Below, piece by piece: positions 1 to 64,000 of a stretch of DNA of 64,000 nucleotides. The notes under the pieces were generated by a model. It searched no databases and was not told the origin of the DNA. It saw nothing but the letters and a program-made list of their open reading frames with translations. The stretch lies in the NCBI GenBank assembly GCA_963922205.1, contig CAWUHX010000012.1:1240001-1304000 (forward strand), read 5' to 3'. The first letter of the stretch is position 1, and every line of letters starts with the position of its first letter. This DNA comes from Romanomermis culicivorax (taxonomy: Eukaryota > Nematoda > Enoplea > Mermithida > Mermithidae). The position numbers and the translations under genes were made by a program.

Positions 1-589
1 ATGGGAATAAATATAGTACGAAGCTTGCAATCGCAAACGATTAGTTATCGCGCGGACATCTTCTCAAAAGTTCGATTATAGTTTTTAAACACATTAAAAT
101 TAAAAATAGGGGTAACGCGACCAGGCAAAGTATTTCGGTAACACACCAGTAGTTATGGGGTATAGAGCGGAGGGCGCCACAACCAACATTTTATTTCTTT
201 TTGATCATTGGCGTGATTTCTGAAAAATAGGGTTCTTTTCAGTGAGGATTGCAGTAAAGCTAAAGCTTTCAACTAATTTTTCAGTTCCATTTTTCCTAAA
301 TTTGACAAATATATTCCGATATGGAAAAAAGTAGCAGATAAAAAATTCGAGGTTGCATTTGGTCCAAAAGCCGTGTTAAAGGCATTGAGCAAATCGAAGC
401 TATCTGTAGGTCCACGCGGTTTATGTACATTCTTTTTCCAAAAATTAAAGCATAGATTCCGCTGTCCATCATTTTTGAAGTTTCTTATAGAACTGGCAAG
501 TTACCTTCACTTCGGCTTCGGATTTCAGAAAAGTTAATCCTGCACAATCAACCTTTGTATTGTATGAATAAATGAACAAAACTGATTAA
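1..589. other. AT-rich stretch without a recognised gene
   Basis: No reading frame here resembles a known protein and no terminal inverted repeat pair could be delimited. The base composition matches the transposon-filled sequence to its right. It may be the inner part of an element whose other end lies outside the window. Confidence 0.4.
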
Positions 590-783
590 TTCGAAAAAAA
601 TTTGGAATGGCACAAAAAATTTTGAGCATTTGTGCAAATTGACACATTTTTTGAGGCTAAATTTCCTTAATTCTTGGCCATTTTAGATGCTGCAAACGCA
701 AAATTTTTGTGCCATTGGCACAAATTTTTTGGCCTCCTGTGCCAATTGGCACAAATATCCGTTCCATGCACACAAAAACGCTG
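590..783. mobile_element. Truncated hAT-like element, GGCAC family
   Basis: Both arms of the GGCAC family are recognisable: the left arm word AATGGCACAAAAAATTTT near 605, and the right arm palindrome TTTGTGCCATTGGCACAAA near 705, ending in ACGCTG at 783. The true left terminus and most of the interior are missing, so this is an internally deleted or truncated copy. The CCTC-family element A1 starts nine bases further on. Confidence 0.6.
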
Positions 784-791
784 CCGACAAC

Positions 792-1808
792 CACCGTTTT
801 TTCCTCAAATAGGGTCTTTTGAGGAAAAAATTTCGAAATGAGGAAAAAAATTTTGGGCATGGTTCTCATTTTGGAAAAAATTTTGGGGAACTCTAAACCG
901 AAGATGCGTTTTGGTGAACTTTAAAAGGTCAAAATCTCAAAATTTTCTGGCGCTTCGCGCCGGTCATGGGTATAATGATAACAATATTCTATCAGGCGCG
1001 GCCGTTAGCATATCTACTTCAACTTACTAATTAATGCTTCACAATTTCTATCAATCAAGTTAGCTCGTTTCACTTTCTAATCGTTTACAGTTAATTATGT
1101 CGCCGAAAACAGAGATTTTTCATCAATTCTCTCAATTGTTTCTCTCGATGATTGGAATTTTTTAGACGTTTGCAATCTGAACTTTTGCGTTTATTGAAGA
1201 TGGAAATAGAAGACATCATCCTAGACTGCGATCTTGAAACTTTTGTTCGCGAATTATCTGTTGGGGAGATTTATTTTTCAACGTTTTAGAATATAAAAAC
1301 CCGAAAAATTTTCCGGCGCTTTGCGCCGGAATGGGTAGCAAATTACACTTCGTCAGCCTGTTCTTAATTCATTTCCCAACGTTACGAAGGTTCATTTTCC
1401 AGCGTTTTAGAAAGTGAAAATCCAAAAATTTTCCGGCGCTCCCAGCCGGACCAAGAACTAAATAAAATTAGATGATTCTAATCGGAACCACAGAAATGTT
1501 GATAGCGGATAAATCCATGAGATCTCTGTCGTTAACTTTCTTTATCCGCTCCTATAGAAAACCAATATATTCTTCATGAGCTCATTTTGACTAACATAAC
1601 CAGAGTTTTCTCAATTTTTTTCCTCATTTTTGCAGGTTTCTGACTACAAATACAACAAAATGCTTGGGTATGCTCCTAAAATGCATAAAAAAGCATCTGT
1701 AGCCACACTAGAAGCGTTTGTAAAAATGTGGAAAATTTTTGGAAAATGAGGAAAAAAATTTTGAGTCCGATTCTCATGTGAAAAAAATCTTCGAGGAAAA
1801 AAGCGGTG
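792..1808. mobile_element. hAT-like non-autonomous element, CCTC family (copy A1)
   Basis: The element begins CACCGTTTTTTCCTC and ends GAGGAAAAAAGCGGTG, an imperfect terminal inverted repeat. The flanks CCGACAAC (784-791) and CTGACAAC (1809-1816) match at 7 of 8 bases, a target duplication of hAT length. It is 1,017 bases long and codes for nothing recognisable. Inside are three GGCGC-loop-GCGCC hairpins or decayed versions, near 955, 1,315 and 1,433. The copy at 4,716-5,732 has the same length in the opposite orientation; a third copy is at 53,041. Assignment to hAT rests on end sequence and duplication length only. Confidence 0.8.
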
Positions 1809-1816
1809 CTGACAAC

Positions 1817-3549
1817 TGGTTAACTGCACAGTTTTTTTCCTCAATTGACCATTTTTGAGGAATCGGAACGAGTATATTTTAGCTGAAGCTCTCAAATTTG
1901 CTCAAATTGGGCTTTTTCAAGTAGTTTGATACTTGAAAAAGCCAACCAGCCTATTTTCAAAGCGCGGAATGGCCCTTCGGGCGCAGCTGCTGTGCCCTAA
2001 GCCTAAGCCTAAGGAAAATTTTAAAGGAAAAATAAATGTCTACTCACTAATCACAGAAATAGATGAAAATCGAAATTATTAAAATACTAAACTCAAATTA
2101 GATTTCCAAATTCGTTGACTTTTGACGAAAATAAGTAAGATTTCCAACATGATCTGAAAATTTGCACAATACATACAAAAGTCTGAAAATAGTTATAATG
2201 TAAATCTTATGGCGAAATACCCTACAGAATTTGAACAGGTCGTTCAAATCTCATCATTTTTTCTTTCCGCGCTTCCATTTTACCCGTCCTAATTAAAAAA
2301 TAACTATTTATGGTATAAACAGTAAGTAAATTTTACCCTAGGAATTTTTTTTAGAATTGAGGAAAATTTTTTTGTACTTAGGCACCAATTTGAGGAAAAA
2401 TTTTTTCATGGTTTCCTGTTCGGAGGTGCATTATAAAATTGAAAATCGTCGGAATTTCACGGCGCTCCGCGCCGGATTTTAATTACTTAATGATTTTTCT
2501 ATATTATTTCAAGGCGCGGTTAGAAAATGTGATTCTAGCTAATCCTTATAGCTTTCAATTATCAAGATATTATGAATAAATGTTTGATCCTGCGTCGTTT
2601 TTTTGAGAATTTAACGAAAAGGAAGATTTTTCTCGGTTAATTTCATAGTCATTTTGCGATCTTGAAAAAGATTTTGACACTGTGTGATTAAAACGTTTTG
2701 AGTTCAAGTGGGAATTCTTGCTGGTTGAAGAATCAAATTTCTTGGTTGCTTTCCTAGTTTGTGAATTGTAGTCTGATCGACTGAAAGTTCATTGAATCAT
2801 AGGTCCCCAAGGTCAGATTTCCTAGGTAGAGATACAGTTGAAAATTTGCGAGGGTAGTGTAGCTAAATGTCCACTAAACACTCCATTTTGTCTCAAAATT
2901 AGGCACCCAGTGATCAATTTTTAGGACCTTAGGTAGGGGTAATACCCACCCCCTCATACCCCTCTCTATGGGGTTGGCTGCATTGAATTCACTAAAAAAT
3001 TAAACCTTCTGTATAGGTAATAAAAGTTGAAAAGGTTTATTTTTCAGCGTTCTATTAAATCAAAATCCAAGAAAAATTCTCGGCGCTAGGCGCCTTTTTT
3101 CATTTTTTTCATTTCAAAAAAAAAAAAAAAAATATTAATGTCTGGAACTCTTTATCTTTTGATATCGTCAATTCTCCCAGTTTGCACAGTTTCAAAGAAA
3201 AAATTAAACTTCTAAACTTCGATAATCGAATTGGGGGGTGCATGCAAGTTGTTACTTTTCAAGTAACCTTTGCACCCTATTGCTGCATGATTTTTCTATT
3301 TCTTAAAATATTTACATTACTTGCGAGTCGATTTACTAATCTTATTCTTTATATGACATTGTATTATGTATTTCACTATGCATTTTTCTTTCGTTTTTGT
3401 TTTGTGTAACAGCAATAAATATTTTTCATTTCATTTCATTTCAACAAGTCATTTATACAAATCTTTTCATTTTCTCTTCAAAATTCAGAAAATTTGGTTT
3501 TAAAAGCCTAAAACCGACACGATTCTAATGAAATGTAGAAGAATTTGGT
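1817..3549. repeat. Decayed repeat mosaic without genes
   Basis: The stretch holds fragments of several families. CCTC-type terminal sequence is seen at 1,830-1,865 and 2,340-2,420. A piece of the CAGAG-type element (CCCCAAGGTCAGATTT near 2,803, TACCCCTCTCTATGGGG near 2,958) follows. GGCGC hairpins lie near 2,460 and 3,083. Three head-to-tail CCTAAG units are at 1,995-2,013, and a short TTTCA run is near 3,428. The sequence from about 3,010 belongs to a TTGCAC-type element that ends near 4,071. No coding sequence is recognised. Confidence 0.5.
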
Positions 3550-3947
3550 CATACCTGTAAGGGGTCCGACCAGTTGGGGAGGGGGGTCGAAAAAAGTCGA
3601 AATTTTTCCCAAAAAAAGGCCAAAAAACATATAAGGTAAAGTGGGATGACTTTAATCAGGCTCGACTTTGATCAGAGTACGGCATTTAATAACTATTTGA
3701 GATCAACAAGTCATTTTTGCTGTGTAGACATCCCCTGCTGTGAGGTTGTCTACACAGCAAAAATGATCTGCTAATCTCGAATAGTTATCAAATGCCATAC
3801 TATGATCAAAGTCGCCCCTGATCAAAGTCACCCCACTTTAATTTACACTTTTTTGCAAATTTCTTTAATTTTTTCCAAACTGGGGGGTTGGGTATATGGT
3901 TGGCCATGGTGGGGGGATCCCCCCCAAGCCCCCCAGGTACAGGTATG
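3550..3947. mobile_element. hAT-like MITE with CATACCTGTA ends (copy 1, with a nested MITE)
   Basis: It starts CATACCTGTA and ends TACAGGTATG. The flanks AATTTGGT (3542-3549) and ATTTTGGT (3948-3955) are an 8-bp target duplication with one mismatch. A related host element near 48,020 reads TTTTGGTG without any insertion at the same place, an empty-site paralogue. The interior carries the family's C- and G-runs and is interrupted by the palindromic element at 3,637-3,840. Confidence 0.85.
3637..3840. mobile_element. Palindromic foldback MITE nested in another MITE
   Basis: The whole 204 bases form a nearly perfect inverted repeat, from TAAAGTGGGATGACTTTAAT to the matching ATCAAAGTCACCCCACTTTA. 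The arms meet around a small loop near 3,735, flanked by TGCTGTGTAGACA and TGTCTACACAGCA. It splits the host MITE between its CATATA and TTTACACTTTTT segments, which are contiguous in the copy at 59,004. No protein is encoded. Confidence 0.8.
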
Positions 3948-3979
3948 ATTTTGGTGGCTTTTCCGATAAAATTAAGCTA

Positions 3980-4071
3980 ATTTAGAATGAACAACCAAAA
4001 GTTTCTTTGAGCAGCCAAAATTGTTCCCCAAGTTGCGCATTGGAACTCGGGCTTTGCAGAAAAAAGGCCCT
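3980..4071. repeat. Right arm of a TTGCAC-type hAT-like element
   Basis: The arm contains the family word in AGTTGCGCATTGGAACTCGG and ends GCAGAAAAAAGGCCCTG. The homologous arm at 48,060-48,138 reads AAGTTGCACATTGCAACCTG and ends TGTGCAGAAAAACCCTG. MITE copy 2 is inserted just behind it. Confidence 0.55.
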
Positions 4072-4082
4072 GTGGTCAAGTT

Positions 4083-4270
4083 CATACCTGTACTTGGGGG
4101 GGTTGGGGGGGACCCCCCAACTTGGCCAACCCAGTACCCAAAATCATTTACCCCCCCAACCCGCCTCAGTTTGGAAAAAATTTGCCAAAAAGTGTATGTT
4201 TTTTGGCCTTTTTTGGGGAAAATTTCGACTTTTTTCTACCCCCCAACAGGTCGGAGGTCTTACAGGTATG
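4083..4270. mobile_element. hAT-like MITE with CATACCTGTA ends (copy 2)
   Basis: It starts CATACCTGTA and ends TACAGGTATG, and is flanked on both sides by the exact 8-bp duplication GTCAAGTT (4075-4082 and 4271-4278). Relative to copies 1, 3 and 4 the interior is inverted. It is non-coding. Confidence 0.9.
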
Positions 4271-4278
4271 GTCAAGTT

Positions 4279-4715
4279 CATACCTTTATGTCAGTCAGCT
4301 GTTCAGAACCAGTTTCAAAATTTTATTCTTCATTGTTATCTTTTAATCAAAGTTTACTGTTCGATTCTTACTTGTCATGTCGAAATTACGTTGTTTTATG
4401 TTGTCTAAGAAATATAAGAAATAAAGATTATGCCGTTGAATTATTCTCTTGTTTGGCTCATGTAAACTCACTTGAATATCTATTTACAAGCAGGTCATAG
4501 CTCGAGACTTTTTTCAAAAAATGTCGGTTTTTCGGCGGAATAAAATGCAAGTTAATGAGAAACGTTCAAAAAACACATCAGAAATGATTTTGAGCGATTT
4601 TTAGGCAAGGAAACTAAAAAAAATGATTTTTCCTCATGAGGAAAAAATTTTTGGGGTTTTTCCTCACATGGGGCAAAAAGCTTCCAGCAAAAAAACACTG
4701 GTTAACTGCGAGATT
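4279..4715. other. AT-rich stretch with CCTC-type repeat fragments
   Basis: No gene is recognised. From about 4,620 the sequence carries CCTC-family words in palindromic form (TTTTTCCTCATGAGGAAAAA), so it is probably the remnant of another element that hosts copy A2. Confidence 0.4.
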
Positions 4716-5732
4716 CACCGTTTTTTTTCCTCGAAGATTTTTTCCACATGAGAACCGGACCCAAAATTTTTTTCCTTATTTTCCAAAAATTTTCCACATT
4801 TTTTAAAATGCTTATAATGTGGCTACGGATGCTTTTTTGTGCATTTTAGGAGCATACCCAAGCATTTTGTTGTATTTGTAGTCAGAAACCTGCAAAAATG
4901 AGGGAAAAAATTGAGGAAATTCTGGTTATGTTAGTCAAAATGAGCTCATCAAGATTATATTGGTGTTCTATAGGAGCGGATAAAGCAAGTAAACGGTAGA
5001 GTTTTCATGAATTTATCCGCTATCAACATTTCTGTGATTCCGATTAGAATCATCTAATTTTATTTAGTTCTTGTTCCGGCGCGGAGCGCCGGAAAAATTT
5101 TTGGATTTTTACTTTCTAAAACGCCGGAAAATGAACCTTAATAACGTTGGGAAGTGAATTAAAATCAGACTGATGAAGTGTAATTTGCTCCCCATTCCGG
5201 CGAGAAGCGCCGGAAAAATTTTCGGGTTTTTGTATTCTAAAACGCTGAAAAATAAATCTCTCCAACAGATAATTCGTGAACAAATGTTTTAAAATCGCGT
5301 TCTAGAGTAATGTCTTCAATTTCCACCATCAATAAACGCAAAAGTTCAGATTGCAAACGTTTAAAAAATTCCAATCATCGAGAGAAAAAATTGAGAGACT
5401 TGATGGAAAATCTCTATTTTCGGCGACATAATTGACTCTAAACGATTAGAAAATGAAACGAGCCAACTTGATTGATAGAAACTGTTGTGCAATAATTAGT
5501 AAGTCGAAGTAGATATACGGCCGCGCCTGATAGAACATAGTTATAATTACCCATGACCGGCGCCAAGCGCCGGAAAATTTTGAGATTTTGACCTTTTAAA
5601 GTCCACCAAAACGCATCTTTTCGGTTTAGAGTTCCCCAAAATTTTTTCCACAATGAGAACCATACCCAAAACTTTTTTCCTCATTTCGAAATTTTTTTCC
5701 TCAAAAGACCCCATTTGAGGAAAAAAACGGTG
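4716..5732. mobile_element. hAT-like non-autonomous element, CCTC family (copy A2)
   Basis: It begins CACCGTTTTTTTTCCTCG and ends GAGGAAAAAAACGGTG. It is 1,017 bases long, collinear with copy A1 in reverse orientation. GCGAGATT stands immediately before the left end (4708-4715). The same eight bases follow the right end only after five extra bases, GCGTG (repeat at 5738-5745). Internal GGCGC-type hairpins lie near 5,075, 5,200 and 5,557. Non-coding. Confidence 0.8.
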
Positions 5733-5905
5733 GCGTGGCGAGATTCCTTAGATAATAAAGTGCTACAAGTGACGACAGTACTCGCACTCCAATCAAAAAA
5801 CTAATTGAAGAAACACAAACTTGATTTAAACAGAAAGGGTCTACCACACACTTAATGCGGCGGTTATGCTGTCCGGACATACACAACAGTGGATAAATTT
5901 TTCTT

Positions 5906-6475
5906 TCATGTAACGCAAAAAGCTTGATCGACATCGCTCATTGTATCAGAAGACGTTGACTTCGATGAACGATTCCCTTTGAATTCGTCGGTCTTTATTT
6001 TTCTAATCTCACCATACTCCTTTTCGTTTTTCAATAGTGACAGATCGTTTTTCAAGCTGGGCATCAAAACGGCTATGTATCCTTCATTTTCCGGCGATTG
6101 ACTCAACAACGCCGGTTCTCCTATTAATCGGCTATTCGATTCCAATAATTTCGAATTTATACACCCTCGAATCACGTATTGACTTTCGTCGGAACATTTC
6201 ACTATACAAACCGGCGATTTCTCTTGCAGATATTGTCCACCGCGTTTCGAACGGCCGGAAACTTTGTTTTGCATACGGTCCACTTTCGGAGTAACTTTGA
6301 AATCAACATCGATCACACTTTTCCTTTCAATTAGAATTGGATGGAACGGAGCCAACGTTAGGAGGCAAACTTTATTGGAATGAAACATTAGACAAAGATC
6401 TTCGCCGGCGTGGCCCCCGGCGTCCAAAAAATAACGACGCTGAAAATAACGTTCGATGACTGATGCATAATTCAT
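5906..6475 (-). CDS. ABITRAM: ABITRAM / FAM206A (Simiate) homologue, complete
   Basis: This single open frame encodes 189 residues; the human protein has about 181. The family (actin-binding transcription modulator, earlier FAM206A or Simiate) is linked to actin in neurons and nuclear speckles and has a fold like the glycine-cleavage H protein. Motifs seen in order: ERYFQRRYF near residue 8, a HSNKVCLLTLAPFHPIL core near 33-47, QNKVSGRSKRGGQYLQE near 69-85, CSDESQYVIRGCI near 94-106 and EGYIAVLMP near 131-139. The tail after residue 150 is charged and serine-rich and not conserved. The ATG directly follows a T-rich AG (TTTTTAG then ATG), so the message starts at a trans-splice acceptor or an upstream 5' exon was missed. 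No frameshift is seen. Confidence 0.9.
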   Translation of the reverse strand: MNYASVIERYFQRRYFLDAGGHAGEDLCLMFHSNKVCLLTLAPFHPILIERKSVIDVDFKVTPKVDRMQNKVSGRSKRGGQYLQEKSPVCIVKCSDESQYVIRGCINSKLLESNSRLIGEPALLSQSPENEGYIAVLMPSLKNDLSLLKNEKEYGEIRKIKTDEFKGNRSSKSTSSDTMSDVDQAFCVT

Positions 6476-6520
6476 CTAAAAACTTCAGAATAATATGGCT
6501 CTATCAACTATGTACATATA

Positions 6521-7262
6521 CCGTAATTATTCCAATAAACGGCCCGCCGTTTATTATTTTTTTGGGTCCATTTGGTGCGCCGTTTATTAAAATTTTGGGC
6601 TTCATCAGGCGACATTTTAATCCAATCTTGATTTTTATTCTTTCATGGAATCTCAACAATAACGTTTCATCATCAAATAAATACCACACCTCTCTACACC
6701 AAGGAAAGAAAAAGAAAAAAACAAAAAGGAAAGAAGAGAGATTAAAAGTAATGAAAGGAAAACAAAAGAAAAATAAAAGCAACTAATGAAACTAAAAGCA
6801 AAGGAATAGAAAATAATTTATCCTAGATTCACTTATTTTGAGGCGGCTAGCAACTAGACGCTTTCCTTCTTTTTCTGCCACTGCAATAGTTTTTACCTTG
6901 AAATCCAGACTGTACTGCTTTCTATTTTCGTAACTTGTAACGGATTCATCTAAATACTGCATTTCACAGAAACTTTGCAAGAAATCAATAGAAAACATCG
7001 CAAACCACTGCAGTCAAAATCGACTTTAAAATAAGCATGTTAAGCCTTTTTCAGAAGCAAAAAATTTTAGGATTTTTGTCGGCGACTGCACTTCTGAATT
7101 AGGCTTTATTCCTCTAATGAACAGCGTATATCAAGTTTACATTAAGGATACTTATGATTCTAATAAACCGCGCCCCGTTTATTAGGGGGCACCGTTTATT
7201 TTTTGTATATGGTCAAAGGTGCGCCGTTTATTTGAGGGTGCCTTTTATTCGAATGAGTACGG
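6521..7262 (-). mobile_element. Tigger/pogo-like element with HTH transposase remnant
   Basis: The ends are inverted repeats: CCGTAATTATTCCAATAAAC on the left and, read from the other strand, CCGTACTCATTCGAATAAAA on the right, flanked by TA on both sides. Subterminal AATAAACGG / CCGTTTATT words are repeated in both orientations in each arm. On the minus strand at 6,800-6,998 a short frame contains RKQYSLDFKVKTIAVAEKEG followed by KRLVASRLKISESRI. This is the N-terminal helix-turn-helix seen in Tigger/pogo transposases. The catalytic DDE part is absent, so the element is not autonomous. Confidence 0.7.
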
Positions 7263-8279
7263 TATACTGCATTTAAAATGAACGGTGCAGCGATCCCATG
7301 AAATTTAGCTCAACAAACAAAAATTAGAAAAGCTTATTACTGTAGTAAATGAAGAAAATTCTCATCGAAGAGCGGTAAACAGAACAACTGAAAATTTTCT
7401 CTCACAACCTAGTTGAGTAAAAAACACTGTCAAACACAGTCCTATCTAAATCAAAAGTGGACATGCATGGTGAGTTTTTTAATGATTTTGGCCTAGTTAT
7501 TGTCATCGCGAAATGTATCATTTTATACAGTATGAAGTTTTCCACTCCGTGGAAATTGAGTACTAACGAATTTAAAAAATGTGTTTGTTTATCGCTGCGC
7601 TATTTCAAGATAGATCAGTGTAAACAATAATGTAAAAATCGAAAATTTGCCTCACTGAGAACTTGAGAAAAAACATAGTCATATGTGATTTTTAAATTAA
7701 AAATAAAAATTAATTCAATTCAAAAACTTCCTCTATAGAACCTGAGCATTAAATGGGATATCAACTGTATGAAATAAGCTGGAATGTCCATGAAAATTTA
7801 TCCTAGTTATGCTTCTGGGATTGGTAATATCCGGAGCTTTTCTCAAAATGGAAAAAATAAATACTTTTCTCTTCATAACACGTCCAATACATACGAGCGA
7901 TTTTATCGCCGAAATCAAGAAAATTATAGCAAGCAATCAAAAGTATATTTATCAACCAACGTTTACAAAAATGATTTGACAATTTTCAGTAGACATTCAA
8001 GAGAGGAAAATTGAAACTTGAGGAGCAAATATAGATTTATTAATAGACTTTTCGAAAAAGCACAACTGGCATACAGGAAGCATGTGATAAAATGACATAT
8101 TATACGACTAAGCGTGTATAGCCTGTTTTTCCTGGAACGCTTCTGAATAAAACTGGAAAACAAGCACTTCATGTTTTTATGATTTTCCGTTCCCATACGT
8201 CTTATTGGAATAGAAACTGGTAAACATACTCAACGAACTTTAAAAATTTTTGTGAGCAAAAAATATCATAATAAAACCC
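7263..8279. repeat. Gene-free stretch with diverged dispersed repeats
   Basis: The part at about 7,370-7,600 is a diverged copy of 22,660-22,900 in ZPR1 intron 2; both share GAACA(A/G)CTGAAAATTT and AATGATTTTGGCC-like words. The part at about 8,110-8,200 resembles 15,890-15,960. Short open frames (such as 7,733-7,936) match nothing I recognise. Confidence 0.4.
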
Positions 8280-8638
8280 TAAAGGCCTGTCATACTTCAC
8301 CGCACGGCGCCGCGCGGTACCGGCCGGCGCCGCGCGGCGCCGGTTGTCCTATTCATACTAACAGGCGGCGCCGCGCGGTACCGTGCGGTGGCTTGCCATA
8401 CTTCGCCGCGCGGTACCGTGCGGCGCCGCTTTTTTACTTTTGGATTTTGCTCTTCTCAAAAAATGTGTATTGGTTTAGTTGAAACCTGATAGGGCGCCGC
8501 GCGGCGCCGCAAAAATTACAAAAACCTATTTATACTTCAAAGGCGGCGCCGCTTTTAAGTATGAATGGAACAACCGGCGCCGTGCGGCGCCGCGCGGTAC
8601 CGGCCGGCGCCGCACGGTGAAGTATGACAGGGCCTTTA
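8280..8638. mobile_element. GC-rich foldback element with long inverted ends
   Basis: The arms are inverted repeats of about 65 bases. The left begins TAAAGGCCTGTCATACTTCA and the right, read in reverse, begins TAAAGGCCCTGTCATACTTC. Both continue into tracts of GGCGCCGCGCGG and GGTACC units that are themselves palindromic. The centre (8,430-8,560) is AT-rich and holds two more GGCGCC blocks. Such GC content is exceptional in this window. The flanks allow a TA target duplication (TA before AAGGCC and after GGCCTT), which would fit a Tc1/mariner-type MITE, but this is uncertain. No protein is encoded. Confidence 0.75.
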
Positions 8639-9039
8639 CGCAGACGTTTTGGTGACAAAACTAATTTTTTTTTCTTTCTTCAACTTTTATAAGGATTTTA
8701 CGAAAAACATACTATAGACAACACATAATTCTAAATACGAAATATATAAAGAATATAAAAATTCTTCTCTAACTGACATATGTACCGAGTGATATCTTTT
8801 CCGAGTCATCACATCCGTCCGAATGTGTGTGTTGTGCATATATAGGAAATTAAAAACCAATAAAATCTGTAAGAAAGATACAGTCAGAATTTTCGGAGGA
8901 AAATCTTATTCCGGAAATATTGGAGGACTTACTGTACTATGAACAAATTCCATATCAATTTAATGCGGAAACTTCGAATAAATAGGCAGTCATGACTTTC
9001 ATCTGGAAGAAACCCGTAAATAAATTTGATTTAAAGAAA
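8639..9039. other. Downstream region of CNDP
   Basis: AT-rich sequence between the GC-rich foldback element and the CNDP stop codon. I see no coding sequence and no clear AATAAA on the minus strand close to the stop. Confidence 0.4.
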
Positions 9040-12000
9040 TTATTTGATATTTTTTACTCCTTGAATGTAATTGGATCGATTGATTTTCTCATTTTGCGAA
9101 TGAGCCATATCGTCGGCGGAACCCATAGGTATGAGCATAACATTTTTTCCGGTTATTTCTTGAAAGGTCAACGTCACCGGAATGCTGCCGCCTTCACGTG
9201 TCATATCTGGTTCGACGCCAAAAACTGGAAAAATGTGGAAAAAATATTGGAAAGGATGACGGAGCATCATGATACATACAGGATGTCGCAATTTTTTACC
9301 TAATCACTTCACATCAGGAGTCGGTTCTACAAAGCTCGCAATTGAAATATACAATCAATAGATATTATAAATTTGGATATGGCTCAAAAATCAAAGTTTA
9401 CCTTAATTTTGATAAAAGTTATCTAAATCTAGAGTCTCAAAAGTATTTTGAAGACAACTCTAAGATGGAGATTACTTTGTGAAATCATACGGGAAACTTT
9501 AAACATGTAAAAAAGGAATAATGACAATGACTTCTGAGCATCCAGGCGTAATTTTCGAATCGCCCGCGTTCTTTCGTCTTGAAAAATTAAATCAAAAATT
9601 GAATTTACCAGTTTGAATGGCTTTTCGTCCGGCTTGATAATGCGGATGATTGAAATCGGACACCCACGGTTTACCATCATGGTCACATTGAACGTGGCAG
9701 ACGTTAGGACTACCGCGTTCTTTATGCAAATTTTTCAGATAATCGATGACTAATCGATTAACTTGATCGACTTGTTGATCGGGTACTAATCGAATAGAAA
9801 ATTTGCCGATCACTTTTCGAGGAATGACGGTTTTTTGACCCGGACCACTGAAGGCTCCTTCAATACCTGGAATGAGCACGAAAATACGGTATAGCCTTGG
9901 TACGAGTAAGACAACAATTTTTGATTTCATAACATGTAATTAAGATTCGAAGCATTGTAGATCATAGGCTGTTAGACAAAATCTAGTCAGCTTGTGGTTC
10001 AGAATCGAAAATAGTTTAGTTATCTACTGCTATACTCCATCTTCATTCACGAACGATACACGCCACAGACTACTATATGGAGTGAATGAATTAGCTTATA
10101 CTCAGATCATGCATAGGCTAGAAAAGTGAATTGGGTTTAAGATGTCGGCTCATCCTTTGGATGGAAGGGCCATTGTACTACTTCTCTCTATAAATCGTCG
10201 GCCACGCGCCTAGCCAAAGGAAATTCATCCTTTCGTATGAAAAAACTTGAGAATGTAAAATTTTTAGTAGGAATTGGTCAATTCGTTTCTGAACAAAAAT
10301 GGTCAGGAATGTCGACTTTTTAGGCGCTTCGCGCCAAAAATGCATATTTTTATAGCTTTCGGGCAATAATTACAATTTTTTAAATAATCTTTCTTAAACT
10401 TCGAAATAATAGAAAAATAGGAACTTCTCTCCTTTCACAACCCGCTAAAAAGGCATCCTGAAACCCTAGGCTTCATAGGTCCGTTAGATATATGGTTAAC
10501 TGGCTACAATCATGTAAATTTTGTACATGTTGCAGCTGTTAAGCGTGTACAATAGCCATGATACCAAATCTAGCGGTAATGATTTCAAGCAAACAATCCT
10601 ACAGGTTAGCCACCAAATTGAAGGCATGACTCCTGTAGGCGCACGTGTGCCTTCCATGCAAGGCCGTGATTTAGTGCACCGTCATACCCACTGATGCCTG
10701 AAAATCATCCAAAAGTCTACTGACCATGTACATTTGTCTAGCGTGATTCATAGATGAGAAAGAGGTCTCGCCTTTTCCAAACACTTAGATTTGGTCTGAG
10801 TCAGTTGGCAGAGAAAATATTCAGCAGTACTCATATCTGCGCATTCCATAAAGTCTATCTTTGATGCAACTTTCGTCGCAGGTTGATTTCGCAAACAAGC
10901 AGGACATAATTCAGACAGATTCACAGGGGTGCTCTAAAACTTGAGAACTATCGGTGATGGATAAGCTTATTCAATTCATTTGGGATATAACACTACTAAT
11001 GTTCAGTTTATCAAGATATCTTTTTTGTTATGAATAAAAACATCGAGCAATAGTAAGAAATCGTAAGCATTTCGACCGAGATCAATGCTCGCTTAAGCGG
11101 ACTAACATTATTAGACGAGTATTGAATGATCTGCTCTGAGTTCTCATTTCCTAAAAAATTCATCTAGAAAACATCGTTTAAAAATGACACAATTTCCTTA
11201 CCAAGCGAATAAAAAGTTGACCAGTATTGGACACAGGGCCGTGCACAAAAGGGGGCGGGGCGGGCGACCGCCCCTCCCCCCATTGAGGCAGCATGGACAC
11301 AGTATATCCGCATAAAATCAACATTTTCTGGGGCTATTCAGTAAAAAAATCTAGTCCGCCCGACCCCATGAAAAAATCCTGCGCACGGCCCTGATTGAAC
11401 TATATATGTTGAAGTTATTGAATTAAAAAAAAATTTTGACTCTGTATATAAGGTTAGATGTAAAGACTCCACGATGAGTTTTTGTGGCAGAACCGATCAC
11501 TCGAATCCATGCTGTTGCTGCCTAATATTTTGATAATACTCGACGAAATATGCTTAGACAACATGTTTCCCAATCTGCATGTGTACAACAAATCAAGCCA
11601 CGTTACTGAAATGAAGTGAAAATTCCACATGCAGAAAATACGATAAAATATCTGCAGGCCTAATTCAGATCAACAAAACCCCGAAACAGGTGTGGAAATA
11701 TATACATGTGAGGCACGTCCTCTTAGAGGTTTAAATTAATTTTCTAAAAAACAGAGATTTATCACAACACAATTACTATTTGTGACGTCAATATATAGAA
11801 TGTAGATTTGCAACCGCGCAGAAGCACAGCTATGGTCAATTTTTTCAAATAAGTCTTGGCGCGCAGAAAGATGTTAACGCAAATGATAACAAACAGCTTT
11901 CGCCCTCGGACATTGTTTTCTCTCTATTTGACTGTTGTAATTACGAGAAAAAATGCAGAAAAAAGGTTTACCAAGAAGTCGATATATCTATTACCATTGA

Positions 12001-15000
12001 CATTGAAAATTACGTTTTATCAATAATAGAATTCGCGATCACATTCTATTACGGACAGGGAGCAAAATGTTCAAAGGTTTTCCATAGAAAACATGAAAAA
12101 GTTCATGTATGGATCTCAAGTTAATAATGCATATACAAAACGTAGATAAAGGTTCACATCTACATAGAATAGTATTTCTACACCTCACAATGCATAGATT
12201 GAAACAATCATACCAGGTAAATATTGAAACATGTAGCCCAATAGACCTCGGGGCTCCGTCACATGTATATCTAGATTGATAGATAGGACAATAAATAATC
12301 ATTAGGCTAATAACTACAATAATAATAATAAAAATAACTAATAAGTTATACTGACCGTGTATAGACAAAGATGGAAATCTCCAGCGGTGCATCAACGTAT
12401 TAACTCTCTCGCTATGGAATAAATTTGCACCAATCCCGGTAGCATACTCAGACTAAAATGTAAAAATATTGCTTTAAAAAATTCAAAATGGAAAAATGAC
12501 AGCGTTTTAAAATCGAACCGCCATCAGTTTCTGATACATTTTTAAAATTTAAGGATACCTGGCAGTCAAATTATAGAGCAGTAGAATTTCGCTTCTTTTA
12601 TAGCTGAAGTTACAGTATTTAATCAACTGTCTTTATGTATCCAAATTTTGTGTAAATTTCTGCCTCATATGCACCTCAGACGCTTCACAAATGTTGGTGC
12701 GTGATATAACTAGATTTCCTCTTCTCAGCTGAAAATCAGATGCTCATTGATATTAAGCCATTTTCCTCTAATGGAAATCAAATTCTTCAAAGATTGAAAA
12801 ATTCGTCGATTCCATTCCATTGTCAATACTACCCTATCAAGAAAATAAAGACGGAACTTTAAAATACGAAACTAAGAAATGTGTGACACTAGAAAAATGT
12901 TGCACTCGTTTATATACGTGTTTTGGTAACAGCAATGAAACATTATTTAACTGGTTGGGTTTTGAGTCAAACGCCAGAAAAATTACCGCATCAAAGTCTA
13001 AATTATCGTAAAGGCCACGTTCGGCGTCAGTGACAGGTGCAACCTGATCGTAAACGTGCGGAATCAATATTTTACCGCTTTTGTCGACAAGATTATTCAA
13101 TAGGTATACCAAATCGGACATGGCTTCGTGACTGTGACGACAAATTGACGAAAATAAAGTAAAAACGAAACAAACCAAAAGCTCACACTGCTCCTCCATG
13201 AATTCCGCTATGCAAATCTTGGGAAGCACAAGTTATTTCTACGGAGTAATAAGATAATCCCCTGAAATATGGAATAAAATTATGTTAAAGACCGAAAGCG
13301 ATATCTTAAACAATACTTTCTTAAATTAATACAAAGATTTAAACGTTCATTCAAACTTCTGATGTAAAAATGACAAAAAATATATACTCCGATTATATAT
13401 ACAACATTTGTAAACCGAGCAATGGATATCATCTTTCCACAAAAGTTTTTAGAAAGCTAGCTCACAAGGTCATGGATATAGATTTCATATTATGCCAAAT
13501 ATTTTGACTCACGAACGTGTAAGATAGCAATCTTTCGCAAATTATTCAATAGGAATACGAAGCAGACGTTCCCAAGATCATGAGTCTAGGTAGGGGAAAA
13601 ACCATATACGGTAAGGGTAGAACTTACTCCCATGCCGCTTCCGTGAACTTTTTCATCGAAAAATTTAGAAAATAGACTCTGGAGCCGAGGCCATAACGTT
13701 TTTGATCTTTTGAAGAACCGTTTTCGGCTTATGTAATCTGCACAAAATGTCTTTCTGCTTTGTAAAAAATTTTCGTACGGAGCGAAAACGTTTGTCTCGC
13801 ACAAAGAACCAGTGGTGCTGTGCAGTTGTCAATTTTTCCAGTTTCATACATCAACAACAACTATGCAGTATATACATTTTCAACACTGTGGACACTTTTT
13901 GTCGCACTTTTTTCTTTTTCTGAAACTTTTTTTCTTTTTCTCAAACTGGCCATGCACCCTCAAGAAACCCAATAGCAATCTTCCAAAATGTGCTCACTCA
14001 CTCATAAATTGACTTACCCATTAAGACACTTCTCAAAATTTTGTGTAATAGTAAATCAGACGTTCCCAAGGTCAGATTTTTAGGTAGGGGTAAAGTTGGA
14101 AATTTGCGAGGGCATTGTAGCTAAATGTGCACTAAACATGTTATTTTGTCTCTAAATTAGGCGAGCAATAGTCAATTTTAAGGACTTTAGCTAGGAGCAA
14201 TACCACCGCATACCACTCCCTATGCAGTAAAAAAAAGTAAAATCTGCAGTAAATCATTTTTCTCCAATTTCACTCGGCTATTAAGTCATTCTTACCGGAG
14301 GAGTAAATGAATATCCAAACCTAAGACCGGGGTAAAACCCCCATACCCTCTATGGGTGATCTGATATGAAGCGAAAATCATCATTCTAAAGAAAAGTTTT
14401 CCATATATTCAAGGAACATACCGCAAACCGTACGTTAAACACGGCTTTCTTGTCCCTAACCAATAGTTATCCGAAATGCAACAGTAGAGCACATCCTGCG
14501 AATAAAGATTTACTGCATAACGAGTATAAGTATATGTAACGCAATAAGATAGAAATTTTACTTTAAACCAATCTCTATTATGTTGGAGAGCTGATTCAAG
14601 CCCAACAGACCCACTCTCTTCCATTCCTTCGAAGCAAAACTAAAAAAAAATATTGTATTTAGAACCAAAAAAAGTACCAACACAAGTCCAGGTCTAAGCA
14701 TCCGAAGAGAAAGACTTTCCTGAACTAATTCATCGTAGACAAACAGGGCGATACACAATCCGAGCCTGGCAATCAGCCAATTTGATTTTACAATTGAAAT
14801 TGCTGTCTTTTCGAAATTAAAAATTCTGATGCCAATCGAAAGATCAGACAAAAATAAACACACCTTGATATTCACTGGCAATTCAATGTTACAAGTCTTG
14901 AACGCTTCGAGTACGTTTATCCAACCAATGACCGGTCCTTTGTCGTCCGTAGCTCCTCGACCATATAACTTTCCGTTTTTCTCGATTAATTTAAACGGTT

Positions 15001-17470
15001 CTGTATTCCAACCATCTTCCTGTTTAAAACGGCAATTTCTAAAACTTGATGAGAGAAGTCGAAACTTTTTGTGAGCTTCATCTAAATGTTCGCTTTGACA
15101 TGACACCTTTAACTTTCTCGATGATTTTTTGGAACGAAGAGTCTTTTGACACAAGAACGAACGAAGAGGAACGAACCTTTTTTTGAGGTCTTTAGCCTAA
15201 TGGCTAAAGTTTTATATTAAAATTTTAGAAGTACTCAATTTTTTCAGCCGATTTTCTAAAATGAATAATGAAATTTTAGCCAAACCAAAAAATTTTTAGC
15301 CGAAATAGGTCATTTGACAAAAAAATCACTGGAGCAAAGTACATGAAATGCTGCGAGAACATAATTTTTTTCTGTGAAATTAAAAGTATTATAGGAGGGA
15401 ACGATCACTAAGTAACGACTCCGACCTTACTCCTCTTCTCCTCCAAATTACCTCATCAGAGAAAGTTTAGACTGTGATTTATTATCTTTTGTGAAATCAA
15501 AAACAACATAACGGTGTTTACCAAAGCGGCTGGCTGCACGTCCAAATGGCCGTAAATGCAGATTGTTTTCTTCCTGGGATCTTCGCCCAAATTTGCGAAC
15601 AGTATGGGCGGCAGTGCGAGAATCGTGCCGTCGGATAAATTTTGACTACCAATGTCGAACAACGAGCATTTAGCGCCGTATTTTTCGAGAACCTACATAC
15701 ACAATTTTTTAAAAGAAAATAATTTACTAAACATGATCGTTCATTTCTAGAATTAAACCTTGAGCACTAAAATATTTTACAAGCCTATGTTCAACTATAA
15801 TTTTTTCGGAAATTTGTTAACAATGTACTTATTTGGTAACAATGTTCTAATTCTACTCAAAAAATACGACGTTCAAAAAGGCTGATGAATTATAGTCTGT
15901 TTTTCTTTAAATGCTTCTAAATAATGAAAGTGGAAAGCAAGTAGTATTTCAGATTTTCCCGCTTTGCTGATAAACAATATCTCATATAGGGCAAGAAATT
16001 TGTGAGCATACTGGCATAGCCTTTAACAATTTTTCGGGAAAAAATTTTACAGTAACAACTCTATGTAAACGATTTTGACGACAGTACTGATTTGTGTCAC
16101 TTTTCTGTTTGGAAGCATTTTATAAAAAATATACTATAGTTACCGTTTTAGTCCACATAACCATTTTGACCACATCTTCCCTCAAGGTTGGTGATGCCGA
16201 GACGCTCGGAATTTCGACGGATTCTCTCAATCTTTGCACAAAATGATCAGCATGATCATCGACGTATCTATAAAAAGCACATCAACGGACGGAGATGATT
16301 ACTTTTCTAAACAACTTGCGTAATTTTCCTGATACGCTCAACATTTAATTTTATCTTAGTCAAATGTTTTATGAATTCTAAATTGTTAGTTGGAATTCAA
16401 TAGAAGTGGACATCATTTTTCCCTTTTGAATTTAAGATTTTATGTACAGATCGAATAATCCTATAAGATACGACATCAAAGCATACGAGAAAAAATCATA
16501 TCTTGATTTGAAAACGTGTAATATTCTACCATTCTTCAAATTGTCTTTATTTATTTGCTCGTATTCCAGACTTGTAAAATGTTTTAATTTCATTCCAGAC
16601 TTGTAAAATGTTTTAATTTCTGTTGGGGATGGACATAGTCTATCTCAAGGCTGTGCAAATTAGCCAAGGTCGACGCAAATTGCGCCGACGCCGATTTGCG
16701 TAGATGACCCGCATAAAAGGGCCGTGCGTCTATGTTTTTGCCCATTGTTTGTTTGTTTTTTATTGAAGAGAAAATCGGCGGCCGGATCGGCCATATTTTT
16801 ATATTTATAGATTTTATATTTGTGGAGGCCTTTCGCCCTAATACAACGTCTTTCACCTGGACATTTATTTTTATTCTCGCAGCGGCAGGAACGCAGGTTA
16901 TGATCCGGATTTCTGGAGTACCACCCAGCGTGCAAGTCTACATTTACAACTCAATTCTCGGCCTCATTTCTCGTTATTACCCGTTGATTGAAAGTTACGT
17001 GAACTCAGAGAGTTATCAGATCATCTGCAGTTCATTAGAACGAAAGCAGTTGATCATTTGTTGAGATTGGGATTGACCGAACTGGCGCACTATTTCTACC
17101 TGAGGTTTCGGCCTGATTAGGTGATTTAGCGAGTAGCTGATTAGGTCCTTTCATTCTCTTTATTATTCCTAACACAAGTCCCATTTCGACATTTCATATG
17201 AGATAGAAAATGCCATGATCTATAATCTATTCTATTCCAAATAATCCTCGGGAAGTAAAAATGCATATGATAAACAATCTACGTACACAGCAGCAGTTGG
17301 GACTATACAACATGAGAAAAAGCGTGGCCTAAACCTGTCTAGAGATTTTTTTGCCTTCCCAGGTTTATTTGAAAGTGAATGGGCTGTATATCTAGTACGA
17401 AAATTTTGTAGAAAATAAAAGCACAAACTTACTTGAATATAGCCTTCAGAGAATCCTCTTTTTGAATCAT
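9040..17470 (-). CDS. CNDP2: M20 metallodipeptidase (CNDP, carnosinase family), 11 exons
   Basis: This is a cytosolic di-zinc (or di-manganese) dipeptidase that cleaves dipeptides. Minus-strand exons, 5' to 3': 17433-17470, 16144-16267, 15522-15692, 14864-15019, 14562-14639, 14422-14495, 13187-13261, 12987-13131, 12356-12452, 9609-9866, 9040-9224. They join in frame to 466 residues; human CNDP2 has 475. Metal and catalytic motifs are all present: [46 protein letters not shown] (dimer-contact histidine) and [11 protein letters not shown]. The MHRWRFPSL and DFNHPHY signatures also match. The C-terminus stops after GVKNIK, about nine residues earlier than in human. The start ATG lies 12 bases behind TTTATTTCAG and 257 bases downstream of the ZPR1 stop. 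The 2.5-kb intron 9 contains a small hAT-like MITE. The symbol is given by family; CNDP1 and CNDP2 cannot be told apart here. Confidence 0.93.
11236..11394. mobile_element. hAT-like MITE with CAGGGCCGTGC ends, in CNDP intron 9
   Basis: It starts CAGGGCCGTGCACAAAAG and ends CTGCGCACGGCCCTG, an inverted pair with the hAT-type CAGGG terminus. The flanks ATTGGACA and ATTGAACT agree at 6 of 8 positions, an eroded target duplication. A truncated relative starts at 46,797 in the UBE2O gene. Confidence 0.7.
14056..14363. mobile_element. CAGAG-type MITE, short copy, in CNDP intron 6
   Basis: The left end CAGACGTTCCCAAGGTCAGA and the right part TAAGACCGGGGTAAAACCCC followed by TATGGGTGATCTG match the two ends of the larger elements at 35,022 and 43,827. 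Most of their interior is missing, and no clear target duplication is visible. Confidence 0.6.
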
Positions 17471-17727
17471 TTTCTTAGGAGGCTGAAATAAAACAACCAA
17501 ATTTATTAAACTAAATTAATAAAATTAAAAAAAAACATAACGATAGCAACCGATTTCGGAACTGAAAAATTTAAATTTCAAAAATTGGGGAATTATTTTT
17601 CGTTCAACATGAAACATAGCACAAAGAACGACTGAATGCCAGTAATTAGAAGAAAAGAATATCTCCGCACCCTTTGAACTGTTTATTCAATTAACGTTTG
17701 CTTTATGAAATAATCAACTCTTATTCA
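17471..17727 (-). promoter_or_regulatory. ZPR1-CNDP intercistronic region with trans-splice acceptor
   Basis: The region lies between the ZPR1 stop (17728-17730) and the CNDP start (17470). On the minus strand an AATAAA (TTTATT at 17682-17687) comes about 41 bases after the ZPR1 stop; a second lies near 17,503. Just before the CNDP ATG is TTTTATTTCAG, ending at 17,483, with no exon in front of it. This order (polyadenylation signal, short spacer, acceptor, ATG) is that of trans-spliced operons. No separate promoter is apparent. Confidence 0.65.
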
Positions 17728-20700
17728 TTACAAATCATTTACGTTATTTTCACTATAGTTTTCAACTTTCATGTCGTTCAAACCCAATTCTTCATTTTGA
17801 TCAAACGATCTATCGTAGTACTCAACTTTTAACTGCTCATCAACTTGTGGAGCAGCAAAACTCTTAAATAACAAATTATGTTTTTACATGTATCTGAAAC
17901 ATGCGAATATGAGAAATGAGTGAAAATCACCTGAATATAGCTATTTCCAGCTGGATCGTCAAGAATCAGCTGGATTGGTCGCTTCAAACTGATTGCTTCC
18001 TCTAAGCGATCAAGAAAATCAGACATATTTTGCTTCTTGACGGCTTCAGCGCTGTCCCCCAAAATCAATCCACCTCGCTCTATTAGCTGTAAAATTATAA
18101 AAATTGAAATCTATCAATTGCTTAAAATCATTAGGATTATTGAATTAAGAGTATTAATTGAATTAAGAGTACAGACTGATAAAGCCTTCTTCTAATCAAT
18201 AATAATTCATAAGAACTATTATTGAAAAAGTTTTCTATCCATGGTAAATTTCTCCCAAAATAAACTTCTCACTGCACACTTATATATTTCGTCAACATCC
18301 ACTATAGGAACGCTTACTTCCGTCTTTATAGCTATCAAAATTCCTTCGACGGTAGTAAAACGGCCACCTAAAACGCCCATTCCCATTTCTAAATCTAGCT
18401 CAGGTATTTTAAGACAGCAAGTTTCCGATTTCAGAACGTCACGCGTCAAATCGTGAGAATTTAAAATTTGTAATGTCAATTTGCTTCCCTTATCCGATAT
18501 TCCAGTCCCGGATTTAACTTCGGAGGTGCGGACTCCACAATTATCGCAATTAGTAGCCATTATGAGCACTTCTTTGAAGTATGGTATGTCTGAAAAGATA
18601 AGCAAAATGATATCGATTGAATTCAGATGGATAAAATGTTGACGAGATTGATATTTTGAAGAACGATAAATATAGTCCGCTCTCTTATAAAATGCGCGTC
18701 CGAGTAAAATGGAAAATGACGCAAACATGTTCTGACTTGAAAATCGTTTATTCGAAGCTCTTACTGTAAATTTTTCAATCGAAAAGTTCCTGCGGTTAAT
18801 TAAGTTTCACAAATTTTCAGCTTAGTTTTATGGTTCATAAGCATTTTCAAAAAAACAGACCATAGAGAATAATGTCAGATCCGGACTAATCAAACGGAAT
18901 ACCGTGCTCAGAGAAAAAGCCAATTCCGATGAAATAATATCTTCCTCAAACAATTTCCAACATTCGAAATTTCAACAGAATTTTGTAACACTCCTGAATA
19001 TTTTTTCAACTTACTCATGAGTTTCATATTTGTTTGAGCAGGAGCCTTGCAATTTGAACAATTGACAGCAAAATGTAAAACCTGAAGAAGAACTATTGAC
19101 ACCAACAGACCACGAGACAGGGAGAGGTATGAGGAGGTCTCTACTTGAGCTTCTGAGAATGATTAACTGTGCATCTTGGGGGACGTCTTAAAAATTAAAT
19201 GTGGAGATGCGCCACAATCATAAACTTCGCTACCTAAAGACTTGATCTTGGGAATCACTGGTTAGCAAGGCATAGTAATCAGAGATTTTCACGCCAAAAT
19301 ATCCTGATTTACTTCATTTCTTAGAGCGTCATTTGATTCCCAAACCGGCGATGCTTCCTGACTATCTTCTTCGACGTCATCAGCCTGTTACAAGATAAAC
19401 CTGGTCGGATTTTTTAGAAAACATTTTGAGGTGAAGCTTACTACTAAAGCGAGCATTTTATCCTGTTGTAAAGTCCTGTGATAGTGTACTATTTTGGCAT
19501 TCGGATCAACTTGATGAGGATTCGGATTTTCTACGAAACTATCACCGCTAGGATCATCTACAATCTATAGTCAATAAATATTTACGTAGATCACTGATGA
19601 TACAAAGACAGTCAATATGGTTACAATTGAATTCCCAGAATCTTTTAGCCAAAATTCAGACAAACTTACAAGGGTGAATTCTTCTTTTAGGTTCAATAAG
19701 CCTTCTAATCTAGCAATAAAAGTTTCAATCATATCAGCGTAAGTCGAATTTGTAGCCTGCAAAGTTGAATTATGACAAATTTGGCATTGCAGCTTCATCT
19801 ATTGTGTTAACTTTTCTATGATTTTGATCTTGCCGAAGAGCTTCAGTCGCTCGTTTTATAATACCTTCTACTGTCGTTATTTCTGAAAAGTATTTGATTA
19901 TGCAGAATTAGGTAGTGCCGAAAGGTTGGGGCAAATGAAAAATATTAACCTCCAGCTTGAGAACAGCTCGGTATCTCGAAATCAACATCTGGAATAGATA
20001 CGGAGGCATAGTTTGATTTAACAACTTGTCGATTCAAGTCCTAAAAAGCAAAAACACAGTGAATAACGCACACAGTGAATGATGAAATTGCTTTCAGGAA
20101 TGAGCACAGTTCTAGTGAATTACTGAAAAAATTTGAAAATTTAGATCTCAACCAAATTATTGCATCAATATATATTGTATAGATTCGCAACAAGATCTAC
20201 CAAAAATTCTTTTTATCGGTTTCGGGCACAAATTAAAACTTGCTGCATCAAATTCGATGATTACGAGACAAGAAAGCAAAACTGATAACTTTTCATTTGC
20301 TGTACCTATGTAAAATGATGCGTGTGGTTGGAGCTAATATCCAGAAAAAAATTGAAAATGAAGTTTTTAGAGAAAAACTAACATCGTGCTTTTTCGATAA
20401 CTGGCACTGTACTCCATTTAATTTGAAATTATCCGATATAGGAATCCCATTTTAGTAAGTTCAATACGGAAAACCCGAACTGTTATCAATCAAGGTTTTG
20501 TTTTTCGCACGGTGCTAATGATTCCAGAGCCCTGCTAATGGAAATATTTGGACGTTAGCACGCGAGCTAATGACTGAAAGCGGGTTTTTTTTGGTTTTTT
20601 CTCGAAAGGCCATTTGGCTCCTAAGGTCAAAATTTTACAGGCCAATAGGAATTTCAACAAGCCAAAACTAAAGAGTTTGTAAATAAATGTGGTAAGTAAA

Positions 20701-23357
20701 AAACAGTCTCTTTTCAACAAATTTAGTCAAAAACAGTCTTCGAAATCATAATAGAAGCTCATTATACCAGATCAATCATTTTGAATACATCCTTAATCAC
20801 ACACAGAATAATAAGGCTCACAAATTAGGTCACTCATTATTCAAATCAATCATTAGGGTTTTTCCGCACAAGCCAGGTTGATCTGTAACTTGGGGAAAAA
20901 TTTGGCTGCACAGATTATATTTAAGTTGCTCATTCTAAAATTGATAAATTCACCTAATTTCATCAGAAAAATGATCAAAAGATACTTGTCTTGTATTTCA
21001 TTCACTTCGCGTCAGTTCCTCACTTTTAAGATTGAATTTCTTGAGTTTTGAGTAAGAAATCAAAAGTCTGGCTAAAGTAAGTTGTTTGGTGCTTAGCGCC
21101 GAAAAATTTTGATTTCGAGGCCTCTAAAATGTCGGAAAATGCATTTTCAGCACATTCTACTGCAATTGCCGATGACTGATTTTTTCACCATTTGATTGGC
21201 GGAAGCGGTCAAACATGTTACTTCCATTTTGGATCTTATATATCTGGAGCCAGTAATTTATCAATCACAATTATTTATCAAAAGCGGTTGTTTTCACATG
21301 ATCTATAATAACAAAAAAGCGCAATACGAGTTTTACTTCGAACTTGAATATCTCCGGCAGTTAGCACTGAAAGAAAATTTTAGATTATGATATTCTATAG
21401 CATCGGAAAATGAACACTTTTAATATCTTTTTCCAGCATGAAGAGTCTATTTTTTCAGTGAATTCAATCTGTTTTGAGTGGGGCAAACTAAAATTCAAAA
21501 ATTAGGCAAGCAACAAACAATGAATCTGAATGGCTTCTTCAAATAGCAAGAACCTCTGCCATTTTCCCATGCTGATGATGTTTTAATCATTTTCCAAATG
21601 CACAAAGTTATGTTCACCGAAGCCAACAATTCTAAAGCGCTGCAAAACGATTTTGTAAAAATAATCTAGAAAAATGTTGATTTTTGTCAAATATGTGGAA
21701 AAAACAATACAAGGTCAAACATTTATCCATAACATGCTGGTTTCCAAAAGCTATAAGCATAAGCTAGAATGATATTTTCTAACCGCACAACAGAAATGAT
21801 TTCCAAGAATCATAAATGAATTGAAAATTTTCGGTGTTTTTCATTTCAAAATGCATAAGAATGCATCTCCGCACAGTGAGCACCATAGCCTAATCGAAAA
21901 GGGTGGTTAGGCTCTCATTTTTACAAGCCAATTTGGCTTGTGCCCCTAAATTTTTAGGAGCCAATCAGAATTTTTAAATTGGCCTAAAAAACACTGAAAG
22001 GGAGAAATTTTTGGAAAAAATTCGAGATGAAAGTTAAGGATATCACAAAATTGTGGTGAAAAATCAGAAATCGCAGTTTTTACAAATAACAACTCCGTCA
22101 TATCCTCATTCTCTCCGTCACTTTTGAATAGTGAAGGACTGTGGCTGAATTTGCTTCGGCTTTAATATCTTAGACACTATTTAAGTAATTTGAAAACAGC
22201 CGTTTCAACATATCCTGAAATTTACGCAAATCAAAATACCCAGTGCGTAGCGAATATAATTGTACGTTTTTTGAAAAAATCAATCGCGAACCAGTATTGA
22301 AGTTGAAGTGCAGTTCCAAATGTACATGTAAACCCTTATCCAAACAGAACGCGAATTTAGCGATTCCAAGTATTGTTGTCAAACTGACTACTGAATATTT
22401 ACTTGTCGGTCAACTAATCAAGTGAATAATGTAACAATGAGCTGATTCTATTAGAATTATATGAGAGTCTTATTCCTTTCAAAAGTACAAATATCAAGCT
22501 TGATTTCCTGATTGATACAATGAAAACATGTTATCAGAATTGACAAACGCACACATTAGATTGACACCAACAAAGTAACATGTGTCAACTGTGCTAATGA
22601 AATATTTTTTCATTAGCACGTGCTGAAAAACCTTGTAATCAATGAAAGAAATTTTCACCAGTGAGCGGCAAATAGAACAGCTGAAAATTTCCTTCTAACT
22701 TGGTTGAGTGGCCAAAATTTCTCGAGTAGCACTCAGGTATCGACGCAGTTCTGTCGATATCGGAAGTGGATAAGCATGATGTTATTTAATAATTTTGGCC
22801 TTTCTCATTCTCATGAAGAAATTTAGCATTTTTCTACAGTATAAAGTTTTGCAACGTCAGAGTAATATGCGCAAAGAGGGGTTAATCTGACTTTTCACAA
22901 AACTAATAAGTAAAAATTGCGTATGAAATTGAACCTACTTTTTTGGTTTTCGCCGCGTCATACATTTCAAACTAAATGGGCTGTAGTAGGCATTTATCAG
23001 TGCCCTGATAAATGTCTTACACATACAATTCTATGCATACTTGTTTTGTTTTAACTTTCACGATATACCGTAATCCTTGCTCCTGCACTTTAGCGCCCGA
23101 TTGAATTTCGTTATTTCTATAGCCGCAATGGTCACACGAAAACGACATTAAAATAACTTCCTTGTAGAATGGAATTCTAGTCAAAAGAAGTCTTGTGACA
23201 CCCTATATATTACGTTGAGGTCGTTACCACATAAAACTACACAAGAAAAAGTTTGGCATACCATCTGTTCGCAGTTGACACACAAAGATTCTATTTCGGT
23301 CGTCGAATTTTCCATAGCGTCGGCTGACAATGGTTTAAAAACTTCGTTCTCGGACAT
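17728..23357 (-). CDS. ZPR1: ZPR1 duplicated zinc-finger protein, 11 exons
   Basis: ZPR1 binds translation factor eEF1A and shuttles between cytoplasm and nucleus. Minus-strand exons, 5' to 3': 23262-23357, 23041-23202, 19950-20040, 19812-19882, 19670-19756, 19442-19564, 19313-19384, 19015-19081, 18318-18589, 17931-18086, 17728-17862. All phases agree and give 443 residues; human has 459. Two copies of the zinc-finger plus ZPR1 homology domain are visible. Copy one: LCVNC...[29 protein letters not shown]. Copy two: VNCSNC...[34 protein letters not shown]. The C-terminal [12 protein letters not shown] signature is intact. The ATG is five bases behind TACATTTTCAG, as expected for trans-splicing. 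Intron 2 (3 kb) holds hAT-like repeats. The exon-4 donor (GTTAAC) is weak and is the least certain junction. Confidence 0.95.
20575..21999. mobile_element. hAT-like element in ZPR1 intron 2
   Basis: The right arm at 21,900-21,999 holds CAAGCCAATTTGGCTTG and TTTTTAGGAGCCAATC and ends CCTAAAAAACACTG. The left part near 20,580-20,650 has the matching GGCTCCTAA and GGCCAATAGGAATTT words in reverse order. The middle (about 21,085-21,990) is collinear with 50,035-50,945 in the same orientation. Left terminus and target duplication are not resolved. Non-coding; spliced out with intron 2. Confidence 0.6.
22590..22623. repeat. GTGCTAATGAAA hairpin
   Basis: A 12-base arm GTGCTAATGAAA and its complement TTTCATTAGCAC flank a five-base loop. 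Related GTGCTAATG and GCTAATG words occur at 20,515-20,575, so this may be a decayed element end. It lies in ZPR1 intron 2. Confidence 0.5.
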
Positions 23358-23368
23358 TTTGACTGAAA
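23358..23368 (-). promoter_or_regulatory. Likely trans-splice acceptor of ZPR1
   Basis: On the minus strand the sequence TACATTTTCAG ends at 23,363, and TCAAA then the ATG follow. A strong 3' splice site that close to the start codon, without a visible donor exon, is the usual picture for a spliced-leader acceptor. A conventional 5'-UTR intron is the alternative. Confidence 0.5.
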
Positions 23369-23776
23369 ATGTACAAAAGAATGACGCATTTCGAATAAGG
23401 TCTAAAATCCATGAGTTAAAATATTTGAAAACATTTTTGACATTTGATACACAACTTCCATAGTACAAATTGCTGAGAAACTTATTTATTATATACTCAA
23501 CAAAAAAATGAAAGGTAAGCAAGAAAAATAAAAATTTATAAATTAGCATTCACAGATCTGTTCAACATATTCAAAGACAGAAGTGATCATAAAAAAATAT
23601 TACTGATACAAAAAGCAATAAATAATATAGCTAGTAAACAAATATTTAGGCATATTTCGGTGTTCGGTTTTAACGCATGAAATGTATATATCAGCTTCAA
23701 GAAATTGCAACTGAAGAAATATATGTAGATTCGATTAAACTTTGTGAAGCAATTAATATAAGGGAATATAGGTATT

Positions 23777-24130
23777 TTAAGACTGCATTGAAAAAGAGGA
23801 AGTCATTAATTGATCACATATGAGTTTCTCAAATTCAGCAAAAATACGGTCTACTATAATGTCTTTCAAGCGTTTCGGGAGAGTCAGCGACTGGTTTTTC
23901 GAAGCGCACTCAGGAGAAAAGTGACAATTTCTTGCGGAAGGGACACTTTTCAAGGTGCAGTTTCAAAATTCGTTTTTCGTAGCGTTTCACAAAGTGCATT
24001 ATCGAAAGTGTGGTTTTCGGAAAAAAGTCTAATCGACTTCAGTCAGAATAATTTGGGTTTTTCGGGCGGCGCAATTTGACCGTAATCTAATAGTTGGGAT
24101 GTGGACATTTTGCGCGAAAGTGTCGCTTCA
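23777..24130 (-). other. Possible unrecognised coding fragment
   Basis: The GC content is higher than in the neighbouring AT-rich sequence, and open stretches with protein-like composition appear on the minus strand. One starts with MSTSQLLDYGQIAPPEKPK at about 24,102. Another, ending at the stop 23,777-23,779, contains LTLPKRLKDIIVDRIFAEFE. The stretches are in different frames, and I could not find splice sites that join them convincingly. I recognise no family. It may be a short-exon gene next to the ZPR1 start or a decayed one. Confidence 0.2.
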
Positions 24131-24703
24131 AAGGGCGCATCGAGAAACCGGGGCAGGTTATTCTAGAAGAAATTCTAATGCGATCAGGAAATTGAAGAAA
24201 TCTGTAGGCACGGCGAAAACAACTATTTTTTGCATCAGAATTGGACGTTGCACGTGCGACTCTTCGATAATTCAGAAAAACGCCTCAACATGAATTCAAT
24301 ACATTCCATCGTGCCGCTTAAAATAGTACTCGAATAATATTACATCAGGACAAGATAAATGAATAAAGAATTTTTGATAAAATTACAGTCATTAGAATTC
24401 TCGAAGAGTTTCAAAAGTACTTTAGACAAAATACAAGGATCTTTTTTCCGAAAGGTTCTGAGAAATAATATTTTTTCCTTCTCTTTTTCTCAAAACTTCT
24501 GGTTTGATTTCCGAAAAATTTATCGCAATTCGAGCCATCTGAGAACAACGCAATTTTAGAGTGTCAAAATCATAAAATATTTCTGCGATCTAAAAGGCTG
24601 ATTAGCTGATTCTAGTAAACGACTGATATTGTTTGACTTTTTTATTTACCTTGTTCAATTGAACTCAATCTTACTCAACCCGCATTATATAAAATCATCA
24701 CGT
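24131..24703. other. AT-rich spacer without a recognised gene
   Basis: Only short open frames without recognisable motifs. It separates the PPxY exon from the ZPR1 upstream region. Confidence 0.4.
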
Positions 24704-25096
24704 TCAATCGATTTCCAAATTTGGCTCATGCTCGTTGTTACTTTCCGCCGAATTTCTAGCCGAACGTTCGTCGTTTCGCAACGACGACGGCACATTTTTC
24801 TTACAAGCCGCAAACCGTACAGCTTCTTTGTAAGTAGGCGGCGGCTGCGACGCGTCGTCGCAAAGATCGCCCGTAGATTGAGACGGCTTCAATTTAGTCG
24901 ACGACAACCTACGGCATCGGTTCTGATGATTATTCGATGAAGACACCGGCAGCGAGTCTCCATAGTTCATCAACGCATCAGACCAGTTTCTTTTTAGACC
25001 GGTCGACGTAGAAGGCGAATTTTCATCTTGCTGCTTTGACTTGTATAAATCGCTGTTCTTCAATACTTGCTCGTAAGTCGGCAAATGAGTAGATCT
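24704..25096 (-). CDS. Terminal exon of a PY-motif protein (partial gene)
   Basis: This open frame begins at a plausible splice acceptor (ATCTGTTAG ending near 25,097) and ends at a stop codon at 24,704. It encodes about 130 hydrophilic residues. Near its start is LPTYEQVLK and about 80 residues later PPPTYKEA. These are PY-type (L/P)PxY motifs of the kind that bind WW domains of Nedd4-family ubiquitin ligases, often found in cytoplasmic tails of membrane adaptors. The region between is rich in serine, asparagine and charged residues. I do not recognise the protein, and the upstream exons were not found. That it is a tail is inference. Confidence 0.45.
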   Translation of the reverse strand, partial: RSTHLPTYEQVLKNSDLYKSKQQDENSPSTSTGLKRNWSDALMNYGDSLPVSSSNNHQNRCRRLSSTKLKPSQSTGDLCDDASQPPPTYKEAVRFAACKKNVPSSLRNDERSARNSAESNNEHEPNLEID

Positions 25097-26382
25097 AACA
25101 GATCAAAATTATAGAAAAAGTAAAAACGTAAAAAGTAAGATAAAAATGAAAGACGGGAAAAATCAAAAAAGCGAGAAAAATAAAAAAAGGAAAACGAGAA
25201 TTGTAGACCTTTATAGGACCAAACTCTTTTGATCAAAATTTTTAGTCGACAACGCAACAATGATTTCTATAATTCATAGAACGAACAGATTCGTGAGACT
25301 AGATATGGGCGAAACCCTGTCGCATTGTAGATACCAAAAAAGTAAAATACACACGTTTTTTTCTCAGAAAGTGAATCTATCCTTAGTTTTCTTGCCAAAA
25401 CTTTACAAAAAGCTGCAGTTATGTGCAAACATCAAACTACAGCTTTGTTGTCAATGCTTGTTTCATCACCTCAAATTGAGTTTGAGCACATTCTGCCGTG
25501 GAAACGATCATAATAATTGATCTACAACTTCTTGGCTGCTATCGTATGAAAGCTAATGAACAAACTTTGTTTTCAGCAGAATTTTTAGATTTTTCGAATT
25601 TTCAAAGGTTCAATCATAGAACAGTAGCTATAGTCTATTCATTTTCAAACAAGCTCCAAAACGCAAAATAGTCTGTAGGAATCTGAGAGCAGATAATAAA
25701 TTCGCATAGAATGCCGAAATTTTTCTTCGGCTGCTACAGTAAAGTAGAGAAAGAAGTGTACGTTTGCGCAGGTTTTATATTTTTTTTCAATGAACATCGC
25801 TCTGCGCGCAGAGGTTCACTTGGAGAAAAATAAACTATTATTATCAGAACTTAACAATTCTAAGTCAAAATTTATATTTTCGTCACCAGAATCATCTTCC
25901 AGACTATAATTTTTAGAGATTTTTCACGGACTTTGTTGCCATTTCAAAATCTGGGGAACCGATGTATGATAAACTAACATGGACGTTTTCACCTGAAATT
26001 TACACAATCAATGTGTATGCATCGAATCAAGAGTATTTGTGATCTAATAAGACAAAGTTTCCACTTATGTCTTTGAAGTACTGAAACAAGTAAAGCAAAT
26101 AAACCAAATATTTTTTAAATTTAAATCTAGAACCAATAAGGCCAAAAGATGATTTATATTGTTCCTGAAAATGCTTCATGAACAGGAAACCGAAAATTTC
26201 GGTAAATCTAAGAAGGCAAACCTATCCCAATGAGTTTTCAGACTTGATATTCTAATTTGTCTGCGTTCGACTACCATTACCAACTTATCTCCACTATATG
26301 TAGTAGATTCGGAAATTTACTTTGACTTGCTAGTTGATCTGATCACTGCTTCGTTGGGTGTGATCAATATGCATGCATAAAC
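25097..26382. other. No recognised gene; possible upstream part of a decayed LINE
   Basis: There is no open frame with recognisable domains. The endonuclease part of the LINE that becomes readable from about 26,383, or the missing upstream exons of the PPxY gene, could lie here. Neither can be shown. Confidence 0.35.
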
Positions 26383-26781
26383 TTGCGGGCGTCGACCGTT
26401 CGTTGCCAAATTTACCGAACTACCAACTTGAGTTTCCGTATCAAATGCCTAGAAAATGCAGATAAATTGGCCGTAAAAGCAGCAAAGAATTTACTTCTTT
26501 TTGAGCCACACGTCGTATCCTGTGTTTTAAAAAGACTGAAACTATCCCTTTCCACTGACTGTGATAGACTCCGGGCAAATTTTTTGCAAAAACTAGATAT
26601 ACCATTGGCTCTACCTCTATCAAAAATTTTTTAAGTTTCCTACAAAAGTAATACTATTTCTAAAATATAGTCAGAAGCATTTTCGTTATGACGTGTTGCT
26701 TTGTAACGTAATGAAATCAGTTGTCAAAACCTGCGTCTTGAATCATCTGAATCAATTCAGCCCAATTTGGAAAATCAATTC
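26383..26781 (+). mobile_element. Decayed non-LTR retrotransposon (LINE), upstream half of the reverse transcriptase
   Basis: The plus-strand frame at 26,480-26,634 contains LSTDCDRLRANFLQKLDIPL followed by ALPLSKIF, matching the start of CR1/Jockey-type reverse transcriptases (the usual KA-SGPD-IP..L...A..LA.PL..IF pattern). Near 26,710-26,780 another frame reads MKSVVKTCVLNHLNQF and ends with NQFG at the breakpoint. The NQFGFRK motif resumes at 29,284 after a 2.5-kb insertion. Stops and frameshifts make it non-functional. Confidence 0.65.
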
Positions 26782-26979
26782 GGGTACAACTAATCGGTGA
26801 AATCCGCATGCGGATGCGCACGGTGGACATGGTCTAAAAGAAACACGCGGATAGCGGATGCGGAATCCGCCCTTTTTTTAGCGTATATTTCGACCTAAAC
26901 GGCGGATGCCGAATCCGCCTTTTTCACGTCTAAAAGGCGAAACTGCTTTGCGGATGACGGATATTTTTTCAAATTATTC

Positions 26980-28115
26980 AGTGCTAGGCCCAACTCATAC
27001 CCGGACAATAGGTTCAGCTGTATGCAACTCGGTACCAGATAAGGCGACTTCGGTATCAGATGACTTAAATCACAGCACCAGGTCATATTTTGTGTGTGAA
27101 CCGATTTTAACAGCAAAATCGGGATAGAGGACTTGGAGATGCGTTCCAAAATTTTTGGTGCGTTCCAAAATCTCACTAAAAATTGGATAATCAACCAACT
27201 AAGAAATAAACCAGCCAACCAATTTGTCACGGAACAATCCATCAATCAACAAAGCAATCAAATAATCAGTCAACCAAAAAATCAGGGAGCCAACTAACCA
27301 ACAAGAAAATCGACGAACCAAGCACGAAATTAACCAGCAAATCAGAGAGCCAACAATGCTCTAATGAACCAACCAGAGAATCAGAGAAACAACCAGGTAA
27401 TCAGCCAACTAATCACTAACCAGCTAATCAACCAACTAATCGGTCAACCAACTATTGAATCAGGAAATCAACCCATCAATCAGGGAATCAGCATAACAAT
27501 CAACCAGGGAATCAACCAATCAACCAAACATTGAATCAGAGAATCAACTAGCTAAACGGGTAATCAATGAACGGAACAACCATGAAATCAACCAATTATT
27601 CAATCCAACCAGGCAATCAAACCATCAACCAACCAATCAGGGAATAAGTGAATGCGATTCGCCAGAAAATTTTGAGATTTTGGAACGCACCAAAATGCAC
27701 TTTTTCAAATGCTGGGTCTTTTCATCTTTCCAGGCGCATTTTTCCCCTGACCATTCATGTTTTCCATGTTTGCTAGATAAACTGGCACGTCCTAAAAAGT
27801 GTTTAGACTCTGAGATAAGCTTGAAAGTCAACCTTTACTGCATTCCGTCTATCTTGTACATCTGTACATCTGGTTTCCTATCCCTGTTTGACTTGACAAC
27901 AATCAAAATGATTCAACAACCAACCAAATTTTTGGGCTAGCTGGTACCAGATCAACCTATAGGATTTTTCCAGGTATGCAAGATAAGTGTAGTACACATT
28001 CGGTTCCCCACGCCTGTTTGGCTTGACAACCACCAAAACGATTCAACAACCAAGCAAATTTATGGGCTGGCTTCTACCAGATGAACTAATAATGTTTGTC
28101 CAGATTTTAACTCCA
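26980..28115. repeat. Nested repeat with CAACCAATCA tandem core (copy 1)
   Basis: Shared landmarks with 52,141-53,030 are ATGCAACTCGGTACCA(G/A)AT near 27,023, CCGATTTTAAC near 27,100 and CTTGACAACMAYCAAAAYGATTC near 27,895. The core (27,180-27,650) is a loose array of 4-, 8- and 12-base CAAC/CAAT(C) units mixed with CAGGGAAT. The right portion is duplicated in tandem, at about 27,845-27,975 and 28,000-28,110. Non-coding. Confidence 0.6.
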
Positions 28116-28269
28116 AATTTTTTTTGGCGGATATGTACGTCTAAAAGGCGGATTTCGGAAGAAACGTCGGATCTGCATCCAACATCCGCCATATGACTAA
28201 ACGGCGGAAGCATTCCGCGAATGTGGTAGATTAGATGTGTCAGGATTGCATTTTCAATTATGTGGCGGG

Positions 28270-28980
28270 ATTATGATCCTAAATTAAATTTTAAATAAAA
28301 TTCCAAGTTAAACTATAAATCAAATTAAACTATAAATTAAATTAAACTGTAAAAAATTAAAATATAAAAAATTAAAATATAAAAAATTAAAATATAAAAA
28401 AATTAAAAATATAAAAAAATTTAAATAAATTAAATTAGACTGAAAAAAATTAAATTAGACTGAAAAAAATAAATCGGAAAAATAAATTAAATTAAACCAT
28501 AAATTGAATTGTAAATATAAGAATTAATTGAATAATTAATAAATTAAAACAAACAAATTTTAAAAAACTGTTCAATTTCAAAAAAATTTAAGTTGAACAA
28601 AAATTAAAATTAAATGTAAATTAAATTTTTATTTACATTAAATTTTTAATTTACATTAAATTTTTAATTTACATTAAATTTTAAATTTACATTAAATTTT
28701 TAATTTACATTAAATTTTAAATTTACATTAAATTTTAAATTTACATTAAATTTTAAATTTACATTGAATTTTAAATTTACATTAAATTTTAAATTTACAT
28801 TAAATTTTAAATTTTATATTAAATTTTAAATTTTAAGGCGAATTCTGAATTTCAAATTAAATTCTAATTTTGAATTAAATTTTTCACTTCAAGTTAATTT
28901 TTAAATTCTAAAATTAAATTTAAATTAAATTCAAAATTTTGTGATGAAATTTAAATTTCAAATTTTATACTGGAATTAAA
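28270..28980. repeat. AT-rich tandem array, about 17-18-bp unit
   Basis: About ten copies of a TTAAATTTTAAATTTACA-like unit lie at 28,640-28,830, flanked by looser TTAAATTA and AAATATAAAAAATTAA runs. The array sits inside the 2.5-kb TIR element. Confidence 0.75.
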
Positions 28981-29282
28981 GTTAAATTTTGTGGTGGGAT
29001 CCGCGGAATTCCTCCAGCGTTTAGACATGATGCGGATTGCGGATGCGGACCCGGCGTTTCTTCTAGTCAGTCTTTTGTGCGCACATATCCGCCAAAAAAT
29101 CTCCGGAATGGGCCAAAACCACCGGAAAATTTGTAAAATATCCGTATCCGCCGTTGCGGGGCCATTTCAATCCGTCGTTTAAACCAGAAAAAGGCGGATT
29201 CCATATCGGCCATCCACATCCATCTTTTAGACCATATCTGATGTCCGCATCCGCATGCGAATTCCGCCAATTAGTGGTACCC

Positions 29283-30430
29283 AATCAATTCGGCTTCCGA
29301 AAAATGAAGTCGTATTCACGTACCACTCAACTGGTACATACATTGCATAAATTCTTGGACTAATTCTTGGATTCAAAAATTGCTGTTGACATTGCTTATA
29401 TTAATTTTTCAAAATCCTTTTTTATATCTTAAACATTTTTTGAAGTTGAAATATTAAAGATAGAAGATTTCTGTTCGAAATGGATAACGTGCTTCGTGAA
29501 TGCCAGGACACAAAGTGAAAGTAACTGATGTCATATGATTCTATGAACATTAACAGTGATCTTCCTCAAGAAGATAGTATATCAGGACCCACCTTGTGCG
29601 GAAAAATTCTACAATGAAACAACCTGTTTTGCTCATGACGGAAAATTGTTTGGCAAATGTAATCAAGAAAAACTGCAAGAGGATCTTGACAAACATTCGC
29701 AATGATCTTCCGCGTGGCAGCTATCTGTCTCTGCCGAAAAATCTTCTGTCATTCATCTAGGAACCAAAAATCCTGAACATTGTCTTATGGTAAGAGATTT
29801 GGGTGTTTATGTATCTGTCGATCTTTCTCGTGGAGCCTAATGTACCTCTAGCAAGGACAGTTATGAAAATAGCAAATATTTTGAAATGTATATGCTTCAC
29901 ATCAAGGAACAAGGAACTCATGGTCAGGAGCCTCCATGACATATGTTAGGCCAATCCTTGAATATGCTCTACAAATTAAAATCCATACTTGACTACTGAT
30001 ATTAAAATGGTAGGAAGGGAGCAACAGGTATTCACAACATGAATATTTTTCAATAAAATTCAACTAAAATATGAAGAAAGGCTCCACGCATTTGGATTGG
30101 AGCGATTGGCCCTTCGTCGCATTTATTTTGATTTAGTTCTCGGGTATAAAATCATTCATTATAACATATTACCCTTCGATTTCTTTTGATTGTCGCCTAA
30201 TAACTTACTGCGTTCGAATAATCGCTTTAAATTGTATTTACCGAAGTTCAGGTTAGAAATCAAGAAAAACAATTTCTGCATTTTTTTGGGTAATTCTAAT
30301 GCGGAATACATTAGACGAAAAATGCCTTCATGTCATCCAATGCTGAGCCCCTTTCGCTCTCTCAAGTCTACAGGCGTTAGCCACAAACTTCGAACTTCAG
30401 CTTTACCTGAAAATCTTGTCTAGGGGACCT
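29283..30430 (+). mobile_element. Decayed non-LTR retrotransposon (LINE), downstream half of the reverse transcriptase
   Basis: Plus-strand fragments in several frames follow the order of a CR1/Jockey-like reverse transcriptase: NQFGFRKMKSYSRTTQLV (29,284), VDIAYINFSKSF (29,388), SDLPQEDSISGPTLC (near the usual GVPQGS..GP site, 29,555), a DDGKLFGKC-like active-site region (29,640), QLSVSAEKSSVIHLG (29,720), VRDLGVYVSVDLS (29,790), RPILEYA (29,950) and the RRIYFDLVLGYKIIHYN C-terminal motif (30,115). The catalytic YxDD appears as a damaged ADD-type stretch. Stops and shifts throughout show it is dead. It continues the fragment ending at 26,781. Confidence 0.8.
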
Positions 30431-30568
30431 CTGAACTACATAATCCTCCTAAGGGCGATGAAGATCTCTGAAGAGCACGAGGAACTCCAGGAATTTCTCG
30501 ACAATTTTATTCTCAGCAACGGATGATTGTTTTACATTTTCGGCAATGGTTCAAAGTGAAGATCAGGT

Positions 30569-31202
30569 TCAATTTATCCAATGGAAGAATACTTTTACTT
30601 GCAAAGGTAAAGCTGCGGCGGCTTCAATTTGTCGGTAATAAGCATGCATTAAAAAACGGCAAAGCAATAAGGGACCGAAAACCACAAAGGATAAACCGCT
30701 TATGACCATCAACAACGAATATATCCAAGAACCAACTCTGTAGTTGCCGTTGTGAGCAGAAATTACCAGCAATAAAGCTAAAGTTGGAAAAAATAATACT
30801 TCCATGAAGCTTGATATATTAATCAATGTTCAGATTAGGGCTAACGAGGACAAGGATTTGAGCAGCTGGTATTGTCACTGATGAACGACAAAGGCATACG
30901 AGTTTCTCGTTGGAAAAGTTGAAACACTAGTGAAACTGATACACTCACTAATTATGCCCAATAAAACAGCGATAGACGCCACATATTGCCTGCTAACGCG
31001 ACAAAACACTTCGTCGCCCCCATGTGCCATTGTTGGTGGTAACCGAGACCATGAATAGTAATTCCATAGATTTCTATTGCCGTGGGACAGGGAACGTCGA
31101 CCGCCAACGCACAAACGACCGGACAAGGAAGCCGATGCCGCAACTGAAGCCATTTAAATGCTTTAAAAACGCGAAAATATTAGCTAAACGAGGAAGCACC
31201 AT
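30569..31202 (-). CDS. Possible Frag1/DRAM/Sfk1-like membrane protein, model incomplete
   Basis: At 30,569-30,800 the minus strand encodes two hydrophobic segments: FMEVLFFPTLALLLVIS, then WIYSLLMVISGLSFVVFGP, separated by HNGNYRVG. This resembles the C-terminal half of the PGAP2/Frag1-DRAM family, with an E near the start of the first helix and an H or N in the loop. At 30,952-31,202 a better-than-background frame (MVLPRLANIFAFLKHLNGFS or an overlapping frame with GATKCFVALAGNMWR) could be the N-terminal part. I could not join the frames without stops, so splice sites are unresolved or the gene is broken. It lies about 200 bases behind the UBE2O stop on the same strand, close enough for an operon partner. 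Confidence 0.3.
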
Positions 31203-31402
31203 GTTTTACCGATCAAATACTATATAACTATCAAAAATACAAAGTCATGTTTAAGAAAGCTAGAATATGACGAAATTTTTATCAATAATCCAAAGTATAA
31301 ACTCTTTACATGAAAAAAATCAAAGAACCGGTGGTAACACCCTAAAAATAAACGAAAAACAAAACAAAAAACAGATACAAAAACTTCTGTACAGCGTATG
31401 CA

Positions 31403-34400
31403 TCACACAGGATTTGCTACCAAAAAATTTTTCATTTCGGAAACTAATGCATTTGCTAAATTCTGAACGAAAGTTACAAAACCTCGAGTGACAGGGAATA
31501 GAGGGAACGGCAGTGACGAAGAATCCGACTCTATTGAAGACAAACTGTCGCGATAATAGTTTTCCAACGTTTTCGTAATTCTGAAAACAGCAATGAATTA
31601 GACGTCTGAGACAAACTCGCGTGGCATAGAAATCAAACTAAATATCAACTATGCCGGATTCCAGTGTCAGACTTTCAATTTATACAATAAATCAATATTG
31701 TGCCGTAAGAAAAGATGCTGAATCTTTCTCAAGTTAAAAACTATACGGATACAAATTTAGGATATTAGATTTTTCACAATCTCATTTTCAAAACAAGTTT
31801 CCATAATATGGAAAATCAGTGCAGCGTTATCCACCATTATCTGAACTCAACACTTCAAGCCTAGAAAGCAATCTATGATATCTAATTGTATACCTGTCTA
31901 TATTTTTTCGAATATGGTTTGCGAGTTCAACCTTAAATGGATCAGGTGGAGATTGCAGAACTTTGCGGAAACTCTAAAAAAAATAAAGCATTCCCCAAGC
32001 TTAGAATCGAGCATTATGATCTGGAGCAGAACAGCATGAAACTGATCAGCCAACAATTTACAGGACGCATTTGACAAGAAACTGATCAGCCAAAAACTTA
32101 CAGAACGTATTTGACGAAATGTTAAATAGAGAAATAACAAAACATGGTTTTAACTGAATGGAAGGCATGTATATTCATAAGCACAGTGGAATATAAGAAA
32201 ATTGTGCTATACTTCTAAGGATCGTAAAATGATCATCTCGTTATAGTCACGTGATTTTGACATCCCAGATTTGGTAGCTTTGTCCTTTTCGAATCCAGGT
32301 TCATTATAGTATGGTTCCGGCACCAGAATCAAACCTAATGTGCAAACACATTTTGAGAAACAGCTTTTGACAACTTCGAAAATTTGCTTACTTTGGATAG
32401 AAATAAATACCTGCAGTAAAGTCGATGAAGGCGTCCACAGCTCGGTTTCCTTAAAAACAAAATTTTCGACAATTCGGGAGAGATTAACTAAACGCGCATT
32501 ACATTTCCTTCCCATGTTCCCAACAGGCTTAAACAAACCATTCCGTCTTCGTATAGATTCGGATTCAATGAGGCTGACATCGATTTGAAAAATACATGAG
32601 GCGGCCGGTTGGGATATGTATCCTTCAATCGAACATCGAAGAAAAATGGGCAATCGGCGTAAGGTGTACCCAGAGGGCCGATGATCATACAGGAAAATAA
32701 ATCCATTCTTTAAAAATGAAACGTATTACTATACACGCATAAGCATTTCAGAAAAATGTCTGCGCTTCGAGACATTGAACTGTTCACATGTTCATAAGAT
32801 ATAATCTTGTGAAGGAAAACATAATGTTAAGCAATTTTCAATTTAAATATTGCACATCCCCATGATGAGGAAAGCATTGAAAAAAAACGGATGACTCCGG
32901 AACTGGGTAAACGCTATAGTAAGCGTTAACGTTCTGAAGCGCAAAATTTCTCTAAAATCATGCTTTCGCCGACACTGTTGATGACATTTCGAAACTGTTT
33001 ACCTGTCATAGTAAGCCTTAACATAGATTCCTTCTGGAAGCGAATTCCTCAACAATCGAACATCTCTATTAACAGCTACAACAAAACTTTTGGGAATGTT
33101 CGTATCGCTTAATTTTTTCTTTGAAAAACGATGCACTTCAGGAACTTGGGGCAGAAACTCTAAGCGTTCGACGTTTCTTGTATCAGAGGAGGAAGATTCT
33201 TCGACAAAATTTTGTCTATCGATCAGGATTTTCTCTACACGCGATGGTGATGTGTCTCTAAATTTTATCCCATCCAGGTCCAAATTTTCGACGACACGTT
33301 TCGGTATTTTTGCAAACATATCTTGTAAATCTTCGCCGAAAAATGCTTTCAGAACTATCATTAATCGGCAATTAATCGATAAGATGGAAAAACATATTGA
33401 GTCGCCGACGTCGTTACAAAATCGCAGCAAGTCGTAATTTCCGTTGAACAGTGATAAGGAATCATTAGTTTGGAAATGGATTTCCAGTACTTGCATAGTT
33501 TTGTCGATGAGACATTTTGGTGATGAGTTAGCATCATTCTATAAATGAAACAATATAATAAAGCGCAATGTATGAATAACAAATACGAATAAAATACAAG
33601 AAATAAATTCAAAACATCGCAACAACTTGAAGTGAATGAGGTGTGCCGTTCAAATTTTTTACATTTGCGGAAGAAGCGTAAAATAAGTATTCAGTACGCC
33701 CGAATTTATCAATTCCGGATGACAGAGAACCATTTATGGAAGCTATTGTTAATATTCTAAAAACCTGTAAGGCTATATAAGTGTATTCCGATCATTTTTA
33801 CCCAGCTTAGAAAGTGAGTGCACGTAAAAAGTTACACTGCACTAAATCCACTGAATTGAGCTTACTTACAATAAAATAGTTTTTAGAGTCAAACTGGCAT
33901 CTTCGGTTAAGAAATGAACGCAATATGATCAACTTTGAGAACATACTGGCACTTGCAATTATATGTTTGAGAACAACAAACCAAGATGCACCAATTTTAT
34001 ACATATTAGAAAAATAAGCCGCGGAATACGAAAGAAAAATGCTGGGCATGATCAAAAATGCGAAATTCTCGCACTTTAACAGGGATATATTCGTTTTTAA
34101 CATCAAGTTATGGCCCGATCGAGTCTGCAAATGTATAATGACAAATTAATTCTTCAATTTTACCGATTTCATTATTTACAAATTCATGGATTACCACATC
34201 ATTTACAAAACTTTCGCCACCAATTATCTGAATATAAATATGGTCAAACGACAATCACAAGAAATATTAGGGAAATTTAGAACATTCTTCTGTGAAATAT
34301 TTCCAACCTTTTACAACGGCTTTGGTGACCAGATTGTAGATGCATATCCTGAAGAGGCTTGACATATATTTTGTACTTCAAGCTAACAATACCTAATACC

Positions 34401-37400
34401 TGGGGCTTAAAGATATTATGTACTATGATCCTGACTTTGAACAAATGTTGACGCGAAACTGACCTCAGTTCGGCCCCACCAGTCTGAAGCACGATTCAAA
34501 TCCTCTTCTTTCTGATGGAATAAACAAAAGCACGGCAAATTAGTAGCTTTTTCATCGTTGGCCAAAATGAGCAGCAAAAAAAGTTGACACGTGGCTGAGT
34601 TCGGTAAATCATTCATGTCTATAGTCGACCAACCGCAAAGATCTGCATTTTTATCCCCGTAATCGGACGAACTTAGAAAATCCCGGACGCTTTCAGTGGC
34701 CGGTTCGTTGATCGTAGCCAACGTTAAAAGAGCAGTCAATAATGAGAAGCCCGTTTTTACTGTTGACAAAAGATTTTCTATCTCTTCGATAACTTTTGGA
34801 TCATTTCGTTGAAATTCTGAAAAATAAAAAAAATAATCATAAATTCGGAAAAAAAGTGAATGCTTCAAAATTCGTTTTAAAAATCACGGATTTTGTTACC
34901 AGCAATGAAAATCCTAAATAGAAATATTCGTAGATTAGTAGAATTAAGGATTTTTGATATAAGTGTTAAATTTTCGAACGCGTAGTAATTGATGATGTAC
35001 GTATGTGTTAAGGGTAACAAGCAGAGCACCCCATGGGGGGTATGGGGGGGGGGTATTACCCCGGTCTTGGATTTGGAAATTCATTTACTACCCCCATAAA
35101 AACAGCTCACTATAGCAAAAAATTATGGTAGACCTCATCCTCCCCTCAATAGGTTATAGTAATTCGAAAAAATGCACAATGTGTGCTTGAGATGAATTAC
35201 TCACTGGCGTTTTTGACACATTTACTAAGCAAATGATAATAGGAAAGTATGCAACTTCTGTGCCATACACAGCGATTTTTAGGAAAGGATATCAGCACAT
35301 TAATATATACCACTTGTAGGAAATCATTATATTTGGGAGATCAAATAATGACTTATGTATATGTGATTTATCAGAAAATCGCCCTTTGGGAAGAAAAACA
35401 TTATGTTCTTAAAATTCTTCATCTTCATGCTCTCCTTTCCTTTCTGTGTGCATATGGTTACCCAAGCTGTGGCATACTTTCCTACTATGAGTTGAGACAT
35501 GCGAGGTCCATTGATGTGGATCAGGAGTGGTACCTAGTTTCAAACTCGTGGTTCATAATGTAGTGGGATTAATAATACTTTTCAACCCTTATCAGTGATG
35601 GAATAAGGTCATACTCCTGAAGGTGCTGGTTCAAATGATGTTTCCAAAAGTATGTTGTGCCCGACTCTTGCAATGTGCAGGAATCAGTTGACACGACAAT
35701 CTTCAAAGTGTGACTATTCTATGCGTATAATTACTACATTCAAGTTGTTCTTTGTAAGTTGTAATTGAGAATTGATTTGTGGTGAGAGCACTACACCACC
35801 CCCCCTCTGGAAAAACGTCGAGAGCAAAAAAAAGGTCACAGCATATTTCAAGTACTACCCTTACAATTTACGATTTTACCCCTACCTAAATTTCTGACCT
35901 TGGGGACCTCTGGTAACCAGAATTTCCTTGAAGTCGATTTTCGGACGAAACTATATTTATGATAATTCAAATTTTTATACCCTGAAGTTTATCGTCAATC
36001 GCTTCTTCACTCATTTCTTGCAACGTCTTGCAAAATTCTTCCGCTTTTTCTTCGTCCAAATTCATCACGACGGAAATTTTTCGTTCGCTCGCTTTACGTA
36101 CTACCGATGTATTTTCACTTATAAACGACCTTTTACTTCTATACTCATCCGACGCCGTATCATTATCACTTTTTGCCGCATTTCTGTTTGACAGAGCTTG
36201 CATATCGCTCTCCAACATTTGTACAGCGCCGTTAAAATCGTAAAGTCGATCGGAAATTTGAAAAATCAAGCGATCGCGTCGCAAGCAACGCTTCCAAATA
36301 TCAAAACCGTTTTTGTAGTGTGGATTATCGACCAATTTCGCTTCGTAATCGTCGATGACAGATTTTTCTTCGTCATAAACGACACGTTTGAAACACTTTT
36401 GCATATTGCACTCTTCGTCAGCTAAATCAACGTTGGACAAGCAAGATAAAATGTCTTGATAATTTATCAAAAATCGGCACAGCTGTTTACGATATGAATG
36501 ATCGGACGAATACTGACGAATCAAAGTTAATAATTTCAAAAGGCGAGGTATCATATGGTGTAGGACAGCGACCACCAACACGACGCACTTTTTCCTTTCA
36601 GAGGGACTTAAAATAAAAAATTAAGAGATGAAAATCAGGTAACAAGCATGTTTAAGTGGTATAAATTATTTTTAAAAAGTCAGGAAGACGACACTTATTA
36701 GATAGTATCAGTTTGAAGTCTACCTCAAAAGATTGATATCCTGAGATGATGTATCAAATTCTTCCATATCGTATTCTGAAGGCGAATAATAGCCTTTCGG
36801 CTGATATTCTTCGCTCATGTCATCGATATATTCATCTTTCCCGTAAGAATCTTCTTCTGCATCGACATCGTTACTGAGAATTTCTTTATCAACAGTCGTA
36901 TAATTTTTAGGAGGCGGAGAAGTTTGAACTTTAATTTGCATTATTTGCCAAGGTTGTAAAGTTTCTTGTCGATATCGTAAAATTTTAGTGCCGCCGAAAA
37001 AATCCGTAAGATGGAGCGAACAATTTTCTCTTTCTTGCATATCAGTGGCACCTATAGGAAAATCGAGTCCGAATTGTTTGCAACACTGAGAGTATCAAAA
37101 TGCCTTAACGTCACAAAAACTAACAAACCACAGTAATGAAAAGCAAGACGTTATGTACTATGTGAATAATCAGCATTCTACCCAAAGGTAGAAATCAGGT
37201 ATCGGATCATTTTTTACGTCGATACTTGAACGTTTTCGAAGAATAAAAGAACGAAAGATTTTGAAAACGGATTTTATAAAATTTTTGACTAAATTGCAAA
37301 GATTAAGAAATTACATGAACAAAATTAAATCCACATACCTAAACATTCTTCAGCCCAAATGACAGTAACTGATCCGTCAACCTCTTTCCGCCGCGCCCAA

Positions 37401-40400
37401 CCGACATTAAGTTGCTTTCGATCCGATTTACTGTTGCCTTTTTCACAGATTTCTGTTTTACATACCAAAACACCGGGAAAATAATTATACTCGGCATAGC
37501 TTGAAATCTCGTAGAAGCTTAACGGATGATTGTTGGAAATTAGAATCGGACGGTCGCATTCACCTATCCGATAAGAATCAATGTCGAAAAGATAAATGTC
37601 GGCCAGAACCATTTTTTCATTATTATTTGCCCGACGCACGATACCAAAGTGATTTCGTTTATTTAAAGATATATGATCGTCAGAAAAATCTTTTTCGGCG
37701 ACAAATCTTGGCAAATCGACGTTCTCCGGAAGTTTGAGCTGAAACGTTTTGTGGTGCAATTACAGCACTTGTACTTAGTTTGTTGTATTTTCGAAACAAA
37801 AATCATGCAAACGAATGTTGTTGTCACAGAATCAACCAATTCATGATTGATAAGCCGATCCTTAACTCGCCAGATGAGTTATTTTCAACTCTGCGCTACA
37901 GCTCCTTTTCTGTATGTTCAGGTTTTAGAACAGGACTCGTGAAATATATAGATTTACCTTTTCGCACGCACTTTCTTTAATCAGTTGACCGTAGTGCATT
38001 TTTTAAAACTTTTGGCTCAAATCAGAAATGTGTATTTTGACAACTAACAAACTTCAGAATTATCAAGCTTCACTTATAAAAAGCTATACGCATTATGAAT
38101 TATGGATTTTGACAACTAATGCTTCCAAAACTATAATTTCCACGTTATGTCACTGCTAAAAAAATGAAAACCAGTGTTATTTTCTAGTTACAGCATGCAC
38201 ATGTATATATTTATACATGTGATTATTGCCTTATCTTCTAAAATTTCAGATTTTCTAAGCTAAAAGCCTTACAATATATTGAACAGTGGAGATATACTCG
38301 ATGCACAAGTAAAACACAGAAATTTAGAAAAAAATCATTTCTATTATTCGAAGAGTGGCAAAAGTGCGTGGTTGTAGGTTACTAGGGCAAGCACTTCGCA
38401 GAGAACGCGCGCCTTTATTCAATCACCCATTCATTTCGAGAGTTCCTGTAATACACCAAAGACGCTTGTCGCGTCACTTACCCTCTTTTTAGCTTTTCGA
38501 GGAACAAATATATACATCGCCGGATAATACTCTTTGGTAGGTGGATAACCGCTGATCATTCTAGGTTTGAGACAATCGCTAGAAATACTCGTTTCATAAG
38601 TGCCATCTTCCCATAGTACATCAACCAGAGTTTTAGAACAAATTGGAGCAAAGAACGTCGCTCGACCTTTCTGTATTTCAGTTTCAATCTGAGATACCCA
38701 AAATGACATTGAATTATTTTGCGAATAATTACAAAAAAAACTGTCGTACATCGTTATCGTCGACAACACAATTAGTCGAGTCAGTTTCGGATGAAAAAAG
38801 ATTCTTTCGCCAGACTTCAGCGGTCAGAATGTTTGTTTTATCTATACTTTCGTCGTAATTGACAATGAAACGGTTAAAGGGTTCATAATCGGTCATATTA
38901 CTGTAATTCGGTATATCCAAATAGAGAATACTACAAAAAAGAAAGACTGAGAGAGCTAGGTGAACACTAACTCCAGACTTAAGGTATTTTACTCTTTCAT
39001 TTCACCTTCGTCGATTTCAGTCTTCAAGGGAGTTTTATCGATATTGTTATCGACGCGATTGTCATGAGCCAGTTTCCTCAGCCACGAAACCATTATTTTT
39101 CGCACTTGGAACTAAAATTGAATAAAAACATTAATCAATGTTGACAATAAAATGAAGAGAAAATGTGAAATTTCAATCGTGCAGTGTAGGCTCCTTCATC
39201 TATTTTTTGTCCAGCAAACTGCTTAAGGCAAGTCATTATAGCTCAGAAGAGAAAATCCTAGCACAGTTTGCTTCTCGGAAGATAGGAAACGTGGGAGGAA
39301 AATTTTCTGTGAAACGATACTCTTAATTATTGAAAAAATCACCAAAACTGACATTCAAAAATCGAATAATCATTCGAGCCATTAAGACAGCATGACTCTG
39401 TACTGAGTTTTTGTTAATGTCTTAGTCACAAACGACGAGAAATTGTGAAGACTATAGGAAAAAATTCGCGAGCGCACATCGCTTATTGGACATTTACCTT
39501 TAAAAAAATACCTTCAACTTGGACTGCATTGGCGCTCCAAGAACGGCAATTAACTTCTTCATCGGTTTCCTTCATTTCAGACAGTGTCGATTTATCAACA
39601 GGGAGAATTTTGGTAGTTTTATCGTCCAGTTTCGGTTGGATAGAGGTCGAGCTACGGGAGATTGTATTTCTGTAATCCGATTCGGCATTGCTGGGCACAT
39701 TTTCAGGAGTAACGATCAATCGTTCTGAAAAACAAAGAAAATAATCCATTCCATATGATATAACATTCAACATTACCCCATCACATGAAATGAAAAAACC
39801 ACTGCTGGATGATGGAAATAGAAAGGAAAAAACACAGAGGCGTCAGATACTTTTTCTCTGGAGGTGGTCAGCTGATGCGACCCATTTACGTGGGAGTCAA
39901 GAGAAGGGAAAACGAATTTTAAACTTCAAAATTCGTTGAACGTCTTATGTTCAATACACAAATGCTCGTATAATTTTTCATTGAGCAGAGGGGTTTCACA
40001 CCATGTTTCACCATTAAACTAGATTTGAATGAAATTAATTCTCAGTCTTAATTTGAACCAATGGAGTAGAGCGTTAGTGTTTTTTATGAAATGCTGTTGC
40101 ACTTGACGATTTATAAGTAAGTGAAAAAACTAATCACAAACCTCCAGGGATTGTTTGTCTGATTCAGCATGAAAAATACTCACTGACGTTCGATTCAGGG
40201 TGAAACTCAATGCTCTCATCGAAAGTCAGAACTGTAACTATTCCACAGCACCCCTTAGGAGGTATGGCGTATTACCCCGGTCTTAGGTTTGGAAATTCAT
40301 TTACCATTCCGACAAGAATAACTAAATGGTCGAGTGAAATGGGACAAAAATAATTTACTGGTATACAAAATTTTGGGACGTGTCATGATGGGTGAGCCAA

Positions 40401-43400
40401 ATTAAAGGAAATGAGAAGTGGGCACTTTTGGAAGGACAAGAAAAGCTTTAATCAGGTTTACCCAAATTCATATCTGAATTCCGCTTTCTACGTGACAAAT
40501 CGTCAGACATGGAACCTGCTTCTGTCCAATGCGCTCTTTGAATTAAGGCACTATTTATTTGCACTTTTTCGCCGGGTATGAGGTCGAAGGCTTGACAGAT
40601 TGACTAAATGAAAGATGAAGTTAAGAAAACTCATTATGTGTCAAATTACATGTAAAAAAATCTTTATGCGACAGATAATATGTTCAAATTCAGTGACATT
40701 GAACCGAAAGATATTTCATATTTCAGTGTTCGTTTTACATTTAGTACGCGAAGTCTTCCAGACAGATTCATACATATTCGCAAAAATTTTCTTTTCGCCT
40801 TAATTCAGCTTCTACGTTATGTTATGTTAATAAATTAATATGATCAAAAGACAGCACATATTGGCCGAAATGAAAATTGAGAAGATATTGTTTTCGTGCG
40901 TCTGTAGACAATGTGGGGATATATTGGTAAGATAATACTTTTATTGGATTTTTTGTATCAATAATTGCACAGAATTCCGCATAAGAAACCTTTTTTCAAA
41001 TTAATACTCATAGTTCAAAGGTTTCAGGTTTCAAATGAAATGCTCGTATTCGTATCAAATTTGATTTTCGGAAGAAAGTTAGTAAATAGATGAAATCGTT
41101 ATTGATTAAACAAGCACAACATGTTATTAAGGGAAATTGATATAGGAGAAAGCCTTTCGCCAGAAATTGACGAGCATGTGTGACCACCTAAATTTGCCAA
41201 TCATACGGCTATCACAGGGCTAGGTATAAGAAACATTATTTCCAGAGTTGAAAATGCCTATTTTTTAGTTTTCCAACTTTTGAAGTAAAAATTTTGATTT
41301 TTTCTCCAATGGTCTCTAAATAAATTTTGGGTCAGCCGGCCATAAAAAGACCGGCTGACCACCTCTCGCCGAGATCTCAGAGCTCAATTAAGTTCACTCA
41401 TAATGGACACTGGATTAAGGAGTTGTTGTCGAGCATCATTGACAAAGTTACCATGAACATACCTGCCCTGTCACACCTTTAAACAAAAAATCCGAAAAAC
41501 CTTGAGTATCAGTATTTTCCGCGTAAAACCTAAAAGGAAAGCTTTAACAAAAAATACGCAATTAAACTAGGTATCACTCACTCTTTACCATCATCAAGTC
41601 GAAAATACCATCTAGCAACGAAACTGTAACATTGTCCAAGCCAATGCTTGTATATGATTGGCACAGTAGATCCGTGGGCTAATTTCTACAATAAAATATA
41701 AAATTGAATGGAGCTTAGGCGCATAACGGAAAGATAAAAGATTACACTTTTCTGAAAGAATAATGTTTACATAAGTAGGTATATACAGGTTATCTTAGTA
41801 AATACGACAGAAATATAGACTTCCGTCCATTCAGCTCACTTGCAAAACGGACGTGGGCCTCAATCGAAGATTATCGACTTTTGTCAGAATAAATTTGCTA
41901 TTCGGTAAAATGAAGCCGTCCACAGAACAGCGAACATTCTTAATAGTTCCATAATTTCGACTTCCATCTAGGCGATAAACGCCATTATTTTCTACGAATG
42001 AAAATCTAGCGCTGCAAGCCGAAACCAATTTCTAAGTATAAATAAAAAATTATTGATTCAAACTGAATCAGCCGAAAAAGTAACGATAAAGAAGCACGGG
42101 TTAAACTCAAATCAAACATGAAATAAAATCTTTTTGTGGGATGCCTAGAAACTTTTTTCTTCATTTGAGTACATGCCTCAGTATAACGTTCTCTTAAATT
42201 TCGAAAGATCGGTGAATCATTTTGAGAACTACAAGGATTTTCATCTACCGCAAATTGGCACATCTAATCAAATATCAGTAAATGTAGAATCAATGAGCTG
42301 GTAGCTAAACTGAGAGATGTATAACTATCGTAATCGGAAGGTGAAAAATGCATCGAAATACTGGTGAAATTTCATAAGTCTAACTCTAATGAATGCTTAA
42401 CAGAGTGTCTCTGTCTCAAGTGCAACGCTAAGATATCTTTTTCATCGGTTACATCAATTACGCAAAATTGAACAAGAAGTTCAATCTTACATGCCTGCCG
42501 CTATGATTGAAGACACACTGTTTTCACTCTCAAAAGTCAATTTAGGTAGAAGAAAATTTGGTAAAGGATAGCAGACTGTTGGGTGTGTTCGATGCAGAAA
42601 AAGATATCAGGATTGCTCTTGTCGTTGTCATAAATAGTGGCCAGAGTTTTATTAGTGATTTCGATGAAAATTTTTCATGATCATTTGCGGCACTCCGTTC
42701 GCCAACGTGGAGGATAATAGACCATTGAAATGCGTTGGGTGCTTAGATTCTCTCTTTTCTTGATATACTTGTGTTGTTAGATGCATTTAGCATCTCAAGC
42801 ATCCCAAAGGTATGATATTTAATTATCTTATCAATATTTTTGTGTGAAATTACAGCAAAATTCAAACCCGAATAGCTCCACAAATAAAGCGCAAATCTGA
42901 TTGAAACTTTAATAAATGTTGGACGAAAATGAATCAGAACAATATAAAAAGATTTGCGCCCAAATTTTTTCAGTGGGCTCAGCAGAGTTTTTCCGCACCG
43001 GTCGATCCGTAAAGTACGGAATTCATGGAACTCTAGAAAAAAATTCCGTTTTGCACCGGGTTTCATAACAAAATCACACAAAAAAATCCGTACCGTAGGG
43101 AAAACTCGATAAAAGTTTTCCGTACAAGCCGAAAACCAATCCCTCTTGTACGGAAAAAAAACATTGTGGCTCAGTTGACTTCTTGGACATTTTTTTCATA
43201 TTGTTTTTGATACTATTTCATAAAAAATGTAAAATGCACCATTGTGGCATAACGTTAAATTGTAGAGCATAGTTTTCTGAACATGACGAATATCCAACTG
43301 AAAAGTTGTTTCTTTCATGGCCTCAATGCCGTGCACATACAAAAAAACCAAAGCATTAAAAATAGTCTTATTGTAATTATGTGATTGCGAATTTCGATTT

Positions 43401-46400
43401 TTAGGCAGAATGAATGTCACAGCGATATTCAGCGCAGAAAACTATCAAAAACAAATGACTTTGGAGTCTAATTTATTTTAGACTTCTCAAAGTTGCGTCT
43501 TAATTGATGGAGCCCGCCATAAAAAAATATGGTGGACTCTAACAGGATATTCGTACTTCAGTTCCGTCGAGTGGACTGGAATCGCCGTTTTTCGGATAAC
43601 TTGTAAAGTTAACGAGATGATAAGTTGAAACGCTTTCTAGATACGTATCATTTTTCAGTTCCAACAATGCTTTCGATTCCTTCAGACCTAGAAAAATCAA
43701 ATGATAGCGAAGATGAATCGTGGATTCAGAACGTTTAGAGAGCATTCATCGTACAACCTACGCTTATCAAACAAAAGCATAAACCGTATTGTCTTGATAC
43801 AAAATTTTGTGAATGAATAATATAAATCAGAGCAGCCCATAGGTGGTAAGGGGAGGGGTATTATCCCGGTCTTAGGTCTGGAAATACGTCTACTACTCCG
43901 GTAGGAATGGCTTACTGGTCGCGTGAAATAGGACAAAAATGACTTATTGGTACACAAAATTTCGGAAAGTGTCATAATGGGTAAACCAATTTGAATGAAA
44001 TGAGTAGGTTGGCACTTCTAGAAGAACTGCTATTGGCTATTTTTAGAGTGTGTGTTCAGTATTAAGAGAATGTGTTTAGGGTTTCCACAGGTTTGAAAAT
44101 GTAAATACTGCATAAATAATTTTGATGTGCGAGAGTGGATAAATTGACAGCTGTACAAAACCGCTGGTTTTTGTAGGAGACAAACATATTTGGCTCCGTG
44201 CGAAGATTTTGTGGTATGTTTGTAAATAGTAGAGATACATTTTATCGAGATTACAGTTTCCTGACGCCTTGCGTAGGAGTCTATGTTGTAATTCTTAGGA
44301 TTGGCCAATCCCGCATTGTCTCCCAAATTGTGCTTCTTTTGGAGTTTTGGAAAAGGAAAAATGTTCAGAAAAGGCGACAATGTTGATTATTGGACGCACG
44401 AAAAACAATTTAGGTGCGTTTTACAAAGTACTGTGAAATGGGCCACGGTGGACAATAAGTCATTTTTACTTCGTACATTGCTGTACACCTACTGCATTCA
44501 GGGAGCCACTAAAATATACACTCCCTGCAACCTCACACAGCGAGGAAAAAAGGTGAAGGAGGCCTGCGAAAACTAATACACGAACCATGTACTATTTTAC
44601 CCCTATCTAGATGTCTGACCTTGAGGACGTCTCATAAAAATATATAAAATATCTAATAATCGCGCCAGATAAAGGACAAAATCTACTGCTCTGTTTGGGC
44701 ATCCAAAATAAATGCAACTCATACGGTCATGCGGAGACAGCCGTTTTAGCTCATGAAGATCAGGACCGTAGCCAGAAACTCTAAAATAGCTTATCCCCAA
44801 AAGTCACTCAAAAAACTTGATAGAACAAAAAACATCGACTTGCATCTACGTGAAAAAAAATCGACCTGATGGAATGTTGCGATTTGTGCACATTCCTAGT
44901 CATCACTAGGGCTCGGCCAGAATCAGGTTTCCACGGAATCGGGACAAGACGTACGCGGTAAGAATTTTCCATGGAGGAGGGTCATCGGACTTTTCATCCA
45001 GGAAGAGTAAGAGTGAGTGATCAAAAAACAAAAAACTCCACAAGCATGTTTATAATACGTAATATGCATAAAAATAATCAGAAAAACTGTATTCAAAAAA
45101 GTTCAGGCTATGTTCGCCTATTTTTTGGACAAGAGAGGGTGTCCAAGGTCTCAGGCAGGAGGGTTTACCCCTACGTGCATGCATGATATCGATGAAGATT
45201 AAGTCAATCCCGGTCGGAATCGGGATTAATGTAAAAATTTCATAAATGTTCAAAATTTATCGGTTCTTTCATTCTCTCAGTTCGGACCATACATGTAACG
45301 GAGCCCCGAGGTCTGGGGGGGGTGGGGCCACTTTTTTTGGGCCGGAGGTCAGTAATTCCCAAAATTTAGGGGGGAGGAGTCTCTGAAGGGAAAAAATTCG
45401 AATTTTTTACGAAAAAATTTCCAAAAAAGGTTCAAAAAATAGTAACTTTTGTCTAAAAAGCGATAAAAAAATGTATTTATGCCGCAAAGCGCCGGAAAAA
45501 TTGACGTTCTTCACCATTTTTTGTTCAAAAATTGACATTTTCCATCAAAAAATTGACATTTTTCAGTATTTTTCCGACCAAAAGTATGGGGGTCCCTAGG
45601 GCTACCATATAGCTAGCCATAGGATTGGAAAATCCTGGGGGGCGGTCGCCTAATGGCTAACCATATGGTCGACGATTTCTGGTAGGGGGGTTCCCATAGC
45701 ACTCCCCCCCCCCCAATTACATGTATGGTTCGGACTTTTCTACAAGTGTCATATGTGAAGCTAATCAATATTGTACCAAAATTCCGAGAGGATTTCTTGA
45801 TACCGTAAGCTATAAATTTTCATTAGCTGGGAAGAAAAACAAATGACAGCGGTTCTGATTAACAAAAATTTTATCATTACTGTCGAGTGATTTCGACCCG
45901 ACTCCTGGGGCCATATGTTAAAAGACAGTACTCCTAGGTAAATGCTATTAAAGCACATGCTAGGTTTAACATAAACCCACATTCGTATGGTCTTAGTGCT
46001 ACGAAGTCACAACAGTTAGACTCTTGGCATATCAACTCGCTGCTACTTAGACAAAAATACACATTTTCAGGGCAGATTATGCACAAGCTAGTCTCACCCT
46101 TGAACTCTGGAACTTTTCAAACGGATGATTTCACCTGAAAACCGAAATCAACGCCTACTTAGGTAAAATTCTGCTCAAATCGAATTTTAGCATGATTAAC
46201 TTCCTAAACATTTGTGCTACGTACCCGAATACTTGTTGTCTTGGTTCAAAATACGCAGAAAACTGAATATTGAAAAATTTAAGCTCTTCAAAAAATGATC
46301 CCATTTAGTTTGCTTTAGAATCATCTACGCTAATCAAATGAAACAAATTTTCAAAACATCTAACGTTTTAGGATTTGCAGTTCCTCTATTAGATGTAGGG

Positions 46401-47331
46401 AAGTGACTACACCATTGTATACAGATGGAATAAAATTTTTTAATCAAATGACCTAGTGATGGGCCGACAGAGGTTTTTGATGGTTGAAAAATACTAATTT
46501 TTGGTTGGTTGTCAGATTTCTGAACTTTGGTTATCTGTTACTAATCCAAAATTGATACGATTTTTACTGTTTTACTCTAATTTAATAAAATGGTTGATTT
46601 CTGGCTGGTTGAAAACATCAGCACATCAGTACATTTCTCAAATCCGAAGGACTTCAATTAAAAATCAGCACAATTTGATTCAGTAAGCTAATCAATAGTT
46701 CATCACTAACATATGATTTGCAATATCATATTTAAATGTTTGAGAAATCACTCACAACTGTTGAAATGAAGCACATTTATATATAGCCCTTCACAGGGCC
46801 GTGCGCAGGATTTTTTCATGGGGGGCGGACCAAATTTTTTTTACTGAATAGCCCCAGAAAATGTTGATTTCACGCAATATACTGTTTGCATGCTGCCTTT
46901 CATAAAACATAAGAAACAGTAAAAAGTGTTGAAAAACGTGATTTTAAAACATAGTTGCAATGGAAAGCCTTTTGGCCATGAATGATCTTACCAGTCGACT
47001 TGGATCCAGCAGATAGAATTGTCGCCGAATCCAACGCGATGTAAGTCTTGACATTTGAGTCTTCGTTACATTCCTGGCAGCGATCAAAAGTCTGCAAAGA
47101 CAATTCTAAATGCGAAAATCTAATTTCACGATGAGAGAGCTTTTTACGTTATATCCGAATCCAGAAGGTACGACTTGAACAATATTATCGCATTTGTCAC
47201 AAATTCGAATTAATACCGTAGTTTGCGAAGACATTCTACTTAGCCAAGGCCATTTTTTGGTTGGATGGACAACCACATCGCCGCAAGCTAAATTATTATT
47301 CACGCCAGCACACGACACGGTAAGCATTTCC
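31403..47331 (-). CDS. UBE2O: UBE2O, E2/E3 hybrid ubiquitin-conjugating enzyme, 23 exons found (5' end open)
   Basis: UBE2O ubiquitinates orphan ribosomal proteins and other substrates, acting as both E2 and E3. Exons on the minus strand, 5' to 3': 47148-47331, 46992-47091, 43557-43687, 42153-42263, 41840-42031, 41582-41685, 41463-41529, 40462-40603, 39498-39724, 38993-39111, 38750-38930, 38482-38688, 37339-37738, 36724-37051, 35981-36606, 34464-34816, 33870-34124, 33003-33538, 32503-32707, 32392-32449, 32213-32334, 31894-31973, 31403-31580. Every junction keeps the frame (about 1,634 residues; human 1,292). The UBC core has MDLFSCMIIGP, YPNRPPHVFF, LNPNLYEDG, catalytic Cys in GMVCLSLLGTWEG, then LILVPEPYYNEPGF. 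The C-terminal PFPLFPVTRGF motif matches human FPLFPLSKGF. Upstream SH3-like repeats align (for example IIYKHWLGQCYSF, VDVLWEDGTYE, VTVIWAEE). The first three exons have weaker homology, and no start codon was fixed. Confidence 0.88.
35022..35914. mobile_element. hAT-like element with CAGAG ends, in a UBE2O intron
   Basis: It starts CAGAGCACCCCATGGGGGG and ends CCTTGGGGACCTCTG. The flanks GTAACAAG (35014-35021) and GTAACCAG (35915-35922) match at 7 of 8 bases. Left subterminal sequence (TATTACCCCGGTCTTGGATT) and right (TACCCCTACCTAAATTTCTG) recur at 14,056, 40,247 and 43,827. Non-coding; it lies between the exons ending at 35,981 and starting at 34,816. Confidence 0.85.
40246..40440. repeat. 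Left arm of a CAGAG-type element in a UBE2O intron
   Basis: CAGCACCCCTTAGGAGGTAT followed by TATTACCCCGGTCTTAGGTT and AAATTCATTTACCATTCC corresponds to the left arm of the element at 35,022. No right end was found before the next exon, so it is a fragment. Confidence 0.6.
41330..41360. repeat. Perfect 10-bp hairpin in a UBE2O intron
   Basis: GGTCAGCCGG and CCGGCTGACC enclose an 11-base loop. The stem is perfect and GC-rich in an AT-rich intron. It may be the fused ends of a small deleted element. A GGGTCAGCCACCTCTCC stretch near 63,135 shares part of it. Confidence 0.6.
43827..44631. mobile_element. hAT-like element with CAGAG ends, in a UBE2O intron
   Basis: The left end is CAGAGCAGCCCATAGG, followed by TATTATCCCGGTCTTAGG. 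The right end is GTCTGACCTTGAGGACGTCTC. The flanks ATATAAAT and ATAAAAAT match at 7 of 8 bases. It is the same family as 35,022-35,914. Plus-strand frames inside (44,198-44,576) resemble no transposase I know. Confidence 0.7.
45282..45735. mobile_element. MITE with CCATACATGTAA ends, in a UBE2O intron
   Basis: The left end GTTCGGACCATACATGTAAC and the right end TTACATGTATGGTTCGGAC form an inverted repeat. Next to them are G-runs on the left and C-runs on the right. One GCCGCAAAGCGCCGG hairpin lies at 45,481. The target duplication is not clear. A related TTACATGTATGATTC stands at 48,143. Confidence 0.6.
46797..46912. repeat. Truncated CAGGGCCGTGC-type MITE in a UBE2O intron
   Basis: CAGGGCCGTGCGCAGGATTT, then GGGGGCGGACC and TACTGAATAGCCCCAGAAAA, is homologous (in reverse) to the element at 11,236-11,394. 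The second terminus is missing. Confidence 0.55.
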
Positions 47332-47586
47332 CTGTAAAAACAGATTGGAAATCGATGGAGAGGAATGCCACTGACATACTTTTTAGACTTTCGAGTTATT
47401 GGACCACCGACTAAATCAGTAAATAAATAATAGATTTCCAAATTTTGCACAACAATATAACAAGATGAGTAAATTATGATACTGAAAATTCAATTACAAT
47501 ATTTTAAAATAAGAATTTATGTCATAGACGTAATGGAAGGGGCAGTGACAAGGAATCTTTCAGAAATTGTCGACCATACGCTGACC

Positions 47587-48138
47587 CCACTCAACCCGAC
47601 AGAATATTGAGATTTTTCATCAATTTTCTCAATTTTTTTGTTCTTTCGCGGTTTGGAACTTTTCGAACGTTTCCAAGGTGAACTTTCCTATGGACGATGT
47701 AGATTGAAAACACCATTTTAGACTGTAAATTTAGAGTCTCTATTCAGGAATGTTTGTTGCATAGATTCATTTTCTAGCTTTTTAGAATAAAAAACTCGAA
47801 AATTTTTCGGCGCTGGGCGCCGAATTGAGAAATAAATTACGTCCTATTAGTTGGATTTTATTTTATTTCTCAACGTTGCAAAGATTGATTTTCCAGCATT
47901 TTAGAAAGTAGAAGTCTGGAAGTTTTTCCAGTACTTTGCGCTAGAATAAAGGCGTAAATTAAATTCGATAACTAAAACCGGCACGATTCGAATGAAATGC
48001 AGGAAAACTAGCTTTTGGTGTTTTTTTCCGATTAAATTAAGCTAATTTATTGATTTTAGAGTGAGCAACCAATCTGTGCAACCAAAATTTTTCTTCAAGT
48101 TGCACATTGCAACCTGGACTGTGCAGAAAAACCCTGGG
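47587..48138. mobile_element. hAT-like element, TTGCAC family, right portion
   Basis: The interior (47,600-47,960) is related to the inner part of CCTC copy A1 and carries the hairpin CGGCGCTGGGCGCCG at 47,810. The right arm holds AACCAAAATTTTTCTTCAAG and TTGCACATTGCAACC and ends TGTGCAGAAAAACCCTG at 48,138. It contains TTTTGGTG, the uninterrupted form of the site occupied by the MITE at 3,550. The left end was not located. Confidence 0.6.
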
Positions 48139-48671
48139 CCCCGTTACATGTATGATTCATATGCAGTCTATGATTACTCTATTTGGCTACGCACAGATGT
48201 TTCAGCTGTCGAACTTGTATGCAATTTAGATTTTCCTCGCTTTGGTTTTTTGTTAACCTTTTCGTTACTGTTATTTTGATAAATTCTTTTTATAATCTGA
48301 CTCAAAAATCAAAATTTTTGGTTTTCCCTCCCTACATTTTTGATAAATTAATCACTGCAGAAGCACGAATATGTTCAGAAAATCTCAAAAATGCATAAAC
48401 AGCATAAGTAGTGGCATTTTTAAGCGAAAAAGAACGATGGCGAAAATTGAAAAAAAAAATTTGGGCCCCTTTTGCCAAATGGCGATATGGTCCCTGCGAA
48501 AAAACAGTGGGCATTCGCGGTCACGTTTCCAACGTTTTTAAAAATGTGGAAAAGTTTTGGAAATGAGAAAAAAATAAAGTTCGGTCCTCATGTGGAAGGA
48601 ATCTTCGAGAAACAAAAACGGTGTCGCCGAATAACTGTTTTTTTCGTCGAGACCCTTTCAACCATGGCTTT
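48139..48671. other. AT-rich stretch with element fragments
   Basis: No gene is recognised. The part from about 48,420 to 48,670 has TTTTTAAGCG, a CAGTGGGC end-like motif and GTTTTTTTCGTCGAG, so it is probably the remains of further hAT-like arms. Confidence 0.4.
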
Positions 48672-48689
48672 TTTTGTATAGGCTGCAAT

Positions 48690-50955
48690 GTGCAACTTAG
48701 GGAAAAAATTTGGTTGCACAGATAATTTTTGCTTGCTGACTCCAAAATCGATAAATTTGCTTAAATTTATCGGAAAACCATCGCAAACTAGTTTTCTAGT
48801 ATTCCATTCTATCCGCATCGGCTTTAGGTATTTAAAACCCAATTCTCTGAGTTTTGGAGAGAAATTGAAAAGATTAATATGACTAGACTAAAATAGTTTG
48901 TTCGGCGCGCAGCGCCGAATCATTTTTCCTGATTTTAAAGCAAAAATACATAAATTTCACTGTATAACAAATAAAATCATCCACCTCTGCATCGTCGAAA
49001 AAATTGTGTGCATTGAATTTTATGAAGACTAGCTTTTCGACCGAAGCAGATGACAATCGATTAGGCAACTTGGTGTGAACAAAGCCTAACGTTGAAAAAT
49101 TATGCTCCGATGATGCAGTGGACACCACCAAGGAAAATACCCGACTATATAACATGACCAAATAAAGTTCGCCGGCTTGTCATCATTAGTCTTGAAAGCA
49201 ATTTTTTGGAACGAAGGATAAGTTTTTGATTTTTGGCCGATCTCCAGCATTTTTGACCGATCTCCAGCATTTTGTAACGAAATGTGTTTTTTCCTTCATC
49301 TTCAGCTTCACTTGCCCAGATCATATATTCGGTGAGTTACGGTAAATTGCGACTTTTCAGGCTGAAAAAAGTTTGATGTTTCTTCAACATTTGTACTGCT
49401 TACGGCTACTCAACCAGCATATTTGGCGGCCCATTTTTTACCCAAAAAGCTGCCAGCTGCCTCTATCTTCAAGGGGTATGCCGTCTCCCTCGAAATTTTG
49501 AGGCTGCTCAAGTCAGCTCACGAGGTGGTGATGACTGCGAGCAGTAGGTATAACAAAAACCTTAGCAGTGTACAAGTAATGCTGTGCATTGCTCACTAGC
49601 ATTTCTCATGACTCATGAGCAGTAAAATCTGCCTAATATTATTTAGATAAACTAACCAAAGCGAATCAACTTCGGCCAAAAAAGAATTAGCCAAAAAACA
49701 ATTCACACATAACTTAAATTTATTGCATATGAATCTTTAGCTTTGATTAGAATAACTCAACTTGACAGACCGGACCGAATAGGGCTAAAAATTTCCCGAA
49801 TTGAAAATTCACGAAGCATTTGATTTGCTGGTTGTGTTGTGCAGGGTTCATACAAAGTTGGAGAAAAAAAATTCCCTGTGTTTTCCAGGTTGACAAGTGA
49901 AATTTCTCCAGGTTTTATAATGATGAAATGTACTATCCTGAAGAAAAATACTGAATAATAGAAACATGTGTGAGCTAAAGTATCATCAAAAATAGAGTAC
50001 TAAATCAAAAAAATTATTTCAAATTATTGCGCAACCTAGCGCCGAAAAACTTTGATTCCGAGGCCTCTAAAACGTCGGAAAATTAATTTTTCAGCACATT
50101 CTTATGCAGCTACCGATGATCAATCGTGATCTTGTCATCATTTGATTGGTGGAAGTGTTAAAACATTTTTCTAAGGTTTTCGTATATCAAGAGCCAGTAA
50201 TTTACCAATCATAATTATTTATGATATATATAAATCAACGTATAAACCATAAAAAAGTGTGATAAATATTTTACTTCGGACTCGGATATCGGTAATTAAT
50301 GCGGTGCAGAGCATAGGAAAAAATTTGGATTTTGATATTCTATATCGTTGGAAAATGACTATTTTTAATATTTATTTCCTGCCTGAAAAGTCTAATTTTT
50401 CAGTGAATTCAACATGTTTTCAGTCAGGCAAACTAAAATTCAAAAATTAGACAAGCAGCAATGAATTGAATGACTTTTTCAGACAGAAGAACCACTGCTA
50501 TTGCCCCACGCTTAATCATTTTCCAAAGGCAAAAAGTTATGTTCACGAAAGTCGAAAATTCTAAAGAACCACAAAACGATTCTGTAGAAATGATCTAGAA
50601 AAATCTATGTTTTAGTCAAATATGTGGAAAAACAATACAAGGTCAAACATTCATCCATAACATGCTGATGTTTAAAAGCTATAAGCCAGTGTAAGCTAGG
50701 CCGACATTTTTCAACCGCACAACAGAAATGATAACAAGAATCATAAGTGATTTGAAATCCGGCGCGCAGCGCCGGAAAATTTTCGATATGTTTTCTTAAA
50801 AACGCATAAGAATGCATCTCCGGGCAGGAAACTCACCCAATCAAAAGGGTCGTTAGGCTATAATTTTTATAAGCCATGTTGGCTTGTGCCCCTAAATCTT
50901 TAGGAGTCAATCAGAATTTTTAGAAGCCATGGCTCCTAATTGACCTAAAAAAACC
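48690..50955. mobile_element. hAT-like element region, relative of the one in ZPR1 intron 2
   Basis: The left arm near 48,690-48,740 carries ATGTGCAACTTAGGGAAAAA and TTGGTTGCACAGA. From 50,035 to 50,945 the sequence is collinear with 21,085-21,990. It ends near 50,955 with ATTGACCTAAAAAAACCCTG. Hairpins of the GGCGC type lie at 48,903 and 50,760. The hAT transposase fragment at 48,883-49,161 sits about 200 bases inside the left arm. Whether this is one element or two joined pieces is not settled. Confidence 0.5.
48883..49161 (-). pseudogene. hAT transposase C-terminal dimerisation domain fragment
   Basis: The minus-strand frame contains SLVVSTASSEHNFSTLGF followed by VHTKLPNRLSSASVEKLVFI. 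This is the conserved hATC dimerisation region (typical: ...SxxSERxFSxxGxixxxxRxxLxxxxxxxLxxi). No BED zinc finger or DDE catalytic part was found nearby, and the fragment starts without an ATG in context, so it is a remnant. It is the only hAT protein piece seen among the window's many hAT-like non-coding elements. Confidence 0.75.
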
Positions 50956-51840
50956 CTGACCAGACTCGATTTTTTTCGCTCGCAAATATGAATGCTCTAT
51001 ATAGCCGAAAACATTTTGTTGATTAGTCTCAAATTTTCTGGCGTAAATGAGGAGTTTGAATGTTTTCTCGAATATTACCCTTACAATCCAATTGAAACGT
51101 TGACTTTGATATAATAATTTAAAGGCTAAATTAAAGGTTGAAGTTGAAAAACTAAAAAAACGATCTCAAATACTCGATGATTTTAAGGAATTTGACTTTC
51201 AATGTGCATAGTCGAATAAGAAAACTCGCCGCAGCGCGGCGAAAAAATTTGAATATTTTGTTCTACTTTTCAACACAAAATATTAATTTTTCCACAAAAT
51301 TCCCTGTGTTTTCCAGGTTTTCCAGACCTGAAAAAAAATTCCCTGTGTTTTACAGGTTGTGTAATCTCATCTCAAATCTTTTGTCATTTCAGTGTCAGAA
51401 GAGATATTGCAGTTACTAAAGTTGGCTCACCTCTCAATTTACTGTTAAATCAGGAAGAAACTAATATTCTTGAGAAGAAAATGCAAAAAAATAAATTTTT
51501 CTCCTAAAAAACCGAAAAACCTATTTTTCCAACCCAAAAAACCTTTTAACCCGAAAAACTCAATGGCCGCCAACCCTGCATGAAAGTCAAAATTTTTGTG
51601 AAGATCGGCAAAAAACTTTTGGAAAATGACCGAGAAAAATGTTAATTTCCATCAAATTCGCCAAAAAACAACTTCCAGGATCAAACATTTATCTATAATT
51701 TGTAGATAATTGGAACCGAACAAGCACTAACTAGAATGACATTTTCTATCCGCGCACTGGAATAATATAAAAAATTATAAATGCATTAAAACCTGGCGCG
51801 AAGTGCCGAATAATTTTCACTTTTATCCATTTTAGAACGC
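50956..51840. other. AT-rich stretch without a recognised gene
   Basis: It contains short dispersed motifs (TTCCCTGTGTTTTCCAGG at 51,300 and 49,880, and GGCGC-type hairpins at 51,228 and 51,794) and no open frame with recognisable domains. Confidence 0.4.
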
Positions 51841-51859
51841 ATAAAAATGCATCTCTAGA

Positions 51860-52132
51860 CAGTGTTTTTTTTGTTCCAAAACATGGTTTTTGGCACAAAA
51901 AAATTCGGAATGGCACTGATAAATTTCTAGAAATTACGACTTATGAACACGAAATTCAGAAGAATGCTACAAAAAGCTCAAAAACACTTAAATAAAGCGT
52001 TTAAGAGCATTTTCAAGCAAAAAAACGAGGACTTTAAGACGAAAACTTGACGTCAAAAAATTTTCCACGTGTGGAAAAAAAAATTGACCTCTTACCACAT
52101 TTGTGGAGAAAAGTTCGTGGAAAAAAACAGTG
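51860..52132. repeat. GGCAC-family left arm joined to CCAC-family right arm
   Basis: CAGTGTTTTTTTTGTTCCAA followed by TTTTTGGCACAAAAAAATTC is a GGCAC left end. From about 52,040 the sequence is a CCAC right arm with CCACGTGTGG and CCACATTTGTGG, ending GGAAAAAAACAGTG at 52,132. Both elements are incomplete. Confidence 0.6.
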
Positions 52133-52140
52133 GGGGTATG

Positions 52141-53030
52141 GTACGCCCATACCTGGAAAATACGTTCAACTAGATGCAACTCGGTACCAAATGAGGCGAC
52201 TTTGGTACCAGATGACTCGATTCTCAGTATCATATCATGTTTTGTGCGTGCACCGATTTTAACCGTAAAAATGGGATTGAGGACTCAGAGAAAGACTATC
52301 AAGAACTAAAACCAGATAACCAACCAACCAACTTATCAGGAAACAATCCTTCAATCAACTAAGTAATAGAGGAATCAACAAATCAGTGAATCAAGCAACC
52401 AAAAAAGAAATCAATCAATCAACCAGACAGGCAAATAACCAGCAAATCAGGTAGTTAACAAACCACTGATTGCTTAACGAACCAACCAGGAAATCAAATA
52501 ACCAGCGAAGCAGAAAATCAACCAGTCAGAGAATCAATGTATCAACAAAATAACCAGGGAATCAACCAACCAACTATTAACCAGGTAGGCCAACTAACCA
52601 TTGAATCAGGGAGTCAATCAACTAACCTTCAAATTAACTAACCAATCAATAAATCAACGAATCAATCAAGCAGGAAATCAACCAACCATTCAACCAGGTA
52701 ATCAAGCAATTAATCAACCAGTAAATCAATCAATCGATGCGGAAATCAACCAACATTCTCAGACTTTCCAGGTTTCCTATACATAATTCTTCCCGGATTT
52801 TTCAGATTTTCCAGATTCTCGGGATATATACACAGTTATGTCATGGTGTATGGACTCTGAAATAAGCTTGAAAATCAATTCTCAATTTTCAACAAGATAA
52901 ATGTACTATAGATCTGGTTCCCTACCCTTGTTAGACTTGACAACCACCAAAACGATTCGAGAACCAACTAACTTATTAGGTTGACTGGTACTAGATGAAC
53001 CGATAGGCTTTATCGAGGTATGGGTACGCC
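52141..53030. repeat. Repeat with CAACCAATCA tandem core (copy 2)
   Basis: The left side starts GTACGCCCATACCTGG. The right side ends AGGTATGGGTACGCC, an imperfect inverted pair. The core (52,320-52,760) is the same loose CAACCAATCAGG/GGGAATCAACCA array as at 27,180-27,650. The unique segments (TGCAACTCGGTACCA, CTTGACAACCACCAAAACGA) also match. Open frames across the array are repeat artefacts. Confidence 0.65.
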
Positions 53031-53040
53031 CTCCGCGGTC

Positions 53041-55154
53041 CACCGTTTTTTCCCTCGAAGATTTTTTCCACGTGAGAACCGGACCCTAAATTTTTTTCTT
53101 CATTTTCCAAAAATTTTCCACATTTTTAAAAACGTTTATAATGTGGCTGCGGATGCTTTTTTATGCATTTTAGGAGCATATCCAAGCATTTTAATGTTTT
53201 TGGAGTCAAAAACCTGCAAAAATGAGGAACAAATTGAGAAAATTCTTGATAGGTTAGTCAAAATGATGAAGAATATATTGGTGTTCTACAAGAGTAGAGA
53301 GAGCATTCCAACGACAGAGTTGTCGTGAATTTATCCGCTATTTTTATATTTCTATGCTTCTGATTAGGATTATCCAATTTTATTTATGATGCCTACTCCG
53401 GCGCGGAGCGCCGGCAAAATTTTTGGACTTTCACTTTCTAAAATGCTGGAAAATGGACATTCACAATGTTGAGAAATAAATTAAAATCAGGCTGATTAAG
53501 TGTAATTTGTTCCCCATTCACCCGGAAAAATTTTTGAGTTTTTACATTCTAAAATGCTGAAAATAAATCTCTCCAATGGATATTCGTGAACAGAAGTTCT
53601 AAAATCACAGTCTAGAAAGACGTTTCAATTTCCATATTCAATCAACCCAGAAGTTCATGTTGAAAATGTTTGAAAAAATCCAAGCACGAGAAAAAAATTG
53701 AGAATTAATGAAAAATTGTTTTTTTCGGCGAAATGCTGACTGTTAATGATTAGAAAATGAGACGAGCTAACTTGTTTTTGATAGCATCTGTTGAGAATTG
53801 ATTAGTAAGTGGAAGTAGATATGCTAACGGTTGCGCATGATAGAGAATAATGATTATTATACCCCTGACCGGCGCGAAGCGCCGAAAATTATGGGATTCT
53901 GACCTTTTGAAGTCAACCAAAACGCATCTCTTCAGTTTTGAATTCTCCAAACTTTTTTCGACAATGAGAACCATGCCCAAAATTTTTTTCCTCACTTCTA
54001 AATTTTTTTCCTCAAAAGACCCCATTAAAGCGAAAAAACGCAGTGTTTTTTTTGTGCCAAAACATGGTTTTAGGCACAAAAACATTTGGAATGGCACAAA
54101 AAATGTTGAGCGTTTGAATTTGGAATGATTTGGAATGGTACAAAATTTTTGGCTGTTCAAACGTCAAATTTTCTTGATTTTTAGACGATTTAGAGGCCGA
54201 AAATGCAAAAAATGTTCGGCGCTTCGCGCCGAGTCAATGGATATATAATATATCATCTACTCGTATTGGACCGGGACGTGAACAAGTTCTCTTCAAACAG
54301 TGTATCACCATCGTTGCAGCAAAGTTTATAGGCTGTCAATGAATGATGAATCGAAATAAATTCTGAATACTCTGTTTATTCAGTCACATTCGGATTTAAA
54401 ACTGAAATTCTGGAATCTTTTTACAAGTCGGTTCCTTTCCAAATTACGGTCTAAACTGGCATTTTTGGACTCCTGAAGATGCCAGCTATCCAGATCAGTT
54501 CGAAAATCCAAGGGCTCGCGGCATTCAGGAACTCATTTGAATAAAATCTGCACACATCTCACATAGTGCTTGTCACTACAGATAAATCCTACGTACTTCA
54601 AGAATAGAACCTGGTCCACCAGCCTATGGACTTAATGCGTTTACCACTATACAATTTCACCAGAAAGTATAAACACTATATTCGTTCAAGAAATTTGATA
54701 CTATTTCAACTAACAACTTCATTTGGAAGAGCCTCAACAGCGCTGCGCCCTTCGGGAGTATGCACATTTTTCGACTTCATTTTTACTACTCTTCACACTA
54801 CCCAATATATAAATTAGATTCGTAAGCGTAGTCGAAAATTTAATCAATTTGAACTTCTTGAACAATTCTAGAGTCATTTCAATTTCCTCAGCATTCCATT
54901 TTTTCGTCGTGAAGTACTTGCCCAGTTTTTTCTTTTCTCACTGACATGGTTAGCTGAAAAAAAGGTTGGGCATGATTTTTACAAAAAATTATAATGCCTT
55001 AGACGATAACTTTTTATCAAAATTTTGGCCTAAATCCTTTCCGCAGTTTTCAGTAATGTTTCTAGCAGAAAAAACTTTTTGTGCCACTGGCACAAATTTT
55101 TTTGTCCTCTTGTGTCAATTGGCACAAATGTCCGTGCGCAAAAAAACGCTGGTG
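53041..55154. mobile_element. hAT-like element, CCTC family (copy A3), interrupted by a GGCAC element
   Basis: The left end is CACCGTTTTTTCCCTCG. The body to 54,040 is collinear with A2, including hairpins near 53,400 and 53,868. The last three bases (GTG) lie at 55,152-55,154 behind the inserted GGCAC element. CCGCGGTC occurs exactly on both sides of the whole (53033-53040 and 55155-55162), so the target duplication survives. Confidence 0.85.
54041..55151. mobile_element. hAT-like element, GGCAC family, nested in copy A3
   Basis: It starts CAGTGTTTTTTTTGTGCC and ends GTGCGCAAAAAAACGCTG, with GGCACAAAAA and TTTTTGTGCCACTGGCACAA near the ends and a CGGCGCTTCGCGCCG hairpin at 54,221. It sits between ACG and GTG of the A3 terminus. 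No 8-bp duplication is visible at this junction. Non-coding. Confidence 0.75.
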
Positions 55155-55757
55155 CCGCGGTCCCGGAATAATGTGGAAATAAAACCTGGAATGTGGAAAA
55201 AATTTTTGAGGTCTTTCCACAAATGTGGAACGAAAAATTGGGGTTTTCATATTGAAAAGATGCATTTTGGTACATTTTAGGAGGTCCAAATCTCAAAATT
55301 TTCAGGCGCTTCGCGCCGGCCGGTTATACCTTTAATAATCATTATTATTTATTACTAAGCTCAGGCTCAGCTTTTGGCATGTCTACCTTCACTTACCATT
55401 CAGTCTTAGCTTTCATCATCTTAAACGTATTATTTCATGTTTAAAGGGCAATCTTGCATATTATATCTTTATATTTAATAAAGATCCGTATTTTTAACTT
55501 CATAGATTTTTTGAGAAAGATCAACACGTCAACTTTCTCAACTTTTTGAAGCGTTTGTTCTTTTCTTAGCGCAAATTCAATTCAGAAGCTTCTTGGAAGT
55601 ATTTTTGGAAAACTTTTACGCCTCATAGCTTTTCGGCCAAATTTATGAAAGGTTACGAACAAACTAATGGTTTTAAAATTTTTCGAATGATAAATTTCTA
55701 GAAATTACGATTTATGAACATAAAATTTAAATCTAATTATTGAGATATATGACCCAG

Positions 55758-56742
55758 CACTGTTTTTTTCGACGAACTTCTTTCCACAAATGTGGAAAGG
55801 GGTCAAATTTTTTTTCCACATGTGTGAAAAAATTTTTTTTTCGTCTTAAAATCCGCGTTTTTCCGCTTAAAAATGCTCACAGACGCTTTATCGCACTGCT
55901 TTTGACCTAAAAATTGAAATGTTCGACTTTAAAGCCTAATCTACAAGCATTGTTAAACAAATTCTCAAGAAAACTATCCAAGAGCATAATTGATTTGAAT
56001 TACACGAGAAATCGGTGGTCAAGTCCTCTACGATGACAAGCGAAAGCCCCAAAAAGATGGTAATCTTTCCGGCGAGCGCCGGAAATTTTTTTGGGTATAT
56101 TGACATTATGGGATGGTGGAAAATCAATTTTCCGAACATTTACTCCTAGAATTAGATTCCAATTTTAAGTTCAAAAGTCGTAATTTCTAGAATTTTACTT
56201 GAAAAATTTTTGAATTTGTAATTTATTTGTAAACTACCATGAACTTGGTCGAAAATATATGAGTTGTAAGAAGAGTATAAATTTCCGAAAGATATTTCCA
56301 TGAAGCTTTTGAATTGATTCTAAGTTAGCAAAGAAAAAATCGCACCAAAAAGCATAGAGACTTGACGTATTGATCTTTCTCAAAAGAAAAAAATGCGAAT
56401 CTTCATTAAATATTATGATAAAATATTGAAGATTACCAATTAAAACATGAAATGATACGTTTAAGATGATGAAAACTTTTATAGATTAAGTGATAAATGA
56501 AGGTAGACATGATAAAAGCCGCGCCTGAGCTACCTAATGAATAATGACGATTATTAGAGTTATAACCGGCGCGAAGCGCCGGAAAATTGAGATTTGGACC
56601 TCCTAAAATGCACCAAAACGCATCTTTTTAATATGAAAACCCCAAATTTTTCTTCCACATTTGTAGAAAGACCTCAAAAATTTTTTCCATATTCCAAATT
56701 TTTTTCCACATTAAAGTGCAAATGTGGAGAAAAAAAACAGTG
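55758..56742. mobile_element. hAT-like element, CCAC family, complete copy
   Basis: It starts CACTGTTTTTTTCGACG and ends GTGGAGAAAAAAAACAGTG, 985 bases. The arms carry CCACAAATGTGG, CCACATGTGTG and CCACATTTGTAG words. Hairpins CCGGCGAGCGCCGG (56,072) and CCGGCGCGAAGCGCCGG (56,565) flank the centre. The flanks ATGACCCAG and ATGATCAG look like an eroded target duplication. It is the reverse complement, piece by piece, of the CCAC element at 57,830-61,113. Confidence 0.8.
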
Positions 56743-56890
56743 ATGATCAGAATGATTATCAGAACGATTCAAAAAGCTCAAAAAACATAAAGAAAGCGTT
56801 TATGAGCATTTTCGAGCGGAAAAACGAGAATTTTAAGACGAAAAAAAATTTTCTCCACATGCGGAAAAAAGATTTGACCCCTTTTCATAT

Positions 56891-57122
56891 CATACCTGTA
56901 AGACCTCCGACCAGTTGGGGGGGGGGGTAAATCCGAAATTTTGGGGTGGGGGGTAGAAAAAAGTCGAAATTTTTCCCAAAAAAGGCCAAAAAACATACTT
57001 TTTTGAAAATTTTTTAATTTTTTCCAAACTGGGGGGGGGGGGGGTTGGATGATTTTGGGTACAGGGTTGGCCAAGTTGGGGGGGTCCCCCCAACCCCCCC
57101 CCCCCCCCCAAGTACAGGTATG
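56891..57122. mobile_element. hAT-like MITE with CATACCTGTA ends (copy 3)
   Basis: It starts CATACCTGTAAGACCTCC and ends CAAGTACAGGTATG. The flanks TTTCATAT (56883-56890) and TTCCATAT (57123-57130) match at 7 of 8 bases. Long G and C runs inside can pair. It is inserted in a CCAC-family right arm. Confidence 0.85.
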
Positions 57123-58495
57123 TTCCATATTTGTGGAAAAAAGTTCGTGGAAAAAAACAGTGCCCGGAACAGTGTTTTTTTTGTGCCAAAACATGGTTTT
57201 TGGCACAAAAAATTTTGGGCGTTTGTGACAATTGGCACAAATTTTTTGACTAGTCGAATGCCGAATTTCTTCGATTTTTAGTCATTTTAGGGGCTGAGAA
57301 AACGCAAAATTTCCTCGGCGCTTTGCGCCGACTCAAGTGTAATATTAGTCAAGTGTCAGGAAGCTGAAAGAATTGTATTCGAATAGTAGATTTGTATGAT
57401 CGCAACCAACTTTGAGATTGTCAATGATTGAAAAATGAATTAGTTAACTTCCACTGTTCATTCAGTATGATTGGAAACCGAAATTTTTATTTTTGGTGTT
57501 TGATTCGAACGGAAAAATTTACCTTGTTGGCACAATTTTGCAACCAAAAATTTACGCGACGTGACTTCCGTTCTAGTTTTTTTCAGGAAAAATCATTTTG
57601 GACATCCTTCATTTATTTACATCGGTGTTAAGAAGAAATCCGTAGCCGAAAATTAAAGAAAAATATAAAATAGCTAAAAAATTGTATAAAAATATCTGAA
57701 TTCTCACAGCATATGATTTCTTTCCGAATCGTATAAACTGCTTTCTTCATCAGTTTTTCTTATCGCACCGATGTGCTTAAGATAAAATAGAGTTGGCACG
57801 ATTTTTTTTTGCAAATTACTGCGGCAAAACACTGTTTTTTTTCCACATTTGCACTATAATGTGGAAAAAAAATCTGGAATGTGGAAAAAATTTTTGAGGT
57901 CTTTCCACAAATGTGGAAGAAAAATTTGGGGTTTTCATATTGGAAAGATGCATTTTGGTGCATTTTAGGAGGTCCAAATCTCAAAATTTTCCGGCGCTTC
58001 GCGCCGGTTATAACTTTAATAATCATCATTATTCATTAAGTAGCTCAGGCGTGGCTTTTATCATGTCTACTTTCATTTATCACTTAATCTATAATAGTTT
58101 TCATCATCTTAAACGTAGCATCTCATGTTTTAATTGATAATCTTCAACATTTTATCATAATATTCAATGAAGATTCGCAATTTTTCCTTTTGAAAAAAAT
58201 CAATACGTCAGGTCTCTATGCTTTATGATGCGATTATTTCTTTGCTAACAAAAAATCAATTCAAAAGCTTCATGGAAATATCTTTCGGAAATTTATACTC
58301 TTCTTACTCATATATTTTCGACCAAGTTCATGAGAGTTTACAAATAAATTACAGATTTTAAAATTTTTCTAGTAAAATTCTAGAAATTACGACTCTAACA
58401 CAAAATTGGAATCTAATTCTTGAAATAAATGTTCGAAAAATTGATTTTCCAGCATCTCAGAATGTCAATATACCCATCTTTTTTGGGCTTTCGCT

Positions 58496-59748
58496 CAGTG
58501 TTTTTTTTTGTGCCAAAACATGGTTTTTGGCACAAAAAAATTTGGAATGGCACAAAAAATTTTGAGCGTTTGTGCCAATTGGCACAAATTTTTTGACTGG
58601 TCCAAGGCTAAATTTCCTTGATTTTTAGTCATTTTAAGGGCTGAAAACGCAAAATTTTCTCGGCGCTTCGCGCCGATTCAATGGGTTTAATATTGACAAC
58701 TTTCCTTTGTCTCGAACGCGAGCGGATTCAATTCGAATAATTTATTTGTATTATCGCAACAGACTTTGAGATTGTCAATGACCGGCTAGAGAATAGAAAT
58801 TGTTAACTTTACGTCCTCTGTTAATTCAGTTGGATTGAGAACCGAAACTTATATTTTTGGTGATTGATTCAAACAAAAAAATTGAAATTTTTGGCACAAT
58901 TATTCAACCAAAAATCTACGCGAAGCGACTTTCGACTTTTTTCAGGAGAAAACAATTATAGACATACAAGAAATCCTAATTTAATCTTTAATATAGTTGT
59001 TTGCATACCTGTAAGACCTCCGACCAGTTGGGGGAGGGGGGTAAATCCGAAATTTTGGGAGGGGGTAGGAAAAAGTCGAAATTTTTCCCAAAAAAGGCCA
59101 AAAAACATACACTTTTTGGCAAATTTTTTCAATTTTTTCCCAACTGGGGGGGGAAATGATTTTGGGTACTGGGTTGGCCAAGTTGGGGGGGGGGTCCCCC
59201 CCCAGGTACAGGTATGGTTGTTTGTTAGGAAGGAGGCCGAAAAGTAAAGGAAAACTTCATAACAAAAAGTCTATAAAAATATCTGAATTATCGCAGCATT
59301 GAATTTCTTTTCGGATCGTAGAAACCGTTTTTTAGATCAGTTTTTGTTATCTCGCTGACGTGGTTGGAGAAAATAGAGCAGGCACGATTTTTATACAAAT
59401 GAATGCGGTGAAAGTATCTGCAGTTAGTTTTTATCAAACTTGAAAGAAAGTAAGAAAATAAATTTATTAAATGCAAAGAAATACAAGAGTAAATATGAAT
59501 AATACAGAAAAGCTCATGGACATGACAGAAGCACGTGCGAACTGCGAATTGAGCTTTAAAAAATGACTCAATTTAGATCGAAAACAGGGCATACTGTTAT
59601 AACTTTTATCACAAAACAGTTTTATTGTTTTCAGTACGTTTTTAGAGCAAAAAATTTTTTGTGCCAATTGGCACAAAGGGCCAAAAAAAAACACAAAGGG
59701 CCAAAACAAAAAAAACAAAAAAAAGTCCGTGCACAAAAAAAAACGCTG
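58496..59748. mobile_element. hAT-like element, GGCAC family, nested level 3
   Basis: The left end is CAGTGTTTTTTTTTGTGCC and the right end CACAAAAAAAAACGCTG. The exact 8-bp duplication CTTTCGCT stands on both sides (58488-58495 and 59749-59756). A CGGCGCTTCGCGCCG hairpin lies at 58,661. The element is interrupted by MITE copy 4. Non-coding. Confidence 0.92.
59004..59216. mobile_element. hAT-like MITE with CATACCTGTA ends (copy 4), nested level 4
   Basis: It starts CATACCTGTAAGACCTCC and ends CCAGGTACAGGTATG, and is flanked by the exact 8-bp duplication GTTGTTTG (58996-59003 and 59217-59224). It is 213 bases long and is the uninterrupted reference for copy 1. Confidence 0.93.
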
Positions 59749-60050
59749 CTTTCGCTTGTCATCATAGAGAACTTGACCATTGATTTCTTGTGTAATTCAA
59801 GTCAATTATGCTCCTGGCTAGTTTGCTAGAAAATTTGTTCAACAATGCTTGTAGATTAGGCTTTTAAGTCGAACATTTTAATTTTTTCTTCAATTTTAAT
59901 GAATTAACTTCTCTAAAAACACCGGAAGACTTGAAAAAGCTCAAAAACAGTGCGATAAAGCGTCTGTGAGCATTTTTAAGCCAAAAAACGAGAATTTTAA
60001 GACAAAAAATTTTTTTCCATATGTGGAAAAAAAATTTGACCCCTTTCCAC

Positions 60051-61068
60051 CACTGTTTTTTTTTCCCCCCGGGCCTTTTCCCCAAATGGGGAAAGGGATC
60101 AAAATTTTTTTCCCCATTTTCCCGAAGTCGTTTTTTTCGCTTAAAAATGCTCACAGACGCTTTATTTAGGTGTTTTTGAGCCTTTTCAAGCCTGCTGGTG
60201 TTTTTAGACCCGTTAATTCATTAAAATTGAGGAAAAAATTGAAATTTTCGAGTTCAAAGTTTAATCTACAAGCATTGGAACAAATTTTCAAGCAAACTAT
60301 CCAAAAGCATAATGACTTTGAGAATTACATGAGAAATCGATGGTCAGGTTCTCTATGATGACAAGTGAGAACCCAAAATAGATGTTAATGTTTCCGGCGC
60401 GAAGCGCCGGAAAAATTTTTTGGGGTATTTATATTCTGCGACGCTGGAAAATCAATTTTCCGAACATTTATCCCAAGAATTAGATATGAATCTTATGTTC
60501 AAAAGTCGTAATTTCTAGAATTTTACTTGAAAAATTTTAAAACCAGTATAATTTATTTGTAAACTCTCATACTTGGTCGAAAATATATGAGTATGCAGGG
60601 TATAAATTTCCGAAAGATATTTCCATGGAGCGTTTGAATTGATTTTTGTTAGAAAACAAAATAATCGCATCAAAAAGCTTAGAGACTTGACGTACTGATC
60701 TTTCTCAAAAGGAAAAAATGCGAATCTTCATTAAATATCATGATAAAATATTGAAGATTACCAATGAAAACATGAGATAATACGTTCAAGATGATGAAAA
60801 CTATTATAGATTATATGACAAATGAAGGTAGACGTGCTAAAAGCCGCGCCTGAGCTAAGTAATGCATAATAATGATTATTAAAGTTATAAACGGCGCGAA
60901 GCGCCGGAAAATTTTGAGATTATGACATTCTAAAATGCACCAAAATGCATCTTTTCTGTATCCGATCCCCAAAATTTTCTTCCCCAAATGGGGAAAGAGC
61001 CCAAAATTTTTTTCCCCTTTCCGAATTTTTTTTCCCGAAAAAGCACGATTTGGGGAAAAAAAACAGTG
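60051..61068. mobile_element. hAT-like element, CCCC family, nested level 3
   Basis: The left end is CACTGTTTTTTTTTCCCC and the right end TTTGGGGAAAAAAAACAGTG. The exact 8-bp duplication CTTTCCAC flanks it (60043-60050 and 61069-61076). The arms carry CCCCAAATGGGG where the CCAC family has CCACAAATGTGG. The interior is close to that of the CCAC family, with hairpins at 60,393 and 60,892. Non-coding. Confidence 0.92.
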
Positions 61069-61282
61069 CTTTCCACATTTGTGGAAAAAAGTTCGTGGAA
61101 AAAAAAAACAGTGAGGTAACCTTTAGTTATGTTTTTATCAAACTTTTGGCATAAAACTTTTTAAAAGTTTTCAGTATGTTTTTAGGCTAAAAATAATTTT
61201 TGTGCCATTGGCACAAATTTTTTTGGCTCTTTCTGCCAATTGGCACAAATGTCCGTGCACAAAAAAAAACGCTGGCCCGAAA

Positions 61283-62334
61283 TAGATTTTCAGAAACACA
61301 TACAGTATTCCATAGCATAGATAATAAAATTAATGTAGATTTTCTAACTTGTCGCATGCTACAATGAAAATTCACTCGTTCTGTTGCTGTATATCATCCA
61401 TGATTCATTTCGGAATCACATACGAACCGAGCGTAAATTTTGCAATCGTACTCACTTACTGGCCGAAAATTCATCATCGATAATTACCAGCCTCAGAGAA
61501 AAAAATATTGGCAACGAACGACTACTTTTTCCGGCGGAACGGATCGTCAACAGGTTGAAACGTTCTGTCTGAAAATGCTCTTCCGGTCGCTATGTAGCAT
61601 GCAATTTTGGGAAAAACGATCAAGGATAACCTGACCTCCAACCGAACGGTGTGTCTCCAATACAGCGAAACACAACAGCAAAACTCAAAATAACGTGACT
61701 CAAAACAGCGATTTTCATTGCGGCGAAGTTTCAATATAGCGATTCTCAAAACAGAGAGGTCTCAAAGCGACGATTGTAAATACAGCTAAATCTCAATGCT
61801 GTGATTCTCAAACAGGGTGGTCTTGAAACAGCGATTTTCAAAACAGGGAGTCTCAAAACAGTGATTCTCGAAAGAGCAAATCTCAATACAGCGATTAGTA
61901 AAAAGTTCTATGCGTTCGAATAAACGCATACATCATTTTTATAATAAATATGCAAATTAGGTTTATTAAAGCTGTTTTCGCTAGTTGAGAGTCTATTTTT
62001 AGTTGCGTTCGGTGATCTAAGTTTCACATCCTTTTGAGCTGCAGTTGCGGTAGGTGTTGGGCACCCTATTGCTGGCGAATTGCGATGGGAAATCGACATG
62101 CAAATCGAGGAATCGGACGACCAGAGGCGCAAACATTTGCATAGAAGTGGAGCGCCAAGAAAGACGGAGATGATAATGATTTTTGATTGTCAATTCTCAT
62201 TATATTTTCATTAACATATAGTCTGTTTTTTACAAAATGCTTCCAAATAAAAAGTGACACAGATCAGTACTGTCGTCAAAATCGTTTACATAGAGCTCTC
62301 ATCGTAAAATTTTTCACTCGAAAAATTATTCAAG
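61283..62334. repeat. Gene-free stretch with degenerate CAGCGATT tandem repeats
   Basis: From 61,650 to 61,900 loose repeats of the type CTCAAAACAGCGATT recur every 14 to 30 bases. At 62,212-62,335 lies an inverted copy of the sequence at 16,020-16,145 in CNDP intron 2; both contain AGTACTG and ACGATTTTGAC or their complements. No gene is recognised. Confidence 0.45.
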
Positions 62335-62399
62335 GTGAGGTCGGCCCAACCTAAAGAGCCTACGTACATGTTAAACATAGGGGTCCCTTTTATGAGCAG

Positions 62400-62960
62400 G
62401 CGTTTTGGGCGTTTTAGGCGTTTTAGAGGTTCATCATGTATGAAAGGGCGTTTTGGGCATTTTAAGGCGTTTTGGCATTTTAAAGCGTTTTGGGCATTTT
62501 GGCATTTTGAGGCGTTTTGGCATTTTAAGGCGTTTTGGGCATTTTGGGCATTTTGAGGCGTTTTGGCATTTTAAGGCGTTTTGGGCATTTTGGCATTTTA
62601 AGGCGTTTTGGCATTTTAAGGCGTTTTGACATTTTGAGGCGTTTTGGCATTTTAAGGCGTTTTGGCATTTTAAAGCGTTTTGGGCATTTTGGCATTTTGA
62701 GGCGTTTTGGCATTTTAAGGCGTTTTGGGCATTTTGGGCATTTTGAGGCGTTTTGGCATTTTAAGGCGTTTTGGGCATTTTGGCATTTTAAGGCGTTTTG
62801 GCATTTTAAGGCGTTTTGACATTTTGAGGTGTTTTGGCATTTAAGGCGTTTTGGCATTTTAAGGCGTTTTGGGCATTTTAAGGCTTTTTGGGCGTTTTAG
62901 GGCGTTATGTTGGCATTTTAAGGCATTTTTGCGTTTTAAGTCATTTTGAGCTTTTTAAGT
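62400..62960. repeat. Minisatellite of GGCGTTTTGGCATTTTAA units with a 190-bp higher order
   Basis: Units of 18 bases (GGCGTTTTGGCATTTTAA) are interspersed with 9-base GGGCATTTT steps. The marked unit with AAAGCG recurs at 62,482 and 62,672 in the same context, so blocks of 190 bases have been duplicated. Because the units are multiples of nine, open frames exist on both strands; they are not genes. Confidence 0.9.
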
Positions 62961-63531
62961 TGTTTTGAATTTTTTTAGGTATAGTTTGCAGGTTTCAAGC
63001 ACACATGTGCGAGGAGCATACAGGAAGCGTACATATACCCCCCAGAGGTTTAGATTTTGAAGTTTTTTATGCATGAAATACTCGAAAAAAAATGTTTGAC
63101 ATATATTTTGTGGGATCTTGGGCCCAAAAAATCAGGGTCAGCCACCTCTCCAAAAATTTGGAGCTGCACATGTATGGTTTTGCCTTTTTTATTTTCAAGT
63201 ATTCACATATTTCCTGAAGTCAACACTTTATTGCCTGAACATTGTAAAGCTGCTCCATATGAATGTACACATTGTAACTCTGCTTATTTTCACACTGTAA
63301 TCTATTTGAGAAACACATAGTAAATACTCATAATAATTTTACAATAATGATTAATGACACACAAACTTAATGTAAAGTAAGATAAAAGGATGAAGTACGA
63401 ATAAGTTACTATAATTTATAAATCAAAATTCATTCACTCCAGCCAGCTTTTCAATGAAAATGTCAAAAATGGACCCTTTAACATCTTTAAAGTTTTGTCT
63501 AAAGGAGAATTCATCCAAATGGGCTGCCGAT
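62961..63531. other. AT-rich stretch without a recognised gene
   Basis: Short plus-strand frames (63,057-63,320) show no known motif. On the minus strand at 63,425-63,530 a frame reading AAHLDEFSFRQNFKDVKG looks protein-like and may continue the fragment at 63,532-63,928 after a frameshift. Confidence 0.35.
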
Positions 63532-63928
63532 CTAATAGTCCGTCTGAGCAAATCTTGTCAATAAGGTCACAGTACGGATGCGGTTGCGTTGAACCAGCAA
63601 TTGAGAAAAAAATGCACCCGTACTAGCATTCATTTTTGTGCCCAATGCTTTAGCCATACTCGATCCAGAATATAGATTGTTGAGAAGACCACGGAAAGTT
63701 TGCCATTCCTGGCCACAGCCGCTGATGGTACTGGCCAAAGCTGGGGCAAACTCGTCTGATGCCCACAGGAAAACACCATTTGTTTTTTCTAACGTTTTAT
63801 AAAGTCCAGAACGTGTAAACTCTGGGAACGTAATTTTATCCAAATTCTTTTCAATTTCGATTTTTGTGAGTGGGTCTTGTAAATATTGTTGAAAAGCTTG
63901 CGACTTTCCACCGCCTGGAGCGCACACA
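63532..63928 (-). pseudogene. DUF3987-like ATPase fragment, probably frameshifted
   Basis: The open frame follows a plausible acceptor (CCTTATCAG) and begins CAPGGGKSQAFQQYL, a P-loop-like motif. It continues with VFLWASDEFAP (Walker B-like), LLNNLYSGSSM and TGAFFSQLL, the motif order of DUF3987 proteins, whose function in animals is unknown; they are often found near mobile DNA. The frame ends FAQTDY-stop. The neighbouring frame over the same bases reads DGLLDR, the motif normally expected there, so one small indel probably broke the gene. The upstream part may lie beyond the window. Homology is judged from motifs only. Confidence 0.45.
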
Positions 63929-63935
63929 CTGATAA

Positions 63936-63986
63936 GGAGTAATCATTATTTGTATCCTTTCACGGAGTAATCATTATTTGTATCCT
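63936..63986. repeat. Direct duplication of a 23-bp word
   Basis: GGAGTAATCATTATTTGTAT plus CCT occurs at 63,936-63,958 and again at 63,964-63,986, a period of 28 bases. It lies immediately upstream of the DUF3987-like exon. Confidence 0.85.
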
Positions 63987-64000
63987 AAAAGTGTGGAAAG

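Follow-up and report, generated by a model that had tools for sequence, protein, structure and literature searches.

We analysed a window of 64,000 nucleotides from the nematode Romanomermis culicivorax, in which the interval 57170–61274 is a nest of four nonautonomous hAT-like elements whose arms carry the repeated words GGCACA, CCACA, GGCACA and CCCCA (Table 1). The outermost GGCACA-word element encloses a CCACA-word element that is itself split by two insertions, a second GGCACA element and a CCCCA element. Read in the sequence, the insertion point of the CCCCA element is a word palindrome of the CCACA element, now broken. Tips and words are present where the original prediction had placed them, near 4071 only as a 75% match to the end at 48136. 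The CCACA end proposed at 55758 opens an element that runs to 56742, but a clean target duplication is absent there. The element at 1827–4700, which has CCTCA words but different tips, looks like a family of its own. Rfam had no match within the window.

Table 1 Elements, element ends and word palindromes in the window
Feature	Position	Strand	Observations
CCTCA-word element	792..1808	+	Tips CACCG...CGGTG; flanks CCGACAAC / CTGACAAC, 1 mismatch
CCTCA-word element, second kind	1827..4700	+	Tips CACAG...CACTG; perfect 8-bp duplication GTTAACTG
CCTCA-family element, left = B arm, right = A arm	4716..5732	+	Without clean target duplication
TTGCACA-word end	48041..48136	-	Not on the CC-N-CA/GGCACA scaffold (masked alignment)
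GCCA-word family end	48408..48509	-	Resembles CCCCA B arm, 73.5% over 102 nt, E 7e-9
hAT C-terminal dimerisation fragment (PF05699)	48998..49161	-	AACCC-type element fused to TTGCACA arm; judged a one-off chimaera
CCTCA-family element	53041..54040	+	B arm on the left, containing both CCTC and CCAC words; approximate boundary on the right
GGCACA-word element	54041..55151	+	Tips and words; without clean target duplication
CCACA-word element, 985 bp, left = B arm, right = A arm	55758..56742	+	Pattern and alignment; without clean target duplication
GGCACA-word element, outermost in nest	57170..61274	+	Tips CAGTG...CGCTG; flanks GCCCGGAA / GCCCGAAA, 1 mismatch
CCACA-word element inside GGCACA 57170–61274	57830..61113	+	Tips CACTG...CAGTG; without clean target duplication
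Palindromic word pair, CCACA A arm	57902..57918	.	TTTCCACAAATGTGGAA; sequence reading
GGCACA-word element inside CCACA 57830–61113	58496..59748	+	Perfect 8-bp duplication CTTTCGCT
Palindromic word pair, GGCACA A arm	58572..58585	.	GTGCCAATTGGCAC; sequence reading
CCCCA-word element inside CCACA 57830–61113	60051..61068	+	Perfect 8-bp duplication CTTTCCAC
Palindromic word pair, CCCCA B arm	60080..60091	.	CCCCAAATGGGG; sequence reading; basis of genome-wide pattern

A short terminal inverted repeat with a 5-bp CAnnG tip stands at either end of the elements, together with a run of T. Because these tips also served as a search criterion, the weight for hAT membership rests on target duplication. 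Flanks of 8 bp with at most one mismatch were found at 5 of the 170 tip pairs in the window (792–1808, 1827–4700, 57170–61274, 58496–59748 and 60051–61068), compared with a mean of 0.16 and a maximum of 2 in shifted controls. Exact 8-bp repeats also flank the genome copies L018, L019, L001 and L005. Several window elements have no clean duplication (55758–56742, 57830–61113, 54041–55151 and 4716–5732). Duplications of 8 bp are also made by the P-element superfamily, which has a THAP-domain transposase and P-type tips.

The words occur subterminally in both orientations, five per arm in the two CCACA arms compared, and the other families that share the scaffold described below (CCCCA, CCTCA and GGCACA) have a similar layout; within an arm they are partly paired as palindromes. 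Uninterrupted window elements of these families measure 985–1253 bp. With at most one mismatch, GGAAAAAAATTTTGGG occurs at 8602 places in the 359-Mb genome, compared with 48 for the reversed pattern. A B-arm pattern matched 2134 places. In a census of tips followed by a T-run there were 8031 matches, and 2735 when the pattern was reversed; 65 matches were viewed by eye. A tblastn search with 15 hAT peptides (E 1e-4) matched the window nowhere except at 49.0–49.2 kb. The elements of the scaffold families are of nonautonomous hAT type and MITE-like, about 1 kb long, high in copy number and without transposase coding.

The original prediction held that discrete words, TTGCACA among them, sit on one backbone. 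We aligned one arm per family with words, tips and T-runs excluded, using 300 shuffles per pair, and single arms of the CCACA, CCCCA, CCTCA and GGCACA families aligned above shuffles (z 3.1–7.4). The spacer between words was alike in CCACA, CCCCA and CCTCA (z 4.8–7.4 in the masked arms). The claim thus stands for these four families but fails for the TTGCACA ends, which gave z −1.5 to 1.1 against them. As had also been proposed, CCACA and CCCCA elements have an interior in common, 543 nt at 84%, and a tree of non-word interior from 14 copies separated CCACA from CCCCA with support of 100/98. Sequence comparison supports the descent of CCACA, CCCCA, CCTCA and, more distantly, GGCACA from one ancestral arm. 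A rigid 35-letter scaffold pattern was discarded, as it was badly phased and its 4 matches were at chance.

Further words were found: CCGCACA (L012), TTGCAC (L030), GCCA (window 48509), GTAC (L010, L012), GGATCC and AACCC. All four middle bases occur, as CCACA, CCCCA, CCTCA and CCGCA, the last within CCGCACA, whose word region aligns weakly. The TTGCAC and CCGCACA elements have inner-arm sequence in common with CCACA, and in their word regions the similarity to CCACA is weak at best (z 2.0 and 1.7). Since some families carry dissimilar arms on related interiors, word change on a constant backbone is only one of two modes.

The CCACA, CCCCA and CCTCA words differ in their middle base. From CCACA to CCCCA, the middle base was C at all 8 aligned sites, the other 2 of the 10 sites lying in, or being cut by, a gap; from CCACA to CCTCA, it was T at all 5 sites of the L019 A arm. 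Given how far the scaffold has diverged, such identical change would arise by chance with a probability of about 2e-10 for the eight sites and 2e-5 for the five. What sets the CC-N-CA lineages apart is one identical new middle base, gained by almost every word copy that can be compared. In the A arm of the CCTCA copy at window position 5732, three of five sites had the middle T in register with CCACA, one was a TCTCA one base off register, and the fifth was still CCACA. In CCCCA elements the change affected both arms; in CCTCA elements it affected the A arm, and the B arm in part. The ends at 4716 and 53041, which had been predicted to be CCTCA ends, do belong to that family but are its other (B) arm, in which CCTCG and CCTCA words are mixed with CCACA. 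Of 15 local copies, 12 retained a mismatched palindrome in this arm, CCACA..TGAG, intact, and 3 had single-base variants of it. At the other word positions, 4 of 32 had changed in L018, which is about the scaffold frequency. Contrary to the prediction that substitutions concentrate in the words, their density in words was higher than outside in five of six family pairs without significance (p 0.07 to 0.49) and lower in the sixth (p 0.87).

At one palindrome, a genome-wide pattern that held all word letters fixed except the middle bases returned A/T middle bases in 60 and C/G in 36 of the first 100 matches listed, so that the half-words agreed in 96; hybrid palindromes (A..G or C..T) were absent from these 100 matches. 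Words thus proved discrete, as predicted, for CCACA and CCCCA at this palindrome, but one CCTCA-family word site was mixed (A 72, T 25 and C 3; n=100). Within the GGCACA family, words varied about half as much as the remainder of the arm (0.044 versus 0.082, p 0.009, 14 copies), and a second set of 10 copies gave 0.042 versus 0.097 (p 0.002). Such conservation was absent from the CCTCA family (A arm, p 0.15; B arm, 0.029 versus 0.029). The CCACA A-arm set, in which CCTCA copies were mixed, was left out of this comparison. Discrete words would also be expected from amplification of a single master without selection.

We looked for transposases in two sets of 3′ flanks. One came from 20 of 150 scored PF05699 places (1837 candidates); the other came from a query with one transposase fragment, which gave 1029 candidates, 150 of them scored and 20 of these read. 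None of the 40 flanks read tied a transposase to CC-N-CA or GGCACA ends, so BED recognition, the pairing of each word with one transposase clade and escape from cross-mobilisation are matters that we infer. Several apparent links were dismissed. Beside C104, the CCTCA arm is part of a nested element that has a separate duplication (TGTGTGCA). Likewise, what lies between the GGCACA arms on either side of the C160 transposase is a nested BED-hAT flanked by a duplication of its own. By eye, C259 and C95 are apparently AACCTA-word elements in or adjoining GGCACA and CCACA elements; the CCGCGC arm beside C1 is apparently a separate short element, and C121 an AACCC element within a GGCACA element. 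The TTGCACA–transposase junction at 48920 in the window was rejected as an autonomous relic: of 1803 candidates, the other 39 that were scored match to near the junction, and because L076, the one place fetched, diverges right past a GGCGC palindrome, we call the junction a one-off fusion. Another hAT family of this genome has arms rich in the palindrome GGATCC, and three of its copies are flanked by perfect 8-bp duplications; Pfam identified BED and dimerisation domains in one of these, and the other two have similar peptides by eye.

These observations are probably best explained by stepwise, concerted change of candidate transposase-binding sites on a single backbone. The words are most likely, by analogy with other hAT elements, subterminal sites held by the BED zinc finger of each family's transposase. 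One ancestral arm would have given rise to the CCACA, CCCCA and CCTCA families and, further off, to GGCACA. The word would have changed site by site, probably because copies richer in the new word were better mobilised by a transposase of shifted specificity, and each word set would subsequently have been amplified from one or a few masters. The CCTCA family, with some CCACA sites and a half-and-half palindrome, may represent an unfinished change, whichever its direction. A bolder version, in which the backbone was repeatedly re-aimed by concerted word edits, each word has its own transposase and CCTCA was caught midway, strikes us as tentative and on the doubtful side.

An unlikely, neutral explanation is that a single transposase moves all of these elements and the word simply marks differing master copies, with no role in specificity. 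Single-master bursts would produce the discrete CCACA and CCCCA words of the sampled palindrome; the word columns are not significantly faster than the scaffold, and no pairing of a word with a transposase emerged from the 40 flanks read. However, independent mutation would not give the same base at eight of eight sites in two arms, and the GGCACA words are more conserved within their family than the rest of the arm. We consider it very unlikely that hairpin or template-switch repair homogenised the palindromes, a process in which the match between half-words is mutational and no protein need read them. Word pairs are palindromes capable of forming hairpins, and at the sampled palindrome the halves agree in 96 of the 100 matches listed, yet the same change is seen at unpaired words and at words in the opposite arm, and the persistence of the CCACA..TGAG mismatch in most local copies indicates that palindrome correction is inefficient.

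Also very unlikely, in our view, is that recombination trades whole end modules, making different words on one interior grafts rather than edits. Some elements look this way: TTGCAC (L030) and CCGCACA (L012:9169) match the CCACA inner arm up to the GGCGC palindrome, and their word regions align at most weakly with the four scaffold families (z 0.2 to 2.0). A GTAC-type end (L012:8336), whose word region lay outside the shuffle test, apparently continues in interior sequence of the B module (79% over 183 nt), and a 260-nt CCCCA arm query (E 1e-8) matched no GGCACA arm, although the word-region scaffold is common to both. Against grafting, the spacer between words is itself alike in all three CC-N-CA families. 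The interiors of two CCCCA copies (L077 and L081) also grade toward CCACA by eye, their branch within the CCCCA side of the tree not being fixed.

Stepwise change of binding sites has partial parallels in known systems. In maize Ac, many copies of an AAACGG hexamer in both subterminal regions are bound by transposase, and Ac/Ds resembles our elements in having a short word at both ends and nonautonomous derivatives with filler interiors (PMC3260210). Ac/Ds has one word and one autonomous element, whereas here several words occur on similar arms in one genome and no autonomous partner was found in the 40 flanks read. At the Hermes left end, two subterminal repeats make up a quasi-palindrome to which BED fingers bind, and one BED can read two related half-sites (PMC10368747). 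This resembles the mixed CCACA..TGAG palindrome, although Hermes is one element with asymmetric binding at one end. For Herves, C(G/A)ATTCAT repeated near each end suffices for binding, single-base variants were tested, and specificity is, according to the authors, ensured by differences between motifs (PMC3143072); the comparison is among different hAT elements rather than sister families sharing a backbone. CGGBP and hAT-19-type BED proteins show that related hAT DNA-binding domains have many specificities and subterminal motifs (PMC8097297), a protein-side diversity across species in which the ends, in the parts consulted, are not presented as edits of one arm. Lost transposase–DNA recognition has been proposed to permit divergence and coexistence of mariner families (Lampe et al. 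2001, as cited in PMC3695323). Mariner belongs to a different superfamily. To our knowledge, concerted change at many internal sites is not known there. Among open-licence PubMed Central titles and abstracts, we found no report of a hAT backbone whose words had changed in concert.

It has long been asked how a transposase can evolve jointly with its many binding sites, since an altered protein functions well only once the majority of them have shifted. Sister families on one backbone, together with a family in a mixed state, are natural material for a test of stepwise change. That the families can no longer cross-mobilise one another would be a guess. If each word has a BED finger of its own, the series would spell out the code by which such zinc fingers recognise bases, and if the backbone was indeed re-aimed, these families would form a naturally arisen set of transposition systems that act independently of one another.

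The interval under study is a nest of transposons, in a window (G000 C12:1240001-1304000, on contig 12) drawn from a 359-Mb assembly of 595 contigs. Two GGCACA elements, named like the other families by the word repeated in their arms, lie on either side of a CCACA insertion in the nesting order, which indicates that GGCACA was mobile both before and after it. The CCCCA element in the same CCACA host had inserted into one of the host's word palindromes. Across the window, 5 of 170 pairs of tips (the 5-bp CAnnG termini) had 8-bp flanking sequences that differed at one position or none; shifted controls gave a mean of 0.16 and a maximum of 2. A stricter scan that included terminal-repeat similarity, run over the window and 200 kb of contig 1 (264 kb in all), found eight elements, partly of other families. 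Exact duplications flanked CCTCA copies fetched from elsewhere in the genome (GTGCACAC at L001 and CCTGTAAT at L005); a clean duplication was absent at window elements 4716-5732, 54041-55151, 55758-56742 and 57830-61113.

Features of the window and of other genome places fetched (L numbers)
Feature	Location	Strand	Remarks
GGCACA-word element	57170-61274		outermost; flanks GCCCGGAA and GCCCGAAA
CCACA-word element	57830-61113		within GGCACA element 57170-61274
Second GGCACA element	58496-59748		within CCACA element 57830-61113; perfect duplication CTTTCGCT
CCCCA element	60051-61068		within CCACA element 57830-61113; perfect duplication CTTTCCAC
Frame matching peptidase family M20	14558-15196	-	PF01546, E 2e-11
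~220-bp repeat copies	window 56894-57124, 59006-59222; L011:7546-7783; L044, L055, L059, L064, L071
GGATCC-class copies	L050+L032 (2240-4340 of joined piece), L052+L030 (1245-4301), L053+L031 (421-4279)
AACCC-class copies	most of L054-L073; L011:7320-8582; L004:1919-2963

The window also seemingly holds an ordinary gene, as judged from the M20 match. A repeat rich in G-runs and C-runs, with ends CATACCTGTA...TACAGGTATG or close variants, sits inserted in several elements read. Short degenerate repeats of the type CAAAACAGCGATTCTC occupy 61640-61890, and a short-unit tandem array (unit like GGCGTTTTGGCATTTTAA) 62410-62960.

Alignment of hand-picked representatives revealed a common layout of the A arm, one of the two element ends: tip, T-run, word, spacer and reversed word; then an A-run/T-run with GGAA, a reversed word and an A-run/T-run with GAG or GGG; and last a palindrome made of word and reversed word. 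Beyond it, the stretch AAAAGATGC(A/G)TTTTGGTG... is common, with small differences between families, to CCACA, CCCCA, CCTCA, CCGCACA (L012) and TTGCAC (L030), and runs to a GGCGC-NNN-GCGCC palindrome. This palindrome (often CGGCGCTTCGCGCCG, as at window 48901-48919) was present some 170-350 bp inward from the ends irrespective of word, in the CCACA, CCCCA, CCTCA, GGCACA, CCGCACA and TTGCACA elements read. We then compared the word regions of one arm per family, with words masked and tip and T-run removed, against 300 dinucleotide shuffles per pair. The six pairs among CCACA, CCCCA, CCTCA and GGCACA aligned above chance (z 7.1, 4.8, 3.1, 7.4, 6.9 and 5.4, with 0, 0, 4, 0, 0 and 0 shuffles, respectively, reaching the score). 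The other six arms (CCGCACA, TTGCAC L030, two GTAC of L010, TTGCACA and AACCC) gave z of -1.5 to 2.5 against these four, with no adjustment for multiple comparisons; scores peaked at 2.5 for GTAC L010b with CCCCA (8/300 shuffles), followed by TTGCAC L030 with CCACA (2.0; 10/300) and AACCC with CCACA (1.9; 13/300). The scaffold originally predicted for these four words and TTGCACA is therefore common to the four (z 3.1-7.4) and does not extend to TTGCACA (z -1.5 to 1.1).

On this scaffold, the middle base of the CC-N-CA words changes in concert. The two CCACA arms compared contain ten word sites, five per arm, eight of which aligned gap-free with two CCCCA copies; the middle base was C in all eight, and the remaining two sites were within a gap or cut by one. 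Non-middle positions of the aligned sites differed at 4/32 in L018, near the divergence of the scaffold alongside (26/163), and at the scaffold rate an identical new base at all eight middle positions would arise by chance with a probability of about 2e-10. In CCTCA A arms, the middle base was T at 5/5 sites in L019 (one gap-adjacent) and at 3/5 in window copy 4716-5732, whose fourth word is TCTCA, one base out of register, and whose fifth is still CCACA. Substitutions had been expected to concentrate in the words, and a rate test gave no significant excess in any of six family pairs: word columns were more divergent than others in five (p 0.07, 0.08, 0.22, 0.29 and 0.49) and less so in the sixth (p 0.87). 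The signal in the words is sameness of change, not rate.

CCACA and CCCCA are discrete at the site sampled genome-wide. The B-arm pattern TTTCCNCAAATGNGGAAAGGGNTCAAA occurred at 2134 places with at most one mismatch, and its reverse at none. The first 100 listed, a non-random draw because listed in contig order, were mismatch-free under a pattern that leaves only three letters free; their half-words were A/T in 60, C/G in 36, C/C in 2, C/A in 1 and T/G in 1, with no A..G or C..T hybrid palindromes among them. A background position near the word was A in 20 and G in 16 of the C/G rows. Of the four odd copies, L077, L078 and L079 were retrieved; we read them as decay, since each has one deviant half-word in a module that otherwise aligns with CCCCA copies. 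In a tree of non-word sequence from 14 B-modules (B arm plus adjoining interior), the four CCACA copies separated with support of 100/98 from the other ten. Seven of those ten are unambiguous CCCCA copies; the remainder are L074, whose partial arm has a single CCCCA match, L056, in which the word is ambiguous, and L012:8518, which stands behind a GTAC-type end. Internal branching was mostly unresolved and the midpoint root is for drawing only; a single change divides CCACA from CCCCA on this small tree. Among L077-L082, chosen by printed words and not by interiors, L077 and L081 carry CCCCA words on interiors that by eye are nearer CCACA than the young CCCCA group.

The CCTCA family is mixed. 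Its B-arm pattern TTCCNCATTTTCCAAAAATTTTCCNCATTTTTA occurred at 1002 places (reversed pattern, 0). T stood at the first site in each of the first 100 listed, and the second site, counted by eye, had A in 72, T in 25 and C in 3. This second site was also the most polymorphic column among 15 local copies (A 8, T 5). In 12 of the 15 the adjoining palindrome was CCACA..TGAG, a composite of half of each word, and the other three carried single-base variants of it. We read CCTCA as a family in which the word change was not completed, and infer the direction of that change. GGCACA words were half as variable as the arm remainder (p 0.009 in 14 A arms and p 0.002 in 10 B arms); CCTCA words showed no such reduction in either the A arm (p 0.15) or the B arm (0.029 versus 0.029), with 16 copies for each. 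CCTCA words with different tips (CACAG/CACTG) at window 1827-4700 and G000 C1:1734262 are apparently the same word in a different family.

hAT dimerisation domains are abundant in the genome (150 scored of 1837 candidates), and among 40 flanks read we found no transposase joined to CCACA, CCCCA, CCTCA or GGCACA ends. We interpret the sole apparent link, that of TTGCACA at window 48920, as most likely a fusion. In this genome a transposase does occur together with a family-specific word in other hAT families, as judged from two classes. The GGATCC class has tips YAGGGATGGGC, arms dense in palindromic GGATCC and, in three copies, perfect 8-bp duplications (CTAAATAC, CCTAATCA and ATAATTGG); the one copy tested by Pfam matched a BED finger (PF02892, E 2e-13) and the dimerisation region (PF05699, E 6e-23), and the other two have similar peptides by eye. 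In the high-copy AACCC class (tips CAGGGTTGG, AACCC words), the gene is reduced to its C-terminal part in the copies whose upstream sequence was read (L004, L011 and L075).

By analogy with Ac, Herves (PMC3143072) and Hermes, we take the words to be, most probably, sites bound by the transposase BED finger. Three of the subterminal hexamers of Ac are said to suffice for transposition (PMC3260210) and the Hermes BED accepts two unlike half-sites (PMC10368747), so mixed arms would offer a feasible route by which many sites change step by step. Published work already reports that hAT elements differ in a subterminal motif that confers specificity (PMC3143072, PMC8097297) and, for mariner, proposes diverging recognition as a path to coexistence (per PMC3695323); the open-licence papers listed in our searches yielded no report of one-backbone sister families with concerted change at nearly every word copy. 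Of the steps in the mechanism we propose, the observations show the target duplications, a similar scaffold in four families, the concerted change of the middle base, distinct CCACA and CCCCA words at the sampled site, and a mixed CCTCA family. The remaining steps are putative: recognition of the words by the BED finger, a transposase change to match an altered word, the direction of the word change, and selection; escape from cross-mobilisation is conjecture. For TTGCAC (L030), CCGCACA and GTAC, replacement of arms over a shared interior may be required as a further mode.
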